Shown in pieces: positions 1 to 64,000 of a stretch of DNA of 64,000 nt (within the stretch, counting starts at the first letter, position 1; each line of letters opens with the position of its first letter). The position numbers and the translations under genes were made by a program. Origin of the DNA: Crocinitomicaceae bacterium. GTDB lineage: Bacteria; Bacteroidota; Bacteroidia; Flavobacteriales_D; Crocinitomicaceae. The stretch lies in NCBI GenBank assembly GCA_017984635.1, contig JAGNZC010000001.1, forward strand, positions 62,001 through 126,000. Reading direction: 5' to 3'. Below the pieces are notes generated by a model. The model searched no databases and was not told the DNA's origin. It saw only the letters and a program-made list of their open reading frames with translations.

Positions 1-519
1 AGAATGGGGCTACAGGGTCAAAGTTGGGGAGGTTACCAAACAGCTCAACTCATTACAATGACCAATCGGTTTAAAGCTGCTATGGCAGGAGCGCCTGTTT
101 CTAATATGACTTCCGCCTATGGAGGAATAAGATGGGGTGCAGGAATTAATCGTCAATTTCAATACGAACGCACGCAAAGTAGAATAGGAAAAACGCTTTG
201 GGAAGCACCTGAAAAATACATAGAAAATTCGCCTTTGTTCAAAGTGCCTGCCATACAAACGCCCTTGTTAATTATGGCAAATGATAAAGATGGTGCAGTT
301 CCTTGGTACCAAGGCATTGAAATGTATACAGCAATGCGACGGTTAAATAAACCGTGTTGGATGTTGAATTACAATGGAGATGATCACAATTTAACGAAAA
401 TGGCTAACAAAATTGATTTAAGTATCAGAATGCGCCAATTTTTTGACCATTATTTATTCGAAAAACCTGCTCCAAAATGGCTGAAAGAGGGCGTTCCGGC
501 TTTAGAAAAAGTTAAATAG
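1..519 (+). CDS. S9-family serine peptidase, C-terminal part (prolyl oligopeptidase-like)
   Basis: The gene enters from the left edge, so the N-terminal propeller and the start codon are outside the window. The visible 172 codons are the catalytic alpha/beta-hydrolase end. The nucleophile elbow GQSWGGY lies at the very start (Ser at about visible residue 8), the acid is the second Asp of NDKDGAVP (about 97), and the His is in GDDHN (about 129), so the triad is complete. The family cleaves peptides after proline or related residues, usually in the periplasm in Bacteroidota. The next gene encodes a possible protease inhibitor but lies on the opposite strand. Family assignment is firm; substrate is unknown. 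Confidence 0.9.
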   Translation, partial: RMGLQGQSWGGYQTAQLITMTNRFKAAMAGAPVSNMTSAYGGIRWGAGINRQFQYERTQSRIGKTLWEAPEKYIENSPLFKVPAIQTPLLIMANDKDGAVPWYQGIEMYTAMRRLNKPCWMLNYNGDDHNLTKMANKIDLSIRMRQFFDHYLFEKPAPKWLKEGVPALEKVK

Positions 520-580
520 GCAATAGTAGTTAGTAAATAGGCATTAGATTTAACTGAATCACGATCTAATCATAAGGTCT

Positions 581-605
581 TTAAATCTTTTTATCCTAAA
601 ATCAA
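581..605. repeat. 25-bp dispersed repeat, copy 1
   Basis: These 25 bases recur exactly at 61567-61591. Both copies sit within a few bases of the 3' end of a leftward gene: here 4 bp beyond the stop of the Kunitz-like gene, there directly against the stop of acsA. Function is unknown; it may be a small interspersed 3'-UTR element. Confidence 0.6.
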
Positions 606-609
606 AAAA

Positions 610-855
610 TTACTGATTGCAATCACAACTTTCACATTCCTCTTTCGTTTCAAAACCAACGGGTGAGCATCCGCTGTATCCGATTAATTCACACGTATTG
701 GTGCCTTGGTTGTAAAACCATGATTCAAAATAGGCAGCACAAATCGTTCCTGTTTCAGGTGTTGCTGAGCATTTTGTTTGTTGACTATCTGTACAATCTT
801 TCGTACAACTTACAGAACTAAAAACAATAAAAATAAACACAATCAATTGTTTCAT
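610..855 (-). CDS. Small lipoprotein with a Kunitz/BPTI-like domain
   Basis: This 81-residue protein starts with a lipoprotein signal (hydrophobic stretch, then SVSC). The rest carries cysteines in nearly the Kunitz order. Spacings from the Cys of KCSATPE are 10, 16, 8, 11 and 3 residues, against 9, 16, 8, 13 and 4 in BPTI. The core WFYNQGTNTCELIGYSGC closely resembles the Kunitz FYN...C...YGGC segment. Kunitz domains usually inhibit serine proteases by inserting a loop after the second cysteine. The start codon overlaps the stop of the upstream TonB receptor gene (ATGA), so the two are translationally coupled. Inhibitory activity is inference; fold resemblance is good. Confidence 0.7.
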   Translation of the reverse strand: MKQLIVFIFIVFSSVSCTKDCTDSQQTKCSATPETGTICAAYFESWFYNQGTNTCELIGYSGCSPVGFETKEECESCDCNQ

Positions 856-3272
856 TTTTGGCGCAATTTAAAGTCAATTTTATAGTAGAATATTGGTAAA
901 AATCCAAGCTGTTGTTTAATAGCAAACGGGTCAGCAGATGGATCTTTCAAGTTTGGAGCGTAAGTTAAACTTAATAAATTTTGAGTATTTAAAAGATTCA
1001 CTAAATCTAAACCAATTTCATGTGTCGATTTTTTTGAATTGTATTTCCAGCTTATTTTTAAATCAGCTCTAAAATAATCTTTAAATTGACGTTCGTTGTA
1101 CAATGAATCACTGTAAATTACTTCATTGTATAATTTCGATTTTTCTACATCAGCATAGCCATAGCGTTTTCCTCCTGCAACTGTTATTTTTAATCCCAAA
1201 GAAATAATTTGGTTTTCACTTACTTTAAACTCTTTTCCAGCTAATAAATTTGCCACATAACTTCCGTTGTATGACGTATTTCGTGTGATGCCATCACTTC
1301 CTTTGTAGGTTGATTGATAATACGTTCCTGAGAATAAAAAGAAAAATGATTTGTCAAAGTATTTTTGCACAGTTAATTCAATACCATAGTTTGTTCCTGT
1401 TCCCGTATTTTGAAGAGAATCTGGGAAGAAACGTTGGAAACCACCACCCATATTGATCAATGAAAAAGAAGATGGTGCTACTGTCACAGGAATATTGTAC
1501 AAGTATTGGTAATAAACTTCACTTCTAATATTAAATCCTTTATTAAATGATTTTTCATAGCCAATGCCGGTATGGATACTACGTGTAAAATCCATATTTT
1601 TATTGTGGTAAATTTTAGCTCCATTTGGATCTAGTTTGTGGTACGTATAGGTATACAATGGTTGCATACCGCTGTGCATTCCAGCGCCTGCAAAAACGGC
1701 TTGATTTTTATTCATACGGTATTTCCATCCTAAACGAGGCTCTAGAATACTTTGGCTTTTACTTAATGTGAAAAATTGTGCGTGAATACCTGCTGTAAAA
1801 TCCATTTTTTCTGAAATTCTGAATTTCCATTGCGCAAAGGGTTGAAATAAAGCGGCAGAACCTTTGTAATCCCAACGAATAACAAAATTATTATCCGCAA
1901 CAAATTGCTTAGCTGAGTCGATTTGATTCATGAAATAAAAATCAGCATTCCAACCAATTTTTAACAAATGACGTTTGTTGAATTTATGATTGGCACTGAA
2001 ATACGCACTTGCTTTTGTTGTTGCAAAACTATACCCCATTAAAGGTTTTATAGAGTCGATTCGTATCGTATTATCTGGTTCAATTGCTCTCCACAAATAA
2101 TTATGCTTAGAATGTTGTTCATCATACGCTAATGAAACGGTTGTTGTAATGAACGTTTTTTCAGATATTGATTTTTTGAAATTTAAACCTGTTACGCCCA
2201 TTGAAGTTCCAAAATATTGATCTCTATCGCCTTCACCATAAAATTCTTCAGAGTATTTTTTTTGGTCAGAAATTAAAATTTCGATTTCACTTTTACCACC
2301 TATTCCATAAAAAGAAAGCGCGCCTCCTTTTTTCAATAACCAATTAAATTTAAACGCAAGATCACCATAAACTGGAACAGCATCAGTACCTAATTTAATT
2401 CCAATTTGTTTGAACATACTTAATGTTGAATAACGCCCCATCACTAAATAGCTAGATCGTTTTGATTTACTTAATGGACCTTCTGCCAAAAATTCAGTTC
2501 CTAACACACCAAATTGACCTGTAAATTCATGTTGGTTTGTATTTCCATTTCGTAATTTCAAATCAAAAACACCTGAAGTACTGTTACCATATTCAGCAGG
2601 AAAAGCACTCATAAAGAAATCAGAGTTTCCAAGGATTTTATTGTTCAAAACAGAAACAGGTCCACCTGTACTTCCAGAAATTGCAAAGTGAGACGGATTT
2701 GGAATATCTACACCTTCAATTTTCCACACCACACCCAATGGAGAATTTCCACGAATAATAATATCATTTCTAGAATCGTCAGCACCTTGTACACCTGCAA
2801 AATTTGAAGCCATACGAGCGGGATCCATTCTTGATCCTGGATAACGATTGGTTTCTTCCACACTAAATTGTTGTGCTGAAATAACGGCTAATTCATTGAT
2901 GACTTGTCCTCTTTTACGGGCAACAACCTTTATTTCTTTTACTTCTGTGTAGCGTTCTGTCATTGGTACATTCGCAATGGTTTCACGTCCAGAATTTACT
3001 TCAATGGTTATGATTTTCACTTCATATGTATTCATGAAAACTTCCAGTTGGTATTTTCCAACGGGTACATTTTCCAAAACGAAAAGTCCATTATTATCAG
3101 TAATCGTTTGCAATTTTTTTGTAGAATCTTGCAAGAATACAGTGATTTTGGCTCCGATTAATTGAAAATTAGTTTCATTGTCGTATATTTTCCCTCGCAC
3201 ATTCTGAGATGGCTGTGCAAATGCAGTAAAAATAAAGATCAGTGAAAAGAGTACAAGTAGTCTTTTTTTCAT
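852..3272 (-). CDS. TonB-dependent receptor with carboxypeptidase-regulatory-like N-terminal domain
   Basis: An 806-residue outer-membrane protein. A signal peptide ending in AFAQ is followed by a beta-sandwich segment (VRGKIYDNETNFQLIGAKITV, to about residue 110). A plug domain follows with the typical GVQGADDSRNDIIIRGNSPLG region near 165, then a long beta-barrel rich in aromatic-ended strands, ending in a strand that finishes in KLRQK. Such receptors import siderophores, vitamin B12, glycans or peptides using TonB energy, or act with a SusD partner. No SusD follows, so this is not a typical glycan uptake pair. The downstream Kunitz-like lipoprotein overlaps it by 4 bp. Ligand is unknown. 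Confidence 0.9.
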   Translation of the reverse strand: MKKRLLVLFSLIFIFTAFAQPSQNVRGKIYDNETNFQLIGAKITVFLQDSTKKLQTITDNNGLFVLENVPVGKYQLEVFMNTYEVKIITIEVNSGRETIANVPMTERYTEVKEIKVVARKRGQVINELAVISAQQFSVEETNRYPGSRMDPARMASNFAGVQGADDSRNDIIIRGNSPLGVVWKIEGVDIPNPSHFAISGSTGGPVSVLNNKILGNSDFFMSAFPAEYGNSTSGVFDLKLRNGNTNQHEFTGQFGVLGTEFLAEGPLSKSKRSSYLVMGRYSTLSMFKQIGIKLGTDAVPVYGDLAFKFNWLLKKGGALSFYGIGGKSEIEILISDQKKYSEEFYGEGDRDQYFGTSMGVTGLNFKKSISEKTFITTTVSLAYDEQHSKHNYLWRAIEPDNTIRIDSIKPLMGYSFATTKASAYFSANHKFNKRHLLKIGWNADFYFMNQIDSAKQFVADNNFVIRWDYKGSAALFQPFAQWKFRISEKMDFTAGIHAQFFTLSKSQSILEPRLGWKYRMNKNQAVFAGAGMHSGMQPLYTYTYHKLDPNGAKIYHNKNMDFTRSIHTGIGYEKSFNKGFNIRSEVYYQYLYNIPVTVAPSSFSLINMGGGFQRFFPDSLQNTGTGTNYGIELTVQKYFDKSFFFLFSGTYYQSTYKGSDGITRNTSYNGSYVANLLAGKEFKVSENQIISLGLKITVAGGKRYGYADVEKSKLYNEVIYSDSLYNERQFKDYFRADLKISWKYNSKKSTHEIGLDLVNLLNTQNLLSLTYAPNLKDPSADPFAIKQQLGFLPIFYYKIDFKLRQK

Positions 3273-3412
3273 AGGGTGTAGTTTATCGTTTTCAATTTTG
3301 TAGTTTACAAGATTACAAAATTAATACCAAAAATAAAAATGAGTACCTTATCAATTCATTCGCTTTGTTAAAGAATGATTAACTGCTGTTTAAAAAAATG
3401 GAAAGTAAAAAC

Positions 3413-3442
3413 TTGTTTTTTTAAAAAATGCTGTTAAATTTG
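3413..3442 (+). promoter_or_regulatory. Bacteroidota-type promoter for the secreted protein gene at 3478
   Basis: TTG at 3413-3415 and TAAATTTG at 3435-3442 are separated by 19 bases, matching the Bacteroidota housekeeping pattern (TTG, 19-21 bases, TAnnTTTG). The start codon follows 35 bases later. Confidence 0.6.
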
Positions 3443-3477
3443 TTTATTATAATGAAACCCAACTGTTAAACCCTATC

Positions 3478-4278
3478 ATGAAGGCGTATATTTTAAGTTT
3501 TATTTCATTTTTGGTTGCAAGCTGTTCTTTTGGATCGATGTTGTCCATTGAAGGAGTTTATCAAGGTAAAAATGTGTATGTTCAAAATCCTATTTCAAGT
3601 GATGGGTTCGGATATTGTGCTTCAAAAGTAACTGTAAATGGCGACATTGTTCCCAGTAATATTGGAAATGGTGATTTTGAAATAGATTTGTCTGACTTGA
3701 ATATTTCAATTGGTGAACCATTGTTTATTGCCATTGAACATGAGGAAGGATGTAAACCTTTCATTATTAATCCTGAAGTATTATTGCCAAGAAGTACTTT
3801 TATTATTGCCAAATTAGACATTCAAACGAACGGAAAATTAATCTGGGAAACTACTAAAGAACAAGGAAAACTTCCTTATTATATCGAACAATTCAGGTGG
3901 AATAAATGGGTTATTGTAGGAGAAGTTCAAGGAATTGGGACAGGTGGTATGCATCATTATGAATTTTCAGTTTCTCCTCACAGCGGACTTAATACTGTGC
4001 GTGTTGTGCAAATCGATCATTCTGGCTTAAAACGTCCGTCAAAAGAAGTTAGATTTAATTCACTTGTTCCCAAAGTGACTAAAAACCCTACAAAGGTGAA
4101 AGATGTGATACATTTCACAGCGAAAAACACGCCGATCGAAACGCGTTTTGAAATATTTGATGCGTATGGAAATATTGTAAAAAAAGGAGTTGGGACAACC
4201 GTAAACTGCAAAAATTTAGCCAGAGGTGCTTATTACATTAATTTTGATAATACAAACGAAAAGTTTATCAAAAACTAA
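3478..4278 (+). CDS. Secreted protein of unknown function with a type IX sorting-like tail
   Basis: A 266-residue protein with an N-terminal signal sequence (ILSFISFLVASCSFGS; the Cys could also be a lipoprotein site). The middle is beta-rich with no recognised domain. The last 70 residues (VTKNPTKVKDVIHFTAKN, then RFEIFDAYGNIVKKG, then LARGAYYINF) follow the layout of the type A C-terminal domain that directs export by the type IX secretion system and surface attachment in Bacteroidota. It stands alone with its own promoter. The tail similarity is seen in the sequence; surface location is inference. Confidence 0.7.
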   Translation: MKAYILSFISFLVASCSFGSMLSIEGVYQGKNVYVQNPISSDGFGYCASKVTVNGDIVPSNIGNGDFEIDLSDLNISIGEPLFIAIEHEEGCKPFIINPEVLLPRSTFIIAKLDIQTNGKLIWETTKEQGKLPYYIEQFRWNKWVIVGEVQGIGTGGMHHYEFSVSPHSGLNTVRVVQIDHSGLKRPSKEVRFNSLVPKVTKNPTKVKDVIHFTAKNTPIETRFEIFDAYGNIVKKGVGTTVNCKNLARGAYYINFDNTNEKFIKN

Positions 4279-4310
4279 CGTATATTTGGACATTAATTAA
4301 CCGATTGAGC

Positions 4311-4712
4311 ATGCTTAAAAAAATTGAACACCTTGGGATTGCTGTAAAAAGTATTGACGCTTCTTTAAAAACATTTGAAACACTACTTGGAACTACATGT
4401 TATAAAGTAGAGGCTGTTGAATCCGAAGGAGTTAAAACAGCATTTTTAGAAATTGGTGAATCAAAAATTGAACTACTTGAAGCAACCGATCCTTCTTCTC
4501 CGATTGCAAAATATTTAGAAAAACGTGGACAAGGTATTCACCATATTGCCTTTGATGTAACTGATATTTATCAAGAAATTGATCGCTTAACAAAAGCTGA
4601 TTTTGAATTGATACATTTAACGCCTAAAGATGGCGCAGACAATAAATTAATAGCGTTTTTACATCCTAAATCTACGGAAGGTATTTTAATAGAATTATGT
4701 CAAGAAAAATAA
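4311..4712 (+). CDS. mce: Methylmalonyl-CoA epimerase
   Basis: A 133-residue vicinal-oxygen-chelate (glyoxalase-fold) protein. It interconverts (R)- and (S)-methylmalonyl-CoA, linking propionyl-CoA metabolism with succinyl-CoA. It has the family start LKKIEHLGIAV, the pattern GVKTAFLEIGESKIELLE, GQGIHHIAFDV with a metal-binding His, and a closing segment TEGILIELCQ with the metal-binding Glu. The ATG at 4311 fits family length better than a TTG two codons upstream. Its 3' end overlaps the convergent HAD gene by 13 bp. The mutase subunits are not in the window. Confidence 0.92.
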   Translation: MLKKIEHLGIAVKSIDASLKTFETLLGTTCYKVEAVESEGVKTAFLEIGESKIELLEATDPSSPIAKYLEKRGQGIHHIAFDVTDIYQEIDRLTKADFELIHLTPKDGADNKLIAFLHPKSTEGILIELCQEK

Positions 4713-5311
4713 GTTAATAAATTTTGATCACTTGTTAAATGCAAGGTTTGTAATCCCGCTTTTTTTGCGCCTTCTATGTGTTGTATAGAATCATCAATGA
4801 ATAGTGTTGTAGCAGGATCTAATTTATTTTCTGTACAAACAAATTCAAAAATACTTGTTGCAGGTTTTCTCATTTCAATCTCGTTCGATAAATAAACGTG
4901 TGAGAAATAATCTTCTAAGTTTTTAGTGGTGTGTTTTGCTAAGCGTTGTCGAACTACTGGAACATGTAATTCATTCGTATTTGATAGCAAAAATAAAGGG
5001 TATTGAGTACTTAGATGTTCTAATAATTCTAATTTTTCAATTTGAAAATCCAAAATCATTGCATTCCATGCATGGACAATTTTATTGGGGGAAATAGGTT
5101 CTGAAAAATAAACAAGGAGTTTATTGATAAAATGTTGGGCGCTAATTTGACCTGTTTCAAATTGATCAAACAATTCTTGTTGATTCGCTTGACAATATAA
5201 ATCGTTAAAATTGTTGATTCCTAATTGTTCAAAAGCTAGTTGGGTTTTTGAATAATCGATGTCAATTAATACACCACCAAGATCAAAAATAATCGCTTTA
5301 AATTTCTCCAT
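4700..5311 (-). CDS. HAD-superfamily hydrolase
   Basis: A 203-residue haloacid-dehalogenase-like phosphatase. Motif I is FDLGGVLID near residue 10, with the nucleophile Asp. Motif II is LLSNTNE near 110, motif III is the Lys of EMRKPATSIF near 150, and motif IV is LFIDDSIQHIEGAKKAG near 175. The helical cap between motifs I and II (about 15-90) marks the HAD-IA group that includes small phosphatases acting on sugar or nucleotide phosphates. It lies downstream of yceI but is separated from it by a terminator. The substrate cannot be predicted. Confidence 0.88.
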   Translation of the reverse strand: MEKFKAIIFDLGGVLIDIDYSKTQLAFEQLGINNFNDLYCQANQQELFDQFETGQISAQHFINKLLVYFSEPISPNKIVHAWNAMILDFQIEKLELLEHLSTQYPLFLLSNTNELHVPVVRQRLAKHTTKNLEDYFSHVYLSNEIEMRKPATSIFEFVCTENKLDPATTLFIDDSIQHIEGAKKAGLQTLHLTSDQNLLTYFS

Positions 5312-5318
5312 AGTACAT

Positions 5319-5351
5319 AAAAAAAAGGATGAGTATTTAAACCCATCCTTT
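5319..5351 (-). terminator. Rho-independent terminator of the yceI gene
   Basis: On the minus strand an 8-bp perfect stem (AAAGGATG with CATCCTTT, loop of 12) is followed by a run of T. It lies between the yceI stop and the HAD gene start, so the HAD gene probably has its own promoter or depends on read-through. Confidence 0.75.
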
Positions 5352-5379
5352 GTAAAATTAATGCTTCTTTTAAGAAAAC

Positions 5380-5976
5380 TTATTTTTTTGCTTTTAAAAC
5401 TAAATTTAAGTCAAAATCAATTACTGGAGAAATTCCTTGTCCTGATTCTGGATCTGGTTGTAAACCAGGTATTTTTAAAGCAGTTAAATCTAAATTAAAT
5501 TTACCAGCTACAGTCATTTTACCTTTTGTGTCTTTTACCATTGTAACTGGTAATTTTTGTTGAATCGTTTGACCTAACAAATTGATTGTTGTCATCAACA
5601 TTCCATCTTTGTAACCATTTACTAAAACAGTAATTTTAGGAAATAAAGCTGTTGAGAAGAATTCAGGTTGAGTTAAATGACCTGCTAATGCTTTTGCTTT
5701 GTCAGCTGGTAAAGCTTTGTCTAAAACAACTATTGAAGACATATCGATATCAAAATTTCCAGTTAATAATTGCTCTCCAGCCATTTCAACCGTTCCATTT
5801 GAAAAACTCAATTGTCCAATGTGAAAGTACTCAGCACTTTTTCCACCTTTCCAACCCAATGTTGAAGCTTTCGTGTCTAATACATACATTGTTTTTTCTT
5901 CTTTTTTATCTGCTGTTTTCCAAGCAGAAAATAATGCTACTGAAGCTACAATAGCTGCTAAAAATAATTTTTTCAT
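5380..5976 (-). CDS. YceI-family lipid-binding periplasmic protein
   Basis: A 198-residue protein with a signal peptide (LFLAAIVASVALFSAW). It follows the YceI layout: an opening YVLDTKASTLGWKGGKSAEYFHIGQLSF, a middle FDIDMSSIVV, then the segment HLTQPEFFSTALFPKITV, where the family has FFDxxxxPxxxF. The family forms an eight-stranded lipocalin-like barrel that binds isoprenoid or other amphipathic molecules in the periplasm. Its ligand here is unknown. It is divergent from the cyclase gene at 6073, and the shared intergenic region holds a 14-bp palindrome. Confidence 0.85.
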   Translation of the reverse strand: MKKLFLAAIVASVALFSAWKTADKKEEKTMYVLDTKASTLGWKGGKSAEYFHIGQLSFSNGTVEMAGEQLLTGNFDIDMSSIVVLDKALPADKAKALAGHLTQPEFFSTALFPKITVLVNGYKDGMLMTTINLLGQTIQQKLPVTMVKDTKGKMTVAGKFNLDLTALKIPGLQPDPESGQGISPVIDFDLNLVLKAKK

Positions 5977-6007
5977 CTTTTATAATTTTTTGTAAAGGTA
6001 AAAATAA

Positions 6008-6021
6008 TTTACCATGGTAAA
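6008..6021. promoter_or_regulatory. 14-bp perfect palindrome between divergent yceI and cyclase genes
   Basis: TTTACCATGGTAAA is a perfect palindrome placed 32 bp upstream of the yceI start and 52 bp upstream of the cyclase gene. It could be an operator for a dimeric regulator acting on either or both genes. No regulator is encoded beside it. Confidence 0.35.
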
Positions 6022-6072
6022 TAACTTTTCCAAAATTTCTTTAAAAAAATAAGTAATTTCGAAAAAAAAACG

Positions 6073-6828
6073 ATGAAATTACATTTAGATTCAGTCCATT
6101 TTATAGAAACAAACGAACCGATAGATCTTTCTATACCCTTAGTTGCAGGAGATAAAAATTTGAGTGCTTGGTATGTGAATCCTCCAATAATGGAACCTGT
6201 AATGGAAAATGGTTTTGTGGGTGCTGTAGCTTTAGGAGGTGCAGTTAATTTCCGTTCTATTTTTTTTAATCCGCACGGACATGGAACACATACTGAATGT
6301 TTGGGGCATATTACACCTGAAATTTTTTCAATAAACAGCAGTTTAAAAACGTATTTTTTCAAAGCACAATTGATTACAGTTGTACCACAAAAAGTTCAAT
6401 TAAATGGAGTGGAAGATGAGGTCATAAGCAGAAGTGAATTGAATGAATCATCATGGGAATCTGATTGTGAAGCACTTATTATTCGAACACTTCCTAATGT
6501 AAGTTCTAAAAAATCGAAAGATTATTCTTCAACCAATCCACCTTATTTATCTACTGATATTATTGCTTTACTCAATGAAAAAGGAATCAAGCATTTATTG
6601 ATTGATTTACCCAGTGTTGACCGCGAAAACGATGGAGGGGCGTTAGCGTTTCACCATCAGTTTTGGGGCGTTCCCGATCAATTAAATGTTGAACGAACCA
6701 TAACAGAGTTGATTTTTGTTTCGGATACTGTTATGGATGGCGCTTATCTTTTAGAGTTACAAACCGCACCTTTTGAAAATGATGCTACTCCATCTCGACC
6801 GATTATTTATAAAATTAAAAAGGGCTAA
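6073..6828 (+). CDS. Cyclase-family metal-dependent hydrolase (kynurenine-formamidase-like)
   Basis: A 251-residue protein of the cyclase/kynurenine formamidase superfamily. The signature PHGHGTHTECLGH near residue 76 corresponds to the family's HxGTHxDxPxH metal site, with Glu-Cys in place of the usual Asp. The second conserved region (LLIDLPSVDRENDGGALAFHHQFWG, near 180) matches the family's later substrate/metal-binding segment. Members hydrolyse N-formylkynurenine, isatin or other amides. No other tryptophan catabolism gene lies nearby, so the reaction is left open. An upstream TAATTTCG box 12 bp before the ATG may be the -7 element. Confidence 0.8.
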   Translation: MKLHLDSVHFIETNEPIDLSIPLVAGDKNLSAWYVNPPIMEPVMENGFVGAVALGGAVNFRSIFFNPHGHGTHTECLGHITPEIFSINSSLKTYFFKAQLITVVPQKVQLNGVEDEVISRSELNESSWESDCEALIIRTLPNVSSKKSKDYSSTNPPYLSTDIIALLNEKGIKHLLIDLPSVDRENDGGALAFHHQFWGVPDQLNVERTITELIFVSDTVMDGAYLLELQTAPFENDATPSRPIIYKIKKG

Positions 6829-6846
6829 CAAAAGTCAACCCTTTTT
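6817..6846 (+). terminator. Terminator overlapping the stop codon of the cyclase gene
   Basis: AAAAAGGG and CCCTTTTT form an 8-bp stem around the TAA stop codon, with T residues in the descending arm. Overlap of a terminator with a stop codon is a compact arrangement. Confidence 0.6.
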
Positions 6847-6871
6847 AAAGTAGTAAGTTAATTTTAGTAGT

Positions 6872-6962
6872 CTCCAATTGAGGTATTAATTGGAGTTCAA
6901 TCAAGTATAAAAATTAAACTAGAAAACTGCCTCTCCAAGCAGGTAATCGTTATACTTGATTG
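6872..6962. ncRNA. Possible structured RNA: two strong inverted repeats between convergent genes
   Basis: An 8-bp perfect hairpin (6872-6879 with 6888-6895) is followed by a 13-bp perfect inverted repeat (6898-6910 with 6950-6962). The 39-base interior of the latter contains a further short CTGC/GCAG stem. The region lies between the convergent cyclase and LytTR regulator genes and contains no reading frame of note. It may be a 3'-UTR structure or a small RNA; neither promoter nor direction is clear. Confidence 0.35.
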
Positions 6963-7060
6963 TTAATCCTGTGTTATAAAGTTATAATTACTTTTGATTG
7001 ACTAACTCACAAATGAATATTTTGCCCCTATCAATGAATATTTAACCCTTTTGAATGATT

Positions 7061-7807
7061 TTACAGTAAATTCTCCAAGGTTGTAAAGAATGCATCTCGT
7101 TTAGCGGCTGACAACGGAATTTCAGACCCATCTTTCATTACGACAAATCCACCGTTTGCCTTATCATATCTTTCAACAAAATCAATATTGATTAAATGTG
7201 ATTGTTGAACACGCATAAAATTATGCCCATGTAACAACGTTTCATAATCTTTCAATGTTTTAGAAACGACTATTTTTTTCCCGTTTTGCAAGAAAAATGA
7301 AGTGTAATTACGATCAGATTCACATCGAATAATATCGTGTAATTCAACAATGAAAATACTTTCAAGCGTTTTAAGCACCAATCTTTTTTTCTGATTTGGC
7401 AAGATATTGTTTTGAAGTGCTTCTAATTGAGAATCTATTTTTTTAATATTCACACTTTGGACGGCTTTTTCAAGCGCCTCTTTTAGTTCAAGTGGGTCAA
7501 CTGGTTTTAATAAGTAATCCAACGCACTAAATTTGATGGCTTGAATAGCAAATTCTTCATGAGCTGTAATAAAGATTACTTCAAAATTTTTGGGTGTAAT
7601 GTTTGTTAACACATCAAATCCTGTTCCGTCAGGCATTTGAATATCAATAAACACAATATCTGGTTGATGATGTTCGATGGCTTTTATAGCTGAAGTAACT
7701 GTTTCTCCTTCTGAAATCACTTCTACATCTAAACCAAACGATAGAATCATTTTTGCAATTAAATCGCGGGTTCTGTTTTCATCATCTATGATCAGTACTT
7801 TTTTCAT
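7061..7807 (-). CDS. LytTR-family response regulator
   Basis: A 248-residue two-component regulator. The receiver domain (1-120) has the acidic pair at IIDDEN, the phosphoacceptor Asp in IVFIDIQMPDG (about 56), Thr/Ser in FITAHEE and Lys in LLKPVDP. The C-terminal LytTR domain (about 145-245) has IIRCESDRNYTSFFL and FMRVQQSHLINIDFVERYDK. LytTR proteins bind DNA as transcription activators. It lies 23 bp downstream of its partner kinase gene in a leftward operon. No target gene can be assigned from position alone. Confidence 0.93.
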   Translation of the reverse strand: MKKVLIIDDENRTRDLIAKMILSFGLDVEVISEGETVTSAIKAIEHHQPDIVFIDIQMPDGTGFDVLTNITPKNFEVIFITAHEEFAIQAIKFSALDYLLKPVDPLELKEALEKAVQSVNIKKIDSQLEALQNNILPNQKKRLVLKTLESIFIVELHDIIRCESDRNYTSFFLQNGKKIVVSKTLKDYETLLHGHNFMRVQQSHLINIDFVERYDKANGGFVVMKDGSEIPLSAAKRDAFFTTLENLL

Positions 7808-7830
7808 AACTAGTTGTTATTACATTTAAG

Positions 7831-10059
7831 TTATTGAATAAAAGGAGGTTTGATTTCTGTGAATGGTAACGAAATTAATAATTTTGTTCCAGATTTACTA
7901 TTTTTATTTAAATCTTCTATGTGAAGAAATCCATCAGTTTTATATTTTTTATTCAAATTGTCAATTCGGTCGCGTGTTATTTTCATAGCCATGCTTTTGT
8001 GTTGTTTGTTTTTCTTAAACTTTTCTGCGCCCGACCTTCCAATTCCATTGTCAATAATTACAATGTGTAACATACTTTTATTTTTACTAAACACGATCTC
8101 AATTTTACCTCCTTCGATGGTATGTAATTGTCCATGTTCAATTGCATTTTCAATAAAAGGTTGTGTTATCATTGGCGGTATTAAGGTTGTTTGAAGCCCT
8201 AATTCCTCACTAACCTTTATGTTGTAATCAAATCGATCTTCAAAACGCAATTTTTGGGTTTCTAAGTACTTATTCAATATCTCAATTTCTGTTTCTAAAG
8301 GAATAAACTCTTTTGGTGAATTTTCTAATATTAAGCGCATTAGACGCGAAAAATTGACTAAAAATTTAGAGGAATTTTCGGTGTCATTTTCATAGATATA
8401 ACTTTGAATAACGGACATGGCATTGAACACAAAATGCGGGTTCATTTGGGTTCTCAACAACGTTTGGGACATTTCCGCTTCTTTTTGTTGTTGTTTAATT
8501 TTTGTTTGATTCCATCGATAAAAGCCAATGATTCCAGCTAAAATGATAATAATTAAAAAGCCTATTATAACATACCGCTGAAAGTTATTACGTAGTTCAC
8601 TATTTTCTAAGGTTGCCGCTGTTAAGACGCGTTCATTCCGTTGTTTTTCAATCGCATTAGCTTGAGCTGTAATTAAACGTTCGCGTTGATCTGCTTGGTA
8701 TAACTCACTTAATTCAGCAATTTTTGTTGCGGATTGTATGGTAGAATTACTATCTAATTGTTGAATGTAAAGGCGAATGTATTTATACGCTTCTCGTTGG
8801 TTTCCTAGTGCTGCATAAACATTCGAAATTTCACGATAAGTAGTGAAAATTAAATTTCGGGAGCCGTAATTCCTCCGAATTTGAATGGAACGATTGAAAT
8901 AGTTTAATGCATTTTTGTATTTTCCTTGGTATTCAAAAACAGTTGCAACATTATGATAAACATCGCCAATCTTACTTTTATTTCCTGTTGTTTCGTAAAA
9001 GATAAGTGCTTGATTAAATTGTTTTGCAGCAAAGCTGTATTCTTTTAATTCACGGTAAATAAGTCCTAAATTATTATAAGCTTCTGCCAATCCATTGATG
9101 TCATTTTGTTTCGTTAACATTGAGACGGCCTGTTTACTAGTTTTTAATGCTTCAGAAAATTCTTTTTTGTCGAGATGTATGGTAGCAATACTGGTTAAAC
9201 ACAGCCCCATCTGATGTTTGTCGTTAATTTTTTGAGCGAACAATAAGGCTTGTTTGAAATAATACTCAGCATCGTTTCTGTTATTAATCGATCGCTGTGC
9301 GATACCAATGATTCGATTGTATTTTGCTACTTTATAGAAATCGTTGATTTCTGAAGCAATCTGCAAAGCAATAAAGTTTTTTGCCACACTTAATTCTATT
9401 TGACCGAAAAATGAATAAATGCTGGCTTGTATATTAAAACTTTCTGCTAAAACATTTTTTTTTGATGATCGTCGCGCATATTGAATAGCTTGGTCTGAAT
9501 AATAAAGTGCTGAATCTTTTTTGTTTTCAAGCATATACGCTTGTGCATACAGGTTTTTTACTTCAGCAATATAGGCGTAGTTTCGCATTTTTTTTGCGAT
9601 GAATGAAGCTTTTTCAATAGTCAGAATTTCATTATTAAAATCGTTTGAATTGCTGTAATATTTACTTAAATGGCAATATACTTTGAATGATAAATGAGGG
9701 TCTTTTACTTTTTTCACAAATGGAATACACGAAAAAACATCCATGTAATATTCGTCTTGCTTACTTTGTAACTCATTAATATTAGCACTAAAAACTAAAG
9801 CACTTAATCGTATTGCATCATCAAAATTGCGACTATTTTGTAAAATCACATGTTTTATAGAGTCTGCTTTGCCAATGTTATTGATTTTGTAGTAATCACC
9901 CAATATTAGCGTGCGTGCGAATTTCTTTTTGGAATTTTTTTCTTGTTGAACGGCATGAATCAATTGGTTTTCATATTCACTTTGGCAAAATAATGACGCA
10001 TTAAATTGTGCAAAAAATAGTGCAAAAAGAAGAAGAATATGTTTTAAAAAGCGATTCAT
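7831..10059 (-). CDS. TPR-containing LytS-type sensor histidine kinase
   Basis: A 742-residue membrane kinase. A signal peptide (residues 1-25) is followed by a long alpha-helical periplasmic region of tetratricopeptide repeats (about 100-440; for example AEAYNNLGLIYRELKEYSFAAKQFNQAL). Then come a coiled coil, one membrane segment near 490-510, and the His_kinase domain with the phosphoacceptor in MNPHFVFNAM near 537. The N box is PPMITQPFIENAIEHG and the G box is IIDNGIGRSG. TPR sensors are common in Bacteroidota; the signal is probably protein or peptide contact. It pairs with the downstream LytTR regulator. Confidence 0.92.
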   Translation of the reverse strand: MNRFLKHILLLFALFFAQFNASLFCQSEYENQLIHAVQQEKNSKKKFARTLILGDYYKINNIGKADSIKHVILQNSRNFDDAIRLSALVFSANINELQSKQDEYYMDVFSCIPFVKKVKDPHLSFKVYCHLSKYYSNSNDFNNEILTIEKASFIAKKMRNYAYIAEVKNLYAQAYMLENKKDSALYYSDQAIQYARRSSKKNVLAESFNIQASIYSFFGQIELSVAKNFIALQIASEINDFYKVAKYNRIIGIAQRSINNRNDAEYYFKQALLFAQKINDKHQMGLCLTSIATIHLDKKEFSEALKTSKQAVSMLTKQNDINGLAEAYNNLGLIYRELKEYSFAAKQFNQALIFYETTGNKSKIGDVYHNVATVFEYQGKYKNALNYFNRSIQIRRNYGSRNLIFTTYREISNVYAALGNQREAYKYIRLYIQQLDSNSTIQSATKIAELSELYQADQRERLITAQANAIEKQRNERVLTAATLENSELRNNFQRYVIIGFLIIIILAGIIGFYRWNQTKIKQQQKEAEMSQTLLRTQMNPHFVFNAMSVIQSYIYENDTENSSKFLVNFSRLMRLILENSPKEFIPLETEIEILNKYLETQKLRFEDRFDYNIKVSEELGLQTTLIPPMITQPFIENAIEHGQLHTIEGGKIEIVFSKNKSMLHIVIIDNGIGRSGAEKFKKNKQHKSMAMKITRDRIDNLNKKYKTDGFLHIEDLNKNSKSGTKLLISLPFTEIKPPFIQ

Positions 10060-10129
10060 TTGTTGCTAAAATACAATTTTGAATGAAAACAATTCAAACA
10101 TTTAGGCTTTTATTCTATTTTGGAATCCT

Positions 10130-10137
10130 TATCTTTG
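10130..10137 (+). promoter_or_regulatory. -7 promoter element of leuS
   Basis: TATCTTTG matches the Bacteroidota -7 box TAnnTTTG and lies 26 bp before the leuS ATG. The -33 position carries TTT instead of TTG, so only the -7 element is convincing. Confidence 0.5.
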
Positions 10138-10163
10138 CCTCTTTGTAAAAAAGCAGTAAAAAG

Positions 10164-12941
10164 ATGGAATATAATTTTCGCGCTATTGAAAATAAATGGA
10201 GAAGCTTTTGGGCTGATAATAAAACGTTTAAAGTCACAGAAGATCTTACAAAACCAAAGTTTTATGTTTTAGACATGTTTCCGTATCCATCGGGCGCTGG
10301 CTTACACGTTGGACACCCACTTGGTTATATTGCTTCTGACATATATGCACGTTACAAACGCTTACAGGGTTACAATGTATTGCATCCAATGGGCTACGAT
10401 TCGTTTGGTTTACCAGCTGAGCAATATGCGATTCAAACGGGTCAACATCCTGCAATTACAACAGAAGAAAATATCGCTCGTTACCGCGATCAATTGGATA
10501 AAATTGGGTTCTCGTTCGACTGGGACCGTGAAGTTCGTACTTCTTCACCAGAATATTACAAATGGACACAATGGATTTTCAAACAATTATTTGATTGCTA
10601 CTACGATAACACAAGTAACAAAGCAGAACGAATTTCTCAGTTAATTGCTGCTTTTGAAGCACATGGGAATGGTTCAATAAATGCTGTTACGGACTGTGAA
10701 ACACTCTTTTCAGCGGAAGAGTGGAACGCATTTGATACGCCAAAAAAAGAAGAAATTTTACAAGAATACCGCTTGGCTTATTTAGCGGATAGCTGGGTAA
10801 ACTGGTGTCCTGCTTTGGGAACAGTTTTGGCAAATGACGAAGTCGTTAACGGTGTTTCTGAACGTGGCGGTCATCCTGTGGAACAAAAATTAATGCGTCA
10901 ATGGTCGATGCGAATCAAAGCGTATGCTGAGCGTTTATTAACTGGTTTAGATACCATTGACTGGACAGATTCGATCAAAGATCAACAACGCAACTGGATT
11001 GGAAAATCAATCGGCTGTAGTCTTCAATTCCAAATTGAAGATTCCAAATTGCAGATTGAAGTATTTACAACGCGTCCAGATACTGTTTTTGGTGTTTCTT
11101 TCATGGTGTTAGCACCAGAACATCCATTTGTGGATCAAATTACAAGGCCTGAATATGCTGAAGGTGTAGCGAATTATAAAAAAGAAGCGTCTCTTAAATC
11201 AGAACGCGATCGTCAAGCAGATGTGAAAAACATTACGGGTCAATTCACAGGAGCATATGCTATTCATCCTTTCAACGGTGAAAAAGTGCAAATTTGGATT
11301 GGTGATTACGTCTTGGCTTCTTACGGAACAGGTGCTGTAATGGCGGTTCCTTGTGGCGACCAACGCGATTACGATTTCGCTAAACATTTCAACTTAGCAA
11401 TTAAAAATATTTTTGCTGACGTTGCTATTTCGGAAGCAGCTTACACAGAGAAAGATGCAATTATTGCGAATTCTGATTTCTTGAACGGCTTGGATGCAAA
11501 AGCGGCGATGAAAAAAGCCATTGAAGCCATCGAAGAAAAAGGTCTAGGAAAAGGAAAAACGAATTACCGTTTGCGCGATGCAGTTTTTAGTCGTCAACGT
11601 TATTGGGGAGAACCATTCCCAGTTTATTTTGAAAATGAAATTCCACAATTGGTAAATGATGATCAATTACCGATTCGTTTGCCGGAAGTAGATAAATATT
11701 TGCCGACAGAAGCAGGTGAACCACCATTGGCTCGCGCAACAAAAGAAGCGTGGAAAGAACAATTCCAAGGCGATCGTATGGATTACAACACCATGCCAGG
11801 GTGGGCGGGTAGTTCTTGGTATTTCTTGCGCTACATGGATCCTAAAAATGAAACAGAATTTGTTTCCAAAGAAAAAGCAGATTACTGGAAACAAGTGGAT
11901 TTATACATCGGTGGTTCTGAGCATGCAACAGGACATTTGTTGTATGCGCGTTTCTGGACGAAATTCTTGTTCGACCAAGGATACATTTCATTTGATGAGC
12001 CTTTCGCTAAAATGATCAACCAAGGGATGATTTTGGGAAGAAGTAGTTTTGTGTATCGCATTAAAGACACCAATAAATTCGTAACTTCTTCCATGAAAAA
12101 CGAATACGATGTTACAGCTATACACGCCGATATCTCATTGGTTGACAACGATAAATTAGACATTGAAGGATTTAAAGCGTGGCGTTCAGAGTTTGCGAAT
12201 GCTGAATTTATTTGCGAAGAAGATGGGTCTTATATCTGTGGTTCTGAAGTCGAAAAAATGTCGAAGTCGAAATACAACGTACAAACTCCCGACGAACTCG
12301 TAGAGAAGTTTGGAGCGGATACATTGCGCATGTATGAAATGTTCTTAGGCCCTTTGGAACAAAGTAAGCCGTGGGACACAAAAGGGATCAATGGAGTACA
12401 TAACTTCTTGCGTAAATTGTGGCGTTTATTCCACGATGCAGAAGGGAATGTTGTTATTTCAACAGAAAACGCATCCAAAGAATCGTTGAAAACACTGCAC
12501 CGCACCATCAAAAAAATGACAGATGATTTAGATCGTTTTTCGTTCAATACGGGTGTTTCTAACTTTATGATTTGTGTCAACGAGTTAACCGAACAAAAAT
12601 GCAATAATAAAGCAATTTTGCAAGATGTAATCACCATGCTTTCACCTTATGCACCGCATATTTGCGAAGAATTGTGGTTGAAATTAGGCAACGAAGCGGG
12701 GACAATTAATTTCGCTACATTCCCAACATTTGATGAAGGTCAATTGGTTGAAGCGAATCATGCGTATCCTGTTTCCTTTAATGGAAAAATGCGCTTAAAA
12801 ATTGAATTGCCTACAGCTTTGAATGCACAAGAAGTAGAAGCTGCTGTTTTGGCAAATTCCGATGCGCAAAAATGGTTGGAAGGCAAAACACCTAAAAAAG
12901 TAATCGTAGTTCCTGGGAAGATTGTAAATATTGTTTTGTAA
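10164..12941 (+). CDS. leuS: Leucyl-tRNA synthetase
   Basis: A 925-residue class I aminoacyl-tRNA synthetase that charges tRNA-Leu in the cytoplasm. Visible landmarks are the HIGH motif as HVGH in GAGLHVGHPLGY near residue 50, the CP1 editing domain with TTRPDTVFGVSF and GTGAVMAVPCGDQRD, GSSWYFLRYMDP, and the KMSKS loop near 700. The C-terminal anticodon-binding domain is complete. It is longer than the roughly 860 residues of the E. coli enzyme because of insertions (for example about 150-200), as is usual in Bacteroidota. It appears monocistronic. Confidence 0.97.
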   Translation: MEYNFRAIENKWRSFWADNKTFKVTEDLTKPKFYVLDMFPYPSGAGLHVGHPLGYIASDIYARYKRLQGYNVLHPMGYDSFGLPAEQYAIQTGQHPAITTEENIARYRDQLDKIGFSFDWDREVRTSSPEYYKWTQWIFKQLFDCYYDNTSNKAERISQLIAAFEAHGNGSINAVTDCETLFSAEEWNAFDTPKKEEILQEYRLAYLADSWVNWCPALGTVLANDEVVNGVSERGGHPVEQKLMRQWSMRIKAYAERLLTGLDTIDWTDSIKDQQRNWIGKSIGCSLQFQIEDSKLQIEVFTTRPDTVFGVSFMVLAPEHPFVDQITRPEYAEGVANYKKEASLKSERDRQADVKNITGQFTGAYAIHPFNGEKVQIWIGDYVLASYGTGAVMAVPCGDQRDYDFAKHFNLAIKNIFADVAISEAAYTEKDAIIANSDFLNGLDAKAAMKKAIEAIEEKGLGKGKTNYRLRDAVFSRQRYWGEPFPVYFENEIPQLVNDDQLPIRLPEVDKYLPTEAGEPPLARATKEAWKEQFQGDRMDYNTMPGWAGSSWYFLRYMDPKNETEFVSKEKADYWKQVDLYIGGSEHATGHLLYARFWTKFLFDQGYISFDEPFAKMINQGMILGRSSFVYRIKDTNKFVTSSMKNEYDVTAIHADISLVDNDKLDIEGFKAWRSEFANAEFICEEDGSYICGSEVEKMSKSKYNVQTPDELVEKFGADTLRMYEMFLGPLEQSKPWDTKGINGVHNFLRKLWRLFHDAEGNVVISTENASKESLKTLHRTIKKMTDDLDRFSFNTGVSNFMICVNELTEQKCNNKAILQDVITMLSPYAPHICEELWLKLGNEAGTINFATFPTFDEGQLVEANHAYPVSFNGKMRLKIELPTALNAQEVEAAVLANSDAQKWLEGKTPKKVIVVPGKIVNIVL

Positions 12942-13120
12942 ATTTAGTTGTTTGTAACGAATTAAATAACTTACATGAATGGCTAAAACAATAGCATTGA
13001 TTGTATTATCAATGAAAAAATTAGTTATTAAAAATCGACTCTTGAAAAAAAAAAGTTATAAATTTTGCTAAAAATTAGTTTAGTTTATCTTTTGATTTAA
13101 TTTTGCTAAAAATTGGAAAA

Positions 13121-13405
13121 ATGGACAGTGGTTTTACAGTAGTAGAAAAAGAGCAGATTGCAGATTTTCATTTTCCACACGAAGGTGTTGTGTTAACTGA
13201 TTTAGCAAAAGCTGAATTGAAAACAGGTTTAGCACGTGCGATAGCCTTGGGGAATTTAGAACACCAAAAAGTCCGAATTTATTTTGAAGACGATACAGCC
13301 AAAAAAGTAGTTGAAACTACGATTTGGGCAGTAACAGAAGAAGCCATCGTTTTAAAACAAAATGTGGTGATACCTACGAATAGAATTGTTAAATTAGAAA
13401 TATAA
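13121..13405 (+). CDS. Small conserved protein of unknown function
   Basis: A 94-residue cytoplasmic protein from the ATG at 13121; a TTG six codons upstream lies inside the likely promoter. It is alpha/beta with a central FHFPHEGVVLTDLAKAELKTGLARAIALGN and a beta-rich C-terminus ending in PTNRIVKLEI. I believe similar small proteins are widespread in Bacteroidota, but no function is known to me. The next gene starts 6 bp downstream, so the two form an operon. Confidence 0.75.
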   Translation: MDSGFTVVEKEQIADFHFPHEGVVLTDLAKAELKTGLARAIALGNLEHQKVRIYFEDDTAKKVVETTIWAVTEEAIVLKQNVVIPTNRIVKLEI

Positions 13406-13411
13406 GCGCAC

Positions 13412-13747
13412 ATGTCAAAAAGAAGGTCAATTATTAGTTACGATAAATTAACGATCGATCAAAAGAAGCAAATTCTTAAAGATTTTCCAGATGGTTACAT
13501 CAATCATTTAACATCCATTACAACACCAACAGGTGAAGTATTAGATGCCTTGATTTGGGAAACTGATGAAGTTATTTACTTAGTTAAAATCAACAAAATA
13601 TCACCGAAAGCTGTTGCCGTTGAAGAAGACGATGATTTTGATGAGGTAGATGTAAAAGACGAAGACATCGATGCAGACGACGATGATGAAGATGATTCTT
13701 ACGATCAACCAGATGCTGATGCTGACGATGATGAAGACGAAGAATAA
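13412..13747 (+). CDS. Small protein with an extremely acidic C-terminal tail
   Basis: A 111-residue protein. Residues 1-70 form a compact domain (SKRRSIISYDKLTIDQKKQI, then GEVLDALIWETDEVIYLVKI). The last 40 residues are almost entirely Asp and Glu (for example DADDDDEDD), probably disordered. Such acidic tails can mimic nucleic acid or bind basic partners. It shares an operon with the preceding small gene and is followed by a strong terminator. Function is unknown. Confidence 0.75.
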   Translation: MSKRRSIISYDKLTIDQKKQILKDFPDGYINHLTSITTPTGEVLDALIWETDEVIYLVKINKISPKAVAVEEDDDFDEVDVKDEDIDADDDDEDDSYDQPDADADDDEDEE

Positions 13748-13763
13748 ATCGCTTTAATAAATT

Positions 13764-13793
13764 AAAAAAGGACTCAATTGAGTCCTTTTTTTT
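13764..13793. terminator. Bidirectional terminator between the acidic protein gene and lepA
   Basis: AAAGGACTCAATTGAGTCCTTT is a perfect 22-base palindrome with A residues before it and T residues after it. It can therefore stop transcription from both the rightward operon and the convergent lepA gene. Confidence 0.85.
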
Positions 13794-13826
13794 ATTCTAT
13801 AAATTCTTAATATCTATTGATATCTT

Positions 13827-15623
13827 TTAATCATTCAATTTCAAAACGGCCATAAACGCTTCTTGCGGTACTTCCACACGTCCTACTTGGCGCATGCGTT
13901 TTTTACCTTCTTTTTGTTTTTCTAACAATTTACGTTTACGGGAAATATCACCACCATAACATTTTGCGGTAACATCTTTACGCAAAGCTTTGATCGTTTC
14001 ACGTGCAATGATTTTTGCCCCAATTGCTGCTTGAATTGGAATTTCGAATTGTTGACGTGGGATTAATTCTTTCAACTTCGCACAGATTTTTTTACCTAAG
14101 TCAAAGGCATTGCTTCGGTGAACCAAAGCAGAAAGCGCATCTAATTGTTCGCCGTTCAACAATAAATCCATTTTAATCAAATCCGATTGTTTGTAACCAA
14201 TTGGGTGATAATCAAACGAAGCATAACCACGTGAAACAGATTTCAAACGATCGTAAAAGTCAAATACGATCTCTGCTAATGGCATTTCAAACGTTAATTC
14301 AACACGGTCTTGCGTTAAATAAACTTGGTTTTTAAGTTCGCCCCGTTTCTCAATACACAAGTTCATGATTTGACCAATGTATTCCGATTTTGTAATGACT
14401 TGAGCTTTGATGTATGGCTCTTCAATTCTATCAACGCCTGAAGGATCCGGTAATTCTGAAGGATTATTCACAGTAAATGCTTTTTCCTTGTCTTTGTTCA
14501 TGTAACAGAAGTACGACACGTTGGGAACAGTCGTGATAACCGTCATGTTGAATTCACGCTCCAAGCGTTCTTGGATAATCTCCATGTGCAACATGCCTAA
14601 GAATCCACAACGGAAACCGAAACCTAAGGCTGCAGAAGATTCTGGTTCAAACACCAACGAAGAATCGTTTAATTGCAATTTTTCCATGGAATAACGCAAT
14701 TCTTCGTAGTCGTCTGTTTCAACAGGATAAATTCCAGCAAAAACCATTGGTTTTACGTCCTCAAATCCTTTGATTGGAACTTCACACGGGTCAGCAGCTA
14801 AGGTAATGGTATCACCAACTTTTACTTCTTTCGCCGTTTTAATGCCCGAAATGATGTAGCCAACATCTCCAGCACGAACTTCTGTTCTTGGATTAAGATC
14901 CATTTTCAAAATCCCTATTTCTTCCGCATTGTAATCTTTTCCTGTATTTAAGAAGCGAACTTTATCTCCTTTTCGAATAACACCATTTTTCACACGGTAG
15001 TATGCGATAATTCCACGGAATGGATTGAAAACAGAATCAAAAATCATGGCTTGTAACTGCGCATTTTCATCTCCTTTTGGAGCAGGAATACGATTAATAA
15101 CCGCTTCTAATATTTTATCGACCCCCAAACCTGTTTTACCAGATGCAGGAATGATATCATCCATATCACATCCAATCAATTCAATGATTTGATCTGAAAC
15201 TTCTTCAGGCATTGCCCCAGGAAGGTCCATTTTATTTAAAATAGGAATGATTTCTAAATCGTGTTCTAACGCTAAATATAAATTGGAAATTGTTTGCGCT
15301 TCAATTCCTTGTGAAGCATCAACAATCAATAAAGCCCCTTCACAAGCTGCAATAGAACGGGATACTTCGTATGAGAAATCTACGTGTCCCGGTGTGTCAA
15401 TTAAATTTAAAATATAATCTTCGCCTTCAAAGGTATATTTCATTTGAATCGCGTGACTTTTAATTGTAATTCCACGTTCACGCTCCAAATCCATATCATC
15501 TAAGGCTTGCGCTTTCATATCACGATCTGAAATGGTCCCAGTCGTTTGTAATAAGCGATCGGCAAGTGTACTTTTCCCGTGATCAATGTGTGCGATGATA
15601 CAAAAATTGCGTATATTTTTCAT
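13827..15623 (-). CDS. lepA: Elongation factor 4 (LepA)
   Basis: A 598-residue translational GTPase that back-translocates or remodels stalled ribosomes. The G1 motif is [13 protein letters not shown], switch I/G2 is [11 protein letters not shown]3 is DTPGH and G4 is NKMDLP. EF4-specific domains follow, including [11 protein letters not shown] and the C-terminal [24 protein letters not shown] chose the start at 15623 ([16 protein letters not shown]), which matches the family; an upstream in-frame ATG would add 16 unrelated residues. Confidence 0.97.
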
Positions 15624-15740
15624 GTAAAAATGCTTCGTATGGTTGTTTTTTATTTTTCCAAAGGAATACAAAAGTACGTCAAAAAATCAAAAAAATCATC
15701 AACTTAAAGCGAAGCATGTTGGAAAGGAATTGAAAATAAA

Positions 15741-15770
15741 AAAGGAAGCAACATTGTACTTCCTTTTTTT
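15741..15770. terminator. Hairpin with T runs on both sides, upstream of lepA
   Basis: AAAGGAAG and CTTCCTTT form an 8-bp stem around a 10-base loop, followed by T7 on the plus strand. It lies upstream of the starts of both lepA and ftsX, so it terminates neither gene. It may end a short unannotated transcript, or insulate the two. Confidence 0.5.
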
Positions 15771-16046
15771 TACCTAAAACTACTACTACTTATGAAACTA
15801 ACTAAACTACTTTTTATAGATGGCAATTTAGATGCCAATTAAAAATGCTTGTTATACTACTTAGACGTAGAAAGCAGAAAAATAGTGTGCTGAAAGTTAT
15901 TTTTTAACGTTAATTAAGAAAAAATTACAGAAATAAAAAGAGTTAAATAAATAAAAATCAAATAGTTAAACTTATTAACAATACGGCTGTTTAATTTTAT
16001 TTTTTCAATTCGTTAACCAAGCATTATTATTTATAATTTCGCTACG
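15771..16046. other. AT-rich intergenic region upstream of ftsX
   Basis: No gene is supported here. It holds a short hairpin TGGCA/TGCCA at about 15822-15838, a CTAC-rich stretch at 15780-15800, and a TAATTTCG box at 16034-16041 just before the ftsX ATG that may be its -7 element. Confidence 0.4.
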
Positions 16047-16937
16047 ATGAGTACAACGGCAGAAAAATACAGTAAAAAAGGAGTGCGCACCAGTTACATT
16101 TCTACAGTAATTGGAATTTCCCTTGTTTTGTTCATGATCGGGTTGGTTTTAGCCGCCGTTTTTGGATTGGAAAATGTGCAACGTCAAGCAAAAGAAAGTT
16201 TACAAGGTGATTTGTTTTTTAAACCAGAAGTAAACAATGCAGATATCAAACAAATTGAGCAAGAATTAAAAACGTGGAGCCAATTTAGTGCTGTATATTA
16301 TGTTTCTCCGGATCGAGCGATAGAAGAATTTTCTGGAACAGATCAAAATGCTGGTCAAATTTTAGGAATTTTTGAGGGAGACAATCCATTACCTTCAACG
16401 ATTAGTTTTCGTCCAAAGGCAGAACATGCGACTAAACAAGGGATGGAGAAAATTAAACTTGCTTTATTGAAAGCCTATCCAGACCAATTGGATGAAGTAA
16501 ATTATGATAAATCGAGTGTTGCATCGGTCAATATTGGTTTCAAACAATTTGTTTTATTGTTTTTAGTTGTAGCTCTTTTATTGATAACTGTAGCAGTAGC
16601 AATGATTAATAATACCATTCGTTTGGCTTTGTATTCGAAACGATTCACGATCAAAACCATGCAATTAGTTGGAGCAACATCAGGTTTTATTCGCAAACCA
16701 TTTATTTTTCAATCGATTTTCCAAGGGGTAATCTCTGCGCTGATAGGTTTAGGATTGTTATTAACGCTATTTTATGCGTTGAACAATGTCTTAAGCACAT
16801 TAGAGATTAGTTTTTCGATGGAGAACTTTTTAATCCTGTCATTTGCAATGATTTTAATCGGCATCGTAATAACTGTTATTTCCACTTGGTTGGCTCTTAA
16901 CAAATATTTGCGCATGAAATTGGATGATTTGTATTAA
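16047..16937 (+). CDS. ftsX: Cell division permease-like protein FtsX
   Basis: A 296-residue inner-membrane protein. One transmembrane helix (about 20-45) is followed by a periplasmic domain of about 110 residues and three C-terminal helices with the FtsX permease pattern (LALYSKRFTIKTMQLVGATSGFIRKPF). With the ATPase FtsE it forms an ABC-like complex that activates peptidoglycan hydrolases at the septum. ftsE is not adjacent, which is common in Bacteroidota. It heads a run with a DUF3098 gene, uppP and truB. Confidence 0.9.
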   Translation: MSTTAEKYSKKGVRTSYISTVIGISLVLFMIGLVLAAVFGLENVQRQAKESLQGDLFFKPEVNNADIKQIEQELKTWSQFSAVYYVSPDRAIEEFSGTDQNAGQILGIFEGDNPLPSTISFRPKAEHATKQGMEKIKLALLKAYPDQLDEVNYDKSSVASVNIGFKQFVLLFLVVALLLITVAVAMINNTIRLALYSKRFTIKTMQLVGATSGFIRKPFIFQSIFQGVISALIGLGLLLTLFYALNNVLSTLEISFSMENFLILSFAMILIGIVITVISTWLALNKYLRMKLDDLY

Positions 16938-16946
16938 ATTTGTTTT

Positions 16947-17192
16947 ATGGAAACTAAAAAATCAAACTTCGGGTTTCATCCTGAAAACTATAAATTATTA
17001 ATCATTGGATTAATCATCAATGTTATTGGCTTTCTTTTAATGATTGGTGGTGCAGCAAAAAACCCTAACGAATTCAATAAATCAGAATTATTCAGTTCTG
17101 TTAGAATCACTCTTGCACCAATTTTAATTGTAGCAGGATATGCTGTTATTTTCTATTCAATTATGCGTAAGCCGAAGGCTAAAAAAGATTAA
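16947..17192 (+). CDS. DUF3098-like small membrane protein
   Basis: An 81-residue protein with two transmembrane helices (about 16-38 and 52-70) and a basic C-terminal tail (MRKPKAKKD). It starts 10 bp after ftsX and ends 10 bp before uppP. I recall a DUF3098 protein in this ftsX-uppP position in other Bacteroidota, hinting at a role in envelope growth. No activity is known. Confidence 0.75.
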   Translation: METKKSNFGFHPENYKLLIIGLIINVIGFLLMIGGAAKNPNEFNKSELFSSVRITLAPILIVAGYAVIFYSIMRKPKAKKD

Positions 17193-17201
17193 TTTTTTCA
17201 G

Positions 17202-18020
17202 ATGGATTTTATTCAAGCACTTGTTTTGGCTTTTATTGAAGGCTTAACAGAGTTTTTACCTATATCTTCAACAGCTCACATGATTTTTGCTAGTTCAATT
17301 TTTGGAACTGCGAATGATGAGTTTGTGAAAATGTTTCAAGTTTCCATTCAGTTTGGGGCTATTTTATCTGTAGTCGCTTTGTATTGGAAAAAGTTTTTTG
17401 ACTTTAAATCCATCACGTTCTATTTGAAACTAGCTTTAGCAGTGATTCCAGCATTGGTGTTGGGAAAATTATTTGATGATAAAATTGAAGCCGTTTTAGA
17501 AAGTCCCATTCCTATTGCCATTGTATTGATTGTTGGTGGAATCGTTTTAGTATTCATCGACCGCTTTTTTAAACAGCCAAAGATTCAGAAAGAGGAAAAC
17601 ATAAGTATTACCAAATCAATCGTTATTGGGTTTTGGCAATGTTTAGCTATGATGCCTGGAACAAGTCGTTCTGCTGCTTCTATTATCGGCGGAATGCAAC
17701 AAGGCTTATCACGTAAAGTGGCAGCGGAATTCAGTTTCTTTTTAGCCGTTCCTACGATGTTGGCTGTTACATGTTATTCGATCTTTTTGAAAGATTGGAA
17801 ATACAAGGGCATAGAACAAAAAGGGTATGAAATGATTACTTCGTCTAGTCAAAACATTGGTTTATTTGTCGTTGGAAACATTGTTGCGTTTATTGTTGCA
17901 GCATTAGCAATCAAATTTTTTATTGGGTTTATTGAAAAACACGGGTTTAGAATTTGGGGTTGGTATCGAATTGTTGTCGGAATCCTTTTACTTCTACTTT
18001 TTACCTTTGTTTTCAAATGA
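17202..18020 (+). CDS. uppP: Undecaprenyl-diphosphate phosphatase
   Basis: A 272-residue polytopic membrane enzyme of the BacA/UppP family. It dephosphorylates undecaprenyl diphosphate to recycle the lipid carrier for peptidoglycan and surface polysaccharides. Both signature regions are present: EGLTEFLPISSTAHM near residue 13 and PGTSRSAASIIGGM near 155. It sits 10 bp after the DUF3098 gene, and its stop overlaps the truB start (ATGA). Confidence 0.95.
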   Translation: MDFIQALVLAFIEGLTEFLPISSTAHMIFASSIFGTANDEFVKMFQVSIQFGAILSVVALYWKKFFDFKSITFYLKLALAVIPALVLGKLFDDKIEAVLESPIPIAIVLIVGGIVLVFIDRFFKQPKIQKEENISITKSIVIGFWQCLAMMPGTSRSAASIIGGMQQGLSRKVAAEFSFFLAVPTMLAVTCYSIFLKDWKYKGIEQKGYEMITSSSQNIGLFVVGNIVAFIVAALAIKFFIGFIEKHGFRIWGWYRIVVGILLLLLFTFVFK

Positions 18021-18706
18021 ATTTTCTAGAAGGAGAAACGTTATTGGTTGATAAACCATTGAATTGGACCTCTTTTGATGTTGTCAATAAATTGCGGTGG
18101 AATATCAAACAGGTTTTGAAACTAAAAAAGGTAAAAGTGGGTCATGCAGGAACACTTGATCCCTTAGCAACTGGTTTATTGGTGATTTGTACGGGAAAAC
18201 ATACCAAAAACATCGATTCGTTGATGGCGGGAATGAAAACGTACACTGGAACAATTTTGCTTGGAAAAACAACGCCTTCCTATGATTTGGAATCGGATTA
18301 TGACCAAGAATTTTCTACGGAGCACATTACCCCTGAAAACATCGAATTGGTGCGCCAATCTTTTATAGGAATTTTACAGCAAACACCTCCCATCTTTTCT
18401 GCTAAACAAATAGACGGTAAAAGAGCGTATGATTTAGCACGCGCTGGGAAAGAAGTAATTTTAAAATCCAACCAAATTGAAGTTACAGATTTTATACTGA
18501 ACACCGATCGTTTTCCTGCAATCGATTTTGAAATTACCTGTTCGAAAGGAACTTATATTCGTTCCATTGCGCATGATTTTGGTAAAGCACTAAATTCTGG
18601 AGGTACGTTAATTGCCTTGCGCAGAACAAAGTCTGGAGAGCAAGCAATAACAGAAGCAAAAACAGTTGATGAATGGATTGCAATCATACAAGCAACTGCA
18701 GTTTAA
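18017..18706 (+). CDS. truB: tRNA pseudouridine-55 synthase
   Basis: A 229-residue TruB enzyme that makes pseudouridine 55 in the tRNA T-loop. The catalytic Asp is in GHAGTLDPLATGLL near residue 45. RKTSGE-like binding appears as LRRTKSGEQAI near the end, and CSKGTYIRSIAHDFG is the conserved KGTYIR motif. The start at 18017 (MNFLEGETLLVDKPLNWTS) overlaps the uppP stop by 4 bp and gives family length. The C-terminal PUA domain seen in larger TruB forms is absent. Confidence 0.95.
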   Translation: MNFLEGETLLVDKPLNWTSFDVVNKLRWNIKQVLKLKKVKVGHAGTLDPLATGLLVICTGKHTKNIDSLMAGMKTYTGTILLGKTTPSYDLESDYDQEFSTEHITPENIELVRQSFIGILQQTPPIFSAKQIDGKRAYDLARAGKEVILKSNQIEVTDFILNTDRFPAIDFEITCSKGTYIRSIAHDFGKALNSGGTLIALRRTKSGEQAITEAKTVDEWIAIIQATAV

Positions 18707-19041
18707 ATCGTTTAATTGTAAGTGAAAGGCATTAAGTAACCTCAGTTCAATTAATAAAACAAATTCAAAATTTATTTTATTTTTGTTTACAAGGCATATT
18801 TTAAAAGAGATAGCGGGCTATCGCGTTAAAATATAACGCTGGAATCGAACTTAAAATAAACAGTAAAATTTATCTGTTTCACCATACAATAGCATCGACA
18901 AAGTCAGCATCGGAGCTAATCTACAACCCTTTTTATCATCAAAACATCCCGATATTCTGATTTAAAAAATGTCGTATCTCACTAATTTATGGCATTTTGA
19001 GAAAGTTTGATTAATCGAATTGAGGTTAGTAACTAAAACAC
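18707..19041. other. Intergenic region between truB and queA
   Basis: I find no supported gene in these bases. It contains two short inverted repeats near 18810-18840 (GATAG/CTATC and GCGTTA/TAACGC) and otherwise AT-rich sequence leading to the queA promoter. Confidence 0.4.
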
Positions 19042-19072
19042 TTGACAAGCCCTCTATTATTTTGTATCTTTG
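19042..19072 (+). promoter_or_regulatory. Promoter of queA
   Basis: TTG at 19042-19044 (within TTGACA) and TATCTTTG at 19065-19072 are 20 bases apart, a near-ideal Bacteroidota promoter. The queA ATG follows 36 bases after the -7 box. Confidence 0.75.
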
Positions 19073-19108
19073 CACTCCTTTTTAGAAAAAGGGTTAAAAT
19101 TTGCATGT

Positions 19109-20167
19109 ATGAGTAAAATGAAACTTTCCGATTTTAGTTTTGACCTACCAGAAGAACTAGTTGCGGAGTACCCAAGTGATAACCGAGACGAAGCCAAATT
19201 AATGGTTTTACACCGTGAAACAGGAAAAATCGAGCACAAATTATTCAAAGACATCATTAATTATTTCACAGAAGGTGATGTAATGATCATGAATAATACA
19301 CGTGTTTTCCCTGCTAGAATGTATGGTAACAAAGAAAAAACGGGTGCTAAAATCGAAGTGTTTTTATTACGTGAATTGAACCGTGAGAGTTTATTGTGGG
19401 ATGTTTTAGTTGATCCAGCACGTAAAATCAGAATAGGAAATAAATTATACTTCGGTGACGATGATTCATTAGTTGCTGAGGTAATAGATAATACAACTTC
19501 TCGTGGAAGAACATTGCGATTCTTATTTGATGGACCATACGAAGATTTCAAAGCGAAAATCACTGAATTAGGTGAAACACCGCTTCCAAAATACATTAAA
19601 CGTGCAGTTGAACCTGAAGATGAGGATCGTTACCAAACAATTTTCGCTAAAGAAGAAGGAGCTGTAGCTGCACCAACTGCTGGTTTGCACTTTTCACGTG
19701 AATTAATGAAACGTTTAGAGTTAAAAGGCATTCAATTTGCGGAAGTAACTTTACACGTTGGATTAGGCACGTTCCGTCAAGTAGAGGTGGAAGATTTAAC
19801 GAAGCACAAAATGGATTCAGAGCAAGTTATTATTTCTGAAAATTGTGCCAATATTGTGAATGAAGGGAAAAAGAATAAAAAACGCATTTGCGCTATTGGA
19901 ACGACATCTATGCGTTCGATTGAAACTTCAGTTTCTACAGAAGGAATGTTAAAACCATTCGATGGTTGGACTAATAAATTTATTTTCCCTCCGTATGATT
20001 TTAGTATTGCAGATTGCATGGTAACTAACTTCCATACGCCGCTTTCTACTTTGTTAATGATGATTTCTGCATTTTGTGGTCACGAATTAATGGTAGAAGC
20101 ATACAAGCAAGCAGTAGATAATAAATACAAATTCTATTCGTATGGTGATGCCATGCTGATTTTGTAA
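19109..20167 (+). CDS. queA: S-adenosylmethionine:tRNA ribosyltransferase-isomerase
   Basis: A 352-residue enzyme that transfers the ribosyl part of SAM to preQ1 in tRNA, giving epoxyqueuosine, in queuosine synthesis. Family motifs are [18 protein letters not shown] at the start, [31 protein letters not shown] near 195, and [17 protein letters not shown] near the end. I start at 19109 (MSKMKLSDF); an ATG three codons later is possible. It has its own promoter and terminator. Confidence 0.96.
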
Positions 20168-20190
20168 TTCCTTATTTCATTGAAGATACG

Positions 20191-20217
20191 AGGGAGGCAA
20201 TTGTCTCCCTTTTTTTT
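20191..20217 (+). terminator. Terminator of queA
   Basis: AGGGAG and CTCCCT form a 6-bp stem around GCAATTGT, followed by T8. The CAATTG core recurs in several terminators of this window. Confidence 0.85.
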
Positions 20218-20430
20218 GTTCTGCTTTTTTAATAATTCCTTCGTGATTTCGTGGCCTCTTATTTTGTTAAAAGATTTTGCCACCAATACACTAATTTTCA
20301 CGAATATCTTCGTCTTCATTCCTACTTCGAGTCAAGGTTTTACATAAATCATTCGTCCTTAATCATTACTTCATGACTTTATATCTACTAAATATCCAAC
20401 TCACTTATACATGTTGTATAATTTAATGCT

Positions 20431-20438
20431 TATTTTTG
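20431..20438 (+). promoter_or_regulatory. -7 element upstream of the cyoE-COX operon
   Basis: TATTTTTG matches TAnnTTTG and lies 20 bp before the GTG start of the heme O synthase gene. No TTG sits at the expected -33 position. Confidence 0.4.
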
Positions 20439-20458
20439 CACAACAATAATAGTTAGGC

Positions 20459-21355
20459 GTGGGACAAAAAGATACACCAATAGGAAAAAAAGTAAAAGCA
20501 TACATTGTTTTCACAAAGTTTAGATTGGCCTTTTCGGTTGTATTATCTGCTTTAGCGGGTTATTTATTTGCTGATACTGCTCCCACAACAAATTTTGTCC
20601 ATCTATTTTATTTATTAGTTGGTGGAATGTTGGTTACAGCAGCTTCTAATGGTTCCAATCAAATTTGGGAGCGCGACCTTGATAAATTGATGAAGCGCAC
20701 CGAAAAACGACCGATTCCGATGGGATTAATGTCGTTAAAAGAAGCGTATATCGTAGTGATTTCTGCATTGATTTTAGGGACTTATTTATTGTATTTAATC
20801 AATGTCTATTCAGCCATTTTGGGCTTTTTAGCCTATATTTCTTATGTATTTATTTACACTCCATTAAAACGCGTTACTCCATGGGCCGTTTTTGTTGGAG
20901 CAGTTCCAGGAGCGATTCCACCAATGTTGGGAGCTGTAGCTGCTACGAATGATTTTGGATTGTTACCAGGTGTATTATTTTTTGTGCAATTCATGTGGCA
21001 ATTCCCTCATTTTTGGGCTATTGCTTGGGTTTTGTACGATGATTACAAAGCGGGAGGATTTTCTTTACTACCTTCCAAAAGTGGTCGTTCAAAAGCATCT
21101 GCATTTCAAATTGTGATCTATTCTTTGGCCTTGGTTCCGTTTAGTTTATTGCCTTGGTTTTTAGGTTGGACAGGAACAGTAAGTTTAATCGTTGCGTCGA
21201 TTTTCAGTTTAGCCTTTTTTATGTATGCATATAAATTACTGCAAAGCTGCGATACAAAGGATGCGCGTAAACTAATGTTCGCTTCGTTTGTTTATTTACC
21301 AATCATACAATTTTTATACGTTTTTGACCGCATAGAAAGTGCTTTACCAAATTAA
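20459..21355 (+). CDS. cyoE: Protoheme IX farnesyltransferase (heme O synthase)
   Basis: A 298-residue polytopic membrane protein of the UbiA superfamily (also called CtaB) that farnesylates protoheme to heme O. The prenyl-diphosphate-binding motif is SNGSNQIWERDLDKLMKRT near residue 62, with the Asn and Asp residues in place. The later region WQFPHFWAIAWVLYDDYKAGG near 180 matches the family. The start is GTG. It heads the respiratory operon; heme A synthase is encoded separately at 52201. Confidence 0.93.
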   Translation: MGQKDTPIGKKVKAYIVFTKFRLAFSVVLSALAGYLFADTAPTTNFVHLFYLLVGGMLVTAASNGSNQIWERDLDKLMKRTEKRPIPMGLMSLKEAYIVVISALILGTYLLYLINVYSAILGFLAYISYVFIYTPLKRVTPWAVFVGAVPGAIPPMLGAVAATNDFGLLPGVLFFVQFMWQFPHFWAIAWVLYDDYKAGGFSLLPSKSGRSKASAFQIVIYSLALVPFSLLPWFLGWTGTVSLIVASIFSLAFFMYAYKLLQSCDTKDARKLMFASFVYLPIIQFLYVFDRIESALPN

Positions 21356-21389
21356 GTGAAATACAATTAACTTTTAAATACACAGCAAT

Positions 21390-22448
21390 ATGAAAAACGA
21401 TGTTTACCGTGATTTATCACCAGAAGTTAAAGAAAAAGCGAAAAAGAATTTAGTGTATGTAAGTATTTTCAGTATTATCATGTTGTTTGCTGGATTTACA
21501 TCTGCTTACATTGTCTCAATGGGGGATTCATTTTGGTTAAAATATCCGTTACCAACTTCGTTTTGGGTGAGTACTGCCTTCATTTTATTAAGTAGTATCT
21601 TTTTACAATTAGCGATTATTTCAGTTAAAAAAGGCGCTATTGGTCAATTGAAATTGCATATTTCGTTGACACTAATTACAGGATTAGCGTTTGCTTATTT
21701 TCAGTTTGAAGGATACAAAGACTTAACAAAAATGGGTGCTCACGCAGTTAATAATCATATCATTGTAACCGATGGAAGATATGGTGATTATTACGAAGTA
21801 AAATACAATGGTGTTTTCTTAGGAGTAGATGGGAACCATTACGAATATGCTGGAAAAAAGATGTCCGAGCAACAGTTCAAAGCCTATCAAAATTTCATGC
21901 GTCAATTTATCTCTTTAAAACAAAATCAATCGTTTAAAGTTACCAACTATGGCAATTCTTTTGTTTTATATTATAACAGTCAACCATTAGGTTTGATCAA
22001 TGGTAAATTATGCAAGCCAGATGGAACTGAAATCCAGAATGTAGATCAAATGAGATTGCAAGATTTAGCGATTAATGTGCGTGATGGACGTGTAGATTTC
22101 TTTAATAAAGGTGAATTAGGGACAGATTTCCAGATTTATTATAAAGGAAAAGCATTGTCATATAAAGAAAGGAGCTTGTATTATGAAGGGAAAAGATTGT
22201 CAAAATACCTGCAAATTAAAGCAATGGAAACAGCTGATTCAGCAACTTCTTATTTTTACATCATTACCTTCTTACATTTATTACATATTTTAGGAACGAT
22301 TATTTATTTAATTAAAATGGTAATTGGTTCATTTTCAGGAAGATTTAACAAAGAAGAGCATTTGAGTCTGAGACTAGGTGCAATTTTTTGGCACTTTTTA
22401 GGGCTATTATGGGTCTATTTATTGCTATTTTTGATTTTTATTCACTAA
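21390..22448 (+). CDS. Cytochrome c oxidase subunit III-like protein with a large soluble insert
   Basis: A 352-residue membrane protein. The flanks match heme-copper oxidase subunit III (helices near 22-43, 58-78, 88-103, then SYFYIITFLHLLHILGTIIYL and WHFLGLLWVYLLLFLIF). Residues about 118-283 form a hydrophilic insert between helices, with three related segments: YYEVKYNGVFLG (134), FVLYYNSQPLG (191) and FQIYYKGKALS (247). Subunit III stabilises the oxidase core. It lies 35 bp after cyoE, and a second paralogue starts 22 bp downstream. The role of the insert is unknown. Confidence 0.85.
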   Translation: MKNDVYRDLSPEVKEKAKKNLVYVSIFSIIMLFAGFTSAYIVSMGDSFWLKYPLPTSFWVSTAFILLSSIFLQLAIISVKKGAIGQLKLHISLTLITGLAFAYFQFEGYKDLTKMGAHAVNNHIIVTDGRYGDYYEVKYNGVFLGVDGNHYEYAGKKMSEQQFKAYQNFMRQFISLKQNQSFKVTNYGNSFVLYYNSQPLGLINGKLCKPDGTEIQNVDQMRLQDLAINVRDGRVDFFNKGELGTDFQIYYKGKALSYKERSLYYEGKRLSKYLQIKAMETADSATSYFYIITFLHLLHILGTIIYLIKMVIGSFSGRFNKEEHLSLRLGAIFWHFLGLLWVYLLLFLIFIH

Positions 22449-22469
22449 ACTTGCATAAAATTTTTTAAT

Positions 22470-23495
22470 ATGTCTGGACACGCTTCTAAACAAATTGATA
22501 CGAGTACGCTTTGGGGAGGAAAAATTTCTCCGTTTAGTACGAGTTATGGAAAGTTAATGATGTGGTTCTTCTTAGTGTCGGATGCGCTGACATTTGGGGG
22601 CTTACTAATTGCTTATGGTTTCACACGTCACGATGCACAAGATGCATGGCCGATCGGTGAGGAAACATTTAATTCAATGCCATTTTTAGGTCACGGTTAC
22701 CCATTATTGTACGTAGCCTTAATGACGTTTATTTTGATTGTTTCATCTGTAACAATGGTATTAGCGGTTGAAGCTGGTCACCGAATGGATAAAAAAGGAG
22801 TGATCAAATGGATGGTTGCAACAATTATTGGTGGATTTTTCTTCGTTGGTTCACAAGCGTGGGAGTGGAGTCACTTTATCCACGGTTCTGAATTTGGAAA
22901 AGTTGAATTAGTTGATGGTTCGCAAGCAATTGTTAGAGGTCATTTTGGAGAAATTAAAAACTTCACTGTGATTGAAGCAGGAGCTCACCATGCAAAAGGA
23001 GCGGTTATCAAAGAAGATTTGATGCACCAATTCCAACATGCAGTTGAAGCTGGAAAAATTAACGATGGTGTAATTACTTTACACGATGGTTCGAAAGCTA
23101 AAATCACGAAAGAAGCAGACCAACACATGGAATTAATCATCAAAAAAGATGGTAAAACGAATAAAGTTGGAACAAGAATTGAAGGTAAAAACGCGGAGAA
23201 AATGTACTATGAAGCAATTTATAATGGTACACCAAATAAAGTAATTTACGGAGCAAATTTAGAGCAAAACGAATATGGTCCTCAACAATACGGACAATTC
23301 TTTTTCTTCATTACAGGATTCCACGGATTCCACGTATTTTCTGGAGTAATCATCAACATTATCATTTTGTTAGGTGTTATTGCTGGAACGTACCACAAAA
23401 GAGGTCATTATGAAATGGTTGAAAAAACTGGTTTATACTGGCACTTTGTCGATTTAGTTTGGGTATTTGTATTTACCTTCTTCTATTTAGTTTAA
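22470..23495 (+). CDS. Cytochrome c oxidase subunit III, second paralogue
   Basis: A 341-residue protein with typical COX3 helices: KLMMWFFLVSDALTFGGLLIAYG, then QAWEWSHFI near 130, FFFFITGFHGFHVFSGVIINI near 280 and YWHFVDLVWVFVFTFFYLV at the end. Residues about 140-270 are a hydrophilic, Lys/His-rich insert that does not resemble the insert of the preceding paralogue in detail. Tandem subunit III genes with soluble inserts suggest a non-canonical oxidase assembly. The catalytic subunits I and II are not in this window. Confidence 0.92.
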   Translation: MSGHASKQIDTSTLWGGKISPFSTSYGKLMMWFFLVSDALTFGGLLIAYGFTRHDAQDAWPIGEETFNSMPFLGHGYPLLYVALMTFILIVSSVTMVLAVEAGHRMDKKGVIKWMVATIIGGFFFVGSQAWEWSHFIHGSEFGKVELVDGSQAIVRGHFGEIKNFTVIEAGAHHAKGAVIKEDLMHQFQHAVEAGKINDGVITLHDGSKAKITKEADQHMELIIKKDGKTNKVGTRIEGKNAEKMYYEAIYNGTPNKVIYGANLEQNEYGPQQYGQFFFFITGFHGFHVFSGVIINIIILLGVIAGTYHKRGHYEMVEKTGLYWHFVDLVWVFVFTFFYLV

Positions 23496-23514
23496 TTCTC
23501 GTAAAAATATAGAT

Positions 23515-23883
23515 ATGGAAAGAGACGACGTTATTGAATATTCTTTGGATGCACACCACAGTGAAGAAGAAGGAAAAGTTCTAAGAAAAAAGATTTGGAA
23601 AGTAACCGCACTATTAACAATCATTACTGTTGTAGAAGTATTGTTAGGAGCGTTTATTAAACAAGGAACTACAATTTGGCCAATTGTTAAATGGTCATTT
23701 ATTGCATTGACATTAGTAAAAGCTGCATATATCGTTTTATCATTTATGCACTTAGGTGACGAACGTAAAGTGATGCGCTATGTTATTTTGATTCCTTACT
23801 TTGTTTTCATTGCATACTTAATCTTCATTTTATTAACGGAAGGTTTGTATGTTGACGATGTATTAAAATCTCACGGAGCATAA
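23515..23883 (+). CDS. Cytochrome c oxidase subunit IV, prokaryotic type
   Basis: A 122-residue protein with three transmembrane helices (about 28-48, 58-78 and 88-110) and the motif VKAAYIVLSFMHLGDERK of the small COX4-like subunits. It stabilises the heme-copper oxidase. It lies 20 bp after the second COX3 gene in the same operon. Confidence 0.88.
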   Translation: MERDDVIEYSLDAHHSEEEGKVLRKKIWKVTALLTIITVVEVLLGAFIKQGTTIWPIVKWSFIALTLVKAAYIVLSFMHLGDERKVMRYVILIPYFVFIAYLIFILLTEGLYVDDVLKSHGA

Positions 23884-23889
23884 AGCACG

Positions 23890-24573
23890 ATGCAAAAGAA
23901 AAACTCTGCCGGTCGATTGAAAGTAATATTCGCATTTTTACTTACATTCGGACCGGCTTTTTTATTGGTTTTTATTTCTCAGCAAAGCTGTGAACATAAA
24001 TTCAAAACCTTAGATGATTACGGTAAAGCAATTGAATACACCTTTACAGATGCATCAGGCCATCAACGTTCAGCTAAAGAATTTAGAGATCAAATTGTTG
24101 TAATCACTACGATTCAGCAAAATTGTCCCGATAGCTGTGCTATTTCTTTGTGGCACTTAGATCAAGCCATTTACCAACATATCCGTAAAAACAAGCGAAA
24201 AAAAATGAAGCAAGTGAAAATCATTTCATTTGCAACGGATGGACATGGAAAACCATTGAAAGATTTGTCAACCGTTCAAGCTGCTTTGAATGATCAAATT
24301 GAAGAGTATGATTCATCTATTTGGATTTTAGCTTCAGGAGACGCGCGTTCTGTTTACAATTTTAAGCACAATGGCAAATCCTTGTTACAGGAAAATCAAA
24401 AATACTTCGGAGGTCAAGCATTTCAAGAATTGATGTTGTTATTAGACAAACAAAATCACTTGCGAATGGTATTGTCTGGCAAAACAGAAGGAATGGTTCG
24501 CCGAATGAAAGAGCACATCGCCTTATTGCAAAAGCAATACGATAAAGCCCGTAAAAAAGCGAATCAACATTAA
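23890..24573 (+). CDS. SCO1/SenC-like protein lacking the usual copper-binding histidine
   Basis: A 227-residue protein with an N-terminal membrane anchor (LKVIFAFLLTFGPAFLLVFI) and a thioredoxin-like domain. The metal-binding cysteines are present as CPDSC near residue 78. The conserved distal His found in SCO proteins (HSGAF in the next gene) is not present: the equivalent region reads FGGQAFQELMLLLD. SCO proteins deliver copper to the CuA site of oxidase subunit II. This paralogue may act as a thiol-disulfide partner instead. It follows COX4 by 6 bp. Confidence 0.75.
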   Translation: MQKKNSAGRLKVIFAFLLTFGPAFLLVFISQQSCEHKFKTLDDYGKAIEYTFTDASGHQRSAKEFRDQIVVITTIQQNCPDSCAISLWHLDQAIYQHIRKNKRKKMKQVKIISFATDGHGKPLKDLSTVQAALNDQIEEYDSSIWILASGDARSVYNFKHNGKSLLQENQKYFGGQAFQELMLLLDKQNHLRMVLSGKTEGMVRRMKEHIALLQKQYDKARKKANQH

Positions 24574-24577
24574 CACT

Positions 24578-25243
24578 ATGAAACAATTAGGTATTGTTTT
24601 CTCTTGTTTATTCCTGATCTTTTCTTGTCAATCTAAGGAAAAGAAGATAAAGGTTTTACCTTTTATTGGAAACTTTGATATTGAATACAAATTAGTGGAT
24701 GGAAAAGAAGTAACAGATACACTTTATCCAACGGTTCCATATTTCTATTTTAGAAATCAAGATTCAGTTTTGAAGAAGTCAACTGATTACAAAGGCAAGG
24801 TTTGGATTGCAGATTTCTTTTTCACAAGTTGTCCGACTATTTGTCCGAAGATGACCAAAAATCTTCGCTTATTAAACAGTAATTTGAAGGACTTATCTAC
24901 AGACATTCAATTCCTGTCGTTTTCGATTAATCCAGATTTTGACACGCCTTCGCAATTGAAACGGTACAAAGAACATTATCAGGTTAAGGCAAATAACTGG
25001 GATTTTTTAACTGGAAATGAAGCAGAAACACATCGTTTAGGCATTGAGAACTTTCAGATTTTTGCAGGAAGAGACGATGAAGCGGAAGGTGGATTTGCAC
25101 ATTCAGGCGCTTTTACTTTAGTAGACAAAGAAGGATTTGTGAGAGGTGTTTATTTAGGAACAGATATAAAACAAGTTAAACAATTAGAACAGGATGTTCG
25201 TTTATTATTAAAAGAAGAATATGGAATTGTTAGATCAAAGTAA
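24578..25243 (+). CDS. SCO-family copper chaperone for cytochrome oxidase
   Basis: A 221-residue lipoprotein-like protein (signal with LIFSCQSK) bearing a complete SCO1/SenC domain. The copper ligands are FTSCPTICPKM near residue 90 and the His in GFAHSGAFTLVD near 177. It is expected to insert copper into CuA of subunit II. It starts 4 bp after the divergent SCO paralogue and overlaps the next gene by 23 bp, so production is tightly coupled. Confidence 0.93.
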   Translation: MKQLGIVFSCLFLIFSCQSKEKKIKVLPFIGNFDIEYKLVDGKEVTDTLYPTVPYFYFRNQDSVLKKSTDYKGKVWIADFFFTSCPTICPKMTKNLRLLNSNLKDLSTDIQFLSFSINPDFDTPSQLKRYKEHYQVKANNWDFLTGNEAETHRLGIENFQIFAGRDDEAEGGFAHSGAFTLVDKEGFVRGVYLGTDIKQVKQLEQDVRLLLKEEYGIVRSK

Positions 25244-25793
25244 ATTACCAAAAGTGCGCATGGCGATCATCGCATTGTCAATTGTAGTACCAGTTGTTGT
25301 CGCTGCATTGTTTAAAATTAAAATAGAAGGCTTCGATGCATCGTTTTTACCACCTGTATACGCTGGAATCAATGCGTTGACAGCATTTGTATTAATTCGT
25401 GCTTTACTAGCCATTAAATCAAAGAATATCACTTTACATCGTTCCTTGATTCGATTTGCCTTATTGTTATCAATTTTATTTTTGGTTTTGTATGTTGCTT
25501 ATCACGTGTTTTCAGACTCTACCTTTTATGGTGACACCAATCACGATGGGAAAGTAGATATTTTAGAAAAAATGAATGCTGGTTGGATGGCTTATGTGTA
25601 CTATTTTTTATTGGTAACTCACATTTTGTTAAGTATGGCAGTTATTCCGTTGGTTTTGTTTACGTATTTAGCTGCTTGGCAAGGTAATTATGAAAAGCAC
25701 AAACGCATGACGCGCTTTACATTCCCAATTTGGTTGTATGTAGCTGTAACAGGTGTAATTGTTTATTTTATGGTTGCCCCTTTTTATGCGTAA
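25221..25793 (+). CDS. DUF420-family membrane protein
   Basis: A 190-residue protein with five predicted membrane helices and the DUF420 pattern: PPVYAGINALTAFVLIRALLAIKSKNITLHRSLIRFA, YVAYHVFSD, then YYFLLVTHILLSM and HKRMTRFTFPIWLYVAVTGVIVYFM. The spaced His residues are typical. In CtaG-like oxidase gene clusters this family is linked to oxidase assembly. A short TNHDGKVDILEKMN loop resembles a calcium-binding or dockerin-like segment. It is the last gene of the respiratory operon, followed by a terminator. Confidence 0.88.
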   Translation: MELLDQSKLPKVRMAIIALSIVVPVVVAALFKIKIEGFDASFLPPVYAGINALTAFVLIRALLAIKSKNITLHRSLIRFALLLSILFLVLYVAYHVFSDSTFYGDTNHDGKVDILEKMNAGWMAYVYYFLLVTHILLSMAVIPLVLFTYLAAWQGNYEKHKRMTRFTFPIWLYVAVTGVIVYFMVAPFYA

Positions 25794-25811
25794 CTAAAAA
25801 TTCTATTTCAT

Positions 25812-25839
25812 AAAAAAGCCTCAATTAAGAGGCTTTTTT
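25812..25839. terminator. Bidirectional terminator after the respiratory operon
   Basis: AAAAAAGCCTC and GAGGCTTTTTT form an 11-bp perfect stem with a 6-base loop. It serves both the rightward operon and the convergent gene at 25859. Confidence 0.88.
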
Positions 25840-25858
25840 GTTTTGTAAAGATAGGATA

Positions 25859-26242
25859 TTACATCCATTTTGCCGAAAAGCGATTGTATTCTTCTCGCAA
25901 GTCATTAAATGTTTTTTCAAAAGATTCCATCTGTTCCTTTTCTTCCGTATGTGCTTTAACTTTTCGATGATCAACGGCAACTGGATTTGAGTTAATTTCT
26001 TCAATGATTGCATTTTCATTTTGCTTGATTAAATGCATGATTTCATCTATGTTATTGCGTTGAATAATAAATTGATTTTGAAAATGTTCTACTTCTGCCA
26101 AAATTTCTTTGTTGGTGTTTTTAGCAGCGATTTCAGACAAACGTTCTCTTAAAATTACAATTTCATCTTTGTAAAATTGTAAACTGTTTGTCCATGTTGT
26201 GTTTTCTTCGTGTTGCTGGTAAATAGGTGCAGTTGCTTTCAT
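25859..26242 (-). CDS. Helical coiled-coil protein of unknown function
   Basis: A 127-residue, highly charged protein with no signal peptide or membrane segment. Heptad-like helices span about 20-60 (LQFYKDEIVILRERLSEIA) and 65-85 (VEHFQNQFIIQRNNI), so a helical bundle or coiled coil is likely. I recognise no family. It is the only gene of its transcription unit, sharing a bidirectional terminator with the respiratory operon. Confidence 0.65.
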   Translation of the reverse strand: MKATAPIYQQHEENTTWTNSLQFYKDEIVILRERLSEIAAKNTNKEILAEVEHFQNQFIIQRNNIDEIMHLIKQNENAIIEEINSNPVAVDHRKVKAHTEEKEQMESFEKTFNDLREEYNRFSAKWM

Positions 26243-26373
26243 TTTTTTATTTTTTAATTAGCTTCATTCAAGAATGGCTATCATTCTCTAACAAAGGTCA
26301 TTTAAAAAAAAAGAAAAAAACAGAAGTAATAATTGAATAAAAACTGATTAATATCATAGACTAAAAACTACGA

Positions 26374-27123
26374 TTATTGCTTCAGCTTCACTTTAATGTA
26401 ATAGCTAGGTTTTCTCACATCTCCAGAACTTGTCCAAAACGCATCTTTCGCATTTACAGCAAGGTAAAAGCAGCCATCAGTCGACCAAAAACCTTCATCC
26501 GCCAACATCCATTGACAAAAGCTTGTAAAAAGCAAGGGTTTGATTTGGGTACCTTCAACTGCATATAAACCAAGGTCGGTAGTCATCGAATAACTATTTT
26601 CTGTAATTTCTAAAATGTTTTTTTTGGAGGGTGAAAGGTGAGGAAGTCCTGTAAAATAATTACTTGTATCTCCAGTTGTACGGTCTATAAATTTATACTC
26701 ATAATCTTCCCAGCCCATGGTTTGAACAACGTATTTGTTAAGCGCTTTTAATTGACCTACGTAAGTATGAATTGAAATGGATTCTTCTTCAACTGGATTG
26801 TCTTTAAACGTTGCGTTTTTGTCTTTGCACGGCAAGTTCAATTCTCCGTTTATTTTATGAATCACATTCGTATCTCGAATAATAAAGGTTACTTCCTTTT
26901 TTTTCTTCGCTAAATAGGTTAGACTATCAATAAAATTTAATTCTAAAAAGGCTGTTAACGCAATGCATTCGTTCTCATCGATGTAATAAGAAGAATCACC
27001 AATCACCAAATCATTGATTAATTGTAAGTCTTCTTTTTGTAAGCCAACTGTGTCTTCTTGTGCAACACAAATCATAGCGAAGAATGATAAAAAGATATTC
27101 GTTAAAAGCAAATGGTACTTCAT
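26374..27123 (-). CDS. Secreted or periplasmic protein of unknown function
   Basis: A 249-residue protein with a clear signal peptide (LLLTNIFLSFFAMICVAQ). The mature part has no family I can name. It carries paired cysteines (ECIALTA, NLPCKDK and the late SFCQWML and DGCFYLA) and a C-terminal segment rich in aromatics that reads like a beta-sheet domain. It stands alone on the minus strand between other hypothetical genes. Confidence 0.7.
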   Translation of the reverse strand: MKYHLLLTNIFLSFFAMICVAQEDTVGLQKEDLQLINDLVIGDSSYYIDENECIALTAFLELNFIDSLTYLAKKKKEVTFIIRDTNVIHKINGELNLPCKDKNATFKDNPVEEESISIHTYVGQLKALNKYVVQTMGWEDYEYKFIDRTTGDTSNYFTGLPHLSPSKKNILEITENSYSMTTDLGLYAVEGTQIKPLLFTSFCQWMLADEGFWSTDGCFYLAVNAKDAFWTSSGDVRKPSYYIKVKLKQ

Positions 27124-27241
27124 ACCTATAAAACTATTAAATAATAATTAAAGAGTTAACGATTGGTTGCTTTTTAAGGGTAAGAAGTCGCTCGCATATT
27201 TTTATAGGACACATTGTTGTTTCTATTCAAATTCACAGATT

Positions 27242-27694
27242 TCACTTCAATAAATAGGCATTCAAAGAGATGGCGATGAGCATCCAAATCAAATAGGGCA
27301 AGATGAGCAAGACTACTATTGGTTTTTGTTTCAGTGCAATTCGTGCTAAAAGCAAAAGCACAAAAAACAACGCAAGTAATACTACTACACCCAAAGCTAT
27401 CCAATGATGCACAAAAAATAGTGGATTCCAGCAGACATTCAACACAACAGAAACAGCATAAAGCCATTTTATGGATTTGCTATTTACTGCACTTATTTTT
27501 AATAGTTGCTGAAGAAAAATGGAATAGAAAAGCATGATGGAAAACCAAGCAGCACCGAATACCCAGCCTGGCGGAGTCCAAGGGGCTTTGTTTTGTAGTT
27601 GATACCATTCATTCGTTGCAGGATTCCCCATTAAAAATGAACCAAGCGCCAAGCCACCAAAATTGATGACTAAAAATAATATAAGGTGTTTCAT
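27242..27694 (-). CDS. TspO/MBR-family membrane protein
   Basis: A 150-residue protein with five membrane helices, the usual size for TspO. Family signatures are KAPWTPPGWVFGAAWFSIMLFYSIF near residue 36 and VVLNVCWNPLFFVHHW near 85. TspO proteins bind porphyrins or other tetrapyrroles and have been linked to stress and heme homeostasis. I start at 27694 (MKHLILFLVINFG) because the longer frame adds a non-conserved 18-residue lead. It is the last chromosomal gene before the left island repeat. Confidence 0.9.
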   Translation of the reverse strand: MKHLILFLVINFGGLALGSFLMGNPATNEWYQLQNKAPWTPPGWVFGAAWFSIMLFYSIFLQQLLKISAVNSKSIKWLYAVSVVLNVCWNPLFFVHHWIALGVVVLLALFFVLLLLARIALKQKPIVVLLILPYLIWMLIAISLNAYLLK

Positions 27695-27783
27695 GTGTAA
27701 AATGTATTTGTGTAAAGCTGCACATAAAATGGCATAAATCAAAAGCAACAGATTATTGAAACTAGAAAATTTACCTACTTCTT

Positions 27784-27868
27784 TCTGTAATCCCTTATTT
27801 AACGGGGCTTGCAGAAGGAAAAAAAAATGGGGATTTCAATTTTTCAACTGAAATCCCCACTTGGGTGG
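27784..27868 (+). repeat. Left copy of an 85-87 bp direct repeat bounding the island (candidate attachment site)
   Basis: This stretch matches 50296-50382 almost base for base, apart from one- or two-base length differences in homopolymer runs. It contains the 3' end of a recombinase coding sequence (translating as SVIPYLTGLAEG) and the hairpin that ends the tRNA at 50380. The match stops two bases into the tRNA. Same orientation at both sites means recombination would remove about 22.5 kb as a circle. Confidence 0.8.
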
Positions 27869-28067
27869 GCAAGAGGTCGCGCGTATCGATTGAATTACGG
27901 AAAGATATTGAGCATACAATGAAAGACCATATGTTGTAAACTAATATGAAATAATAAGTGGTTTCTAATAGTGGCTTTCGAAATAATATTTTTGGTTAAT
28001 CATAAAATGTGAAGGTTGAATGAAAAGAAAACAGAGCATGTCTTTTTTGTAATATGTAGAAAAATAA

Positions 28068-28096
28068 AACGCCGTTAAACATTTTTTAACGGCGTT
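28068..28096 (-). terminator. Terminator of the polysaccharide operon
   Basis: AACGCCGTTAAA and TTTAACGGCGTT form a 12-bp perfect stem with a 5-base loop. On the minus strand it is followed by TTTTATTTTT, marking the end of the leftward operon. Otherwise the 276 bp between the repeat and the last operon gene hold nothing I recognise. Confidence 0.85.
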
Positions 28097-28144
28097 AAGC
28101 GATTTCTTATGTGCTTATATTAATTCATTATCAGAAAGTGAAGA

Positions 28145-29206
28145 TTACTTCTCTCTCATTACTGTTTTTTTGAAAGCATAAAATAGGAACACTAGGGACA
28201 CTATAAAACTCACAAATAAGATAAATGAATATACTTGATCTATAAAAACAGATAACAATAATTGAGAGAGAATAATAAACAAATTAAACCAAATGATAAG
28301 TAACGTAGCTGTAATATGATTGAGTTTAAAGCGGTCTATTAGAACGTGATGTATGTGATTACGATCAGGGTAAAATGGAGATTTCTTTTGTAGTAAACGG
28401 ATTAAAATGACCCGTGATGAATCGAATAAAGGAACAATCAAAATACTTAATACCATTAAAAAAAACTGTAAAGTGGTGAATGGTAATTCAAGATTGATTT
28501 TTTGGCCTGCAACCAAAAGTTTAATGGCTCCAATTGCAACCATAAATCCTAAGAGCAAGGAACCTGTATCGCCCATAAATATTTTTTTTGTTTTGGAAGT
28601 ATTAAATCTAAAAAAGGCGATTAAACTTCCAATTAAGATGGTATAAATTAACATCATAAAAAGATCGTCTAACAAACTAAAGAAGAACACATAACAACTA
28701 AAAATTATTAATCCAATACCAGCTGCTAGTCCATCAATTCCATCAATAAAATTAAATGCATTGATAATTAAAACCATAAAAACAACTTCAATTATTCCTA
28801 CAAGTATTTCAGCATTATTGAATAATTCAGGAGAAGAAGAAACATAGTGAAATTGCGGATGTACAATTACAAATAGGCATGCAATTATTTGAGCCGCAAA
28901 TTTAGTATAAGGACTCAACACCATTAAATCATCTTTTAGCCCAACAAAAAATAAAATGACTAGTCCAGGAACAATCAACTCTGTAAAACGCAATTCATCA
29001 TAAAATCGCGTAAAGTAAAATCCTAACATCAGCGTTACAAAAAACACAATCCCTCCTAAAGTTGGGACTATTTCTTGATGAGAGCTTCGTTTGTTGGTTT
29101 GCTCCATTAAGTTTTTATGCTTAACAATTCCAATAATTTTAGGTAATAAGGCGTTAGATAATATAAACGCAGCGATTAAAAAAGAAGGAAAAATGATTAA
29201 TTCCAT
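28145..29206 (-). CDS. WecA/MraY-family undecaprenyl-phosphate sugar-1-phosphate transferase
   Basis: A 353-residue protein with about 10-11 membrane helices. Family motifs are NAFNFIDGIDGLAAGIG near residue 150, KIFMGDTGSLLLGF near 205, and PDRNHIHHVLIDR near 280, the last being the His-rich loop of WecA-type enzymes. It would load the first sugar phosphate, commonly GlcNAc-1-P, onto undecaprenyl phosphate to start repeat-unit synthesis. It is the last gene of the operon. Sugar choice cannot be read from sequence. Confidence 0.93.
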   Translation of the reverse strand: MELIIFPSFLIAAFILSNALLPKIIGIVKHKNLMEQTNKRSSHQEIVPTLGGIVFFVTLMLGFYFTRFYDELRFTELIVPGLVILFFVGLKDDLMVLSPYTKFAAQIIACLFVIVHPQFHYVSSSPELFNNAEILVGIIEVVFMVLIINAFNFIDGIDGLAAGIGLIIFSCYVFFFSLLDDLFMMLIYTILIGSLIAFFRFNTSKTKKIFMGDTGSLLLGFMVAIGAIKLLVAGQKINLELPFTTLQFFLMVLSILIVPLFDSSRVILIRLLQKKSPFYPDRNHIHHVLIDRFKLNHITATLLIIWFNLFIILSQLLLSVFIDQVYSFILFVSFIVSLVFLFYAFKKTVMREK

Positions 29207-29265
29207 AGTTATTTATTATTAATTTAATTCTGAATTTGAAATGATCTGTTTGTTTTTTTGTTGAT

Positions 29266-29676
29266 TTAAGATGTCATCTTTTTGGTAAATTGTATACCTA
29301 TCCACCCCCCTAAACTATTTAAAATGAGGTCATCTATATCCATTACTCCGATGTTAAGTAGGTATTGCATGGCTTCAATAAACACACTTGTAATCAATAC
29401 AATTATTACAATTTTTTTAGCTGTATATGTTTGATTGGATAATTGTTGATAGGCAAATGTAAAGGGTATAAATAGCACAACATTCCCAATCAAATCACTG
29501 TAATAGCCCCATTTGTCTAAAAGTTGAAGTTCACTGTAATGGGTTATAAATTCAAACGTTTTTTTAAATGGAAATGTATTGTATGAACTTCTAAAATGTT
29601 GATTTAGTCGGTAATCTAATAGAAAAACAAGGTAAAAAAGCAATGTAAAATAGATGTAACTAATTATTTTGAGCAT
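29266..29676 (-). CDS. VanZ-like membrane protein
   Basis: A 136-residue protein with four predicted membrane helices and the VanZ-like pattern DLIGNVVLFIPFTFAYQ near residue 60, then SVFIEAMQYLLNIGVMDIDDLILNSLGGWIG near 97. VanZ-like proteins often occur in polysaccharide clusters of Bacteroidota. Their role is uncertain, although VanZ itself affects teicoplanin resistance. It lies between the Wzc and WecA-like genes in the same operon. Confidence 0.88.
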   Translation of the reverse strand: MLKIISYIYFTLLFYLVFLLDYRLNQHFRSSYNTFPFKKTFEFITHYSELQLLDKWGYYSDLIGNVVLFIPFTFAYQQLSNQTYTAKKIVIIVLITSVFIEAMQYLLNIGVMDIDDLILNSLGGWIGIQFTKKMTS

Positions 29677-29713
29677 TGTTTGATTTTCTATTCTTCACCT
29701 TATTGTCAGTTGC

Positions 29714-32158
29714 TTACTTCTTTTTTCTCTTGGTTTTAAAAACGCGTCTTATTATTCTAACTATTTTTGATTTTTTACGTTTTGTTTCGTTGAAGTAGGC
29801 TTCATTTTCTTCTCCATACCCATACCCATAACCATAACCGTAACCATAACCATACCCGTAACCGTAACCGTATCTTGTTCGGTCATTCGTTACACCATTA
29901 ATGACTACAGCTAATTTTTCAACTTGTTTAGTGGCAATGATTCCTTTCGGTATGCTTAGCATTCGCTTATCTAATTTGTTTGCTTTTACTATGTACAGCA
30001 TTAAATCAGCATGAGAACTGATGTTTAACGTGTCAGATACTAATCCAACTGGTGCCGTATCAATGATTATGATTTCAAAATGTTTGCGCAATTCACTCAA
30101 AAGGTATACCATTCGATCTCGTAACAATAATTCAGCTGGATTTGGCGGAATACTTCCTGAAAGAATGTAACTTAAATTAGGATTGTCAACAGAAGGGATG
30201 AGTATTTCGTCCATTGAAAGTGTTTCATCAATGATGTAATTAGAAACACCTTTATGTTCCTCTAAATTTAGGTATTTCATCAATTTCGGTGCACGTAAGT
30301 CAAGTCCAACCAAAACTGTTTTTTTATCTGAAAACCCAAAAGAGTGCGCTAAATTGATGGAGTTGAATGATTTTCCTTCACCTGCAATCGTTGATGTTAT
30401 AACGATAACATGCGATTTTTTTGTTGGATCCAACATAAAACTTAAATTAGAGCGCAACATTCGAAAGGCTTCTGAGATAATTGTTCTTGATCCTTTTTCA
30501 ACAACAACATGTTCTGGTGAGCTGTTCAAAGGGATTTCTCCAACACCTTGTAGCTTGTATGGCTCTAGATCTTTTAAACCCCTCACTTTGTTGTCTAATA
30601 AATCACGGATATACAAGATTCCAAAAGGAATAAGTAAGCCGATTATCAATGCGCCCAAATAAATGATATTTTTCTTTGGGGCAACTGGAATATTATTACA
30701 ATATGCGTAATCGATTATTTTTGTATTGTCAACTGTTGCAGCAAGTTTTATTTCATTTTCTTCTCGTTTTTGCATTAAAAACAAGTACAAGGTTTCTTTG
30801 ATTTGTTGTTGCCTAAAAATCTCCCGGTATTCACGTTCATATTTAGGGATTTCACCAATTTTGGCAAGGTATCCATTTTCTTTGTTTTTCAACGATTTTA
30901 ACTCTAAATCTAATGCATCTTTGTTGGTTTGTAAACTCAATTTTAAACTTGCTTTCAAACTATTCAATTGTCCTTCTAATCTTTCAACAGAGGGGTTAAT
31001 TGCGCTGGCAGATTGCAATAATTTGTTTTTAGCTAAAACAAGTTTATTGTATTGATCAATTAACTGAGCAATACTTTCATCTTCAAACCCTAAATTAGTT
31101 GGAAGTAAGACTTCATTACCAGGGTATTTTTTTAAGTAATCGACAACATATTGAACAATGGTTAATTGAATGCTCGCTGTTGTGATTGCACTTTCTGTAA
31201 CATTTTCTTTTGCTAAAAACTGTTGTGCATCACTCGAAACATCTACTAATCGGTATTTTGTTTTGTAGTGTTCTGTTTCGTTTTCAACATCCGACAACTC
31301 CATGGTTATGTACTTCATACGGTCTTCAATAAATGAACTCGTATTGCGGGCCACTTCATTTTTATCTTTGATGGCATCTATTTGATGTTGCCGAATTAAT
31401 TCATTAATGATGTTGTTGTTTTTAATGTAGTTAGGACCTTTTAATGCAATGGCGATTACATCTGATTCTTTACTCGTTGTTTCAATTTGTAAAGAAGTTT
31501 GTAAGCTACTTACAACTTGATCAAGAGGTGTGATTTCGTAGTTTAGTTCTTTTCCTAGCCAATTCTTGTTGAAGCTGGTTGTTTTCTCTATTTTAAGCAA
31601 CCCAAAAGATGTTTTAAAATAACAATTGAAAGCGATTTGTCCTTTGTATTTTCCATCATCGTATTCGACGTTTTGATCATTGATGATTTCAATTTCTAAA
31701 CTCCCTTTTTTGCTAAAAACAAGCGAATCTCGCTCGGCATACGTAACATGGAAAGGAATTTTTTCAATTAATTCACCTCTGTTTATGCCCGAACGCGAAC
31801 CGATTAGATACCAACTTTCTTGTAATTTTAATACTTGCGTAACATGTGCCAATAAAGAACGTGACTTGAGCACTTCAATTTCGTTTTCTATGTTCGCTTT
31901 GCTACCACTTAAACCCAATTCACTTAGCATAGACAATCCATCCATGCCACCAGTTTGTTCATCGTCTTTGATTAAAACTTGACCTTTCGACTCGTAGATT
32001 GGGGTTGCATATCGCAAGTAAGTATAGGCAACACTCAACAGAATGACTACACATACTAAAAACCATTTCCAATACGATACATATTTATAAATGAGGTCTC
32101 TTAAATTGACAGTTTGTTCTTGTTCTTCCGTATTGATTGAAGGATTAATTTGGTTCAT
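29714..32158 (-). CDS. Wzc-type polysaccharide co-polymerase / BY-kinase with a Gly-Tyr repeat tail
   Basis: An 814-residue inner-membrane protein. A Wzz domain with flanking helices (near 35-55 and about 505-525) and long coiled coils is followed by a cytoplasmic tyrosine kinase domain. Walker A is IAGEGKSFNSINLA near 608, Walker A' is VLVGLDLRAPK, and Walker B is IIIIDTAPVG near 705. The C-terminal tyrosine cluster, the usual autophosphorylation site, is a run of alternating Gly and Tyr near 760-785 encoded by hexanucleotide repeats, followed by a basic tail. It controls chain length and export with Wza. Confidence 0.93.
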   Translation of the reverse strand: MNQINPSINTEEQEQTVNLRDLIYKYVSYWKWFLVCVVILLSVAYTYLRYATPIYESKGQVLIKDDEQTGGMDGLSMLSELGLSGSKANIENEIEVLKSRSLLAHVTQVLKLQESWYLIGSRSGINRGELIEKIPFHVTYAERDSLVFSKKGSLEIEIINDQNVEYDDGKYKGQIAFNCYFKTSFGLLKIEKTTSFNKNWLGKELNYEITPLDQVVSSLQTSLQIETTSKESDVIAIALKGPNYIKNNNIINELIRQHQIDAIKDKNEVARNTSSFIEDRMKYITMELSDVENETEHYKTKYRLVDVSSDAQQFLAKENVTESAITTASIQLTIVQYVVDYLKKYPGNEVLLPTNLGFEDESIAQLIDQYNKLVLAKNKLLQSASAINPSVERLEGQLNSLKASLKLSLQTNKDALDLELKSLKNKENGYLAKIGEIPKYEREYREIFRQQQIKETLYLFLMQKREENEIKLAATVDNTKIIDYAYCNNIPVAPKKNIIYLGALIIGLLIPFGILYIRDLLDNKVRGLKDLEPYKLQGVGEIPLNSSPEHVVVEKGSRTIISEAFRMLRSNLSFMLDPTKKSHVIVITSTIAGEGKSFNSINLAHSFGFSDKKTVLVGLDLRAPKLMKYLNLEEHKGVSNYIIDETLSMDEILIPSVDNPNLSYILSGSIPPNPAELLLRDRMVYLLSELRKHFEIIIIDTAPVGLVSDTLNISSHADLMLYIVKANKLDKRMLSIPKGIIATKQVEKLAVVINGVTNDRTRYGYGYGYGYGYGYGYGYGYGEENEAYFNETKRKKSKIVRIIRRVFKTKRKKK
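29815..29876 (-). repeat. Hexanucleotide tandem repeat encoding the Gly-Tyr tail of the BY-kinase
   Basis: About ten 6-bp units (GG[T/G]TA[T/C] on the coding strand, with minor variants) lie in tandem. Unit gain or loss keeps the frame, so it would change the number of tyrosines without disrupting the protein. Confidence 0.8.
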
Positions 32159-32159
32159 T

Positions 32160-32960
32160 TTAACGTGTTATTAAAGCTATTGTTGTTATGATTATAGATG
32201 TAAGCGAGACAAATAATCCACCATTGGATCGCCATAAAGTTGCTTCTGTTTGAGCGGAAAGATTCGGTTCAACATAGATTACATCGTTTTGTTGCAAATA
32301 ATAAGCAGGCGATTGAAAAATATCTTTTGATGTAAGGTCAACACGGAATTCTGTTTTCACGCCATTTTCGTCGCGAACAATTAATACGTTTTTTCTTACT
32401 CCTGTAGCTTTTAAGTCACCAGCCAAGCCAATTGCTTCTAATAAGGTGATGCGTTCATTGGGGATTTTAAACGTGCCTGGATTTCTTACTTCTCCCAATA
32501 CAGTAATTTTATAGTTTTGGATTTGAAGCTGTATCACGGGACTTTTGATGTATAAACCAATTTTAGCTTCTAGTTGTTGGATTGCTTCCATACGGGTGAG
32601 GCCCGCAATGTGAAACTTCCCTATTATGGGCAAATTGATGGTGCCCTCAGGATCGATTAAATAACCATCTCTTGCTGGGTTTCCTTGTACATACCCATTG
32701 GCATTATTTTGAAGCGACACTTCAGGTGTAAATACAGCGAGTGCATCAGGGTCTTCGCCCGTAATTTGTATACTTAGAAAATCATCTACCTTAAATGTTG
32801 TCGTGAATTTAGTTTTTACAACTGCATCGCTTGTAACACCGCTTGAATCATTATATACTTTTTGATTGCTGGTTTTGTCTTGAAAATAGACCAATTTTTC
32901 TTTTGTTTTGCAAGCGCTTACTACAAGGAGTAAGATTAACATTGTGATGATTTTGTTCAT
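32160..32960 (-). CDS. Wza-type polysaccharide export lipoprotein
   Basis: A 266-residue outer-membrane lipoprotein: the signal ends in LVVSACKTKE. The polysaccharide export domain (YLIDPEGTINLPIIGKFHIAGLTRMEA, about 95-130) and one SLBB domain (KITVLGEVRNPGTFKIPN, about 150-230) follow. A C-terminal helix (FVSLTSIIITTIALIT) could span the membrane, as in Wza. It forms the outer-membrane channel partner of the Wzc kinase. Its stop lies 2 bp before the kinase start, and its ATG overlaps the end of a degraded gene. Confidence 0.93.
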   Translation of the reverse strand: MNKIITMLILLLVVSACKTKEKLVYFQDKTSNQKVYNDSSGVTSDAVVKTKFTTTFKVDDFLSIQITGEDPDALAVFTPEVSLQNNANGYVQGNPARDGYLIDPEGTINLPIIGKFHIAGLTRMEAIQQLEAKIGLYIKSPVIQLQIQNYKITVLGEVRNPGTFKIPNERITLLEAIGLAGDLKATGVRKNVLIVRDENGVKTEFRVDLTSKDIFQSPAYYLQQNDVIYVEPNLSAQTEATLWRSNGGLFVSLTSIIITTIALITR

Positions 32961-33302
32961 TTTTTATTCTTTCTGTATTTATTTTTAAATAAGTCCCACA
33001 AAAACTGCGGTGTGGACACAAAATTACGCCTAGCCAATCTTCGAGGCTCTCTCATCAATCGTGGCAGTCACTCCAAGCCCAATTTTATCCAAATGGGATG
33101 CGATCTTTGAGCTGTTCCTGCATAAAAATCAAAACCAGCTCCAATGGAATAGATCATACGTGCATCAATTTGAGATTTATGTACATGTCCCCATTTTTCT
33201 TGTTTAGGAGCTGTCCATGCCTACAAACAGAATTTCTGGTTTAAAAGCATTGATAGCAGCTATCATTTCTGTGTTTTCTTCTTGGCTAAACTGCGATTTG
33301 AA
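32957..33302 (-). pseudogene. Remnant of a WecG/TagA/CpsF-family glycosyltransferase gene
   Basis: Translating the minus strand gives the family's C-terminal half: MIAAINAFKPEILFVGM, then after a frameshift near 33211-33217 APKQEKWGHVHKSQIDAR, SIGAGFDFYAGTAQR and PIWIKLGLE. A TGA at 33068-33070 replaces a conserved Trp codon before LPRLMREPRRLARR. The N-terminal half is missing. The reading ends in a TGA that overlaps the wza ATG, so the ancestor was coupled to wza. A frameshift, a stop and a truncation make it non-functional. Confidence 0.85.
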
Positions 33303-33308
33303 GATTTA

Positions 33309-34385
33309 CTATACATGCACTAAATATTTTTCAGCTATCACAGACCAAACATATTCTTTAGCGGCAATTTCTTGCATTTTCTGTCCGTAAAATGGTAAAT
33401 CAAGTTCATTATGTTTTTCTAGCAACCCTACCAATTGTGCACTATCCTTAAAGAATAGTGCCTGATGAGCAGTAGTTTCTTCATTGTATTTGACAGCGAA
33501 AGCAAAAACAGGTAAGCCTAGTGACATTGCTTCCACTAAAGAGGGATTGGTGCCACCTGCAGAATGGCCATGAATATAAACTTTGCAACCACATCGAATT
33601 TCATTCAAGGTAGTTTGGTTATATATTGGATCCAATAAGTGAATATGCTTTAAAGAATCAAATTTCAGTCGCATTGTTTTGCCAAACTCACTGTTTTCCC
33701 AATTACCGACAATAACAAGTTGTAATGAGTTTTTTCGCGAAAAAGCTTCGAGAATCATTTCAATATTATTTTCAGGTTCTATTCGACACACTTTAAAGGC
33801 ATATTCTTGTTTAAGAAATGGATAGCTCTCTAGTGTTTCCTTACTGAAATTAACTGTCTTTGTATGGTCACCACCGTAAGGTATATAAACAGAATCTTTT
33901 CCATACGTAACTTTAACGTGATTTTGGATTTCAATGTTATCTGCAATAATGGCATCTGCGTATCGTACTGCTAACTTTTCAGAGTACTTCAGAAAGCCCT
34001 TCGTCAGTTTTCCCCATTTATTGCGTTTCCATTCTAAACCATCAATGTTGACAATGATTTTCTTTTTTGTAAACAGGCGTACAATGGGCAGAATGCAACA
34101 GCCTGAAACACCTAAAATTAAAAGTGTATCTGCAATAAAAAGCGCGTGAACTATAGAAAAAATATCATACGGAATACTTTGAACGCCATTTGCGTGTAAA
34201 GGAATATAACGTAAGCGAGCATTATTGTGTTTCTTTACCTTTACTGAATACGATTTACTACTACAGTAAACAGTAAGTTCTACCCGAGAGGAAAGGTGTT
34301 TGCTTAAATATTCTACCAGGGTTTCGAAGCCACCATACTTTGCAGGAATGCCAACGGAACCAATAATTGCAACTTTTTTAGACAT
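33309..34385 (-). CDS. Glycosyltransferase with DUF1972 N-terminal domain
   Basis: A 358-residue GT-B enzyme. Residues 1-180 match the DUF1972 domain (KVAIIGSVGIPAKYGGFETLVEYL). The C-terminal GT1/GT4 part has VCRIEPENNIEMILEAF near 208 and the sugar-nucleotide-binding AGGTNPSLVEAMSLGLPVFAF near 276. Family relatives are rhamnosyl- or related hexosyltransferases in capsule and O-antigen synthesis. It overlaps the previous gene by 8 bp and lies directly upstream of the degraded WecG/TagA gene. Confidence 0.88.
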   Translation of the reverse strand: MSKKVAIIGSVGIPAKYGGFETLVEYLSKHLSSRVELTVYCSSKSYSVKVKKHNNARLRYIPLHANGVQSIPYDIFSIVHALFIADTLLILGVSGCCILPIVRLFTKKKIIVNIDGLEWKRNKWGKLTKGFLKYSEKLAVRYADAIIADNIEIQNHVKVTYGKDSVYIPYGGDHTKTVNFSKETLESYPFLKQEYAFKVCRIEPENNIEMILEAFSRKNSLQLVIVGNWENSEFGKTMRLKFDSLKHIHLLDPIYNQTTLNEIRCGCKVYIHGHSAGGTNPSLVEAMSLGLPVFAFAVKYNEETTAHQALFFKDSAQLVGLLEKHNELDLPFYGQKMQEIAAKEYVWSVIAEKYLVHV

Positions 34386-35481
34386 TCAAAAATTTCAGTA
34401 TTTCAACAGTAAACTTGTCTTCTCTAAAATCAAAGGATCTTTCCTTTGCATTTCGAGATAATTCTAAGCATGTTTCTGGATTTTGGGAGAGAAATGCTAT
34501 TTTTTCTGCAATAGCATCTATTTGGTAAGATGAAATTAGATAACCTTCTTTACCGTCAATGACGATTTCAGATGGACCACCAACAGGAGGAACAATGACT
34601 GGAATACCAAAGGAAAGTGCTTCCAAAATTGTCAAGCCAAATGTCTCTAAACATTCATCTATTCGGGATAAATTCAAGACGAGGGATGCGTTGCCATAAA
34701 AAGGGATTACATCCGCTTGCTGTGGAAAAAAAATAATATTGGAAGGGAGGACTATTTTTTCAAAGAAAGCGTCTATTTCTTCTTGTGATGCATTCAAGAC
34801 CAAGGTAAATGTAATTTCTTCTTTGTTTTGCAGTTTTCTTGCAATTTCTATAAATTCAAATACCCCTTTGTAGGCTTTCATTGAAGATATCATGAGCACA
34901 TTAAACTTTCCTGTGCAAAAAGGCGAATAGACATGATTTACTGTTGTTTCTGCAAAATTGGAAGGCAGCGCATTGTACACAACGGATTGGGAAAGCCCAT
35001 CAAATGACTCCAAATTTTTAACAGAATGAGATACAAATACATTTTTTTGGGAAGTGAAGCGAATTACCTTTCTCAAAAATAACTTTAATCCTGGAGGAGT
35101 AATAGTGGTTTCATGAATGTGGTAAATTACCGGTTTACGCATCAACTTACCGGCTAAAGCGGCACCAAATGGTAACATTGTGTTGACATAAATCGTAACA
35201 TCCTTGCGCCAATATTTAAGTAATTTAACGAATAGTATCGCTTGAGAAAACAGGAAAGAAAACAAGGTGAAATACCTATTTTCAAAACGTCTGTAACTGA
35301 AATTTTGGTGATTGGGTGTGAGGTTCGACAAAAATCCGTTTGTCTGATTTCCAGTATAAAGCGCTATTTCACTATTTTTGGACTGCACTGCACGCACAAC
35401 TTGCGACAATACTTTGGGACTGCCACTAAAATCATTGAGGAGATGAACGAAAATAAATTCCGATGAATTACGCTTACTCAT
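34378..35481 (-). CDS. Glycosyltransferase family 4 protein
   Basis: A 367-residue GT-B enzyme. The N-terminal domain includes KPVIYHIHETTITP. The C-terminal donor domain has VLMISSMKAYKGVFEFIEIA near 195 and the E-x7-E type motif ETFGLTILEALSFGIPVIVPPVGGPSEIV near 280. It adds one sugar to the growing lipid-linked repeat unit. Four-base coupling with the upstream APH-like gene and an 8-bp overlap with the next gene place it firmly in the operon. Acceptor and donor are unknown. Confidence 0.9.
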   Translation of the reverse strand: MSKRNSSEFIFVHLLNDFSGSPKVLSQVVRAVQSKNSEIALYTGNQTNGFLSNLTPNHQNFSYRRFENRYFTLFSFLFSQAILFVKLLKYWRKDVTIYVNTMLPFGAALAGKLMRKPVIYHIHETTITPPGLKLFLRKVIRFTSQKNVFVSHSVKNLESFDGLSQSVVYNALPSNFAETTVNHVYSPFCTGKFNVLMISSMKAYKGVFEFIEIARKLQNKEEITFTLVLNASQEEIDAFFEKIVLPSNIIFFPQQADVIPFYGNASLVLNLSRIDECLETFGLTILEALSFGIPVIVPPVGGPSEIVIDGKEGYLISSYQIDAIAEKIAFLSQNPETCLELSRNAKERSFDFREDKFTVEILKFLNV

Positions 35482-36518
35482 TTGGAGTGAATGAATTTGA
35501 AAAGGCCTAAATAATCAGTTGCTGTTTTTTGCTCTTTGGCAGCATGCCAAAATAGAATTCGCTTAATCAAATAAAAGTCTAACAAGCACACAAAACTCAG
35601 ATTTATCTTCAATAGACGTAAATATTCCTGATAAATTTTAATATTATCCTGACTGAAAATAGTTTTGGTTAATTCTTTGGCTGAAATATAACGTACATTC
35701 GGATCGCAATAAAAATTAAACAAATCGAACATTGGCATACCTTGTAAATCCGCCTCTTCAAAGTCAAAAATCAAGATTTTATCGTAGCGGATGACATTCC
35801 ATGTTTTAAAATCATTGTGTACCAAACCTAGCGGTAGGATCACTGACTCGGATTTTAATTTCAAATCCGAAAGATGGTCTTCTAATATTCGAAATTGGGA
35901 CAGATCAAGATTCTCTAAGGTGTTCAGAAGTTGATCGATATAAGCATGAAACGATATTTCTCCTGATGGAGAAACCTGAAAGAATTCAACCATAGTTTGC
36001 GCTAAACTGTATTTTTCCTTACTCTTTTTTTGAATTTTATTGTTGTTCAGAATAAATGAACAATACTTATTTTCAATCTCTGTGAAATCTTGTAGTTCCG
36101 AAATTTGAAATGACCTTGGCCTTGTTTTGAATAATGAATAGATCGTTGCTTCATTCTTTACTTTGGCGTAACTCGTTCCAAAAGCAAATTTCTGAAAGTG
36201 TGTATTTTTGTGGTTTACGATTACCTTGTCTCGGGATGGTGAGATCAATACAGCAACATCTTCGTTGATGCCAAAATTAATACTGGTGTTAAACGCTTCG
36301 TATAAATACAGCTCTATTTGCTCCGCAGTTTTTAATTTTTTCCTGTACAATTTCCCAACTAGAATAGAACTCAAACTCAAGCCTATTTTCTTTAGCGTAG
36401 TAAGAAATGTTCGAGCTTTAAAAAACTTCAAAGAACGCAACACAAAGGAAAAAGACTTTGTGTTGATAATGAAGGTTGCACCGTTAGAACCGGAAAGAAT
36501 CCAGAAAATACTTTTCAT
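35478..36518 (-). CDS. Kinase-like protein of the APH/choline-kinase fold in the polysaccharide operon
   Basis: A 346-residue protein. The catalytic loop is GLVHNDFKTWNVI near residue 235 (Brenner-like HND...N) and the metal-binding loop is ILIFDFEEADLQGMPMFDLFNFY near 255, the pattern of aminoglycoside and small-molecule kinases. The N-terminal lobe is divergent, with no clear glycine loop. It overlaps the flanking glycosyltransferase genes by 4 bp on each side. It may phosphorylate a sugar, a polyol or an aminoalcohol used to decorate the polymer; this is inference. Antibiotic resistance is unlikely from its context. Confidence 0.7.
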   Translation of the reverse strand: MKSIFWILSGSNGATFIINTKSFSFVLRSLKFFKARTFLTTLKKIGLSLSSILVGKLYRKKLKTAEQIELYLYEAFNTSINFGINEDVAVLISPSRDKVIVNHKNTHFQKFAFGTSYAKVKNEATIYSLFKTRPRSFQISELQDFTEIENKYCSFILNNNKIQKKSKEKYSLAQTMVEFFQVSPSGEISFHAYIDQLLNTLENLDLSQFRILEDHLSDLKLKSESVILPLGLVHNDFKTWNVIRYDKILIFDFEEADLQGMPMFDLFNFYCDPNVRYISAKELTKTIFSQDNIKIYQEYLRLLKINLSFVCLLDFYLIKRILFWHAAKEQKTATDYLGLFKFIHSK

Positions 36519-37750
36519 TTTTTAGAGTTATCTAATTCAGCAAACAACTCTTCCATAAATACCCCTTTGGCATCCCAATTAAAAACCTCCCTAATTCTAG
36601 CCCTTCCAGCAGAACCCATTTCATCAATTAAGTTAGGTGTTTTTATTAATTTAATTACTGCTTCTGCCATATCTTTTGGCATTTGTTCCGGTGAGGAAAC
36701 AGGTAGTTGAATTGCACTTTTATTGTCTGTAATTATGTCCATTCCCGTCCATTTTAAACATACCACAGGTAATCCAATTGCCATGGCTTCCATCAGCGCC
36801 CAACTCCCCCCCTCACGAAGGCTTGGAAATAAAAAAATGTCAGATTCGATTAATTTCTCCAGAACTTCTTTACGTGTTATCTCAGAAATAACATTTATTC
36901 GATGTTCTAGTTTTAAATTTTTAATCTCTTTGTCAATTTTATATTTTTCAATTCCCGAGCCAATTATAGTGTATTTTACATTATAGGTTGGCGGTATAAA
37001 ATCAAATGCTTTTATAGCAGTTAAAATATTTTTAGAAGGCGTTAATCGACCTGTCGAAATTAATTTGAATTCATTTTTTCTAAAATCAGTGTTTTGCTTT
37101 CTCTTAAAATTAAAAATCTCTCTTTCCATTGCTGTTTCTAGAATAACCCTGGTTTTTTTCCTAAATAGCTTTGGTATTACTTGTGCTGAATTTTTTGTAC
37201 GCACTAAAATAATACATGCACTAACGCACGTAATCATGTAAAATGGATTTATAAAAGCTGCTCTATTTATGATTTTGCGGACATTTTGAATCATTCTTTG
37301 TTTGAGAGGAAGGGCTCTGATAAAAGAATTTGGTTCTCCTTCCCCACCTCCAATTGGGCCCCAAATAAAAGGGATATTGAAAAAGGGTAAAAATGTAGGC
37401 ATCCACATACTTCCAAATGTTAAATGCATAGAATAATCAAACTTTTGTTTCTTTTTTAGTTTAAATATTAGAGTAATAATTCCTAGTTGCCAGAAGAAAT
37501 AATAAAAATACAGGCCTTTTGCTTTATTTTTTAATCCCTTTATGAAAGGATGGGTGTCGTAATAATGAAAAGTTATATTCGGACTAACATCTGATGGTAA
37601 GTGTAATTCAATGACTTCCTGATTATTGGATCGGGTTATTACGTGTAGGTGATTTGTTTTCGCCATTTGTAATACCCAATTCCAGCCAACACCTTGTTCT
37701 GAACCTTTTAATGGCTCACAAGCATAAGCACAAACTAAAATTGTTCTCAT
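36515..37750 (-). CDS. Glycosyltransferase family 4 protein
   Basis: A 411-residue GT-B enzyme. It has ACEPLKGSEQGVGWNWVLQMAK near the start, FIWGPIGGGEGEP near 130, LISTGRLTPSKNILTAIKAFD near 230 and the donor-site motif FPSLREGGSWALMEAMAIGLPVVCLKWTGMD near 315. It is a retaining-type glycosyltransferase of the polysaccharide pathway acting on the cytoplasmic face. It overlaps both neighbours by 4 bp. The sugar specificity cannot be assigned. Confidence 0.9.
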   Translation of the reverse strand: MRTILVCAYACEPLKGSEQGVGWNWVLQMAKTNHLHVITRSNNQEVIELHLPSDVSPNITFHYYDTHPFIKGLKNKAKGLYFYYFFWQLGIITLIFKLKKKQKFDYSMHLTFGSMWMPTFLPFFNIPFIWGPIGGGEGEPNSFIRALPLKQRMIQNVRKIINRAAFINPFYMITCVSACIILVRTKNSAQVIPKLFRKKTRVILETAMEREIFNFKRKQNTDFRKNEFKLISTGRLTPSKNILTAIKAFDFIPPTYNVKYTIIGSGIEKYKIDKEIKNLKLEHRINVISEITRKEVLEKLIESDIFLFPSLREGGSWALMEAMAIGLPVVCLKWTGMDIITDNKSAIQLPVSSPEQMPKDMAEAVIKLIKTPNLIDEMGSAGRARIREVFNWDAKGVFMEELFAELDNSKK

Positions 37751-39132
37751 TTTAAAACTGTGGTGAATTTTTCAATTATAATCTTCATGGCTTCATTCAC
37801 AATCTCTCCGGGAGATTGTGAAGCATCCAAAACAACAAATCTTTTATCCGACTTAGCCAATTTAGAAAATTCACCAAGTTGTCTATTAATTTCATCGATT
37901 GTTAATTCTTGCTTTCGATTATAAATTGTTTCTGCATCTGTTAACAAAACGAATACGATACGTGGTTGCATAACAGTTTTGGAGAAAACTTTTCGAATCC
38001 AATAAGGCAAATTAATTCGAGAGCGGTGGGGATCAATTAAAAAATCATATATATAGCGATCGTAAATGGTAAATCTGTCAAACTGCACATCTTTACGAAG
38101 TTTGAATGGAACACCTATTAAATAATCTACCCAATAATAAGTCATTCTAATAAAGGAGCTACTAAACCCGGCTGGTTTAGCCCTGTGAGGGTTGGTAAAA
38201 TCCTTATCTTCCTTCATTACCTTAGCTTTTTCGCCAACAGCTCCAAGGTTCGGTAATATAGTTGGGCGATGATGATAGACATGGGATTTTGATTCTTCGG
38301 ACACGTTATAAAATGCAATAGCTTTTACAAGACCTTCAATAAATGTAGATTTACCAGTACCATCTGCACCTAAAACGGCAATGAAATTTTGAAATTTTCT
38401 AGGACAATAAATTATTCTATGTGTTTTTTCTAGTAAAAACTTTAAAACATTATACGTCGTTTGGAAAGGATTTTTAAAAAAAACTCGCGTTTTAGAAATT
38501 TTTGATATTTTTTTTGCGATTGTGATAATAGTTTCGTAATCATGATTCGATAAACAATCGATTATTATACCACTCATTTTATCACCCAATGTAGTTTTTA
38601 CTATTGCATTAATTTCAGCTTCATGCTTTTGGTAAATGAGCTTGATTTTTTCTTTATACTGCGGTTTTAACTGCTTAGTTCCGATTACTTTATAATACAA
38701 TAGCATAATTGCATCATATTTCTCATTTAATACCCTGAAATTCTTGAATTCTATCGTTTGGTTATACAATTCAGTAAATGAAAATATTTCAAAACCTTTT
38801 GAAAGATAACCCTCAATCAAGTCAATGTGAATGGAGAACTCCTTGTTATAATCCATACCATAAATGCAATGAACCCTTTCGTATTTTACCATACGATAAT
38901 GTGAGATACCGAATTTGAAAAGTATTTCTTTTAATAGAGTAAATGATCGCTTATAGGAACCAGGTTCAATAATTATATCGATATCCTTTGAATTGTTTAT
39001 TTGTGGTAACCCTTCAAAATTTCTTAAAATAAAGTACCTAATATGATTATCATTCATACGAACAATAAATTCTGAAAAAATATCAGAATGCACATTGGTC
39101 CAGGTACTTTGCTTTGTATTAAATTGAGTCAT
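37747..39132 (-). CDS. Fusion of a nucleotidyltransferase-like domain with a thymidylate-kinase-like P-loop domain
   Basis: A 461-residue protein. Residues 1-200 resemble nucleotidyltransferase-fold proteins: FILRNFEGLPQINNSKDIDIII carries the DIDI acidic pair near 52, with HIDLIEGY as a possible third acid. Residues about 245-460 form a P-loop kinase: Walker A VLGADGTGKSTFIEGL near 253, then FTIYDRYIYDFLIDPHRS near 350 as the thymidylate-kinase-like DR motif, and VFVLLTDAETIYNRKQE near 393. A simple dTMP kinase is unlikely. It may activate or phosphorylate a sugar or substituent for the polymer, but that is inference. Confidence 0.7.
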   Translation of the reverse strand: MTQFNTKQSTWTNVHSDIFSEFIVRMNDNHIRYFILRNFEGLPQINNSKDIDIIIEPGSYKRSFTLLKEILFKFGISHYRMVKYERVHCIYGMDYNKEFSIHIDLIEGYLSKGFEIFSFTELYNQTIEFKNFRVLNEKYDAIMLLYYKVIGTKQLKPQYKEKIKLIYQKHEAEINAIVKTTLGDKMSGIIIDCLSNHDYETIITIAKKISKISKTRVFFKNPFQTTYNVLKFLLEKTHRIIYCPRKFQNFIAVLGADGTGKSTFIEGLVKAIAFYNVSEESKSHVYHHRPTILPNLGAVGEKAKVMKEDKDFTNPHRAKPAGFSSSFIRMTYYWVDYLIGVPFKLRKDVQFDRFTIYDRYIYDFLIDPHRSRINLPYWIRKVFSKTVMQPRIVFVLLTDAETIYNRKQELTIDEINRQLGEFSKLAKSDKRFVVLDASQSPGEIVNEAMKIIIEKFTTVLK

Positions 39133-39135
39133 TGT

Positions 39136-39693
39136 TTATATGAAATTATCTCTATAGGATAAAGTCGCATCATCAACAGGGATTATTTTTCCGGGATTCC
39201 CAATCACTAATGAATTTGCAGGTACATCAAAATTCACGAAAGAATTCGGAGCAATCATCGAGTTATCTCCAATCTTACAATTTCCGATTATCGATGCATT
39301 CGCTCCTACAAAAACACCATCTCCTATAGTTGGTGATCCTTGATTTTTTCCTCTACGATTACTCCCAATTGTAACATCTTTAAAAATCGTTACATTCGAA
39401 CCTATTACAGCCAAGGGATTTATTGCGATTGCTCCAAAATGAATGAGTCTAAACCCTGGACCAATCTGAGTTTGATAGGGAATATCATAACCATATTTTA
39501 TGGTGTAATATCTTAATATAGGATAACATAAATATGAGATTAAACTTCGTTTATGTTTAAAATGATATGTAAATCTCAGCAAAAATACATATCGAAATTC
39601 ACTTTTATGTAAATGAGTAATAATGCTAAGAAAATTAACATTCTTTCCAATTATTCGATATAAATCTTTTTGTATAATTTCTTTAGTTTTCAT
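39136..39693 (-). CDS. Serine-acetyltransferase-like hexapeptide acetyltransferase
   Basis: A 185-residue left-handed beta-helix enzyme. The hexapeptide repeats run from about 85 to 165 (IGPGFRLIHFGAIAINPLAVIGSNVTIFKDVTIGSNRRG, then IGDGVFVGANASIIGNCKIGDNSMIAPNSFV). The His in RLIHFG is the likely catalytic base, as in serine and sugar O-acetyltransferases. In this operon it probably O-acetylates a sugar. I place the start at 39693, where ATG overlaps the upstream TGA. A TTG three codons earlier is less likely. Confidence 0.88.
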   Translation of the reverse strand: MKTKEIIQKDLYRIIGKNVNFLSIITHLHKSEFRYVFLLRFTYHFKHKRSLISYLCYPILRYYTIKYGYDIPYQTQIGPGFRLIHFGAIAINPLAVIGSNVTIFKDVTIGSNRRGKNQGSPTIGDGVFVGANASIIGNCKIGDNSMIAPNSFVNFDVPANSLVIGNPGKIIPVDDATLSYRDNFI

Positions 39694-40466
39694 TTCAACC
39701 AATTTCTAATTTTATTTTCAATTTTTTTGGTTTTATCCTTACTTATCACTTTTGATAATATATTTATTGCAATTCTTAAAATCGGTCGACAAACCTCAAT
39801 CCAGAAAATATTTTGCCCTCTTTTCTTTTGCCTTTCAGTAAGCCAACTACCTTCAAAATGATGGATTGCAACAGTGTTTTCAGTAATTCTAAATTGACCT
39901 TCTTTTATTTTTTTGGGAAAGAAATAATCTCGGGGGTATATATGAATACCAGAAGTTAATTGTTCTTCGCCATTAAAGTCTATTTTATATTGTTTTAATA
40001 TTTCTGCCAATATGGAAGGATTGGCAGTAATTTGTATATCTCCACTTTTTGAAATAAAAGACAACTCTTTATAGTGATTAGCAAAATCTATAAATATTTT
40101 ATGATTTGGTACACTAGCCATCATTGCAGTACCTATAAAGGTTTTGTTTTCAAAACCTAAAATAACATTGTCATTTTTTAATAGTTCTTCAAAACCAGAA
40201 AATACTTCTAAATCTGTATCTAAATAAATCCCGCCATATTCTGTTAATACATGAGCTCTTGCTAAATCACTAACAAAAGCATAATACCTATTATCATAGG
40301 CTTGTTTTGCAAAATGATGATTATTTAAATCAAAAGTTCCCTCATTCCAAAACATTAATTTATAATCAGGTAAAAATCTTCGCCACGATTCAATACATTT
40401 TAATTCTAAATCTGGAATAGGCTTTGGACCAAACCAACAATAATGTATTATTTTAGGTATTTCCAT
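39690..40466 (-). CDS. Glycosyltransferase with DXD motif (GT32-like)
   Basis: A 258-residue GT-A enzyme. The start EIPKIIHYCWFGPKPIP and the motif EYGGIYLDTDLEVF near residue 80, whose DTD binds metal and nucleotide sugar, mark the capsular-polysaccharide/TcdA-TcdB-like group GT32. The late HHFEGSW supports it. It transfers a hexose or hexosamine to the repeat unit. It directly abuts the polymerase gene and overlaps the acetyltransferase gene by 4 bp. Confidence 0.9.
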   Translation of the reverse strand: MEIPKIIHYCWFGPKPIPDLELKCIESWRRFLPDYKLMFWNEGTFDLNNHHFAKQAYDNRYYAFVSDLARAHVLTEYGGIYLDTDLEVFSGFEELLKNDNVILGFENKTFIGTAMMASVPNHKIFIDFANHYKELSFISKSGDIQITANPSILAEILKQYKIDFNGEEQLTSGIHIYPRDYFFPKKIKEGQFRITENTVAIHHFEGSWLTERQKKRGQNIFWIEVCRPILRIAINILSKVISKDKTKKIENKIRNWLK

Positions 40467-41656
40467 TATACAATTTTGAATTTGGTTTTATAAAAAGACA
40501 TGGTAAACAACAAAACCATACACAACCAAACAATTTGACTATTTATTCCACTTAAAAAAACCAATAAAAACCAAAATACATAGGTAAAATAATCCTTTCG
40601 ATTGATTGAAATCTTTAAGCTTGTAATCAGCAAAAGAATAAAAGACAAGAATCCATATTCGTACCACACCAGAAAAAAACCACCTCCCGAAACGTTGTCA
40701 CCTCCTCCAGGCATATACTTGTACATGAATGTGGAAACCGTGTCCACACCATGCCCCAATACCCCATTGAGATCGGAGAAATTCAAGAATTGAACAAGAG
40801 TTAAAAAAGGAACTACTCTAAACGAAGCACTGTGGTCTGCTTCTATTATTTTTTCTGGATTAAGTGTCAAAGTAGCTTGAAAAAAAGCAACCGTTCTGTC
40901 GATGGAAGTAAATCCTACCTGGTCAAATAACACAAACAAAACAATCAATAAGACAAACAAAGGGAAAATATTTTTCTTGCTAATTACTTTTAATAGAACG
41001 ATGGGGATAAATAAAAAAGCAGTACTACTTCCCATGGTGATCATAGTCCAAAAGAATGCCAGCCAAACCCATTTATCGTTCCATAAATCCTCCGAAAGAC
41101 TGTATTTTCGTTTGAATTTTATTTCACTCATACTCAAGTAGCAAAACATCAACAAAGCCATGATTCTTGCGGAATGTGAAGGTTCAGAAGATAAGCTATT
41201 CAATTTCCAAGGTTCGACAGGGTTATAATTACTCAAATTAAAAATTGGCAAACCCGTTAACACACAAAATTGTTGAACAAGCAGTACCAGAAAGTAAGCA
41301 AAAATCAAAAAGCGAATGAGTTTGTAAAAATGAAAAGCACTGAAAAAATTGGCATGAAGGAGTCTATTATAGGCCATAAAAGTCAAAAAGAACATCCACG
41401 AATAGAGAATGGTTGACCAACGGAGACTTTCCGGATGGAGTAAGACAGGCCCCAACGCAAGACTAGCTGCTGTCAATAGTATCCATACATCCAATTTTTG
41501 GTATTGGTTGTAAGCAAAAATGATAATCGGTGAAAGAAACATCACACCAATCAAGAGAAGATTTCTATTGTCATCACCCAATGCAAATGCCGGCGCAATT
41601 GCTAAAGATGTAATAATTAGATAGATGAAAAACCTATTTGCTTTTAAAGAAATCAT
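40466..41656 (-). CDS. Wzy-like polysaccharide polymerase
   Basis: A 396-residue hydrophobic protein with about ten to eleven membrane helices and a large periplasmic loop (about 290-335, with HGVDTVSTFMYKYMPGGGDNVSGGG). This topology and its place beside a Wzx flippase are typical of Wzy polymerases, which join lipid-linked repeat units in the periplasm. Sequence similarity among Wzy proteins is low, so the call rests on topology, the loop and context. Confidence 0.78.
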   Translation of the reverse strand: MISLKANRFFIYLIITSLAIAPAFALGDDNRNLLLIGVMFLSPIIIFAYNQYQKLDVWILLTAASLALGPVLLHPESLRWSTILYSWMFFLTFMAYNRLLHANFFSAFHFYKLIRFLIFAYFLVLLVQQFCVLTGLPIFNLSNYNPVEPWKLNSLSSEPSHSARIMALLMFCYLSMSEIKFKRKYSLSEDLWNDKWVWLAFFWTMITMGSSTAFLFIPIVLLKVISKKNIFPLFVLLIVLFVLFDQVGFTSIDRTVAFFQATLTLNPEKIIEADHSASFRVVPFLTLVQFLNFSDLNGVLGHGVDTVSTFMYKYMPGGGDNVSGGGFFLVWYEYGFLSFILLLITSLKISINRKDYFTYVFWFLLVFLSGINSQIVWLCMVLLFTMSFYKTKFKIV

Positions 41657-42534
41657 TTCTTCAATTTATTTTTTACTTGAAAGACTAAGTTCATCTCCAA
41701 CAGAGATAGCCACATCAAAGGCTTTAGCACTTCAGCTTTGATTTTTCCGTTTTTTCGGCATACGCGTGTAAACTCTAATACGCTTGTATACAGCAATTTA
41801 TATTTACCGACACTACTGTGAAAACTATTGATTGTTTTAGAGTGGGCATGAATATAGGTTTGGTCTAATACAATATAATTTTTCCAACTTTTAGTATGCG
41901 CAGCAACAGTAATAAATCGTTCTTCCACAAATAAAAAGGTGTTTGTATAAAAAAAACCTAAGGCTTTAAATCGTTCAAACGAAGAAAACATAAAACTACC
42001 AGGTACTAAATCCACTTCCATGGCATTTTTACCTGTGGTATCTTGAAAAGCTCTAATTTTTCGTCGGTGAAAAAGCTTAAAAAAATAAAAAAGGTTTACA
42101 CAATCATCCAGAAAGTTATTCATACTGTAAACTGGAACTTCTTTGTTGTTTACATCCAATTGTTTTGGAGCAATAATTGCAGCTTGTTCTAATTGTTTGT
42201 ACTTTTCAATAAGTCTTTCAAAACAATCGTTTTCGAGAACAACGTCATTGTTCAAGATGGCTACATATTCTGGATGAACGTTTTTGTCTAAATAATCTAA
42301 TCCAATGTTATTTCCCTTCGCATATCCGAGATTGGAGACGGTTTGTAAAACTTTCACATTCTTATAAGTTGACTCAAGTGGAATTAATTGTTCGTAAGAA
42401 TTGTTTGGAGAAAAATTGTCTACAATTAGAACAAACAAGTCATTAACAATTGATTGTTTTTGGAGCTCATTAACGAGATTAATTGTATCTTGAAAAGAAT
42501 TGTAATTGAGTATTACGACTGCTAAATCTGTCAC
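41653..42534 (-). CDS. Glycosyltransferase family 2 protein
   Basis: A 293-residue GT-A enzyme. The opening DLAVVILNYNSFQDTINLVNEL and the acidic motif YVAILNNDVVLE near residue 95 are typical of GT2, as is the VPGSFMFSSF segment near 178. It lacks membrane helices and probably acts as a rhamnosyl- or hexosyltransferase on the cytoplasmic face. It sits between the flippase and polymerase genes, overlapping the latter by 4 bp. Confidence 0.92.
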   Translation of the reverse strand: MTDLAVVILNYNSFQDTINLVNELQKQSIVNDLFVLIVDNFSPNNSYEQLIPLESTYKNVKVLQTVSNLGYAKGNNIGLDYLDKNVHPEYVAILNNDVVLENDCFERLIEKYKQLEQAAIIAPKQLDVNNKEVPVYSMNNFLDDCVNLFYFFKLFHRRKIRAFQDTTGKNAMEVDLVPGSFMFSSFERFKALGFFYTNTFLFVEERFITVAAHTKSWKNYIVLDQTYIHAHSKTINSFHSSVGKYKLLYTSVLEFTRVCRKNGKIKAEVLKPLMWLSLLEMNLVFQVKNKLKK

Positions 42535-42535
42535 T

Positions 42536-43846
42536 TTATTTTGATAAGATTGTTTGTTTAATAATAGAAAAAATCTTAATATTTTTCTTTTTAAGATCTC
42601 TAATTGCCAATCCTGTTATAACAGACTCACTAATTAAAAGAGACATGGCTGCACCTACTATTGAAAATTTAAATGCAAAAAGTAGGATCGCTAATAAAGC
42701 AATATTCACCAGTGCTCCTATCAAATAAATTTTAAAAAAATAATTGTCCATTTTAAACGCCAGTAAAACAATATTAAATAATACGGACGCTAGAGGAATA
42801 ATAACTATCAATGGAGAAAGAATTCTAAAAATTAATACTGATTGATCAATATTATCCTGAAAAATTAATTGAAAAATAGGATATGAAAATAAAACGCTAA
42901 TCATTAAAATAAAAAGTGATACTAATAAGGTATACTTTATTACTTTCCCTAAAAATAATTCAGCTTCTTCAGACGATTTTTTTACTAATTGTACAACATG
43001 TGGATAGATTACTTGTGTAAATGGAGAAAACAATGAAACAATGATCCGTATTACTTTTTCTCCAACAGCATAATAACCAACCATTATTGTGTTCGTAACT
43101 AGGCCTAAAACAAATGTGGTTGTTGCTGTATACAAATTAGTTGAAACTTTGGAAATGAATATAAACCATCCTTTTTGAAGCTGTTGTTTGATATATTTCT
43201 TTTTTTGAATTTTAAAAGGGATGTTAAACTGTCGATTTATTATAATTAAGGAAATAAAACCAATTACTAAATAGCCTAATGAATTTAGCATTGGAACCCA
43301 TAAGAAATCATCTGGGTTTTTCACTAAAACAAAAATAAATATGGTGAATATAGTTTTCGCTATTACAGATAGAATAGTAATATATTTCATTTTTTCCATT
43401 CCCTGAAAAAACCAAGTCGGAAATAAAGCATTTCCAATGACCAACCCGTACGTTAAGAAATATAATCTCCAGTCACTAGAAAATTTATCAAAACTAAAAA
43501 CAACAAATGCAAGAACTACAAATCCGATTAATACTAATGATAGACGCGCTATCAATATCGAATTATAAATTCTAGTGATCTTAAGTGAATTATTTTTATA
43601 AAATGAAATTTCTCTTACACCAGATAAATTAAATCCATAATCTGCGATTAACGTAAAATAAGTTATAAATGCTTGTGCAAAAACTACAAGTCCATATTTT
43701 TCAATTCCTAAGATTCGTACGAGGTAAGGAAAGGTTATTAAAGGTAAAATAAGGTTAACACCTTGTAGAATGGAAAGAGAAAAGAAATTAGAAATAAATT
43801 TCTTTTTTACATCTGTGTTGGCTAAGTTTTTGATTTTACGTATCAA
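42536..43846 (-). CDS. Wzx-type polysaccharide flippase
   Basis: A 436-residue protein with about 12-14 membrane helices of the polysaccharide transporter family. It opens with KKKFISNFFSLSILQGVNLILPLITFPYLVRILGIEKYGLV, the typical Wzx beginning. It moves the lipid-linked repeat unit across the inner membrane. It is the first intact gene of the variable core; upstream of it lie only a cupin gene and gene remnants. Confidence 0.93.
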   Translation of the reverse strand: MIRKIKNLANTDVKKKFISNFFSLSILQGVNLILPLITFPYLVRILGIEKYGLVVFAQAFITYFTLIADYGFNLSGVREISFYKNNSLKITRIYNSILIARLSLVLIGFVVLAFVVFSFDKFSSDWRLYFLTYGLVIGNALFPTWFFQGMEKMKYITILSVIAKTIFTIFIFVLVKNPDDFLWVPMLNSLGYLVIGFISLIIINRQFNIPFKIQKKKYIKQQLQKGWFIFISKVSTNLYTATTTFVLGLVTNTIMVGYYAVGEKVIRIIVSLFSPFTQVIYPHVVQLVKKSSEEAELFLGKVIKYTLLVSLFILMISVLFSYPIFQLIFQDNIDQSVLIFRILSPLIVIIPLASVLFNIVLLAFKMDNYFFKIYLIGALVNIALLAILLFAFKFSIVGAAMSLLISESVITGLAIRDLKKKNIKIFSIIKQTILSK

Positions 43847-43937
43847 CTATAATTGGTCTGTTTAATTTATAATGATTTTTTACAAAATAAGGCTTCAATT
43901 ACAATGTTTTTCTACTTGATTTATCTAAAATCGATTA

Positions 43938-44059
43938 ACATGATCTTTTCGGAAGTGTAATATATTATTACCTACTGAGATAAAAGACATTTTCCTCGTT
44001 CATTGAGAATTTTGGGGAAGTTCTGTTGGACGTTCTTCTATTTCACAATATTTAAACAT
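43938..44059 (-). pseudogene. Possible remnant of an FdtA/WxcM-like sugar 3,4-ketoisomerase gene
   Basis: From the ATG at 44059, 4 bp after the cupin stop, the minus strand reads MFKYCEIEERPTELPQNSQ and then a TGA. A neighbouring frame continues with NERGK, and the first frame then gives MSFISVGNNITLPKR. Together these resemble the N-terminus of FdtA-type cupins (…ERGxLSFIE…). Two frame disruptions and loss of the remaining sequence make it a fragment. The alignment is short, so the family call is tentative. Confidence 0.4.
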
Positions 44060-44062
44060 CTT

Positions 44063-44443
44063 TTATTCCTTTACAGTATTTCTTCCAAACTCATCAAATG
44101 CAACTTGATCTTCATCAATTTCCACTACATCTTTAGCGTTAAGTTCTTTCCCTGTTTGTATTTCAATAAAGATTAATTTTTGCGCCAGTGTATTTTCAAT
44201 CTTGTGAATGGCGCCTTTTGGTATTTGAATACAATCGCCTCTATTGAGGATGAATTTTTCATCATTGAGCGTTACTAAACCTTCACCATCAATAATCGTC
44301 CAAATTTCAGTTCGATGCTTATGAAATTGATAGGATAATTTTTTGTTGGGTCCTATTTCAATTCTATTGATTTTGTAATTCGTTTCATCATGAAGTAGGT
44401 ATGAACACCCCCAATCATAGTTGTCAAATGCTAAGCAAATCAT
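44063..44443 (-). CDS. Cupin protein related to the mannose-6-phosphate isomerase type II domain
   Basis: A 126-residue single-domain cupin. The metal-site motifs are KLSYQFHKHRTEIWTIIDGEG near residue 35 and DCIQIPKGAIHKIEN near 70, as in the C-terminal isomerase part of bifunctional mannose-1-phosphate guanylyltransferases (ManC/AlgA). It may interconvert fructose-6-P and mannose-6-P for GDP-mannose supply, or bind another sugar phosphate. It sits near the head of the polysaccharide operon, flanked by gene fragments. Confidence 0.8.
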   Translation of the reverse strand: MICLAFDNYDWGCSYLLHDETNYKINRIEIGPNKKLSYQFHKHRTEIWTIIDGEGLVTLNDEKFILNRGDCIQIPKGAIHKIENTLAQKLIFIEIQTGKELNAKDVVEIDEDQVAFDEFGRNTVKE

Positions 44444-44444
44444 A

Positions 44445-44657
44445 TTAGTTTAATTGGTCAATCTTTTCAGATTGGTTTTTTAAATATTCCTCAATTTGTG
44501 CTTGTTTTCTTCCGTTAATGAAAAACCAGCCCAACTTCTTATTGAACCAGTATTCAAATTTTAGTAGTAGTTTTTTCAATGGTATGTTTATAAGTTTGTT
44601 GCGTACATAGCTTCGCCCTTGCAAGTCACATCTAAAAATCGTAACTTGCTGTAAATC
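44445..44657 (-). pseudogene. 5'-truncated reading frame upstream of the cupin gene
   Basis: An open frame without a plausible start codon ends in TAA one base before the cupin ATG. It reads VTIFRCDLQGRSYVRNKL, KFEYWFNKKLGWFFING and KNQSEKIDQLN, a basic, aromatic-rich sequence of about 70 residues. I recognise no family. The close coupling to the cupin ATG suggests it is the surviving 3' end of a former operon gene. Confidence 0.45.
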
Positions 44658-44687
44658 AATTAACTAAATTTATAGTTGTTTTAAATT

Positions 44688-45209
44688 TTAGTTATTCAAC
44701 GCGCTTACAAAAGAGCGAGGTATGTTTACAATATATTCAGCATTTAAAAGTTCAATTTTTACGAGTAGGCGGTGTTTGCCATTAACTTTAACCGATTCAG
44801 CAATGAGCCCTTTAAAAGGTCCTTGTTTAACCGAAACTCTTTGTCCTTTTTCAAATACTTCCGTTGATACTTGAATTTCCTCTCCGTTAAATTCTTTCTC
44901 AATAATTTTTAAATTTTCAATTTCAACATCTTTGACAATAGCAGGTTCTTTCAAATATTTAAGAACACCAACAATTCCAGTATATGCGTAAAATTGATCC
45001 AATGTTGTTTTTGCACAGTTCACAAAGACAACTGATGGGATAAGCGGCGAAATTATTTTTTTTTTCCGATCACTCCATTGCCGAATAGATACAACAAGAG
45101 GTAGGTAAACAGTATATCCATCAGTTGAAAGTAAAAGGCTAATTTTTTTTTCGTGTGCGGATTTAGTTTTTAATACATACCAATTGAATTCACTTTTCGA
45201 TTCAGTCAT
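44688..45209 (-). CDS. UpxY/NusG-like transcription antiterminator of the polysaccharide operon
   Basis: A 173-residue NusG paralogue. The NGN domain starts NWYVLKTKSAHEKKISLLL and has FVNCAKTTLDQFYAYTGIVGVLKYL near residue 80. The C-terminal KOW segment is KGQRVSVKQGPFKGLIAESVKVNG near 120. In Bacteroides the UpxY proteins prevent premature termination in the 5' leader of the capsule operon that they head. Its position as first gene fits. I start at 45209 (MTESKSEFNWYVLKT) because the longer frame adds an atypical 23-residue lead. Confidence 0.9.
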   Translation of the reverse strand: MTESKSEFNWYVLKTKSAHEKKISLLLSTDGYTVYLPLVVSIRQWSDRKKKIISPLIPSVVFVNCAKTTLDQFYAYTGIVGVLKYLKEPAIVKDVEIENLKIIEKEFNGEEIQVSTEVFEKGQRVSVKQGPFKGLIAESVKVNGKHRLLVKIELLNAEYIVNIPRSFVSALNN

Positions 45210-45260
45210 AACTATGTTTACAATACTAGATGACAAAATTCGAAATATTACATTGCTTAT

Positions 45261-45281
45261 TCTATGTGATAATAACATATT
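45261..45281. promoter_or_regulatory. Operator-like repeat, copy 1
   Basis: This 21-base site matches 45291-45311 with one difference. It has dyad symmetry, TATGT and ACATA separated by 7 bases. It lies between the divergent antiterminator gene and the XRE regulator gene. Confidence 0.6.
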
Positions 45282-45290
45282 TGATTAATA

Positions 45291-45311
45291 TCTATGTGAT
45301 AAAAACATATT
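45291..45311. promoter_or_regulatory. Operator-like repeat, copy 2
   Basis: The second 21-base copy starts exactly 30 bp after the first, close to three helical turns, so two dimers could bind one face of the DNA. It lies 14 bp upstream of the likely -33 element of the XRE gene. Confidence 0.6.
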
Positions 45312-45325
45312 GTATTCAAATCTGT

Positions 45326-45354
45326 TTGTCAATAGAATTAAAAATTTAATTTTA
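45326..45354 (+). promoter_or_regulatory. Likely promoter of the XRE-AraC regulator pair
   Basis: TTG at 45326-45328 and TAATTTTA at 45347-45354 are 18 bases apart. The -7 box differs from TAnnTTTG at its last base. The ATG follows 45 bases later. Confidence 0.4.
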
Positions 45355-45399
45355 GAAAGAAACTTACAACTTTTATAACTTATTGTATAACTATTCTTA

Positions 45400-45792
45400 A
45401 TGAAAAAGCTACATAAAAAAATCCGAATGTTAAGAAAATTTAACGAGCTTTCTCAGGAAAATATAGCATATGAATTGGGCTTAAGCCAATCTCAATATTC
45501 AAGGAGAGAAAATGGGGTAATTGATTTTTCAGTTGCTGAATTATTAAAATTGTGTAAAATATTTAATGTAAACTATGAAGAGATCTTAAATCCCAGTGAT
45601 GATTCTAATGAAAAAGAACGTTTAATACAAACTAAATTCGATTTATCAGACAAGGCTGCTATCAAAAATAGACAACATTCAATTATTGATTTTATACTTC
45701 AAGCGCTAGAAATTGTAGTAGAAACAGATTTGGAAATTAAAGAAAAAGAAGACATTATCAATTCTTTAAAGTCAAGATTAAACAAATATTAA
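45400..45792 (+). CDS. XRE-family transcriptional regulator
   Basis: A 130-residue protein with an N-terminal helix-turn-helix of the Cro/C1 type (KKLHKKIRMLRKFNELSQENIAYELGLSQSQYSRRENGVIDFSVAELLKLCKIFNV, residues 2-57). A helical C-terminal part of about 70 residues is probably a dimerisation region (IIDFILQALEIVVETDLEIKEKEDI). It is divergent from the antiterminator gene and next to two near-identical operator-like sites, so it likely controls the polysaccharide operon or itself. The AraC-type gene starts 8 bp downstream. Confidence 0.88.
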   Translation: MKKLHKKIRMLRKFNELSQENIAYELGLSQSQYSRRENGVIDFSVAELLKLCKIFNVNYEEILNPSDDSNEKERLIQTKFDLSDKAAIKNRQHSIIDFILQALEIVVETDLEIKEKEDIINSLKSRLNKY

Positions 45793-45800
45793 TAGAAAAA

Positions 45801-46529
45801 ATGGACAAGATTTTATATGTTTATGATTCATTGGTAGTGAAAAAAAAAATGCTTTCTACTATGGAAAGCATTGATTTAAAAATAACTCCTTCAAAATTCT
45901 CCATTCATTCATTCAAAGATATTGATTCGATAAATAAACATGATGTTTTAATCATAGATATATCTGTTAACCTAATAGAGTTGTTTATTGAAGATATAAA
46001 AAGTATTCATAAGCCAATTATTGTTATATTGAAAGAATACAATGAACAATTGCTAATGTTATTAAAAAATATTCGTTCATGTGAAATTAAAATGAGTCCT
46101 GTTCATATGAATGACATTCGTTCAACACTTTTTATATTTAAAACAGAACAAGTTGCAGAGCAACACGTTGACAAAAGTCAAATGCCTCAACAACTAATAA
46201 ATGTATTAGCATACATCGATGAAAACATCACAAAAAGACACAACATTAACGATTTGGCATTATTGACCAAGTGGCAATATGTTCATTTTATAAGGGTATT
46301 TAAAAAGCATTTACATTTGACCCCTCATCAATATATCTTAAAAAGAAAAGTATTGTATGCTAAAAATATTTTAGAAAAAAATGAAGTGAACTTAACAGAA
46401 CTTTCAAAGATTTGTGGGTTTATTTCGTATTCTAATTTTTACAATGCTTTTGTAAAGGAAACCAACCAAACACCTTTTAATTTCAAGTATAAAAACTTTG
46501 AAAGTAAATTGGAAAGACAAAAAAAATAA
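45801..46529 (+). CDS. AraC-family regulator with a degenerate receiver-like N-terminus
   Basis: A 242-residue protein. Residues 1-110 have the alternating strand/helix rhythm of a receiver domain (KILYVYDSLVVKKKML, DVLIIDISVNLIELFI, KPIIVILKEYNEQ) but lack the normal acidic pair and the conserved Lys, so phosphorylation is doubtful. Residues about 130-235 form a complete AraC-type double helix-turn-helix (LINVLAYIDENITKRHNINDLALLTKWQYVHFIRVFKKHL, then LTELSKICGFISYSNFYNAFVKETNQTPFNFK). It forms an operon with the XRE regulator. Confidence 0.85.
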   Translation: MDKILYVYDSLVVKKKMLSTMESIDLKITPSKFSIHSFKDIDSINKHDVLIIDISVNLIELFIEDIKSIHKPIIVILKEYNEQLLMLLKNIRSCEIKMSPVHMNDIRSTLFIFKTEQVAEQHVDKSQMPQQLINVLAYIDENITKRHNINDLALLTKWQYVHFIRVFKKHLHLTPHQYILKRKVLYAKNILEKNEVNLTELSKICGFISYSNFYNAFVKETNQTPFNFKYKNFESKLERQKK

Positions 46530-46551
46530 TAGATATACGAGAATACTGTAA

Positions 46552-46674
46552 ATGCTAGTTCACTCTAAATTTGAAACTGACTTAGAAGAATCTTGGAAAG
46601 CATACTTACTATATGATTTTGAAAAACAGTATCAGGATTTTTGCAGTGTAAGGTCATTTGCTTTACTATCTTAG
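46552..46674 (+). CDS. Tiny possible reading frame of 40 codons
   Basis: The frame from ATG 46552 reads MLVHSKFETDLEESWKAYLL, then FCSVRSFALLS and a stop. The WKAY...QDFCSVRSFA pattern faintly recalls the N-terminus of small transposon-associated proteins, so it may be a leftover of an insertion sequence. The rest of the 310-bp gap (to 46841) shows nothing I can identify. Confidence 0.25.
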   Translation: MLVHSKFETDLEESWKAYLLYDFEKQYQDFCSVRSFALLS

Positions 46675-46841
46675 AAGAGGAAGGAAAGCTCCTTATTTAT
46701 AAACAAACTGTCTTTTTTAACTATTGTAGTTGGTACAATAGTTACCCAAGTTATCTTTCAAAAACACAGTTACTAACTTATTTTTCCATAAGAATGGTAG
46801 AGATATAAGGACATTTATTTTAAAATGCGCTTAAATGTATT

Positions 46842-46997
46842 TTACAATCCCATTCCTTCCAATTCTTTTAAAATTTCTTTACTTATTTTTAGCAATAACC
46901 ATGAGCCTGCTAAAATCAGAAGCCCATTGGTTGCAATTTTAAAGGCACCATCGTTTTTACGCTCTTTAATTTGAATGTTGGTTTGTTTATTTTTCAT
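46842..46997 (-). CDS. Small membrane-anchored protein of the recombinase-associated module
   Basis: A 51-residue protein: a basic N-terminus (KNKQTNIQIKERKNDGAF) is followed by one hydrophobic segment (LLILAGSWLLLKISKEIL). I start at 46997, where the ATG lies 8 bases inside the upstream gene's end. It is the last of three small leftward genes that share the island's right end with the recombinase. No family recognised. Confidence 0.55.
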   Translation of the reverse strand: MKNKQTNIQIKERKNDGAFKIATNGLLILAGSWLLLKISKEILKELEGMGL

Positions 46998-47208
46998 TTC
47001 CTGTGATTTTAATAGTATCCTTTTTTTTATGGTAATTGTAGATGTAATAACCAAGTAGTAATGATCCTGAAACTAATCCTAAAAGGATACCATATTTTAA
47101 AGTAGGATTTTTACGTCCTGGTCCATTTGATGGAAGTGGAGTGCCACTTACCCCAATTTCTGTTGCAAAAAGTTCTGATGCAGTCAGATTTGTAAACGTT
47201 TCTTTCAT
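46987..47208 (-). CDS. Small single-pass membrane protein of the recombinase-associated module
   Basis: A 73-residue protein with a hydrophilic N-terminus containing SGTPLPSNGPGRKNP, one membrane helix (YGILLGLVSGSLLLGYYIYNY, about 38-58) and a basic tail. It overlaps the upstream gene by 4 bp and the downstream gene by 11 bp. No family recognised; the coupling suggests the three small proteins work together. Confidence 0.6.
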   Translation of the reverse strand: MKETFTNLTASELFATEIGVSGTPLPSNGPGRKNPTLKYGILLGLVSGSLLLGYYIYNYHKKKDTIKITGNEK

Positions 47209-47615
47209 ATTGAGCGTATTTCTATAAATTGATTATCTCCTTGTTTTATTATTCTGAAACAAAATTTGTACAATGCACAGTATTTATTTACTATTTCACC
47301 TTTTTTGTTGACAATGATACGTGTAAAGAAGTCATCTTTAAAACCATCCGCTTTCACTAATACTAAATTCATTTTTACCACGATTTGATTGAAAATCTTG
47401 TAGTATTTCTCTAAAATCCGGTCGTTTTTACGGATGATTTTGGTTAACTCGTTTTCTGTTGCGTACTTTTCCTTTCTTGTTCCATGATTGTATGCAAAAT
47501 TCGCATGCTTTCTATTCATGTAAATTTGGTCGGACCGAATCGGCTGAAAGCTTGTTTCACATCCACAGGCACAAACTTTTGGGACAAGTGGTGAGTCATT
47601 TAATTTTTTTTTCAT
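47205..47615 (-). CDS. Cysteine-cluster protein of the recombinase-associated module
   Basis: A 136-residue protein with an N-terminal metal-binding-like cluster CACGC near residue 16, then FQPIRSDQIYMNRKHANFAYNHG, resembling a zinc-ribbon segment followed by a DNA- or RNA-binding stretch. The remainder is helical and basic, with a beta-rich end (CALYKFCFRIIKQGDN). I believe similar proteins occur near recombinase genes in Bacteroidota. It heads the three-gene leftward unit and is divergent from the MerR-like gene. Function unknown. Confidence 0.65.
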   Translation of the reverse strand: MKKKLNDSPLVPKVCACGCETSFQPIRSDQIYMNRKHANFAYNHGTRKEKYATENELTKIIRKNDRILEKYYKIFNQIVVKMNLVLVKADGFKDDFFTRIIVNKKGEIVNKYCALYKFCFRIIKQGDNQFIEIRSI

Positions 47616-47652
47616 TTTTTTGTTATCATTTGAATTATTTTTATTTATTTTG

Positions 47653-47660
47653 CAAATATA
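47653..47660 (-). promoter_or_regulatory. -7 element for the three small leftward genes, beside a repeated ATGTAA motif
   Basis: On the minus strand these bases read TATATTTG, a perfect TAnnTTTG box, 37 bp before the ATG at 47615. Immediately upstream (47661-47682) ATGTAA occurs twice, and TGTAATTTACA is a near-palindrome. The motif could be an operator for the divergent MerR-like protein. Confidence 0.45.
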
Positions 47661-47690
47661 ATGTAATTTACAATAATGTAAAATAAGTTT

Positions 47691-48614
47691 ATGGAAAATT
47701 TGATAATTAGTGATGAAGAGGTTGATTTTATTCTGAATAAATTGTTTTCAGATGAATACCCGCATTTTATACAAAGACTTAATGAAGCTACGTTTAGCAT
47801 TAATGACCTAAATATTCAACCTCGAGATGCTACCTATTGGGATAAACAGGGTGTGTTACCAAAAATAAAAGGGACTGGTATGCGTCGTAAGTATGACCTT
47901 GTGCAAAGTTTTTGGTTAAAACTTGTGCAACAAATGCGTACAATGGGAATTAGTCTATCTATTATTAAGAAGCTCAAGGAAAAAATGTTAGAGCCATATA
48001 TTGAGGGAAATGAAGTTAACCACGATTCACTCAAATTAATCGTAGAGAAATTAAATGCGAAGATGGATACTTCGTATAATGTTGATGAAGTTTTAGCGTT
48101 ATTGGAAAAGGAACAACCATCCATTTTTCAATCTTCTTTGATGGTTACGGTGCTTTTTCGAAAACAAATACACTGTTTAGTGAATAGTGAAGGGTTCTTT
48201 ATTCTTTATGACATAACAAAGCATCAAGAATTAATAAAGCTTAATGATGAATTTCATGAATTTATATCACAACCTTTTTTCTGTGTGAACCTTTCTAAAG
48301 CATACCAAACCTTGGTAAATGAATGGAGTACAAAAGATAACTTTTCAGAGTTTTCTCTTTTATCCGAGTCAGAATTGGAAATTTTAAAGCTAATTCGAAA
48401 AAATGACATTAAAAAAATAACAATTCGTTTTAAGAATGGTGAACCTTATTTAATTGAAGTAGATGAAACTAAAACAGCAAGTTTAGAACAACGTTTTTTG
48501 GATGTTATTTTAAAGAATGGTTACCAAAAAATAAGTATTACAGTTCAAAATGGCAACATAGCGAACTATGAGAATACAATACAATATAAAATTAAGAAAG
48601 TACTTAAAAAGTAG
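47691..48614 (+). CDS. MerR-like DNA-binding protein of the recombinase module
   Basis: A 307-residue protein. Residues about 30-100 resemble a MerR-type winged helix (FSINDLNIQPRDATYWDKQGVLPKIKGTGMRRKYDLVQSFWLKLVQQMRTMGISLSIIKKLKEKM), in which YWDKQGVLP fits the family's recognition region. The C-terminal 200 residues are not recognised and may sense a signal or oligomerise. It is divergent from the three small genes and upstream of the recombinase, so it may control excision or the module's own expression. Confidence 0.75.
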   Translation: MENLIISDEEVDFILNKLFSDEYPHFIQRLNEATFSINDLNIQPRDATYWDKQGVLPKIKGTGMRRKYDLVQSFWLKLVQQMRTMGISLSIIKKLKEKMLEPYIEGNEVNHDSLKLIVEKLNAKMDTSYNVDEVLALLEKEQPSIFQSSLMVTVLFRKQIHCLVNSEGFFILYDITKHQELIKLNDEFHEFISQPFFCVNLSKAYQTLVNEWSTKDNFSEFSLLSESELEILKLIRKNDIKKITIRFKNGEPYLIEVDETKTASLEQRFLDVILKNGYQKISITVQNGNIANYENTIQYKIKKVLKK

Positions 48615-48673
48615 ACAATTGTAAATCCATTTATTGACCTGATAAGCAGGCATGAAATACATGGAAAAATAAC

Positions 48674-48835
48674 TTGAAAATTAAAAAACAAAAATTTGAA
48701 AAACCATCAACACAGGACTTAATACATTTATTAGAAGGGAAGTTACCAGAGCATTTAACGCAACTACTTTTAGAGCAAATTGAGGAACTATGTTTGATAA
48801 TTATTGAACATTATGCAAGTAGACAAACGATTTAA
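48674..48835 (+). CDS. Small protein overlapping the recombinase start
   Basis: A 53-residue frame with a TTG start (KIKKQKFEKPSTQDLIHLLE, then LEQIEELCLIIIEHYASRQTI). It fills the gap between the MerR-like gene and the recombinase and overlaps the recombinase ATG by 23 bp, as in coupled genes. Its mostly helical, Leu-rich composition looks protein-like. No family recognised and the start is uncertain. Confidence 0.5.
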   Translation: MKIKKQKFEKPSTQDLIHLLEGKLPEHLTQLLLEQIEELCLIIIEHYASRQTI

Positions 48836-50414
48836 TCGATTTTCAAAGGGTAATGAAAAGTTTCAGAGCCCAAAAACAGATGCTGTCATTTATACACGTG
48901 TGAGTACGAAAGAACAGGCTGATAACAATGCTAGTTTGGATACACAGCTGAAGCATTGTAAAAAGTATGCTGAAGAAAAAGGATTAGATGTTGTAGCCTA
49001 TTTTGGTGGTACGTATGAAAGCGCTAAAGATGATGAACGGAAAGAATTTCAAAAAATGCTCAGCTTCGTTAAACGCAAAAAATCTATTGGATCTGTTATT
49101 GTTTATTCATACGATCGTTTTAGTCGAAGTGGACCAGGAGGAGCATTTATTTCTCACGAATTAAAAAAAGGAGGAATAAATGTTGTTTCTGTCACACAAT
49201 CAATTGACCATAATGACCCTTCTGGTAATTTCATGGAAGGGATTTACCATTTGTTTAGTGAATTCGACAATCAATTGCGAAGAGATAAGTCTATGACAGG
49301 TATGATTGAGAAGCTTAAGCAAGGATATTGGCCGTATATGCCACCTACGGGCTATACTAATATGAACCAAGGTAAAACTGCGGATTTGCATAAAATCGAA
49401 ATCAATGAGCGTGGTAAACTGCTTAAAAAAGCGTTTGAATGGAAAGCAAATGATGATTTAAGTTTAGAAGAAATTGCTAGACGATTGCAAGCAAGAGGGT
49501 GGGACATACCATCGAAAAGAGTGTCACATTTTTTTAAAAACCCATTCTATTGTGGTTTCATCGTTTCTAAAATGATACCAGGAGAAATGATAGAAGGGAA
49601 ACACCCTCCATTGGTTTCTAGAAGTACTTTTTTGAAGGTTCATCAGAACTTAGAAAAATTCTGGAAAGGTCCTTTAATTGAAAAAGAAGTAGCCGAATTA
49701 CCATTGAAGCAATTTGTGAAATGTGATTGTTGTGGAACAAGTATGACGGGTTACCTAGTCAAAAAGAAAGAAATTTTTTATTACAAGTGTAATTTGAAAG
49801 GATGTGGAAACAATCGCAGTCAAAAAGTTTTGCATCAAAAATTTGAAGATCTTTTACAATCCTACACCTATGAAAAAAAGTTAGCCCCTGCGATTAAAAA
49901 AATGTTTATTCATTTATTAACGGAACGAACAGAAATTAATGATGAAGGTCAAAAAGCAATGCAAGTTGAATTGGCAAGTCTCAAAAAGAAATTAGATAAA
50001 TTGGAAGAACGTTTCGTGAATGACGAAATAAATGAAACATTGTATCAAAAATTTAGAGAGAAATACCGCTTGAATATTGAGCAAATCGAGTCAGAATATG
50101 CAAGTTGTAAAAATCAGTTATCGAACCTTGAAAAAGCAGTAGATAAGTGCATGCGAATAGCCCTGGATCTCCCGTCAATGTGGAGAAACTCAACTTACAT
50201 AAGAAAACAAAGAATACAAAATTTGCTGTTTCCAGAAGGAATTAACTACAGCCGAAAAAATGATGATTATCGAACCCTAAAAATCAACCTACTATTTTCT
50301 GTAATCCCTTATTTAACGGGGCTTGCAGAAGGGAAAAAAAATGGGGATTTCAATTTTTCAACTGAAATCCCCACTTGGGTGGTCCCACTTGGAATCGAAC
50401 CAAGCACCTACTGA
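48813..50414 (+). CDS. Large serine recombinase (site-specific integrase)
   Basis: A 533-residue recombinase. The resolvase catalytic domain (about 25-170) carries the nucleophile Ser in YTRVSTKEQ and the arginines of YSYDRFSRSG. The recombinase domain (about 180-275) includes PPTGYTN and ARRLQARGWDIP. Zinc-ribbon cysteines CDCCGTSM and CNLKGCG (about 305-335) and a coiled coil (about 375-450) follow. It integrates or excises DNA by double-strand exchange. The last 12 codons (to PLGIEPSTY) are antisense to the tRNA, so the gene end sits in the attachment region. ATG 48813 is preferred over TTG 48804. Confidence 0.93.
   Translation: MQVDKRFNRFSKGNEKFQSPKTDAVIYTRVSTKEQADNNASLDTQLKHCKKYAEEKGLDVVAYFGGTYESAKDDERKEFQKMLSFVKRKKSIGSVIVYSYDRFSRSGPGGAFISHELKKGGINVVSVTQSIDHNDPSGNFMEGIYHLFSEFDNQLRRDKSMTGMIEKLKQGYWPYMPPTGYTNMNQGKTADLHKIEINERGKLLKKAFEWKANDDLSLEEIARRLQARGWDIPSKRVSHFFKNPFYCGFIVSKMIPGEMIEGKHPPLVSRSTFLKVHQNLEKFWKGPLIEKEVAELPLKQFVKCDCCGTSMTGYLVKKKEIFYYKCNLKGCGNNRSQKVLHQKFEDLLQSYTYEKKLAPAIKKMFIHLLTERTEINDEGQKAMQVELASLKKKLDKLEERFVNDEINETLYQKFREKYRLNIEQIESEYASCKNQLSNLEKAVDKCMRIALDLPSMWRNSTYIRKQRIQNLLFPEGINYSRKNDDYRTLKINLLFSVIPYLTGLAEGKKNGDFNFSTEIPTWVVPLGIEPSTY
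50296..50382 (+). repeat. Right copy of the direct repeat bounding the island
   Basis: The copy spans the last part of the recombinase gene, the terminator of the tRNA and the tRNA's final bases. The match with 27784-27868 ends at 50382, inside the acceptor stem. Confidence 0.8.
50334..50373 (-). terminator. Terminator of the tRNA gene
   Basis: On the minus strand TGGGGATTTCA and TGAAATCCCCA form an 11-bp perfect stem with a 10-base loop, followed by T8, 7 bp beyond the tRNA end. It also encodes part of the recombinase on the other strand. Confidence 0.88.
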
Positions 50415-50453
50415 TTATGAGTCAGTTGCTCTAACCGAATGAGCTATAGGACC
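50380..50453 (-). tRNA. tRNA with anticodon CAT, probably tRNA-Ile2
   Basis: The minus strand folds into a full cloverleaf: acceptor GGTCCTA with TGGGACC, D-stem GCTC/GAGC, anticodon stem ACTGA/TCAGT around CTCATAA, T-stem CTTGG/CCAAG with TTCGATT, and discriminator A. Anticodon CAT could read AUG as elongator Met, or AUA as Ile after lysidine modification. C4-G69 and C5-G68 in the acceptor stem are known determinants for the lysidine synthase TilS in E. coli, which favours Ile2. CCA is not encoded. It lies against the island's right end. Confidence 0.9.
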
Positions 50454-50464
50454 AGAGCAAGCGA

Positions 50465-50730
50465 AGCTTGCGATTATTCAAGCGTTAGCGCAGAATCCCT
50501 TCTTAACCTAGCTTGCGATTATTCAAGCGTTAGCGCAGAATCTCTTCTTAACCTAGCTTGCGAATCTTCAAGCGTTAGCGCAGAATCCCTTCTTAACCTA
50601 GCTTGCGATTATTCAAGCGTTAGCGCAGAATCTCTTCTTAACCTAGCTTGCGAATCTTCAAGCGTTAGCGCAGAATCTCTTCTTAACCTAGCTTGCGAAT
50701 CTTCAAGCGTTAGCGCAGAATCTCTTTACT
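50465..50730. repeat. Six 45-bp tandem repeats immediately 5' of the tRNA
   Basis: Units start at 50465, 50510, 50555, 50600, 50645 and 50690; the last is incomplete. Each contains GCTTGCG, then CAAGCGTTAGCGCAGAATC. They alternate between ATTATT and ATCTTC variants near the start. On the minus strand each unit could form a small GCUUG/CAAGC hairpin. They lie between the tRNA and its best promoter and are thus likely transcribed as leader RNA. Confidence 0.92.
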
Positions 50731-50785
50731 AACAATCCCTAAAAGATGTTTTTTCAATTAAGAATAGAGCAATCTTTTCGGGTTG

Positions 50786-50815
50786 CAAATATAAGTTAAT
50801 CAGTTGAATTTTCAA
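50786..50815 (-). promoter_or_regulatory. Likely promoter of the tRNA transcript
   Basis: On the minus strand TTG (50815-50813) and TATATTTG (50793-50786) are 19 bases apart, a perfect Bacteroidota promoter. Only the tandem repeats and the tRNA lie downstream. The promoter-to-tRNA distance is about 330 bases. Confidence 0.65.
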
Positions 50816-50829
50816 ATAGTGGATTAAAA

Positions 50830-52155
50830 TTAGTTGATTATAATTTTTTTACACGCCACATTATTGATTCGTATGATATAAATTCCTTTCGCTAATGCTA
50901 ATTCAGAGTAACTTTTATTCATTGCGTTGATGTTGTTTTCATTAAAAACGCGTTGTCCTTCAACCGTACTGATTTCAATCGATTGAAGTGTGTTTTGTGC
51001 AGATTGAACGTTAATGGTGTTGGAAGTAGGATTTGGATAAACACTAAAATCGTTTACGTCAAATGCATCAACTGACAAAGGGTTTAGTCGAATAAAAGAG
51101 GCCCCAACACAGTTTGTGTTGTTTCTGAAAAGGATAAATTGATCTCCATCTTCGTAATTATCTACGCAAGAACTTTCAACCAAACCGGTTGTTAATGAAA
51201 CACCGATGTACTTAATAGCATCGTTAAAATAATAAGCCATTGTAGTTGGATCAATTGCACCACCTGAATTCATTAAATACGAGTTCGAACAAAGAATTGG
51301 ATTTGTTCCTACGCTAGACACTTGACCTGTTGTTGGGTCAATCGTACCTAAAAAAAGGTTGGTAGAATCTACTTGTGATATAAATGTTCCTGGATTAAAT
51401 GGGTTCGGAACAACAGAAGTGTATTCCTTTGTTAGCAAGCCAAAGATTGTATTATTAGCGCAACTGTATGCAAAGTTTCCAAACTGACTAAATGTTGGAG
51501 GGAAAACAATAGTTGAATTACTATAGATTGACCCATTGTATAAGTCAATTCCAACCATCCCTATTCCGTCTGAAAAATAATATACCATTTGATACGGATC
51601 AATGGAAGCGCCAGCCATTAAAATGGATTGACCTACCGAAGTCGTTGATACTTCCGTAATAATTCCTGTTGTAGGATCTACTTTTGCTAAATAATTCCCA
51701 AAAACGCCTCCATTTTGACGCGTAGCTAAACCATAAATCGTTGTATCGGATTGGTTGAAAATAAAGTTGTTAAAATAGTTTTGTTCTGCAGGATTCGCCA
51801 ATGGATTGAATAAATCTACTGAAGAAAGAACCGCACCATCTGATAACCTTAAGCGATGCATTTTAGATTCACCGATAAAAATAAATGTACTGTCTACCGT
51901 ATTGATGGTAGATCCCGTCATGTTGATGACTTCATTTTTTAAATACACATCACCCACATTTTCAACATAGCATGTTGTTGGGTTTGTTTTGGCCAAACGT
52001 ATAACGGTGGAGTCATGAATCTGGTAAAAAATATTAGAATCCAATGGGTTGTAGATTGTTGTAAAGTAAGCTTTACTAACCATTCCATAGTTAGCAGGTT
52101 GAGCTGAACTAACAAAAGCCAAAAACAGTAAACCTATAATAATTCCTAATTTCAT
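50830..52155 (-). CDS. Secreted protein with type IX secretion sorting domain
   Basis: A 441-residue protein with a signal peptide (MKLGIIIGLLFLAFVSSAQ). The body repeats short segments such as SGGAIDPTTMAYYFNDAIKYIGVSLTTG, a beta-propeller-like layout. The C-terminal 75 residues (NDFSVYPNPTSNTINV, SIEISTVEGQRVF, ELALAKGIYIIRI, KKIIIN) are a clear type A sorting domain, so it is exported by type IX secretion and probably surface-bound or released. I start at 52155; the longer frame adds eight residues before the signal. Specific function unknown. Confidence 0.88.
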   Translation of the reverse strand: MKLGIIIGLLFLAFVSSAQPANYGMVSKAYFTTIYNPLDSNIFYQIHDSTVIRLAKTNPTTCYVENVGDVYLKNEVINMTGSTINTVDSTFIFIGESKMHRLRLSDGAVLSSVDLFNPLANPAEQNYFNNFIFNQSDTTIYGLATRQNGGVFGNYLAKVDPTTGIITEVSTTSVGQSILMAGASIDPYQMVYYFSDGIGMVGIDLYNGSIYSNSTIVFPPTFSQFGNFAYSCANNTIFGLLTKEYTSVVPNPFNPGTFISQVDSTNLFLGTIDPTTGQVSSVGTNPILCSNSYLMNSGGAIDPTTMAYYFNDAIKYIGVSLTTGLVESSCVDNYEDGDQFILFRNNTNCVGASFIRLNPLSVDAFDVNDFSVYPNPTSNTINVQSAQNTLQSIEISTVEGQRVFNENNINAMNKSYSELALAKGIYIIRINNVACKKIIIN

Positions 52156-52200
52156 ATCGTGTAATTTTCTATAAAACAATCTATTGCATGAAAAGTTTAA

Positions 52201-53214
52201 CTAGTTTTTTGTAGCAGATCGCAAACGAAATACCAACATGGTTAAAATACCAAACAACACTGCGGCAAATACCAAATGACTCGTTTGAATCAATCCAGGC
52301 ATGTTGGCATATGCTAACAACACACCAGAAGTTAATTCAATACCTAAAACGATAAATGCAGAACGAACAATCCAATATTTTTTCATTTTTTCATTCTTCC
52401 AAACCAGAATTGCCATTAAGACCAATACTAACCAAGAAAACGTACGGTGAATGTAGAATGCCCACCCTAATTTTTCGGTCCAAGATTCTCTCCCAAAGCC
52501 TTGTTTTGTTAATTCATCAATGTATTCGCGCACTTGTGTCCCCAAGAATAACTGGTAGAATGTAATGGCTAATACAACAATTGCCAACCATTTTAAAGTT
52601 GCACTGAATTCAATGTTTGTGGCTTGCTTCGCACTTACTGATTTAATAATGAATAATTGTAAAGCAATGATGATTAATGCCAATAACATGTGAACGGTAA
52701 TGGTCCACGGCACTAAATTGGAAGCGACAACGATTGAGCCAAACCATCCTTCGATGCCCATTAGCACGATGTTTAAAACAATTAAGCCAATGATTTTTCG
52801 TTGACGGTATTTGATGATGGCCCAAATTAACCCGATTAACAATAAATTTCCAGCCAGAAAACCAACCAAGCGATTGCCGTATTCTGTCCAGGTTTTACTC
52901 ACGTTGAATGGCTCTTCTTGGCGCAATGTTGGATCTGCTTGTATTTTAGCAGCTGTTTCTTTTAGTCCAATTGAACTTAAAAAGCGGCAAAATTTATCTA
53001 TTTTCTTTCCACGTTTCTCCGCAAATTTTTCTCTGTAATCAACAGGTAATTCACTTTTATGCGTAGGTGGAACCCATTGTCCAAAGCATTTCGGCCAATC
53101 AGGGCAACCCATCCCACTTCCAGTTATGCGCACTAAGCTTCCTGCCACCACAATTAAATAAATTGCTATTAAGATGGTCCATTGAAATCGAATAAATCCT
53201 TTTGAGTATACCAT
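52201..53214 (-). CDS. ctaA: Heme A synthase (COX15/CtaA family)
   Basis: A 337-residue membrane protein with about eight helices. It oxidises the methyl group of heme O to give heme A, acting after CyoE. Conserved features are GSLVRITGSGMGCPDWPKCFGQWVPP near residue 25 and heme-ligand histidines in helices, as in YGNRLVGFLAGN, ITVHMLLAL, YIHRTFSWLVLV and QTSHLVFA. Between helices 1 and 2 there is a longer soluble loop (about 55-110). It stands alone, far from the other oxidase genes at 20-26 kb. Confidence 0.93.
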   Translation of the reverse strand: MVYSKGFIRFQWTILIAIYLIVVAGSLVRITGSGMGCPDWPKCFGQWVPPTHKSELPVDYREKFAEKRGKKIDKFCRFLSSIGLKETAAKIQADPTLRQEEPFNVSKTWTEYGNRLVGFLAGNLLLIGLIWAIIKYRQRKIIGLIVLNIVLMGIEGWFGSIVVASNLVPWTITVHMLLALIIIALQLFIIKSVSAKQATNIEFSATLKWLAIVVLAITFYQLFLGTQVREYIDELTKQGFGRESWTEKLGWAFYIHRTFSWLVLVLMAILVWKNEKMKKYWIVRSAFIVLGIELTSGVLLAYANMPGLIQTSHLVFAAVLFGILTMLVFRLRSATKN

Positions 53215-53334
53215 AAACGCAAAATTACGGATAAGTTCATCGTTTAAAAGGAATTTTCAGATAAAAATTTTCAGATTTATTTTTAATATATTGCAAAAAT
53301 ACTATATTTATGCAAAATTAGAATAGCTACTACT

Positions 53335-53754
53335 ATGCGCATAGAAAATTGTCCGAAATGCCACAGCCCAAAAATCATTAAAAGTGGTATCGTAAATGAG
53401 CGTCAACGCTACACATGTAAAGCATGTAATTACAACTTCACCGTTGATAAAATCGGTAAAAAAATTGATGACTATTACATTACAAAAGCATTACAATTGT
53501 ATTTGGAAGGTTTGAGTTACCGTGAAATAGAGCGAATTTTAGGGGTTTCCCATGTTACAGTTTCTAACTGGGTACGCCATTACAAAATCAAGCGTTTGAA
53601 CGATAACTACCACCACCCAACTTATCGTATTATAACACATAATGAGTTACTTGAGTTCTTAAAAGACAAACAAAAGTTGGCTGGAGCAGGAATGATTATT
53701 ACGGAGCTTGGGGATAAATTCATGTTGATAAAATGGGAGCGATTCAAAGATTAA
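53335..53754 (+). CDS. InsA-like zinc-ribbon/HTH protein, probably a domesticated regulator
   Basis: A 139-residue protein. The first 90 residues resemble InsA of IS1: a zinc ribbon with CPKCHSPKIIKSG and CKACNYNF, then a helix-turn-helix (ALQLYLEGLSYREIERILGVSHVTVSNWVRHYKIKR). The last 45 residues (THNELLEFLKDKQKLAGAGMIITELGDKFMLIKWERF) are unlike transposases. There is no DDE catalytic domain and no flanking inverted repeat or second frame, so it is probably a host transcription regulator. It precedes the MHS transporter gene in the same direction. Confidence 0.75.
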   Translation: MRIENCPKCHSPKIIKSGIVNERQRYTCKACNYNFTVDKIGKKIDDYYITKALQLYLEGLSYREIERILGVSHVTVSNWVRHYKIKRLNDNYHHPTYRIITHNELLEFLKDKQKLAGAGMIITELGDKFMLIKWERFKD

Positions 53755-53888
53755 CTATAGTAGTTAACAAAATTGTATAGTCTTTTTTTTTCTTTGCTGA
53801 CAATTCTAGAATATTGGTGTCGTAGATCTGAAAATCGAATACAAGATCTATACTAAAAACTATAATTAACTATTAACTATTACAGAAC

Positions 53889-55424
53889 ATGAGTAAAGAA
53901 TCAACGAAAGGAATCTGGAAAGTCATCTCTGCCTCATCAGTTGGAACACTGATTGAGTGGTATGATTTTTACATTTTTGGTAGTTTGGCGGTAGTCATTT
54001 CCACCAAGTTTTTCCCTGCCGATAATCCGGTAGCGGCATTTTTATCTACGCTTGCAACATTTGCTGCGGGCTTTGTGGTGCGACCATTTGGTGCATTGTT
54101 TTTTGGACGATTGGGTGATTTAATTGGACGTAAATACACGTTCATGGTAACCTTATTGTTGATGGGTGGAGCTACGTTCCTAATCGGATGTATACCAAGT
54201 TATGAATCGATTGGATTTTTAGCACCATTATTAGTATTGGTCTTGCGTTTGTTGCAAGGTTTGGCTTTAGGTGGGGAATACGGAGGAGCGGCAACGTATG
54301 TAGCAGAACACGCGCCGTCACACCAACGTGGGTATTGGACTTCATGGATTCAAACTACAGCAACCGTTGGTTTATTTGTTTCCTTGATGGTAATTTTGAT
54401 TACTAAATCAAGTTTATCGAAAGCTGCTTTTGAAGATTGGGGATGGCGTGTGCCGTTTTGGGTTTCAATCCTAATGGTCGCTGTTTCATACTTGATTCGT
54501 AAGAAAATGCATGAATCTCCTGTTTTCCAAAAAGCGAAAGACGAAGGAAAAGTTTCTAAAAATCCGTTGAAAGAAAGTTTTGGAAACCGTTACAATTTCA
54601 AGTTTGTCTTATTAGCATTATTTGGTGTTGCAATGGGTCAAGGGGTTGTTTGGTATACGGGACAATTCTATGCCATGAGTTTCTTAAAAACAGTTATGAG
54701 TATTGATTCCAATCAAGTAGATACCTTATTAGGAATTTCATTGTTGATTGGTACTCCTTTCTTTGTGTTTTTTGGTTGGTTGAGCGATAAAATTGGGCGT
54801 AAAAAAATCATGTTAGCTGGGATGTTGTTTGCGGTAATTTTGTACCGTCCAATCTACAAAGCAATGTATGAGCGTACGAATGTGAAAAATAAAAAGGAAG
54901 TATCATCTGTTTTAACTGTTAGCGAGGCTCCGGGTAAAAAAGGAGGAATTGATTCTGTTTATGTAACGAATTACGTTTATGCAGATAATACAAAATTCAC
55001 GGAAGAAAAAACGGTTCACTTAACAGATGCAAAAGAGCGTATCGTTGGTGACGATGGTAAAGAGAAAATCGATACGAAGAAAACAGTTCTAGCAACTGGT
55101 TCTGATCGATTGTTTTTAGGATTAATGGTGTTGATTCAAGTGTTGTTTGTAACAATGGTTTATGGACCAATTGCTGCGTTCTTGGTTGAATTATTCCCTG
55201 TACAAATTCGATATACTTCGATGTCATTACCATACCATATTGGAAATGGAATCTTTGGTGGTTTATTGCCAGCTATTGCAACATATTTAGTAACGCAAGC
55301 GAAAGACCAAGGTCAAGCAGAGTTCTATTTAAATGGTTTGTGGTATCCCATCATCATTGCATCGGTGAGTTTCATCATTGGATTGATTTACATCAATGAG
55401 AAGAAAACGCGTCACCAAGATTAA
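53889..55424 (+). CDS. MFS transporter of the metabolite:H+ symporter family
   Basis: A 511-residue transporter with 12 helices. Family motifs are GTLIEWYDFYIFGSLAVVI near residue 17, FGRLGDLIGRKYTF near 72, and LRLLQGLALGGEYGGAATYVAEHAP near 118. The region between helices 8 and 9 or so has a hydrophilic insert of about 75 residues (325-400, rich in Lys, Asp and Val). MHS members import citrate, proline/betaine, shikimate or alpha-ketoglutarate with protons. Substrate is unknown. A small membrane protein gene follows by 21 bp. Confidence 0.92.
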   Translation: MSKESTKGIWKVISASSVGTLIEWYDFYIFGSLAVVISTKFFPADNPVAAFLSTLATFAAGFVVRPFGALFFGRLGDLIGRKYTFMVTLLLMGGATFLIGCIPSYESIGFLAPLLVLVLRLLQGLALGGEYGGAATYVAEHAPSHQRGYWTSWIQTTATVGLFVSLMVILITKSSLSKAAFEDWGWRVPFWVSILMVAVSYLIRKKMHESPVFQKAKDEGKVSKNPLKESFGNRYNFKFVLLALFGVAMGQGVVWYTGQFYAMSFLKTVMSIDSNQVDTLLGISLLIGTPFFVFFGWLSDKIGRKKIMLAGMLFAVILYRPIYKAMYERTNVKNKKEVSSVLTVSEAPGKKGGIDSVYVTNYVYADNTKFTEEKTVHLTDAKERIVGDDGKEKIDTKKTVLATGSDRLFLGLMVLIQVLFVTMVYGPIAAFLVELFPVQIRYTSMSLPYHIGNGIFGGLLPAIATYLVTQAKDQGQAEFYLNGLWYPIIIASVSFIIGLIYINEKKTRHQD

Positions 55425-55445
55425 TTATTATAAAAGAAAAGAGAT

Positions 55446-55664
55446 ATGAAAAGTGTAAGACGCATTTTGGGCATTATTTGGTTGGCATTAGCTGCCTTAG
55501 CCGCATACTTTTGTGTTGTTGAATTTGGTTTACCAAAGTTTGCAACAGGAAAACAAGACGATTTAGTATTTGGGATCATTATATTATTCATCCTAACACC
55601 TTTAATCGTTCTAGGATTGGCTGTTTTTGGTTATTACGCCTTAGTTGGTGAATACGACGAGTAA
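55446..55664 (+). CDS. Small membrane protein coupled to the MFS transporter
   Basis: A 72-residue protein with two membrane helices (about 8-27 and 42-66) separated by GLPKFATGKQDDLVFG. Its position directly after the MHS transporter, before the shared terminator, suggests a small accessory subunit. The biochemical role is unknown. Confidence 0.75.
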   Translation: MKSVRRILGIIWLALAALAAYFCVVEFGLPKFATGKQDDLVFGIIILFILTPLIVLGLAVFGYYALVGEYDE

Positions 55665-55686
55665 TAGCTCCATAGTTTATAGAATA

Positions 55687-55712
55687 AAAGCCCGGCAATT
55701 GTCGGGCTTTTT
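55687..55712. terminator. Terminator after the transporter operon
   Basis: AAAGCCCG and CGGGCTTT form an 8-bp stem around GCAATTGT, followed by T residues. The core CCCGGCAATTGTCGGG is the same as in the terminator at 60546. Confidence 0.88.
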
Positions 55713-55861
55713 GGTTTTAATAATTTTTATCGTTTATTTTAAAAAAAGCTACGGAAATTTGAATTTAAGCAACACTTACAAATTCAAAAAAAATGGAAAC
55801 TAACCTTTTAAATATTACCTTTAAATTCGAATCCTGAACTTTAAAGTTTTTATCTTTATTT

Positions 55862-58807
55862 ATGTTGAAGCAACCTATCCATTTCAAGCATTTCATTCTT
55901 CATTTTGTTGTATTCATTTATAGTTCTTTTCATTTAAATGCGTCCAATTATACTTTTCAGGTTTTTGATGCAAAAAACGGATTAAACGCTCCCGAAGTAA
56001 CGCATGTACTTTCAACTAAAAATTCATTTATTTGGATAGCAGGTGTGGATGGTTTAACACGCTATGATGGGAAAAAATTTCTAAATTTCAATAAATCTTA
56101 TGGCTTAAACACATCGCAAATCTTATGCATAGCAGAAGGTGAAAAGGGTGCTGTAATTTGTGGGACTAAAAAAGGGATTTCCATTTTTAATGGTGTTAAC
56201 TATCTGAATATCCCTATGCTTGAAAATAAAAATGCAAAGGCAAGTGATCAATTTGTGAAATGTATTTATAAAACGAGTAAAAATGAACTTTATGTTGGCT
56301 GTGTTAATGGACTTTTTAAATACAATCGGACATTAAAAAAATGCATAAGAATTGCAGCGATTAAAGAATTTGTATTGAGTATAGTAGAAACGGCAAAAAA
56401 CGAAGTATTCATCACAACAGAAAACAATGTCTATTCTTTAAAAAATGGAAAGGTAACCAAGTTAATTTTCGCTTCAAAAAAATCAATTACAACGATTATC
56501 CCGTTCTATAAAAATTATTACTGGGTTGGTACAACAAATGGAGTTGTTTTGTGTCAACGTTTTAGAAATAGGCTCCTTCCCCAACGCAGTTATGGAGATC
56601 AGCCAATTGTCAATAGCTTATTATTGAAAAACAACACGTTTGTGTTTACTACTAAAATGGGGACAATTTATCTAATAAAACAACGAAAATTACATACAAT
56701 TGATTTGAGCCAGCAAATCATGCCTTTAGACATAACAGCAATTGCAGAAGATTTTCAAGGAAATTGTTGGATTACAACTTCTTTAGGATTGATTAAAATG
56801 CTTTCTTCAGATTTTAACACACCAAGTTATGCTAATTTACTGAATGCTCCAGTTGCTTCGATAGCCTCCGATCAAAATGGAACCATCTATTACGGAACGA
56901 CTGATGGGTTGAAAGTTGTGAAGAATAATGAAGTTAAAACGTTTCACATCAGTGATTTGCCAACAGATAATTTTATTTCTGCAATCTCTTTTTGTGACAA
57001 AAAACTTTATCTTGGAACATTTTCTGGGGATGTATATCTCTTTGAAAAAGAACGCTTTCAATTAATTTATTCCGCAAAGGAACGAGATTGTTGCATCTAT
57101 TCTATTCTTCATCCTACGACGAATGAATTTTGGATTAGTACAGGATATAATGTTATCCATCTGAAGAATAATCAAGTTAAAACATATAAATTTTCATCTC
57201 AATATACCCAACAAATTTTACGAGACCATTCGAATCAACTTTGGTGTGCAAATATGACAAAATTGAAAGTCATCCGCAACGGAATATTACACAATGCGCC
57301 AAAACCATTTGATGCGTTTGATAATTTCGTTACCGTTGTTGAAGATGCAAACAAAACGATTTGGGTAGGCACTTTTGGCAATGGATTATTGCGGTATTCA
57401 AAGGGTAAAATAACAGCCATTACAACTGCACAAGGCTTGTCTAATAATTACATAACATCCACTTTTTTCGATCGAAAACAACACTGTCTTTGGGTTGGAA
57501 CCTCTTATGGATTGTCAAAAATTAGTTTAAAGAAGCATTCAGAAATTAGCTCGATTCAAAATTATTTAAACGAACAAGCGCGTGAAAATTACAGTTGTGT
57601 TCAAAATGCAATTGGTCAACTTCCTTCAGGCAATGTATTGGTGAGTGTTGGAGAAGAAATTATTGAATTCAAAGCGAAACCCTCTCAAGTTAAAAGCCAT
57701 TCTCCTAAACTACCTGTTTACATTGCTTCGATTCGTTTAAATAAAAAAGAGTTGTATTCTTCTACGAAATCAAAATTTGTGCAACAACATGTTTTTAAAG
57801 CATCAGAAAACAATTTCGATTTTAACTTTAATGCGATAGATTTTCACAGTCCTCAATCCGTTCGTTTTTCATGGAAATTAAAAGGATATGATAAAGATTG
57901 GTCACCTTTTACAGAGAATAATTACACGTCGTATACGAATTTACCATACGGTCATTACACCTTGTATTTAGCAGTCAAAAATCAAATGGGAGCTATTGCT
58001 CAAAGTGTTCCGTTTACATTTACAATTGCGCTACCTTTTTATCTTGAATGGTGGTTTTTAATCATTGCTTTTAGTATTCCAATTGGCTTAATTGTCTTGT
58101 TTTTGAAAAATAGAATTAACAAGATTAAAAAACAGGAAGCGGATAAAACGGCTAATTATAAAAAGTTAGCTGAAGCGGAGTTAAAAACGTTGCGGGCGCA
58201 GATGAATCCTCATTTTATGTTCAATACCTTAAATGCGATTCAAGAAATCGTTTTATCAGGGAATGATGAACTTTCAAGAATTTATTTTGCTGATTTCGCC
58301 AAAATGATGCGCATGATTTTACACAATTCAACTGAAAAATTTATCTCCTTAGAGAAAGAAATTGATTTTTTACAATTGTATTTAAAGTTTGAGAAGATTC
58401 GTTTTCGCGATAAATTTAAAGTTGTTTTCACAATAGATCCTGCTATTGAAACATTTAATAGTAGGATTCCAGGGATGATTATTCAGCCAATTATTGAAAA
58501 TGCAATTAATCATGGATTATTGCATAGAAAAGAGGGCGGAATTTTAGAAATAAACATCGATGAGGTGAGAGAGAATGGCAAAAATTATTTGGTTTGTTGT
58601 GTTCAAGACAATGGGATTGGATTAAACAATGCACAATCATTAAAAAAGGAAGAAGGACATCAATCCATTTCATCCATGATTACGAAAGAGCGCATTGAAA
58701 TATTGAACATGATTTATGGAGAGGGAAAATATTCATTAACCATCAATGAAATCGAAGATTTCGGAAATTATAAGGGAACAAAAGTGGTATTAAAAATTGA
58801 AATATAA
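55862..58807 (+). CDS. Beta-propeller sensor histidine kinase (LytS-type)
   Basis: A 981-residue membrane kinase. After a signal sequence, residues about 30-610 contain two-component-regulator propeller repeats (IWIAGVDGLTRYDG, YYWVGTTNGVVL, CWITTSLGLIKM, IWVGTFGNGLLRYS, LWVGTSYGLSKI). A Y_Y_Y domain follows (FSWKLKGYDKDWSPFTENNYTSYTNLPYGHYTL, about 665-720), then one membrane helix at 726-748 and the His_kinase domain. The phosphoacceptor is in MNPHFMFNTL near 784, the N box in QPIIENAINHG, and the G box in QDNGIGLNN. It senses an external ligand and pairs with the next gene. Confidence 0.93.
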   Translation: MLKQPIHFKHFILHFVVFIYSSFHLNASNYTFQVFDAKNGLNAPEVTHVLSTKNSFIWIAGVDGLTRYDGKKFLNFNKSYGLNTSQILCIAEGEKGAVICGTKKGISIFNGVNYLNIPMLENKNAKASDQFVKCIYKTSKNELYVGCVNGLFKYNRTLKKCIRIAAIKEFVLSIVETAKNEVFITTENNVYSLKNGKVTKLIFASKKSITTIIPFYKNYYWVGTTNGVVLCQRFRNRLLPQRSYGDQPIVNSLLLKNNTFVFTTKMGTIYLIKQRKLHTIDLSQQIMPLDITAIAEDFQGNCWITTSLGLIKMLSSDFNTPSYANLLNAPVASIASDQNGTIYYGTTDGLKVVKNNEVKTFHISDLPTDNFISAISFCDKKLYLGTFSGDVYLFEKERFQLIYSAKERDCCIYSILHPTTNEFWISTGYNVIHLKNNQVKTYKFSSQYTQQILRDHSNQLWCANMTKLKVIRNGILHNAPKPFDAFDNFVTVVEDANKTIWVGTFGNGLLRYSKGKITAITTAQGLSNNYITSTFFDRKQHCLWVGTSYGLSKISLKKHSEISSIQNYLNEQARENYSCVQNAIGQLPSGNVLVSVGEEIIEFKAKPSQVKSHSPKLPVYIASIRLNKKELYSSTKSKFVQQHVFKASENNFDFNFNAIDFHSPQSVRFSWKLKGYDKDWSPFTENNYTSYTNLPYGHYTLYLAVKNQMGAIAQSVPFTFTIALPFYLEWWFLIIAFSIPIGLIVLFLKNRINKIKKQEADKTANYKKLAEAELKTLRAQMNPHFMFNTLNAIQEIVLSGNDELSRIYFADFAKMMRMILHNSTEKFISLEKEIDFLQLYLKFEKIRFRDKFKVVFTIDPAIETFNSRIPGMIIQPIIENAINHGLLHRKEGGILEINIDEVRENGKNYLVCCVQDNGIGLNNAQSLKKEEGHQSISSMITKERIEILNMIYGEGKYSLTINEIEDFGNYKGTKVVLKIEI

Positions 58808-58812
58808 AAAGA

Positions 58813-59565
58813 ATGATTAAAGCAATAATTATCGACGATGAAGCACATGCACGTGAAAGTTTAACGAATGTGATTCACCAATATTGCCAAGAAATAACGG
58901 TTATTGGTTCTGGAGAAAATGTAGCGGATGCCATTGCATTGATCAATCGTTTTTCACCAGACATTGTTTTTCTCGACATTGATTTACCCAATGGCAATGG
59001 TTTTACCTTGTTTGAGCATATTACATCACCTAATTTTGAAACCATTTTCACAACGGCATATGAAGAATATGCGATCAAAGCTTTTCGGGTTGCAGCACTC
59101 GATTATTTAACAAAACCAATCGATTTTCGTCAATTGATAGAAGCCGTTGAGCGCTTTAGAACCAAACAAAAAGTAGAATTAAAAGAGCAACGCATCGAAT
59201 TGTTATTAGAAAATCTCTCCAATAAACCAACTGAATTCAATAAATTGGTTTTACCAGATTACGATGGTTACACCCTCATCAAAGTGTCTGATATTATCTA
59301 TTGCAAAGCAGATGGGAGTTATACCGAAATCTATTTATTAAATGGTAAAACCATCACTACTTCCAAATTATTAAAAGTAGTGGAAGAATTATTGCCTTCT
59401 CAAACCTTTTACCGCATCCACAAATCGTATGTAGTAAACATGAATTTAATCAAGCGCTACAACAAATCCGAAGGACATCAAGTGTTAATGGAAAACAATA
59501 CCTTATTGGATGTGTCCGATCGCAATAAAAAAGAATTTATTGAGCGTTTAGTTCAAAATAATTAA
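58813..59565 (+). CDS. LytTR-family response regulator
   Basis: A 250-residue partner of the upstream propeller kinase, starting 5 bp after it. The receiver domain has AIIIDDEAHARES, the phosphoacceptor Asp in IVFLDIDLPNGNGF near 56, and LDYLTKPIDF. The LytTR domain (about 145-248) has IIYCKADGSYTEIYLLNGKTITTSKLL and FYRIHKSYVVNMNLIKRYNK. It is closely related in layout to the regulator at 7061, but its kinase has a different sensor, so the pairs respond to different signals. Confidence 0.93.
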   Translation: MIKAIIIDDEAHARESLTNVIHQYCQEITVIGSGENVADAIALINRFSPDIVFLDIDLPNGNGFTLFEHITSPNFETIFTTAYEEYAIKAFRVAALDYLTKPIDFRQLIEAVERFRTKQKVELKEQRIELLLENLSNKPTEFNKLVLPDYDGYTLIKVSDIIYCKADGSYTEIYLLNGKTITTSKLLKVVEELLPSQTFYRIHKSYVVNMNLIKRYNKSEGHQVLMENNTLLDVSDRNKKEFIERLVQNN

Positions 59566-59686
59566 TGCGCTAATTCATTCATTCATAGCGTTTGTTTCTT
59601 AATTCGATTCGGTAATAAAGTCAAAATATTTGGGTTGCCTTTTTTAGTTTCTTTGTTGTGTAATATTTATTAAAACTACCAATACA

Positions 59687-59998
59687 ATGAGAAAACTATT
59701 ATTTCTTTTGACGATTGTAACTATCATTTCTTCATGCAAGAAAGAGGATACACGCCCAGAATGTGAAAAATCAAACACAGGAACATTAATCATTGATAAT
59801 TGGTTGTCTGATCCATATTACATTTTTGTTGATGGTAATTACAAGGGTATCGTTAGTTCTTATGGCGCATCTACTTTAACAAGTATTTCAGCAGGTTATC
59901 ATCAAGTAAGAGTTGAAAACCAAAATGATGTTCTTGATTTACAAACTTCAACAGAATCAGTTCCCCAATGTGGTTCATTGACTTTGAAAATTGAGTAA
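59687..59998 (+). CDS. Small lipoprotein with a PEGA-like domain
   Basis: A 103-residue protein. The lipoprotein signal ends TIVTIISSCKKE. The rest (NTGTLIIDNWLSDPYYIFVDGNYKGIVSSYGASTLTSISAGYHQVRVEN) resembles the short PEGA-type beta domain found on bacterial surfaces. Two further cysteines (PECEKS, PQCGS) may form a disulfide. It is followed by another lipoprotein gene in the same direction. No specific function. Confidence 0.7.
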   Translation: MRKLLFLLTIVTIISSCKKEDTRPECEKSNTGTLIIDNWLSDPYYIFVDGNYKGIVSSYGASTLTSISAGYHQVRVENQNDVLDLQTSTESVPQCGSLTLKIE

Positions 59999-60035
59999 AA
60001 AAAGGTACAAAACATAAAATTTAATATTAAAACCT

Positions 60036-60527
60036 ATGAAAAAAATAATTTTAATAATTTCTGTAACAATCACATTAACTAGTTGTTACACAAGAATTGG
60101 TGATTTGTCAATGATGGCAAATAGAAATGTAGATTGTTCTAAGGACTATGTTTTATTACAAAGAAATGCCGAGGGAAAAACAAAAACAAGTAATGGTAAA
60201 GATATACTTGATCTTGTTGTTGATGAAACAACTGAGAAGTACAATGGAGAATATTTGATGAACGTTAAAATCTTTGTAAAAGGTAATGGTAAAAAAATCA
60301 AAATCATAGGTGATGTCTGGGGAGATAAATCTGCAAAACCATTTAATGTAAAAACAGAGTTCGCTGAGGGAGATTTCGTTGCAATTAAATTAAGCGGGAA
60401 AATATATGAAGGAGTTATATTAGGCTTAAAAGAAAAAAAATGTATTGTAGAATACATTAATTCTTCAGGTTACAAAACAAAAAAAGAAGTCTGGTACGAA
60501 GACCTTACCAAAATTAAAAAAGATTAA
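60036..60527 (+). CDS. Lipoprotein of unknown function
   Basis: A 163-residue protein with a lipoprotein signal (MKKIILIISVTITLTSCYTR). Its start (GDLSMMANRNVD) is a pattern I associate with small outer-membrane lipoproteins. The C-terminal half (GDFVAIKLSGKIYEGVILGLKEKKCIVEYINSSGYKTKKEVWYEDL) looks like a small beta-barrel of the SH3/Tudor kind. It lies 37 bp after another lipoprotein gene. Function unknown. Confidence 0.65.
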   Translation: MKKIILIISVTITLTSCYTRIGDLSMMANRNVDCSKDYVLLQRNAEGKTKTSNGKDILDLVVDETTEKYNGEYLMNVKIFVKGNGKKIKIIGDVWGDKSAKPFNVKTEFAEGDFVAIKLSGKIYEGVILGLKEKKCIVEYINSSGYKTKKEVWYEDLTKIKKD

Positions 60528-60545
60528 AAACCAAACCTAACCTTC

Positions 60546-60578
60546 AAAAACGCCCGGCAATTGTCGGGCGTTTTGTTT
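60546..60578. terminator. Bidirectional terminator between convergent genes
   Basis: AAAACGCCCG and CGGGCGTTTT form a 10-bp stem around GCAATTGT, with A residues before and T residues after. The 16-base core is identical to that at 55687. Confidence 0.9.
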
Positions 60579-60588
60579 TAATATACTC

Positions 60589-61350
60589 TTACTTATACTG
60601 ATTGGTAATGTTATAAAAGATTCCAATGCTACTATACACTGGAAATAATTCATACGTTGTTTTATTGAATGAAATTATTTCTGAAAGATCAACACTCGTT
60701 TTTAATCCAAATTTATGGCCGTGTCCTCTGCTGTCTAAAGCAGAAAAAGTTATTTCTCCAATGAAACCAAAACTAATGAAATAACCTTTCATTTTCTCAG
60801 CTTTTGAATCAATGTTGTCTTTAAAATCGAGTTTTTGCATTAATGGGATAGCAGCAAACATACCAAAATTATAATCAACTGCACGAAATAAATTATTTTT
60901 CATTGGGTTATAATTCAAGGGTATTCTAAATCCAAACTGCAATGGAAATTGGATGTAACCAGTAGTAAAACGAAGTTCATTTCCCAAATTATCGGTTAAA
61001 TTTGCCGCTCTAGTGATCATGTTTACACCAGTTTTAACTGTCCAAATCGAATTTGTATTTTTCCCTTTAATCAACCATCCGTAATTGATGCTTCCGTCTA
61101 AAGCAGGTAAAAAATCATTCTTTTTGAAATGATAAATTCCTGAAGGCGTGTAAAATGTTGTCATATTGGTGTTTACACGAACAGCTGAAGCCGTTAAACC
61201 AATTTCTAAGAAATTCTTGAATTTAAGCAAAGGATCTTGTGGTTTCTTGACCATATATTCTTTCAACTCTGAAGTGGCAGTTGTTACTTGAGCATAATTG
61301 GTAAATGCTGCTGAAAACAAGATTGTAAATGCTAAAATGTGTTTTTTCAT
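60589..61350 (-). CDS. Outer-membrane beta-barrel-like protein of unknown function
   Basis: A 253-residue protein with a signal peptide (MKKHILAFTILFSAAFTNYAQ). The mature part is a series of amphipathic strands with an aromatic C-terminal strand (FPVYSSIGIFYNITNQYK), the layout of small outer-membrane barrels such as the PorT-like group. I start at 61350; the longer frame adds 14 residues before a good signal sequence. Function unknown. Confidence 0.65.
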   Translation of the reverse strand: MKKHILAFTILFSAAFTNYAQVTTATSELKEYMVKKPQDPLLKFKNFLEIGLTASAVRVNTNMTTFYTPSGIYHFKKNDFLPALDGSINYGWLIKGKNTNSIWTVKTGVNMITRAANLTDNLGNELRFTTGYIQFPLQFGFRIPLNYNPMKNNLFRAVDYNFGMFAAIPLMQKLDFKDNIDSKAEKMKGYFISFGFIGEITFSALDSRGHGHKFGLKTSVDLSEIISFNKTTYELFPVYSSIGIFYNITNQYK

Positions 61351-61566
61351 AACGTTAATTTTTAAGTTAGATGAATTGAATGGTTGTATCAAATATACTT
61401 TTTTAGTTAATTAGTTTTCAAAAGAACTACTTTATTTTGAAGTTTTGAGTTTTGAGTTGAAAGTTTTAAGATCTATACATTGCAACGATTTAGTTTTAAT
61501 TAGTTAATTGCGCCATTGCTTAATTACTTCATTGTTTAATTCCTTCATTCTTGTAATCTTGCCTCC

Positions 61567-61591
61567 TTAAATCTTTTTATCCTAAAATCAA
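61567..61591. repeat. 25-bp dispersed repeat, copy 2
   Basis: Identical to 581-605. It lies directly against the stop codon of acsA. The sequence to its left (about 61430-61566) is low-complexity with AATTA- and CAATG-type repeats and no gene. Confidence 0.6.
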
Positions 61592-63493
61592 TTACAAGGC
61601 ATTCGCTACAATCTCATCTACAACCAATGGATCCAATAGGGTAGAAGTATCACCTAAGTTACTAGTATCGCCCTCTGCAACTTTACGCAAAATGCGTCGC
61701 ATGATTTTTCCAGAACGAGTTTTAGGTAAGCCAGTTACAAATTGAATTTTTTCAGGTAACGCAATTTTACCAATTTCAGCAACAACCGTTTCAACGATTT
61801 CACCTTTTGACATTGCTTCGTCTTCCACTGCTCCATCCATTACCACAAAGGCATAAATTGATTGTCCTTTAACGGGGTGGGGATAACCTACAACAGCAGA
61901 TTCAATGACATGGCTATTGGTATTGATGGCATTTTCAATTTCAGCTGTGCCAAATCGGTGACCAGAAACATTGATGACATCGTCAATACGTCCAATGATG
62001 CGGTACATGCCATCTTCGTCTCTTTTCGCACCATCTCCAGTGAAGTAATAACCTTTATAATGCGAGAAATAATTAATTCTACAACGTTCGTGATCGCCAT
62101 AAGTAGTTCGAAGCATGGATGGCCATGGCGCTTTGATACACAAGTATCCTTCCACGTTCGCTTCTTGAATTTCTTTGCCTTCTTGGTCCAACAATACAGG
62201 GTGAATTCCAGGCATTGGATAACCTGCAAATGTTGGTTTCAAAGGTGATAAATTTCCAATTCCAGAAATCATAATTCCTCCTGTTTCTGTTTGCCACCAG
62301 CTATCTGCTACTGGGCAACGTTCTTTTCCAACGTGTAAATAATACCATTTCCAAGCTTCTTCGTTGATTGGCTCACCAACGGTTCCCAACACTTTCAAGG
62401 AATCTAAACTATAAGACAACACGTGGTCTTCACCATAAGCCATTAATGAACGAATGGCAGTTGGCGCTGTTAAAAACTGTGTCACACTGTGTTTGTCAAT
62501 TACTTGCCAGAATCTTCCTGCGTCTGGATACGTTGGAATTCCTTCAAACATTAAGGTTGTTGCGCCAGAAATCAATGGTCCATAAACAATGTAAGAATGT
62601 CCAGTAATCCAACCAATATCTGCTGTACACCAGTAAATATCAGATTCTTGGTATTGGTAAACATTTTGGAACGTATAGGCTGTGTAAACCATATATCCAC
62701 CGCATGTATGCACCACACCTTTTGGTTTTCCTGTTGAACCAGAAGTGTACAAAATAAAGAGCATGTCTTCTGCATCCATTGGTTCGGCAGGACAAACTTT
62801 GGCTTGACCTTTCACGGAATCGTGCCACCAACAATCACGGCCTTCTACCATCGTTGGCATCCAACCTAAGCAATCGTGAACAATTACCGTTTCAACAGAA
62901 GTACACAATTCTAATGCTTCATCGATGACACGTTTCAACGGGATTTGTTTTGCCCCACGGTTTAATCCGTCAGCTGTAATGATCATTTTTGCTTGTGCAT
63001 CATTGACACGATCTGCCACAGCTGTTGCAGAAAATCCAGCAAATATTACAGAATGAATTGCCCCAATGCGCGCACAAGCCAATACCGCAATCATTAATTC
63101 TGGAATCATGGGCATATAAATACACACACGATCGCCTTTTTGAATACCTTTCGCTTTTAACGCGTTTGCAAATTGGCAAACGTGGTCGTGTAATTCACGG
63201 TATGTATAACGCACAAAACGTTCTTTCGGGTCATTTGGTTCCCAAATCAAGGCTAATTTGTTTCCTCTTTTTTCTAAATGACGGTCAAGAGCATTTTCAG
63301 TAATGTTTAATTTTGCTCCTTTGAACCATTCAATTTTTGGCTCATCGAAATTCCATTCTACAACGGTATCCCATTTTTTTTGCCAGACAAATTCTTCTGC
63401 AATTTCCCCCCAAAATCCTGCTGGATCTTCGATGCTTTTTGCATACTTTTCTTTGTATTCTTCGAATGATTTGATTTGTAAATTTGAGTTCAT
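61592..63493 (-). CDS. acsA: Acetyl-CoA synthetase
   Basis: A 633-residue AMP-forming enzyme that converts acetate, ATP and CoA to acetyl-CoA. Conserved regions are the P-loop-like YTSGSTGKPKGVVHT near residue 262, DSWWQTETGGIMIS near 396, the TGDGAKRDEDGMYRIIGRIDDVINVSGHRFGTAEIE hinge near 485, and the catalytic Lys in KTRSGKIMRR near 596, which is regulated by acetylation in relatives. It is 18 bp downstream of a response regulator gene, so the kinase, regulator and acsA appear to form one operon. Confidence 0.97.
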   Translation of the reverse strand: MNSNLQIKSFEEYKEKYAKSIEDPAGFWGEIAEEFVWQKKWDTVVEWNFDEPKIEWFKGAKLNITENALDRHLEKRGNKLALIWEPNDPKERFVRYTYRELHDHVCQFANALKAKGIQKGDRVCIYMPMIPELMIAVLACARIGAIHSVIFAGFSATAVADRVNDAQAKMIITADGLNRGAKQIPLKRVIDEALELCTSVETVIVHDCLGWMPTMVEGRDCWWHDSVKGQAKVCPAEPMDAEDMLFILYTSGSTGKPKGVVHTCGGYMVYTAYTFQNVYQYQESDIYWCTADIGWITGHSYIVYGPLISGATTLMFEGIPTYPDAGRFWQVIDKHSVTQFLTAPTAIRSLMAYGEDHVLSYSLDSLKVLGTVGEPINEEAWKWYYLHVGKERCPVADSWWQTETGGIMISGIGNLSPLKPTFAGYPMPGIHPVLLDQEGKEIQEANVEGYLCIKAPWPSMLRTTYGDHERCRINYFSHYKGYYFTGDGAKRDEDGMYRIIGRIDDVINVSGHRFGTAEIENAINTNSHVIESAVVGYPHPVKGQSIYAFVVMDGAVEDEAMSKGEIVETVVAEIGKIALPEKIQFVTGLPKTRSGKIMRRILRKVAEGDTSNLGDTSTLLDPLVVDEIVANAL

Positions 63494-63511
63494 GTTCGTT
63501 TAATTTTAAGA

Positions 63512-63883
63512 TTATGAATTCACAAGCGTGATAATTTCTTGCATAATTTGTTTTGTACTAAAAGGCTTGGTGACGTATTTGTCGGCCCCCAATGCCAATC
63601 CTTTATCGATGTCTTCTTGTCTAGATTTTGCCGATAAAAAGATAATTTTTGTGTTGCTTAATACTGGATTTGCTTTGATAATTTTACAAACTTCATAACC
63701 ATCCATATCTGGCATCATAATATCCAATACAATTAAGTTGGGACATTCTTTTTCAGCTATGGAAAGCGCTTCAGCTCCATTACGTGCAATAAAAGGAACA
63801 AATCCTTTTTTTCTAACGAGGTAATCTAATGACAAAACGATGTTAGGTTCGTCATCCACAATAAGTATTTTTGTTTCTTCCAT
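63512..63883 (-). CDS. Single-domain response regulator (CheY-like)
   Basis: A 123-residue receiver domain with no output domain. The acidic pair is in ILIVDDEPNI, the phosphoacceptor Asp in LIVLDIMMPDMDGYEV near residue 53, Ser in IIFLSAKS, and Lys in YVTKPFSTK near 105. I start at 63883 (MEETKILIVDDEP); the longer frame runs into the upstream kinase gene. It lies between a histidine kinase gene and acsA, so it probably relays that kinase's signal by protein contact or phosphotransfer. Confidence 0.92.
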   Translation of the reverse strand: MEETKILIVDDEPNIVLSLDYLVRKKGFVPFIARNGAEALSIAEKECPNLIVLDIMMPDMDGYEVCKIIKANPVLSNTKIIFLSAKSRQEDIDKGLALGADKYVTKPFSTKQIMQEIITLVNS

Positions 63884-63887
63884 CTTG

Positions 63888-64000
63888 CTATAAATTCTGT
63901 TGTTTGGGTATGCTAAAAGTGAATATTGATCCGTTTGGTTGACGCGTTGTAACGCCAATTTTTCCTTCGTGTAATTGTATTATTTTTTTTGAAATTGCCA
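63888..64000 (-). CDS. Sensor histidine kinase, C-terminal end
   Basis: The gene enters from the right edge; only its last 36 codons are visible. They read AISKKIIQLHEGKIGV, then GSIFTFSIPKQQNL and a TAG stop, which matches the end of a HATPase domain (the ...GGxIxVxSxxGxGSxFxFxLP... region). The stop is 4 bp before the response regulator ATG, so the two are one unit. The rest of the kinase and its sensor are outside the window. Confidence 0.75.
   Translation of the reverse strand, partial: AISKKIIQLHEGKIGVTTRQPNGSIFTFSIPKQQNL

Follow-up and report, generated by a model that had tools for sequence, protein, structure and literature searches.

A predicted Kunitz-type lipoprotein encoded next to a TonB-receptor-like gene in a Crocinitomicaceae bacterium, and its relatives in Bacteroidota

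The animal Kunitz/BPTI domains (PF00014, MEROPS I2), such as those of BPTI, SmCI, TFPI and boophilin, share with the small bacterial protein described here six cysteines in the same order, a WFYN-like core strand, a Y-x-G-C motif, a C-terminal helix and an alanine at P1'. The bacterial form differs from them in being two residues shorter between cysteines 4 and 5 and, mostly, one residue longer between cysteines 1 and 2, in a spacing of 2 between cysteines 5 and 6, and in having an additional pair of cysteines, a non-basic P1 residue and a predicted lipid anchor. Bacterial Kunitz domains have likewise been reported from Acinetobacter baumannii F6W77, where KABP1 inhibits the coagulation factors Xa and XIa (PMC11511053). 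These domains, KABP1-5, are all five carried by one protein, possess the classical six-cysteine framework and, where active, have Arg as the P1 residue; unlike for the present protein, a lipoprotein form is not described in the accessible portion of that report (PMC11511053). This was the only case of bacterial Kunitz domains in the literature searched, most subscription journals lying outside the search, and the variant described below was not found in it.

The gene is situated close to the start of the window, as we call the whole stretch of 64,000 nucleotides that was analysed (Table 1). Its 81-residue product belongs to the Kunitz protease-inhibitor family. The ORF matches a single Pfam family, PF00014 (Kunitz_BPTI), at 32.4 bits (E 1.1e-7) compared to a curated cut-off of 21 bits, and the mature part alone reaches 34.4 bits (E 2.5e-8). 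A profile search of this kind had been proposed in the initial annotation, whose claim of Kunitz-likeness it bears out. None of nine shuffles of the mature part with all cysteines held in place gave a Kunitz match, and thus the match is not due to the cysteine spacing alone. A sequence search of the PDB also returned Kunitz inhibitors, the best being SmCI (1.3e-10) and boophilin (6.8e-10). The ORF is the sole Kunitz match in its source genome.

Table 1. Features of the locus, in window coordinates
Feature	Position	Strand	Basis
S9 peptidase, C-terminal part, convergent neighbour	1..519	+	Pfam Peptidase_S9
Kunitz-type lipoprotein CDS (predicted), 81 aa, ATG start	610..855	-	ORF list, Pfam
Cys79, last cysteine of CxC tail	619..621	-	Alignment and co-occurrence
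Kunitz domain, residues 29-77	625..771	-	Pfam stretch 29-76 and fold search
Ala40, residue after second Kunitz cysteine, predicted P1	736..738	-	Alignment to Kunitz chains; P1 variability
Cys21, additional cysteine on the N-terminal side, predicted to pair with CxC tail	793..795	-	Co-occurrence
Cys17, predicted lipid-bearing cysteine	805..807	-	Sequence; invariant alignment column
Predicted lipoprotein signal peptide, residues 1-16	808..855	-	Lipobox-like SVSC in sequence
ATGA, lipoprotein start overlapping receptor stop	852..855	-	Sequence; L032 and L040 likewise overlap by these 4 bases
TonB-receptor-like outer-membrane protein, 806 aa, upstream, presumed same mRNA	852..3272	-	CarboxypepD_reg-like N-terminal domain (Pfam); plug-like region by eye

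The AlphaFold2 model of the protein is of middling confidence (pLDDT 77.4, pTM 0.61; 35 aligned sequences, including some of the same family). It consists of a β-hairpin (residues 25-33 and 38-46) and a C-terminal helix (residues 55-60), in the Kunitz order. The best 50 Foldseek matches listed are all Kunitz domains, with TM scores of 0.47-0.60 by query length and none at an E of 0.001 or better. Alignment of the model to Kunitz chains with VIA-align gave Z scores of 5.2-5.8 among the matches listed, and a Z below 8 is not strong by itself. Overall, the predicted fold appears to be that of a Kunitz domain. A predicted structure that lacked the Kunitz arrangement had been named at the outset as speaking against this assignment, and at the level of the fold, and at that level only, the arrangement is present in the model.

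Other origins of the Kunitz match can be discarded. A chance match is ruled out by the shuffles with fixed cysteines. Contamination is rejected because the gene lies on the same contig as bacterial genes and Kunitz matches occur in 25 of the 200 genomes of the family (the count includes the window's genome). An NCBIfam toxin family was listed for the ORF at E 0.03, but its 13 bits are far short of the cut-off of 720, and the match is noise.

The signal region, read from the sequence as MKQLIVFIFIVFSSVSC, and a lipobox-like SVSC at residues 14-17 support the earlier description of the 81-residue protein as a lipoprotein, and a lipobox-like match is found in all 24 family rows compared, that of L037 being doubtful. 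In Capnocytophaga, the surface-export signal of lipoproteins is C-X-K-(D/E)2-X, according to the accessible part of the report (PMC5080379). The present protein reads C-T-K-D-C from Cys17; it has the lysine at +3 in common with that signal and its aspartate at +4 also fits, but +5 is a cysteine instead of Asp or Glu, and the motif of a lysine followed by two acidic residues is incomplete. Of the 18 Kunitz lipoproteins that passed the signal filter among the 25 family loci, 17 have a positive residue at +3, compared to 10 of 25 other lipoproteins; for Lys or Arg at +3 together with Asp or Glu at +4 the counts are 10/18 and 1/25, respectively. We infer that the Kunitz lipoprotein is lipidated, positioned in the outer membrane and exposed on the surface.

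The ORF contains nine cysteines and not six, as had been counted originally: the putative lipid-bearing Cys17 and then C21, C29, C39, C55, C63, C74, C77 and C79. The near-Kunitz spacing that had been claimed does hold for six of them (C29, C39, C55, C63, C74 and C77), which fill the Kunitz positions with a spacing of 9-15-7-10-2. C77 is taken as Kunitz cysteine 6, with C79 as an alternative candidate. In 47 aligned rows, the extra N-terminal cysteine and the CxC tail are both present in 34 and both absent in 12; one row, L086, has an N-terminal cysteine only, which sits in other sequence, and none has the tail only. This co-occurrence suggests a fourth disulfide between Cys21 and the CxC tail. 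The corresponding Fisher value of 2.5e-10 overstates the independence of the rows because they are kin. The 47 rows leave out 16 loci not caught by the cysteine pattern, namely L035 and 15 of the 35 loci L055-L089; when these were tried again, 3 of them still gave no pattern. Among the missed loci, L035 has a CxC tail without an extra N-terminal cysteine and is a counterexample to the pairing. The lipid cysteine was set by a script and, judged by eye, wrongly so for the first L028 copy, L037 and L081.

The reactive loop is both variable and constrained. Among 27 distinct sequences of the short form, the P1 residue is Gln in 13, Met in 5, Leu in 3, Ala in 3, Glu in 2 and Phe in 1, and is never Lys or Arg. 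The P1' residue is Ala in 26 of the 27. In BPTI numbering, the equivalent of Gly37 is Gly in all 27, and that of Gly36 is Ser in 23. Where canonical inhibitors have a glycine two positions ahead of the second Kunitz cysteine, the 81-residue protein has Thr, and the loop preceding this cysteine is one residue longer in most sequences. This glycine and Gly36 are both conserved in working Kunitz inhibitors. The canonical loop is only partly kept: the P1' Ala and the Gly37 equivalent are retained, whereas the two other glycines are mostly replaced. Strong purifying selection acts on the mature domain: between the three species of the genus that have it, dN is 0.046, 0.088 and 0.033 and dS 1.384, 1.486 and 0.314, respectively, the dS values above 1 being near saturation.

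Judging from these sequence features, it is on balance probable that the protein is a tethered outer-membrane inhibitor of foreign serine proteases with a specificity other than that of trypsin. As an outer-membrane lipoprotein it would carry one compact Kunitz domain with four predicted disulfides, three of them canonical (in Kunitz domains these link cysteines 1-6, 2-4 and 3-5) and one connecting Cys21 to the CxC tail. As in the standard mechanism, an attacking protease would bind the Ala40-Ala41 loop in its active site as it would a substrate that is slowly cleaved. Since P1 is variable and non-basic (Ala here; Gln, Met, Leu, Glu and Phe in relatives), the targets would be proteases other than trypsin, and they probably belong to competitors, predators or grazers and act on the cell envelope.

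The loss of two loop glycines leaves room for a role without inhibition, in which the Kunitz scaffold would have become a surface binding or structural module; a repurposed binding fold had also been considered in the initial annotation. Non-inhibitory Kunitz proteins, including channel-blocking examples, are known among animals, and the changed loop lengths agree with such a role as well. However, a P1 residue that varies next to a nearly fixed P1' Ala and a fixed Gly37 equivalent is more in keeping with an inhibitor than with a mere scaffold, and we consider the loss of inhibition rather unlikely. A different possibility retains the inhibition but directs it at the cell's own enzyme, because the genome encodes a trypsin-fold protein of 754 residues, bearing a type IX sorting tail, against which the lipoprotein might protect its producer. 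Of the 26 genomes of the genus, 25 have this peptidase, and the Kunitz gene is missing from 22 of those 25, making self-protection improbable.

In the initial annotation, the gene had been coupled to the TonB receptor. The receptor-like protein has no Pfam plug or barrel match, and a PDB sequence search with it found no match. The lipoprotein could shield the receptor from proteases or aid the uptake of a protein or peptide ligand: the two genes are on the same strand, presumably in the same mRNA, and the ATGA overlap is found in all three species of the genus that have the Kunitz gene. The coupling is therefore evident in the sequence, but it is not general. Of the 26 genomes of the genus, 21 have a receptor orthologue (at least 66 percent identity) and two others have fragments, whereas only 3 have the Kunitz gene. 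Among 19 receptor loci readable downstream (for L107, just 464 bases were readable), the Kunitz gene follows in 3, and a convergent ORF takes its place in 16. Outside the genus, 21 family loci have an upstream neighbour, which never belongs to the receptor cluster; in L034 and L041, a gene of this cluster does lie at another position in the vicinity. Co-occurrence across genomes thus fails for the receptor as a general functional partner; its protection or service, as first suggested, finds no backing in these loci, and we give a receptor partnership little credence. Apparently, the Kunitz gene is often the last member of units that differ in content, the receptor being one such place, because the upstream neighbours, which are on the same strand in 21 of the 24 family loci having one, come from many unrelated clusters. 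Upstream of the receptor gene and divergent from it, the window contains a gene (positions 3478-4278) whose 266-residue product bears a sorting tail for type IX secretion.

The S9 peptidase (923 residues in full, cut by the window start) lies next door on the other strand, as had been noted, in convergent orientation, but the linkage is confined to the same three species, which removes it as a general functional partner. That the lipoprotein inhibits this adjoining enzyme is a negligible prospect, as the genes, though adjacent in three species, are convergent and not co-transcribed, the linkage is not seen in other genera, and Kunitz inhibitors, to our knowledge, act on chymotrypsin-fold enzymes and not on prolyl-oligopeptidase folds.

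Downstream of the Kunitz gene, four of the 25 family loci (L031, L033, L034 and L035, from three genera) have a sigma-factor gene followed by a gene for an unassigned protein, which the sigma-factor gene overlaps; the ECF label of the sigma factor comes from a Pfam scan of the L031 genes only. In L050, a DUF6970 gene (8150-8518) for a cysteine-containing, lipoprotein-like product follows the Kunitz gene, and its cluster is represented in five of the six loci of one synteny group.

In the family, the domain is conserved but patchily distributed, and its genes sit at many different genomic places, as would be expected for an accessory defence gene. Kunitz matches of all forms were found in 64 of 399 genomes of the order and in 6 of 395 genomes of a phylum-wide draw (both counts include the window's genome). 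A protein search of genome contigs gave four loci, including one from Saprospiraceae and another with the label Sulfuricurvum. The short form, with 10 residues between cysteines 4 and 5, is the one present in all 25 family loci, and the spacing between cysteines 1 and 2 is 9 in 22 of them and 8 in L037, L041 and L045. In other families of the order, a second form predominates, in which 11 residues separate these two cysteines, 4 and 5, and the loop is GGCxGVVPF-like. None of the bacterial rows compared has 12 residues there, the number that we take to be the animal one from BPTI. A weak match in the congener G164 (E 0.0063) runs antisense to a long ORF that by eye resembles GldG; this match was taken as chance. 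Searches for the Kunitz lipoprotein gave no match in plasmids or in phages, and the 34 pattern matches in viral contigs yielded none that was confirmed.

That a conserved, predicted lipid-anchored branch has cysteine changes in common across many genera speaks for a family native to bacteria. Going further, we suggest with considerable reserve that Bacteroidota possess native, long-established cell-surface Kunitz inhibitors of a four-disulfide, short-loop design, which might have spread between species as an accessory shield against the proteases of predators or rivals and would not be recent borrowings from animals. Such a small protein is useful for asking which proteases environmental bacteria must withstand.

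The Saprospiraceae locus L028 (2779-4628) encodes two Kunitz lipoproteins, one of which has a further C-terminal region (189 residues), an unassigned ORF and a Kazal-like lipoprotein. By sequence, the Kunitz lipoproteins of this locus are locally associated with another class of putative inhibitor, which is in line with an inhibitory role, but the Kazal-like neighbour scores 17.0 bits, below the Pfam cut-off of 21. The same genome has six Kazal matches over the cut-off and contains other multi-Kazal ORFs. No Kazal match was found in two congeners of the window's bacterium, and a Kazal_2 search found none in the window's own genome, which shows little because the controls gave no match either.

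The other Bacteroidota Kunitz domains (L055-L086) belong to the same Pfam family as the short form but mostly have a spacing of 8-15-7-11-3 or -2, with the GGCxGVVPF loop. They score higher against the Pfam profile (about 43-56 bits), keep the loop glycines, and many of them begin longer secreted proteins. The lipoproteins of L061, L071, L073, L077, L081 and L084 have an extra N-terminal cysteine and a CxC tail, as does the 81-residue protein. In L055-L084, from other families of the order, Kunitz domains with the GGCxGVVPF-like loop start secreted proteins of 235-400 residues, and several of those in L063-L082 have a conserved C-terminal end in common. Outside Bacteroidota, the contig labelled Sulfuricurvum (L029, 5863-6750) encodes a 295-residue protein with an N-terminal Kunitz domain that scores 49.2 bits.

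Follow-up and report, generated by a model that had tools for sequence, protein, structure and literature searches.

How would a long polysaccharide operon be controlled when its first gene encodes a transcription antiterminator and stands back to back with genes for two DNA-binding regulators? Such a locus lies in the window, the 64,000-nucleotide stretch of Crocinitomicaceae DNA analyzed here. An upxY gene heads a run of polysaccharide genes on the minus strand, and genes for an XRE protein and an AraC-type protein lead away from it on the plus strand (Table 1). The initial annotation described this arrangement as a compact switch, with DNA-binding control at the promoter and antitermination along the operon.

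Table 1. Positions of the features discussed in the text, numbered from the first nucleotide of the window
Feature	Coordinates	Strand	Remarks
Minus-strand gene run downstream of upxY	28145-44443	-	Polysaccharide genes; left end as an operon provisional
Flippase gene	42536-43846	-	In the run downstream of upxY
Cupin gene	44063-44443	-	In the run downstream of upxY
ops-like element, TGTGACT-TGCAAG-GGCGAAGCTATG	44606-44630	-	58-82 nt past the stop codon of upxY; proposed site of pausing and UpxY loading
upxY, UpxY-family transcription antiterminator	44688-45209	-	First gene of the polysaccharide operon; NF033644
Intergenic region	45210-45399		Separates the starts of upxY (45209, minus) and the XRE gene (45400, plus)
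Box 1, TATGTGATAATAACATA	45263-45279		Operator-like palindrome, upxY-proximal; 53 bp from the upxY start
Box 2, TATGTGATAAAAACATA	45293-45309		Operator-like palindrome, XRE-proximal; 90 bp from the XRE start
XRE regulator, 130 aa	45400-45792	+	Helix QSQYSRRE; HTH_3/HTH_19 (Pfam) above cut-off; proposed binder of both boxes
AraC-type HTH protein	45801-46529	+	Downstream of the XRE gene; atypical receiver-like N-terminal part

The twin 21-bp sites on which that view was built are confirmed in position and sequence. The copies TCTATGTGATAATAACATATT (45261-45281) and TCTATGTGATAAAAACATATT (45291-45311) are identical at 20/21 positions and start 30 bp apart, in agreement with the claimed spacing of about three helical turns. 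The repeat can be extended to a unit of 30 nt that is 83% identical between the copies, and both copies enclose a perfect 17-bp TATGT-N7-ACATA palindrome (boxes 1 and 2). Could this be a functionless tandem duplication that arose by chance? The region is AT-rich and the 30-bp unit does resemble a tandem duplication, but dinucleotide shuffles of the window give an expectation of 0.10 TATGT-N7-ACATA palindromes per 64 kb, two occurred in no shuffle, and the box recurs at homologous XRE genes of several families. We consider a chance origin extremely improbable.

Nor is the motif common in this genome: a search of the whole 2.65 Mb, a check that the initial annotation had proposed, returned only these two exact copies, and five matches to a reversed control pattern. 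The condition named there as refuting the switch, a motif common genome-wide, therefore does not apply. A longer form of the box, searched at a tolerance of 2 mismatches, was matched in the genome no more often than the control was, and hence a wider regulon is not apparent. The twin-box arrangement is absent from all others of the 395 genomes of the class; no perfect box was found beside the upxY homologues of relatives, and the relatives of the XRE gene do not carry twin boxes.

The XRE protein is the strongest candidate for a box binder. It is a Cro/C1-type HTH protein (HTH_3, 39.7 bits; cut-off, 23), and it shares the recognition helix QSQYSRRE with its relatives in other Bacteroidota, at an overall identity of about 30%. 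All loci compared were counted with the window's XRE excluded, and a box was scored as at least 9/10 matches within 200 bp upstream. By this measure 8 of 13 XRE genes with an SQYSRR helix have the box upstream of their own start, as do 3 of 48 with other helices (Fisher p 6e-5), and the half-site ATGTGAWW was present at 9/13 and 2/48, respectively (p 2e-6); the SQYSRR proteins are related by descent, so that the counts are not independent and both p values are optimistic. A reversed control motif occurred in neither group, and five of the 13 helix-matched genes are without a box at the 9/10 threshold. Boxes within 200 bp upstream of the XRE starts read TATGTGATTAGAACATA in L063, TATGTGATTTAAACATA in L074, and TATGTGAATACAACATA in L077. 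Among three loci added once the hypothesis was fixed, L197 has a perfect box, TATGTGATTTCAACATA, at -45, and L198 and L199 have partial boxes only. A perfect TATATTTG, the Bacteroidota -7 promoter element, follows the box after 5 bp in L063 and L077, so that the box covers the -33 region, an arrangement that fits autorepression by the XRE protein. Since XRE genes for proteins with this helix have such a box at the promoter, both boxes in the window are very likely bound by the XRE protein.

Palindromic operators at their own promoters are known for several small Cro/C1-type HTH regulators. The nearest solved structures by profile are the small repressors and controller proteins C.AhdI, PezA, and SinR. 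The XRE protein differs from these in that no restriction-modification or toxin partner was recognized beside its gene, and both the operator sequence and the C-terminal part are peculiar to this Bacteroidota subgroup. Further palindromes were seen near the box at two of the related loci. In L081 the copies AATGTCTCAATCACATT and AATGTGATTGAGACATA face each other at a distance of 20 bp, about 95 to 131 bp upstream of the XRE start, and L074 has a second palindrome, TATGTTCCAATTAGAACATA, 62 bp upstream of the ORF start.

The initial annotation assigned DNA-binding control to the XRE and AraC-type proteins as a pair. The XRE half of this assignment gains from the boxes at same-helix relatives; the AraC half found no support. 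An AraC-type HTH is present and its gene directly follows the XRE gene, so the protein might bind the boxes, alone or together with XRE, and activate the operon. The box, however, tracks the type of XRE helix and not the AraC-type protein, whose closest homologues (36-44% identity) have neither such boxes nor SQYSRR XRE genes adjoining in the loci examined. AraC-family proteins, moreover, usually bind asymmetric or direct-repeat sites, which speaks against palindromes as their targets. We regard AraC-type binding as very unlikely. The N-terminal part of the protein can be aligned to receiver domains in three homologues, but it has lost the conserved lysine and part of the acidic pocket (ED to YD). 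The protein is therefore probably an accessory regulator that works independently of phosphorylation.

Close to these regulator genes lie genes for a MerR-type protein (47691-48614) and a large serine recombinase (48804-50414), possibly a mobile element adjoining the polysaccharide locus. Just after the recombinase gene, at 50420-50771, six copies that overlap one another recur in tandem every 45 bp, a stretch that we read as a repetitive ORF.

Does the XRE protein also control upxY? The boxes might serve XRE autoregulation only, with a separate and unaffected upxY promoter and an accidental neighborhood. That reading would fit the relatives, where the box lies near the start of the XRE gene and the gene on the other side differs from locus to locus (secreted proteins, RiPP clusters, and others); none of the relatives searched had an XRE gene divergent from upxY. 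Against it, the boxes in the window stand about midway in the 190-bp region common to both genes, and relatives, too, stand divergent from biosynthetic clusters. Examples are the XRE genes of L077 and L078, whose divergent neighbors encode lantibiotic dehydratase and LanC. These two loci, from Flavobacteriaceae, probably hold class I lanthipeptide clusters, and they suggest that the SQYSRR proteins form a subfamily of local pathway regulators. Small precursor-like peptides were noted beside their LanB and LanC genes (L077, 5645-5836; L078, 5639-5830). On balance, autoregulation alone appears unlikely, though it is the most serious of the alternatives, and from the position of the boxes we somewhat favor joint control by XRE of its own XRE-AraC promoter and that of upxY.

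Promoter predictions contributed little here: a scan for sigma-70-type promoters gave no excess over shuffles, and a scan with the Bacteroidota -7/-33 consensus gave no convincing promoter for upxY or the XRE gene in the window. An invertible promoter of the kind found at Bacteroides capsule loci was considered and rejected. Unlike those loci, the window has no inverted repeats flanking the intergenic region, and the sole inverted pair is low-complexity poly-T/poly-A.

The second half of the proposed switch, antitermination, depends on what upxY encodes. Its product reaches 133.4 bits with the curated model NF033644 (cut-off, 100) and 62.7 bits with the RfaH model TIGR01955, below the cut-off of 144.5; it is also below the cut-offs of the LoaP and NusG models. 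Membership of the antiterminator in the UpxY family is firm on these scores. The minus-strand run that follows contains a glycosyltransferase and other polysaccharide genes besides those in Table 1. Together, the NF033644 score and this run bear out the earlier description of a polysaccharide operon headed by an UpxY-like gene and divergent from the XRE/AraC pair. Family and first-gene position are the same as in the UpxY capsule operons of Bacteroides fragilis, and UpxY proteins avert premature termination in operon leaders (PMC7819879). In the UpxY-UpxZ system of Bacteroides upxZ directly follows upxY; in the window the next recognizable gene is that for the cupin and not an identified upxZ, with a 44-residue reading frame in between.

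A candidate signal for UpxY was revealed by comparing the sequences downstream of upxY homologues. The heptamer GCGAAGC is found about 50 to 200 nt after the stop codon in 11/11 homologues that were testable and had 39% identity or higher (the window included), and in each of these it is preceded by TGKGACT or a close variant. Combined as TGKGACT-N5/6-GGCGAAGCYRT, the pattern has 66 matches, a count that includes the loci used to derive it, in 56/390 genomes of the class, and the reversed control has 0. The single match in the genome under study is the element after upxY. A NusG-like ORF lies within 1.5 kb, always on the strand of the element, in 17/30 element loci (L166-L195), and the element is located just before upxY in some lineages and after it in others. 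Elsewhere the element often stands ahead of polysaccharide genes, at several loci (ABC permease, export protein, UDP-sugar dehydrogenase, GDP-fucose synthase), and at a few it precedes genes of other kinds, for example those for an integrase-like or a nuclease-like protein, all gene names at loci without a NusG-like ORF being read from the sequence with no model search. Near more distant UpxY homologues, in L146, L148, L159, and L160, GCGGAGC replaces GCGAAGC.

The element resembles the ops site of RfaH: both are pause-like sequences of 12 nt in which GC/GC arms enclose a small loop on the non-template strand. Its consensus, GGCGAAGCCGTG, aligns without gaps to E. coli ops, GGCGGTAGCGTG, at 8/12 positions with the outer frame kept; the window copy matches ops at 6/12, and the ops sequence itself is not matched. 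In ops the C3:G8 pair closes the loop of the non-template strand and is required for the recruitment of RfaH (PMC5995543). The element differs from ops in its loop, where GAA replaces GGTA, and in the extra conserved upstream box TGKGACT.

The GCGAAGC mini-hairpin is exceptionally stable. As a DNA mini-hairpin it has been used in published designs of stable aptamers. When the element was folded as DNA, stems were predicted for copies with a G-C outer pair and none for the window copy, which has a G-T outer pair. Searched against Rfam, eight element loci gave nothing at the gathering threshold, and two weak Rfam matches in the window were judged to be chance.

A second likeness is to LoaP of Bacillus velezensis, also a specialized NusG paralogue that serves a long biosynthetic operon through a recruitment signal in the leader. 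The LoaP signal is a UNCG-type RNA hairpin, and the paper describing it refers to evidence of contacts between UpxY and the upstream DNA duplex (PMC12691694). If the polymerase pauses at the terminal T of the element, the TGKGACT box would lie in that upstream duplex. The window protein falls short of the cut-offs for both RfaH and LoaP, and its putative signal is downstream of upxY, whereas the B. fragilis leader is described as upstream of the gene.

The sequence and conservation of the element indicate that it probably loads UpxY onto RNA polymerase, and its presence so soon after upxY strengthens the earlier claim of antitermination along the operon. About 55 nt beyond it on the minus strand (44525-44551), a terminator-like hairpin is followed by a T-rich stretch; this AU-rich hairpin, which lies within a small reading frame, is a possible target of antitermination.

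Our best explanation of the locus joins both halves. The tandem palindromes would be operators of the divergently encoded XRE protein. XRE dimers would occupy each of them, and the distance of about three helical turns makes cooperative binding probable. Bound XRE would repress, rather than activate, transcription of the XRE-AraC pair and of the upxY-headed operon from their common region. Once repression is lifted, the polymerase would transcribe upxY first and then pause at the downstream ops-like element, where UpxY would load and carry it through the long operon. We hold this explanation, taken whole, to be moderately probable. Thus, of the compact switch first proposed, the XRE protein as box binder and the antitermination step have gained ground and the role of the AraC-type protein has lost it, while the control of the upxY promoter is something that we infer.

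What does the finding mean beyond this operon? Alone, the promoter switch would add modestly to current knowledge, in the form of a predicted operator for an uncharacterized XRE subfamily that stands beside biosynthetic clusters. The ops-like element is the weightier part. The recruitment of RfaH by a hairpin in the non-template DNA is well described in Proteobacteria, whereas in the literature searched we found no consensus loading signal for UpxY proteins of Bacteroidota and no account of such an element; coverage was partial, and Bacteroides elements may already be described. We are evenly divided on the broadest reading, in which TGKGACT-N5/6-GGCGAAGCYRT would serve throughout the Bacteroidia as a general signal for the loading of UpxY. 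It would combine a mini-hairpin of the non-template strand, GCGAAGC within a pause-consensus frame, with a box in the upstream duplex, and would let UpxY act in cis beside its own gene and also in trans on other polysaccharide operons; at the locus in the window, together with the XRE promoter switch, it would provide two-step control of one operon. The element is short and nearly invariant and can be changed base by base, which makes the loading of UpxY directly testable.
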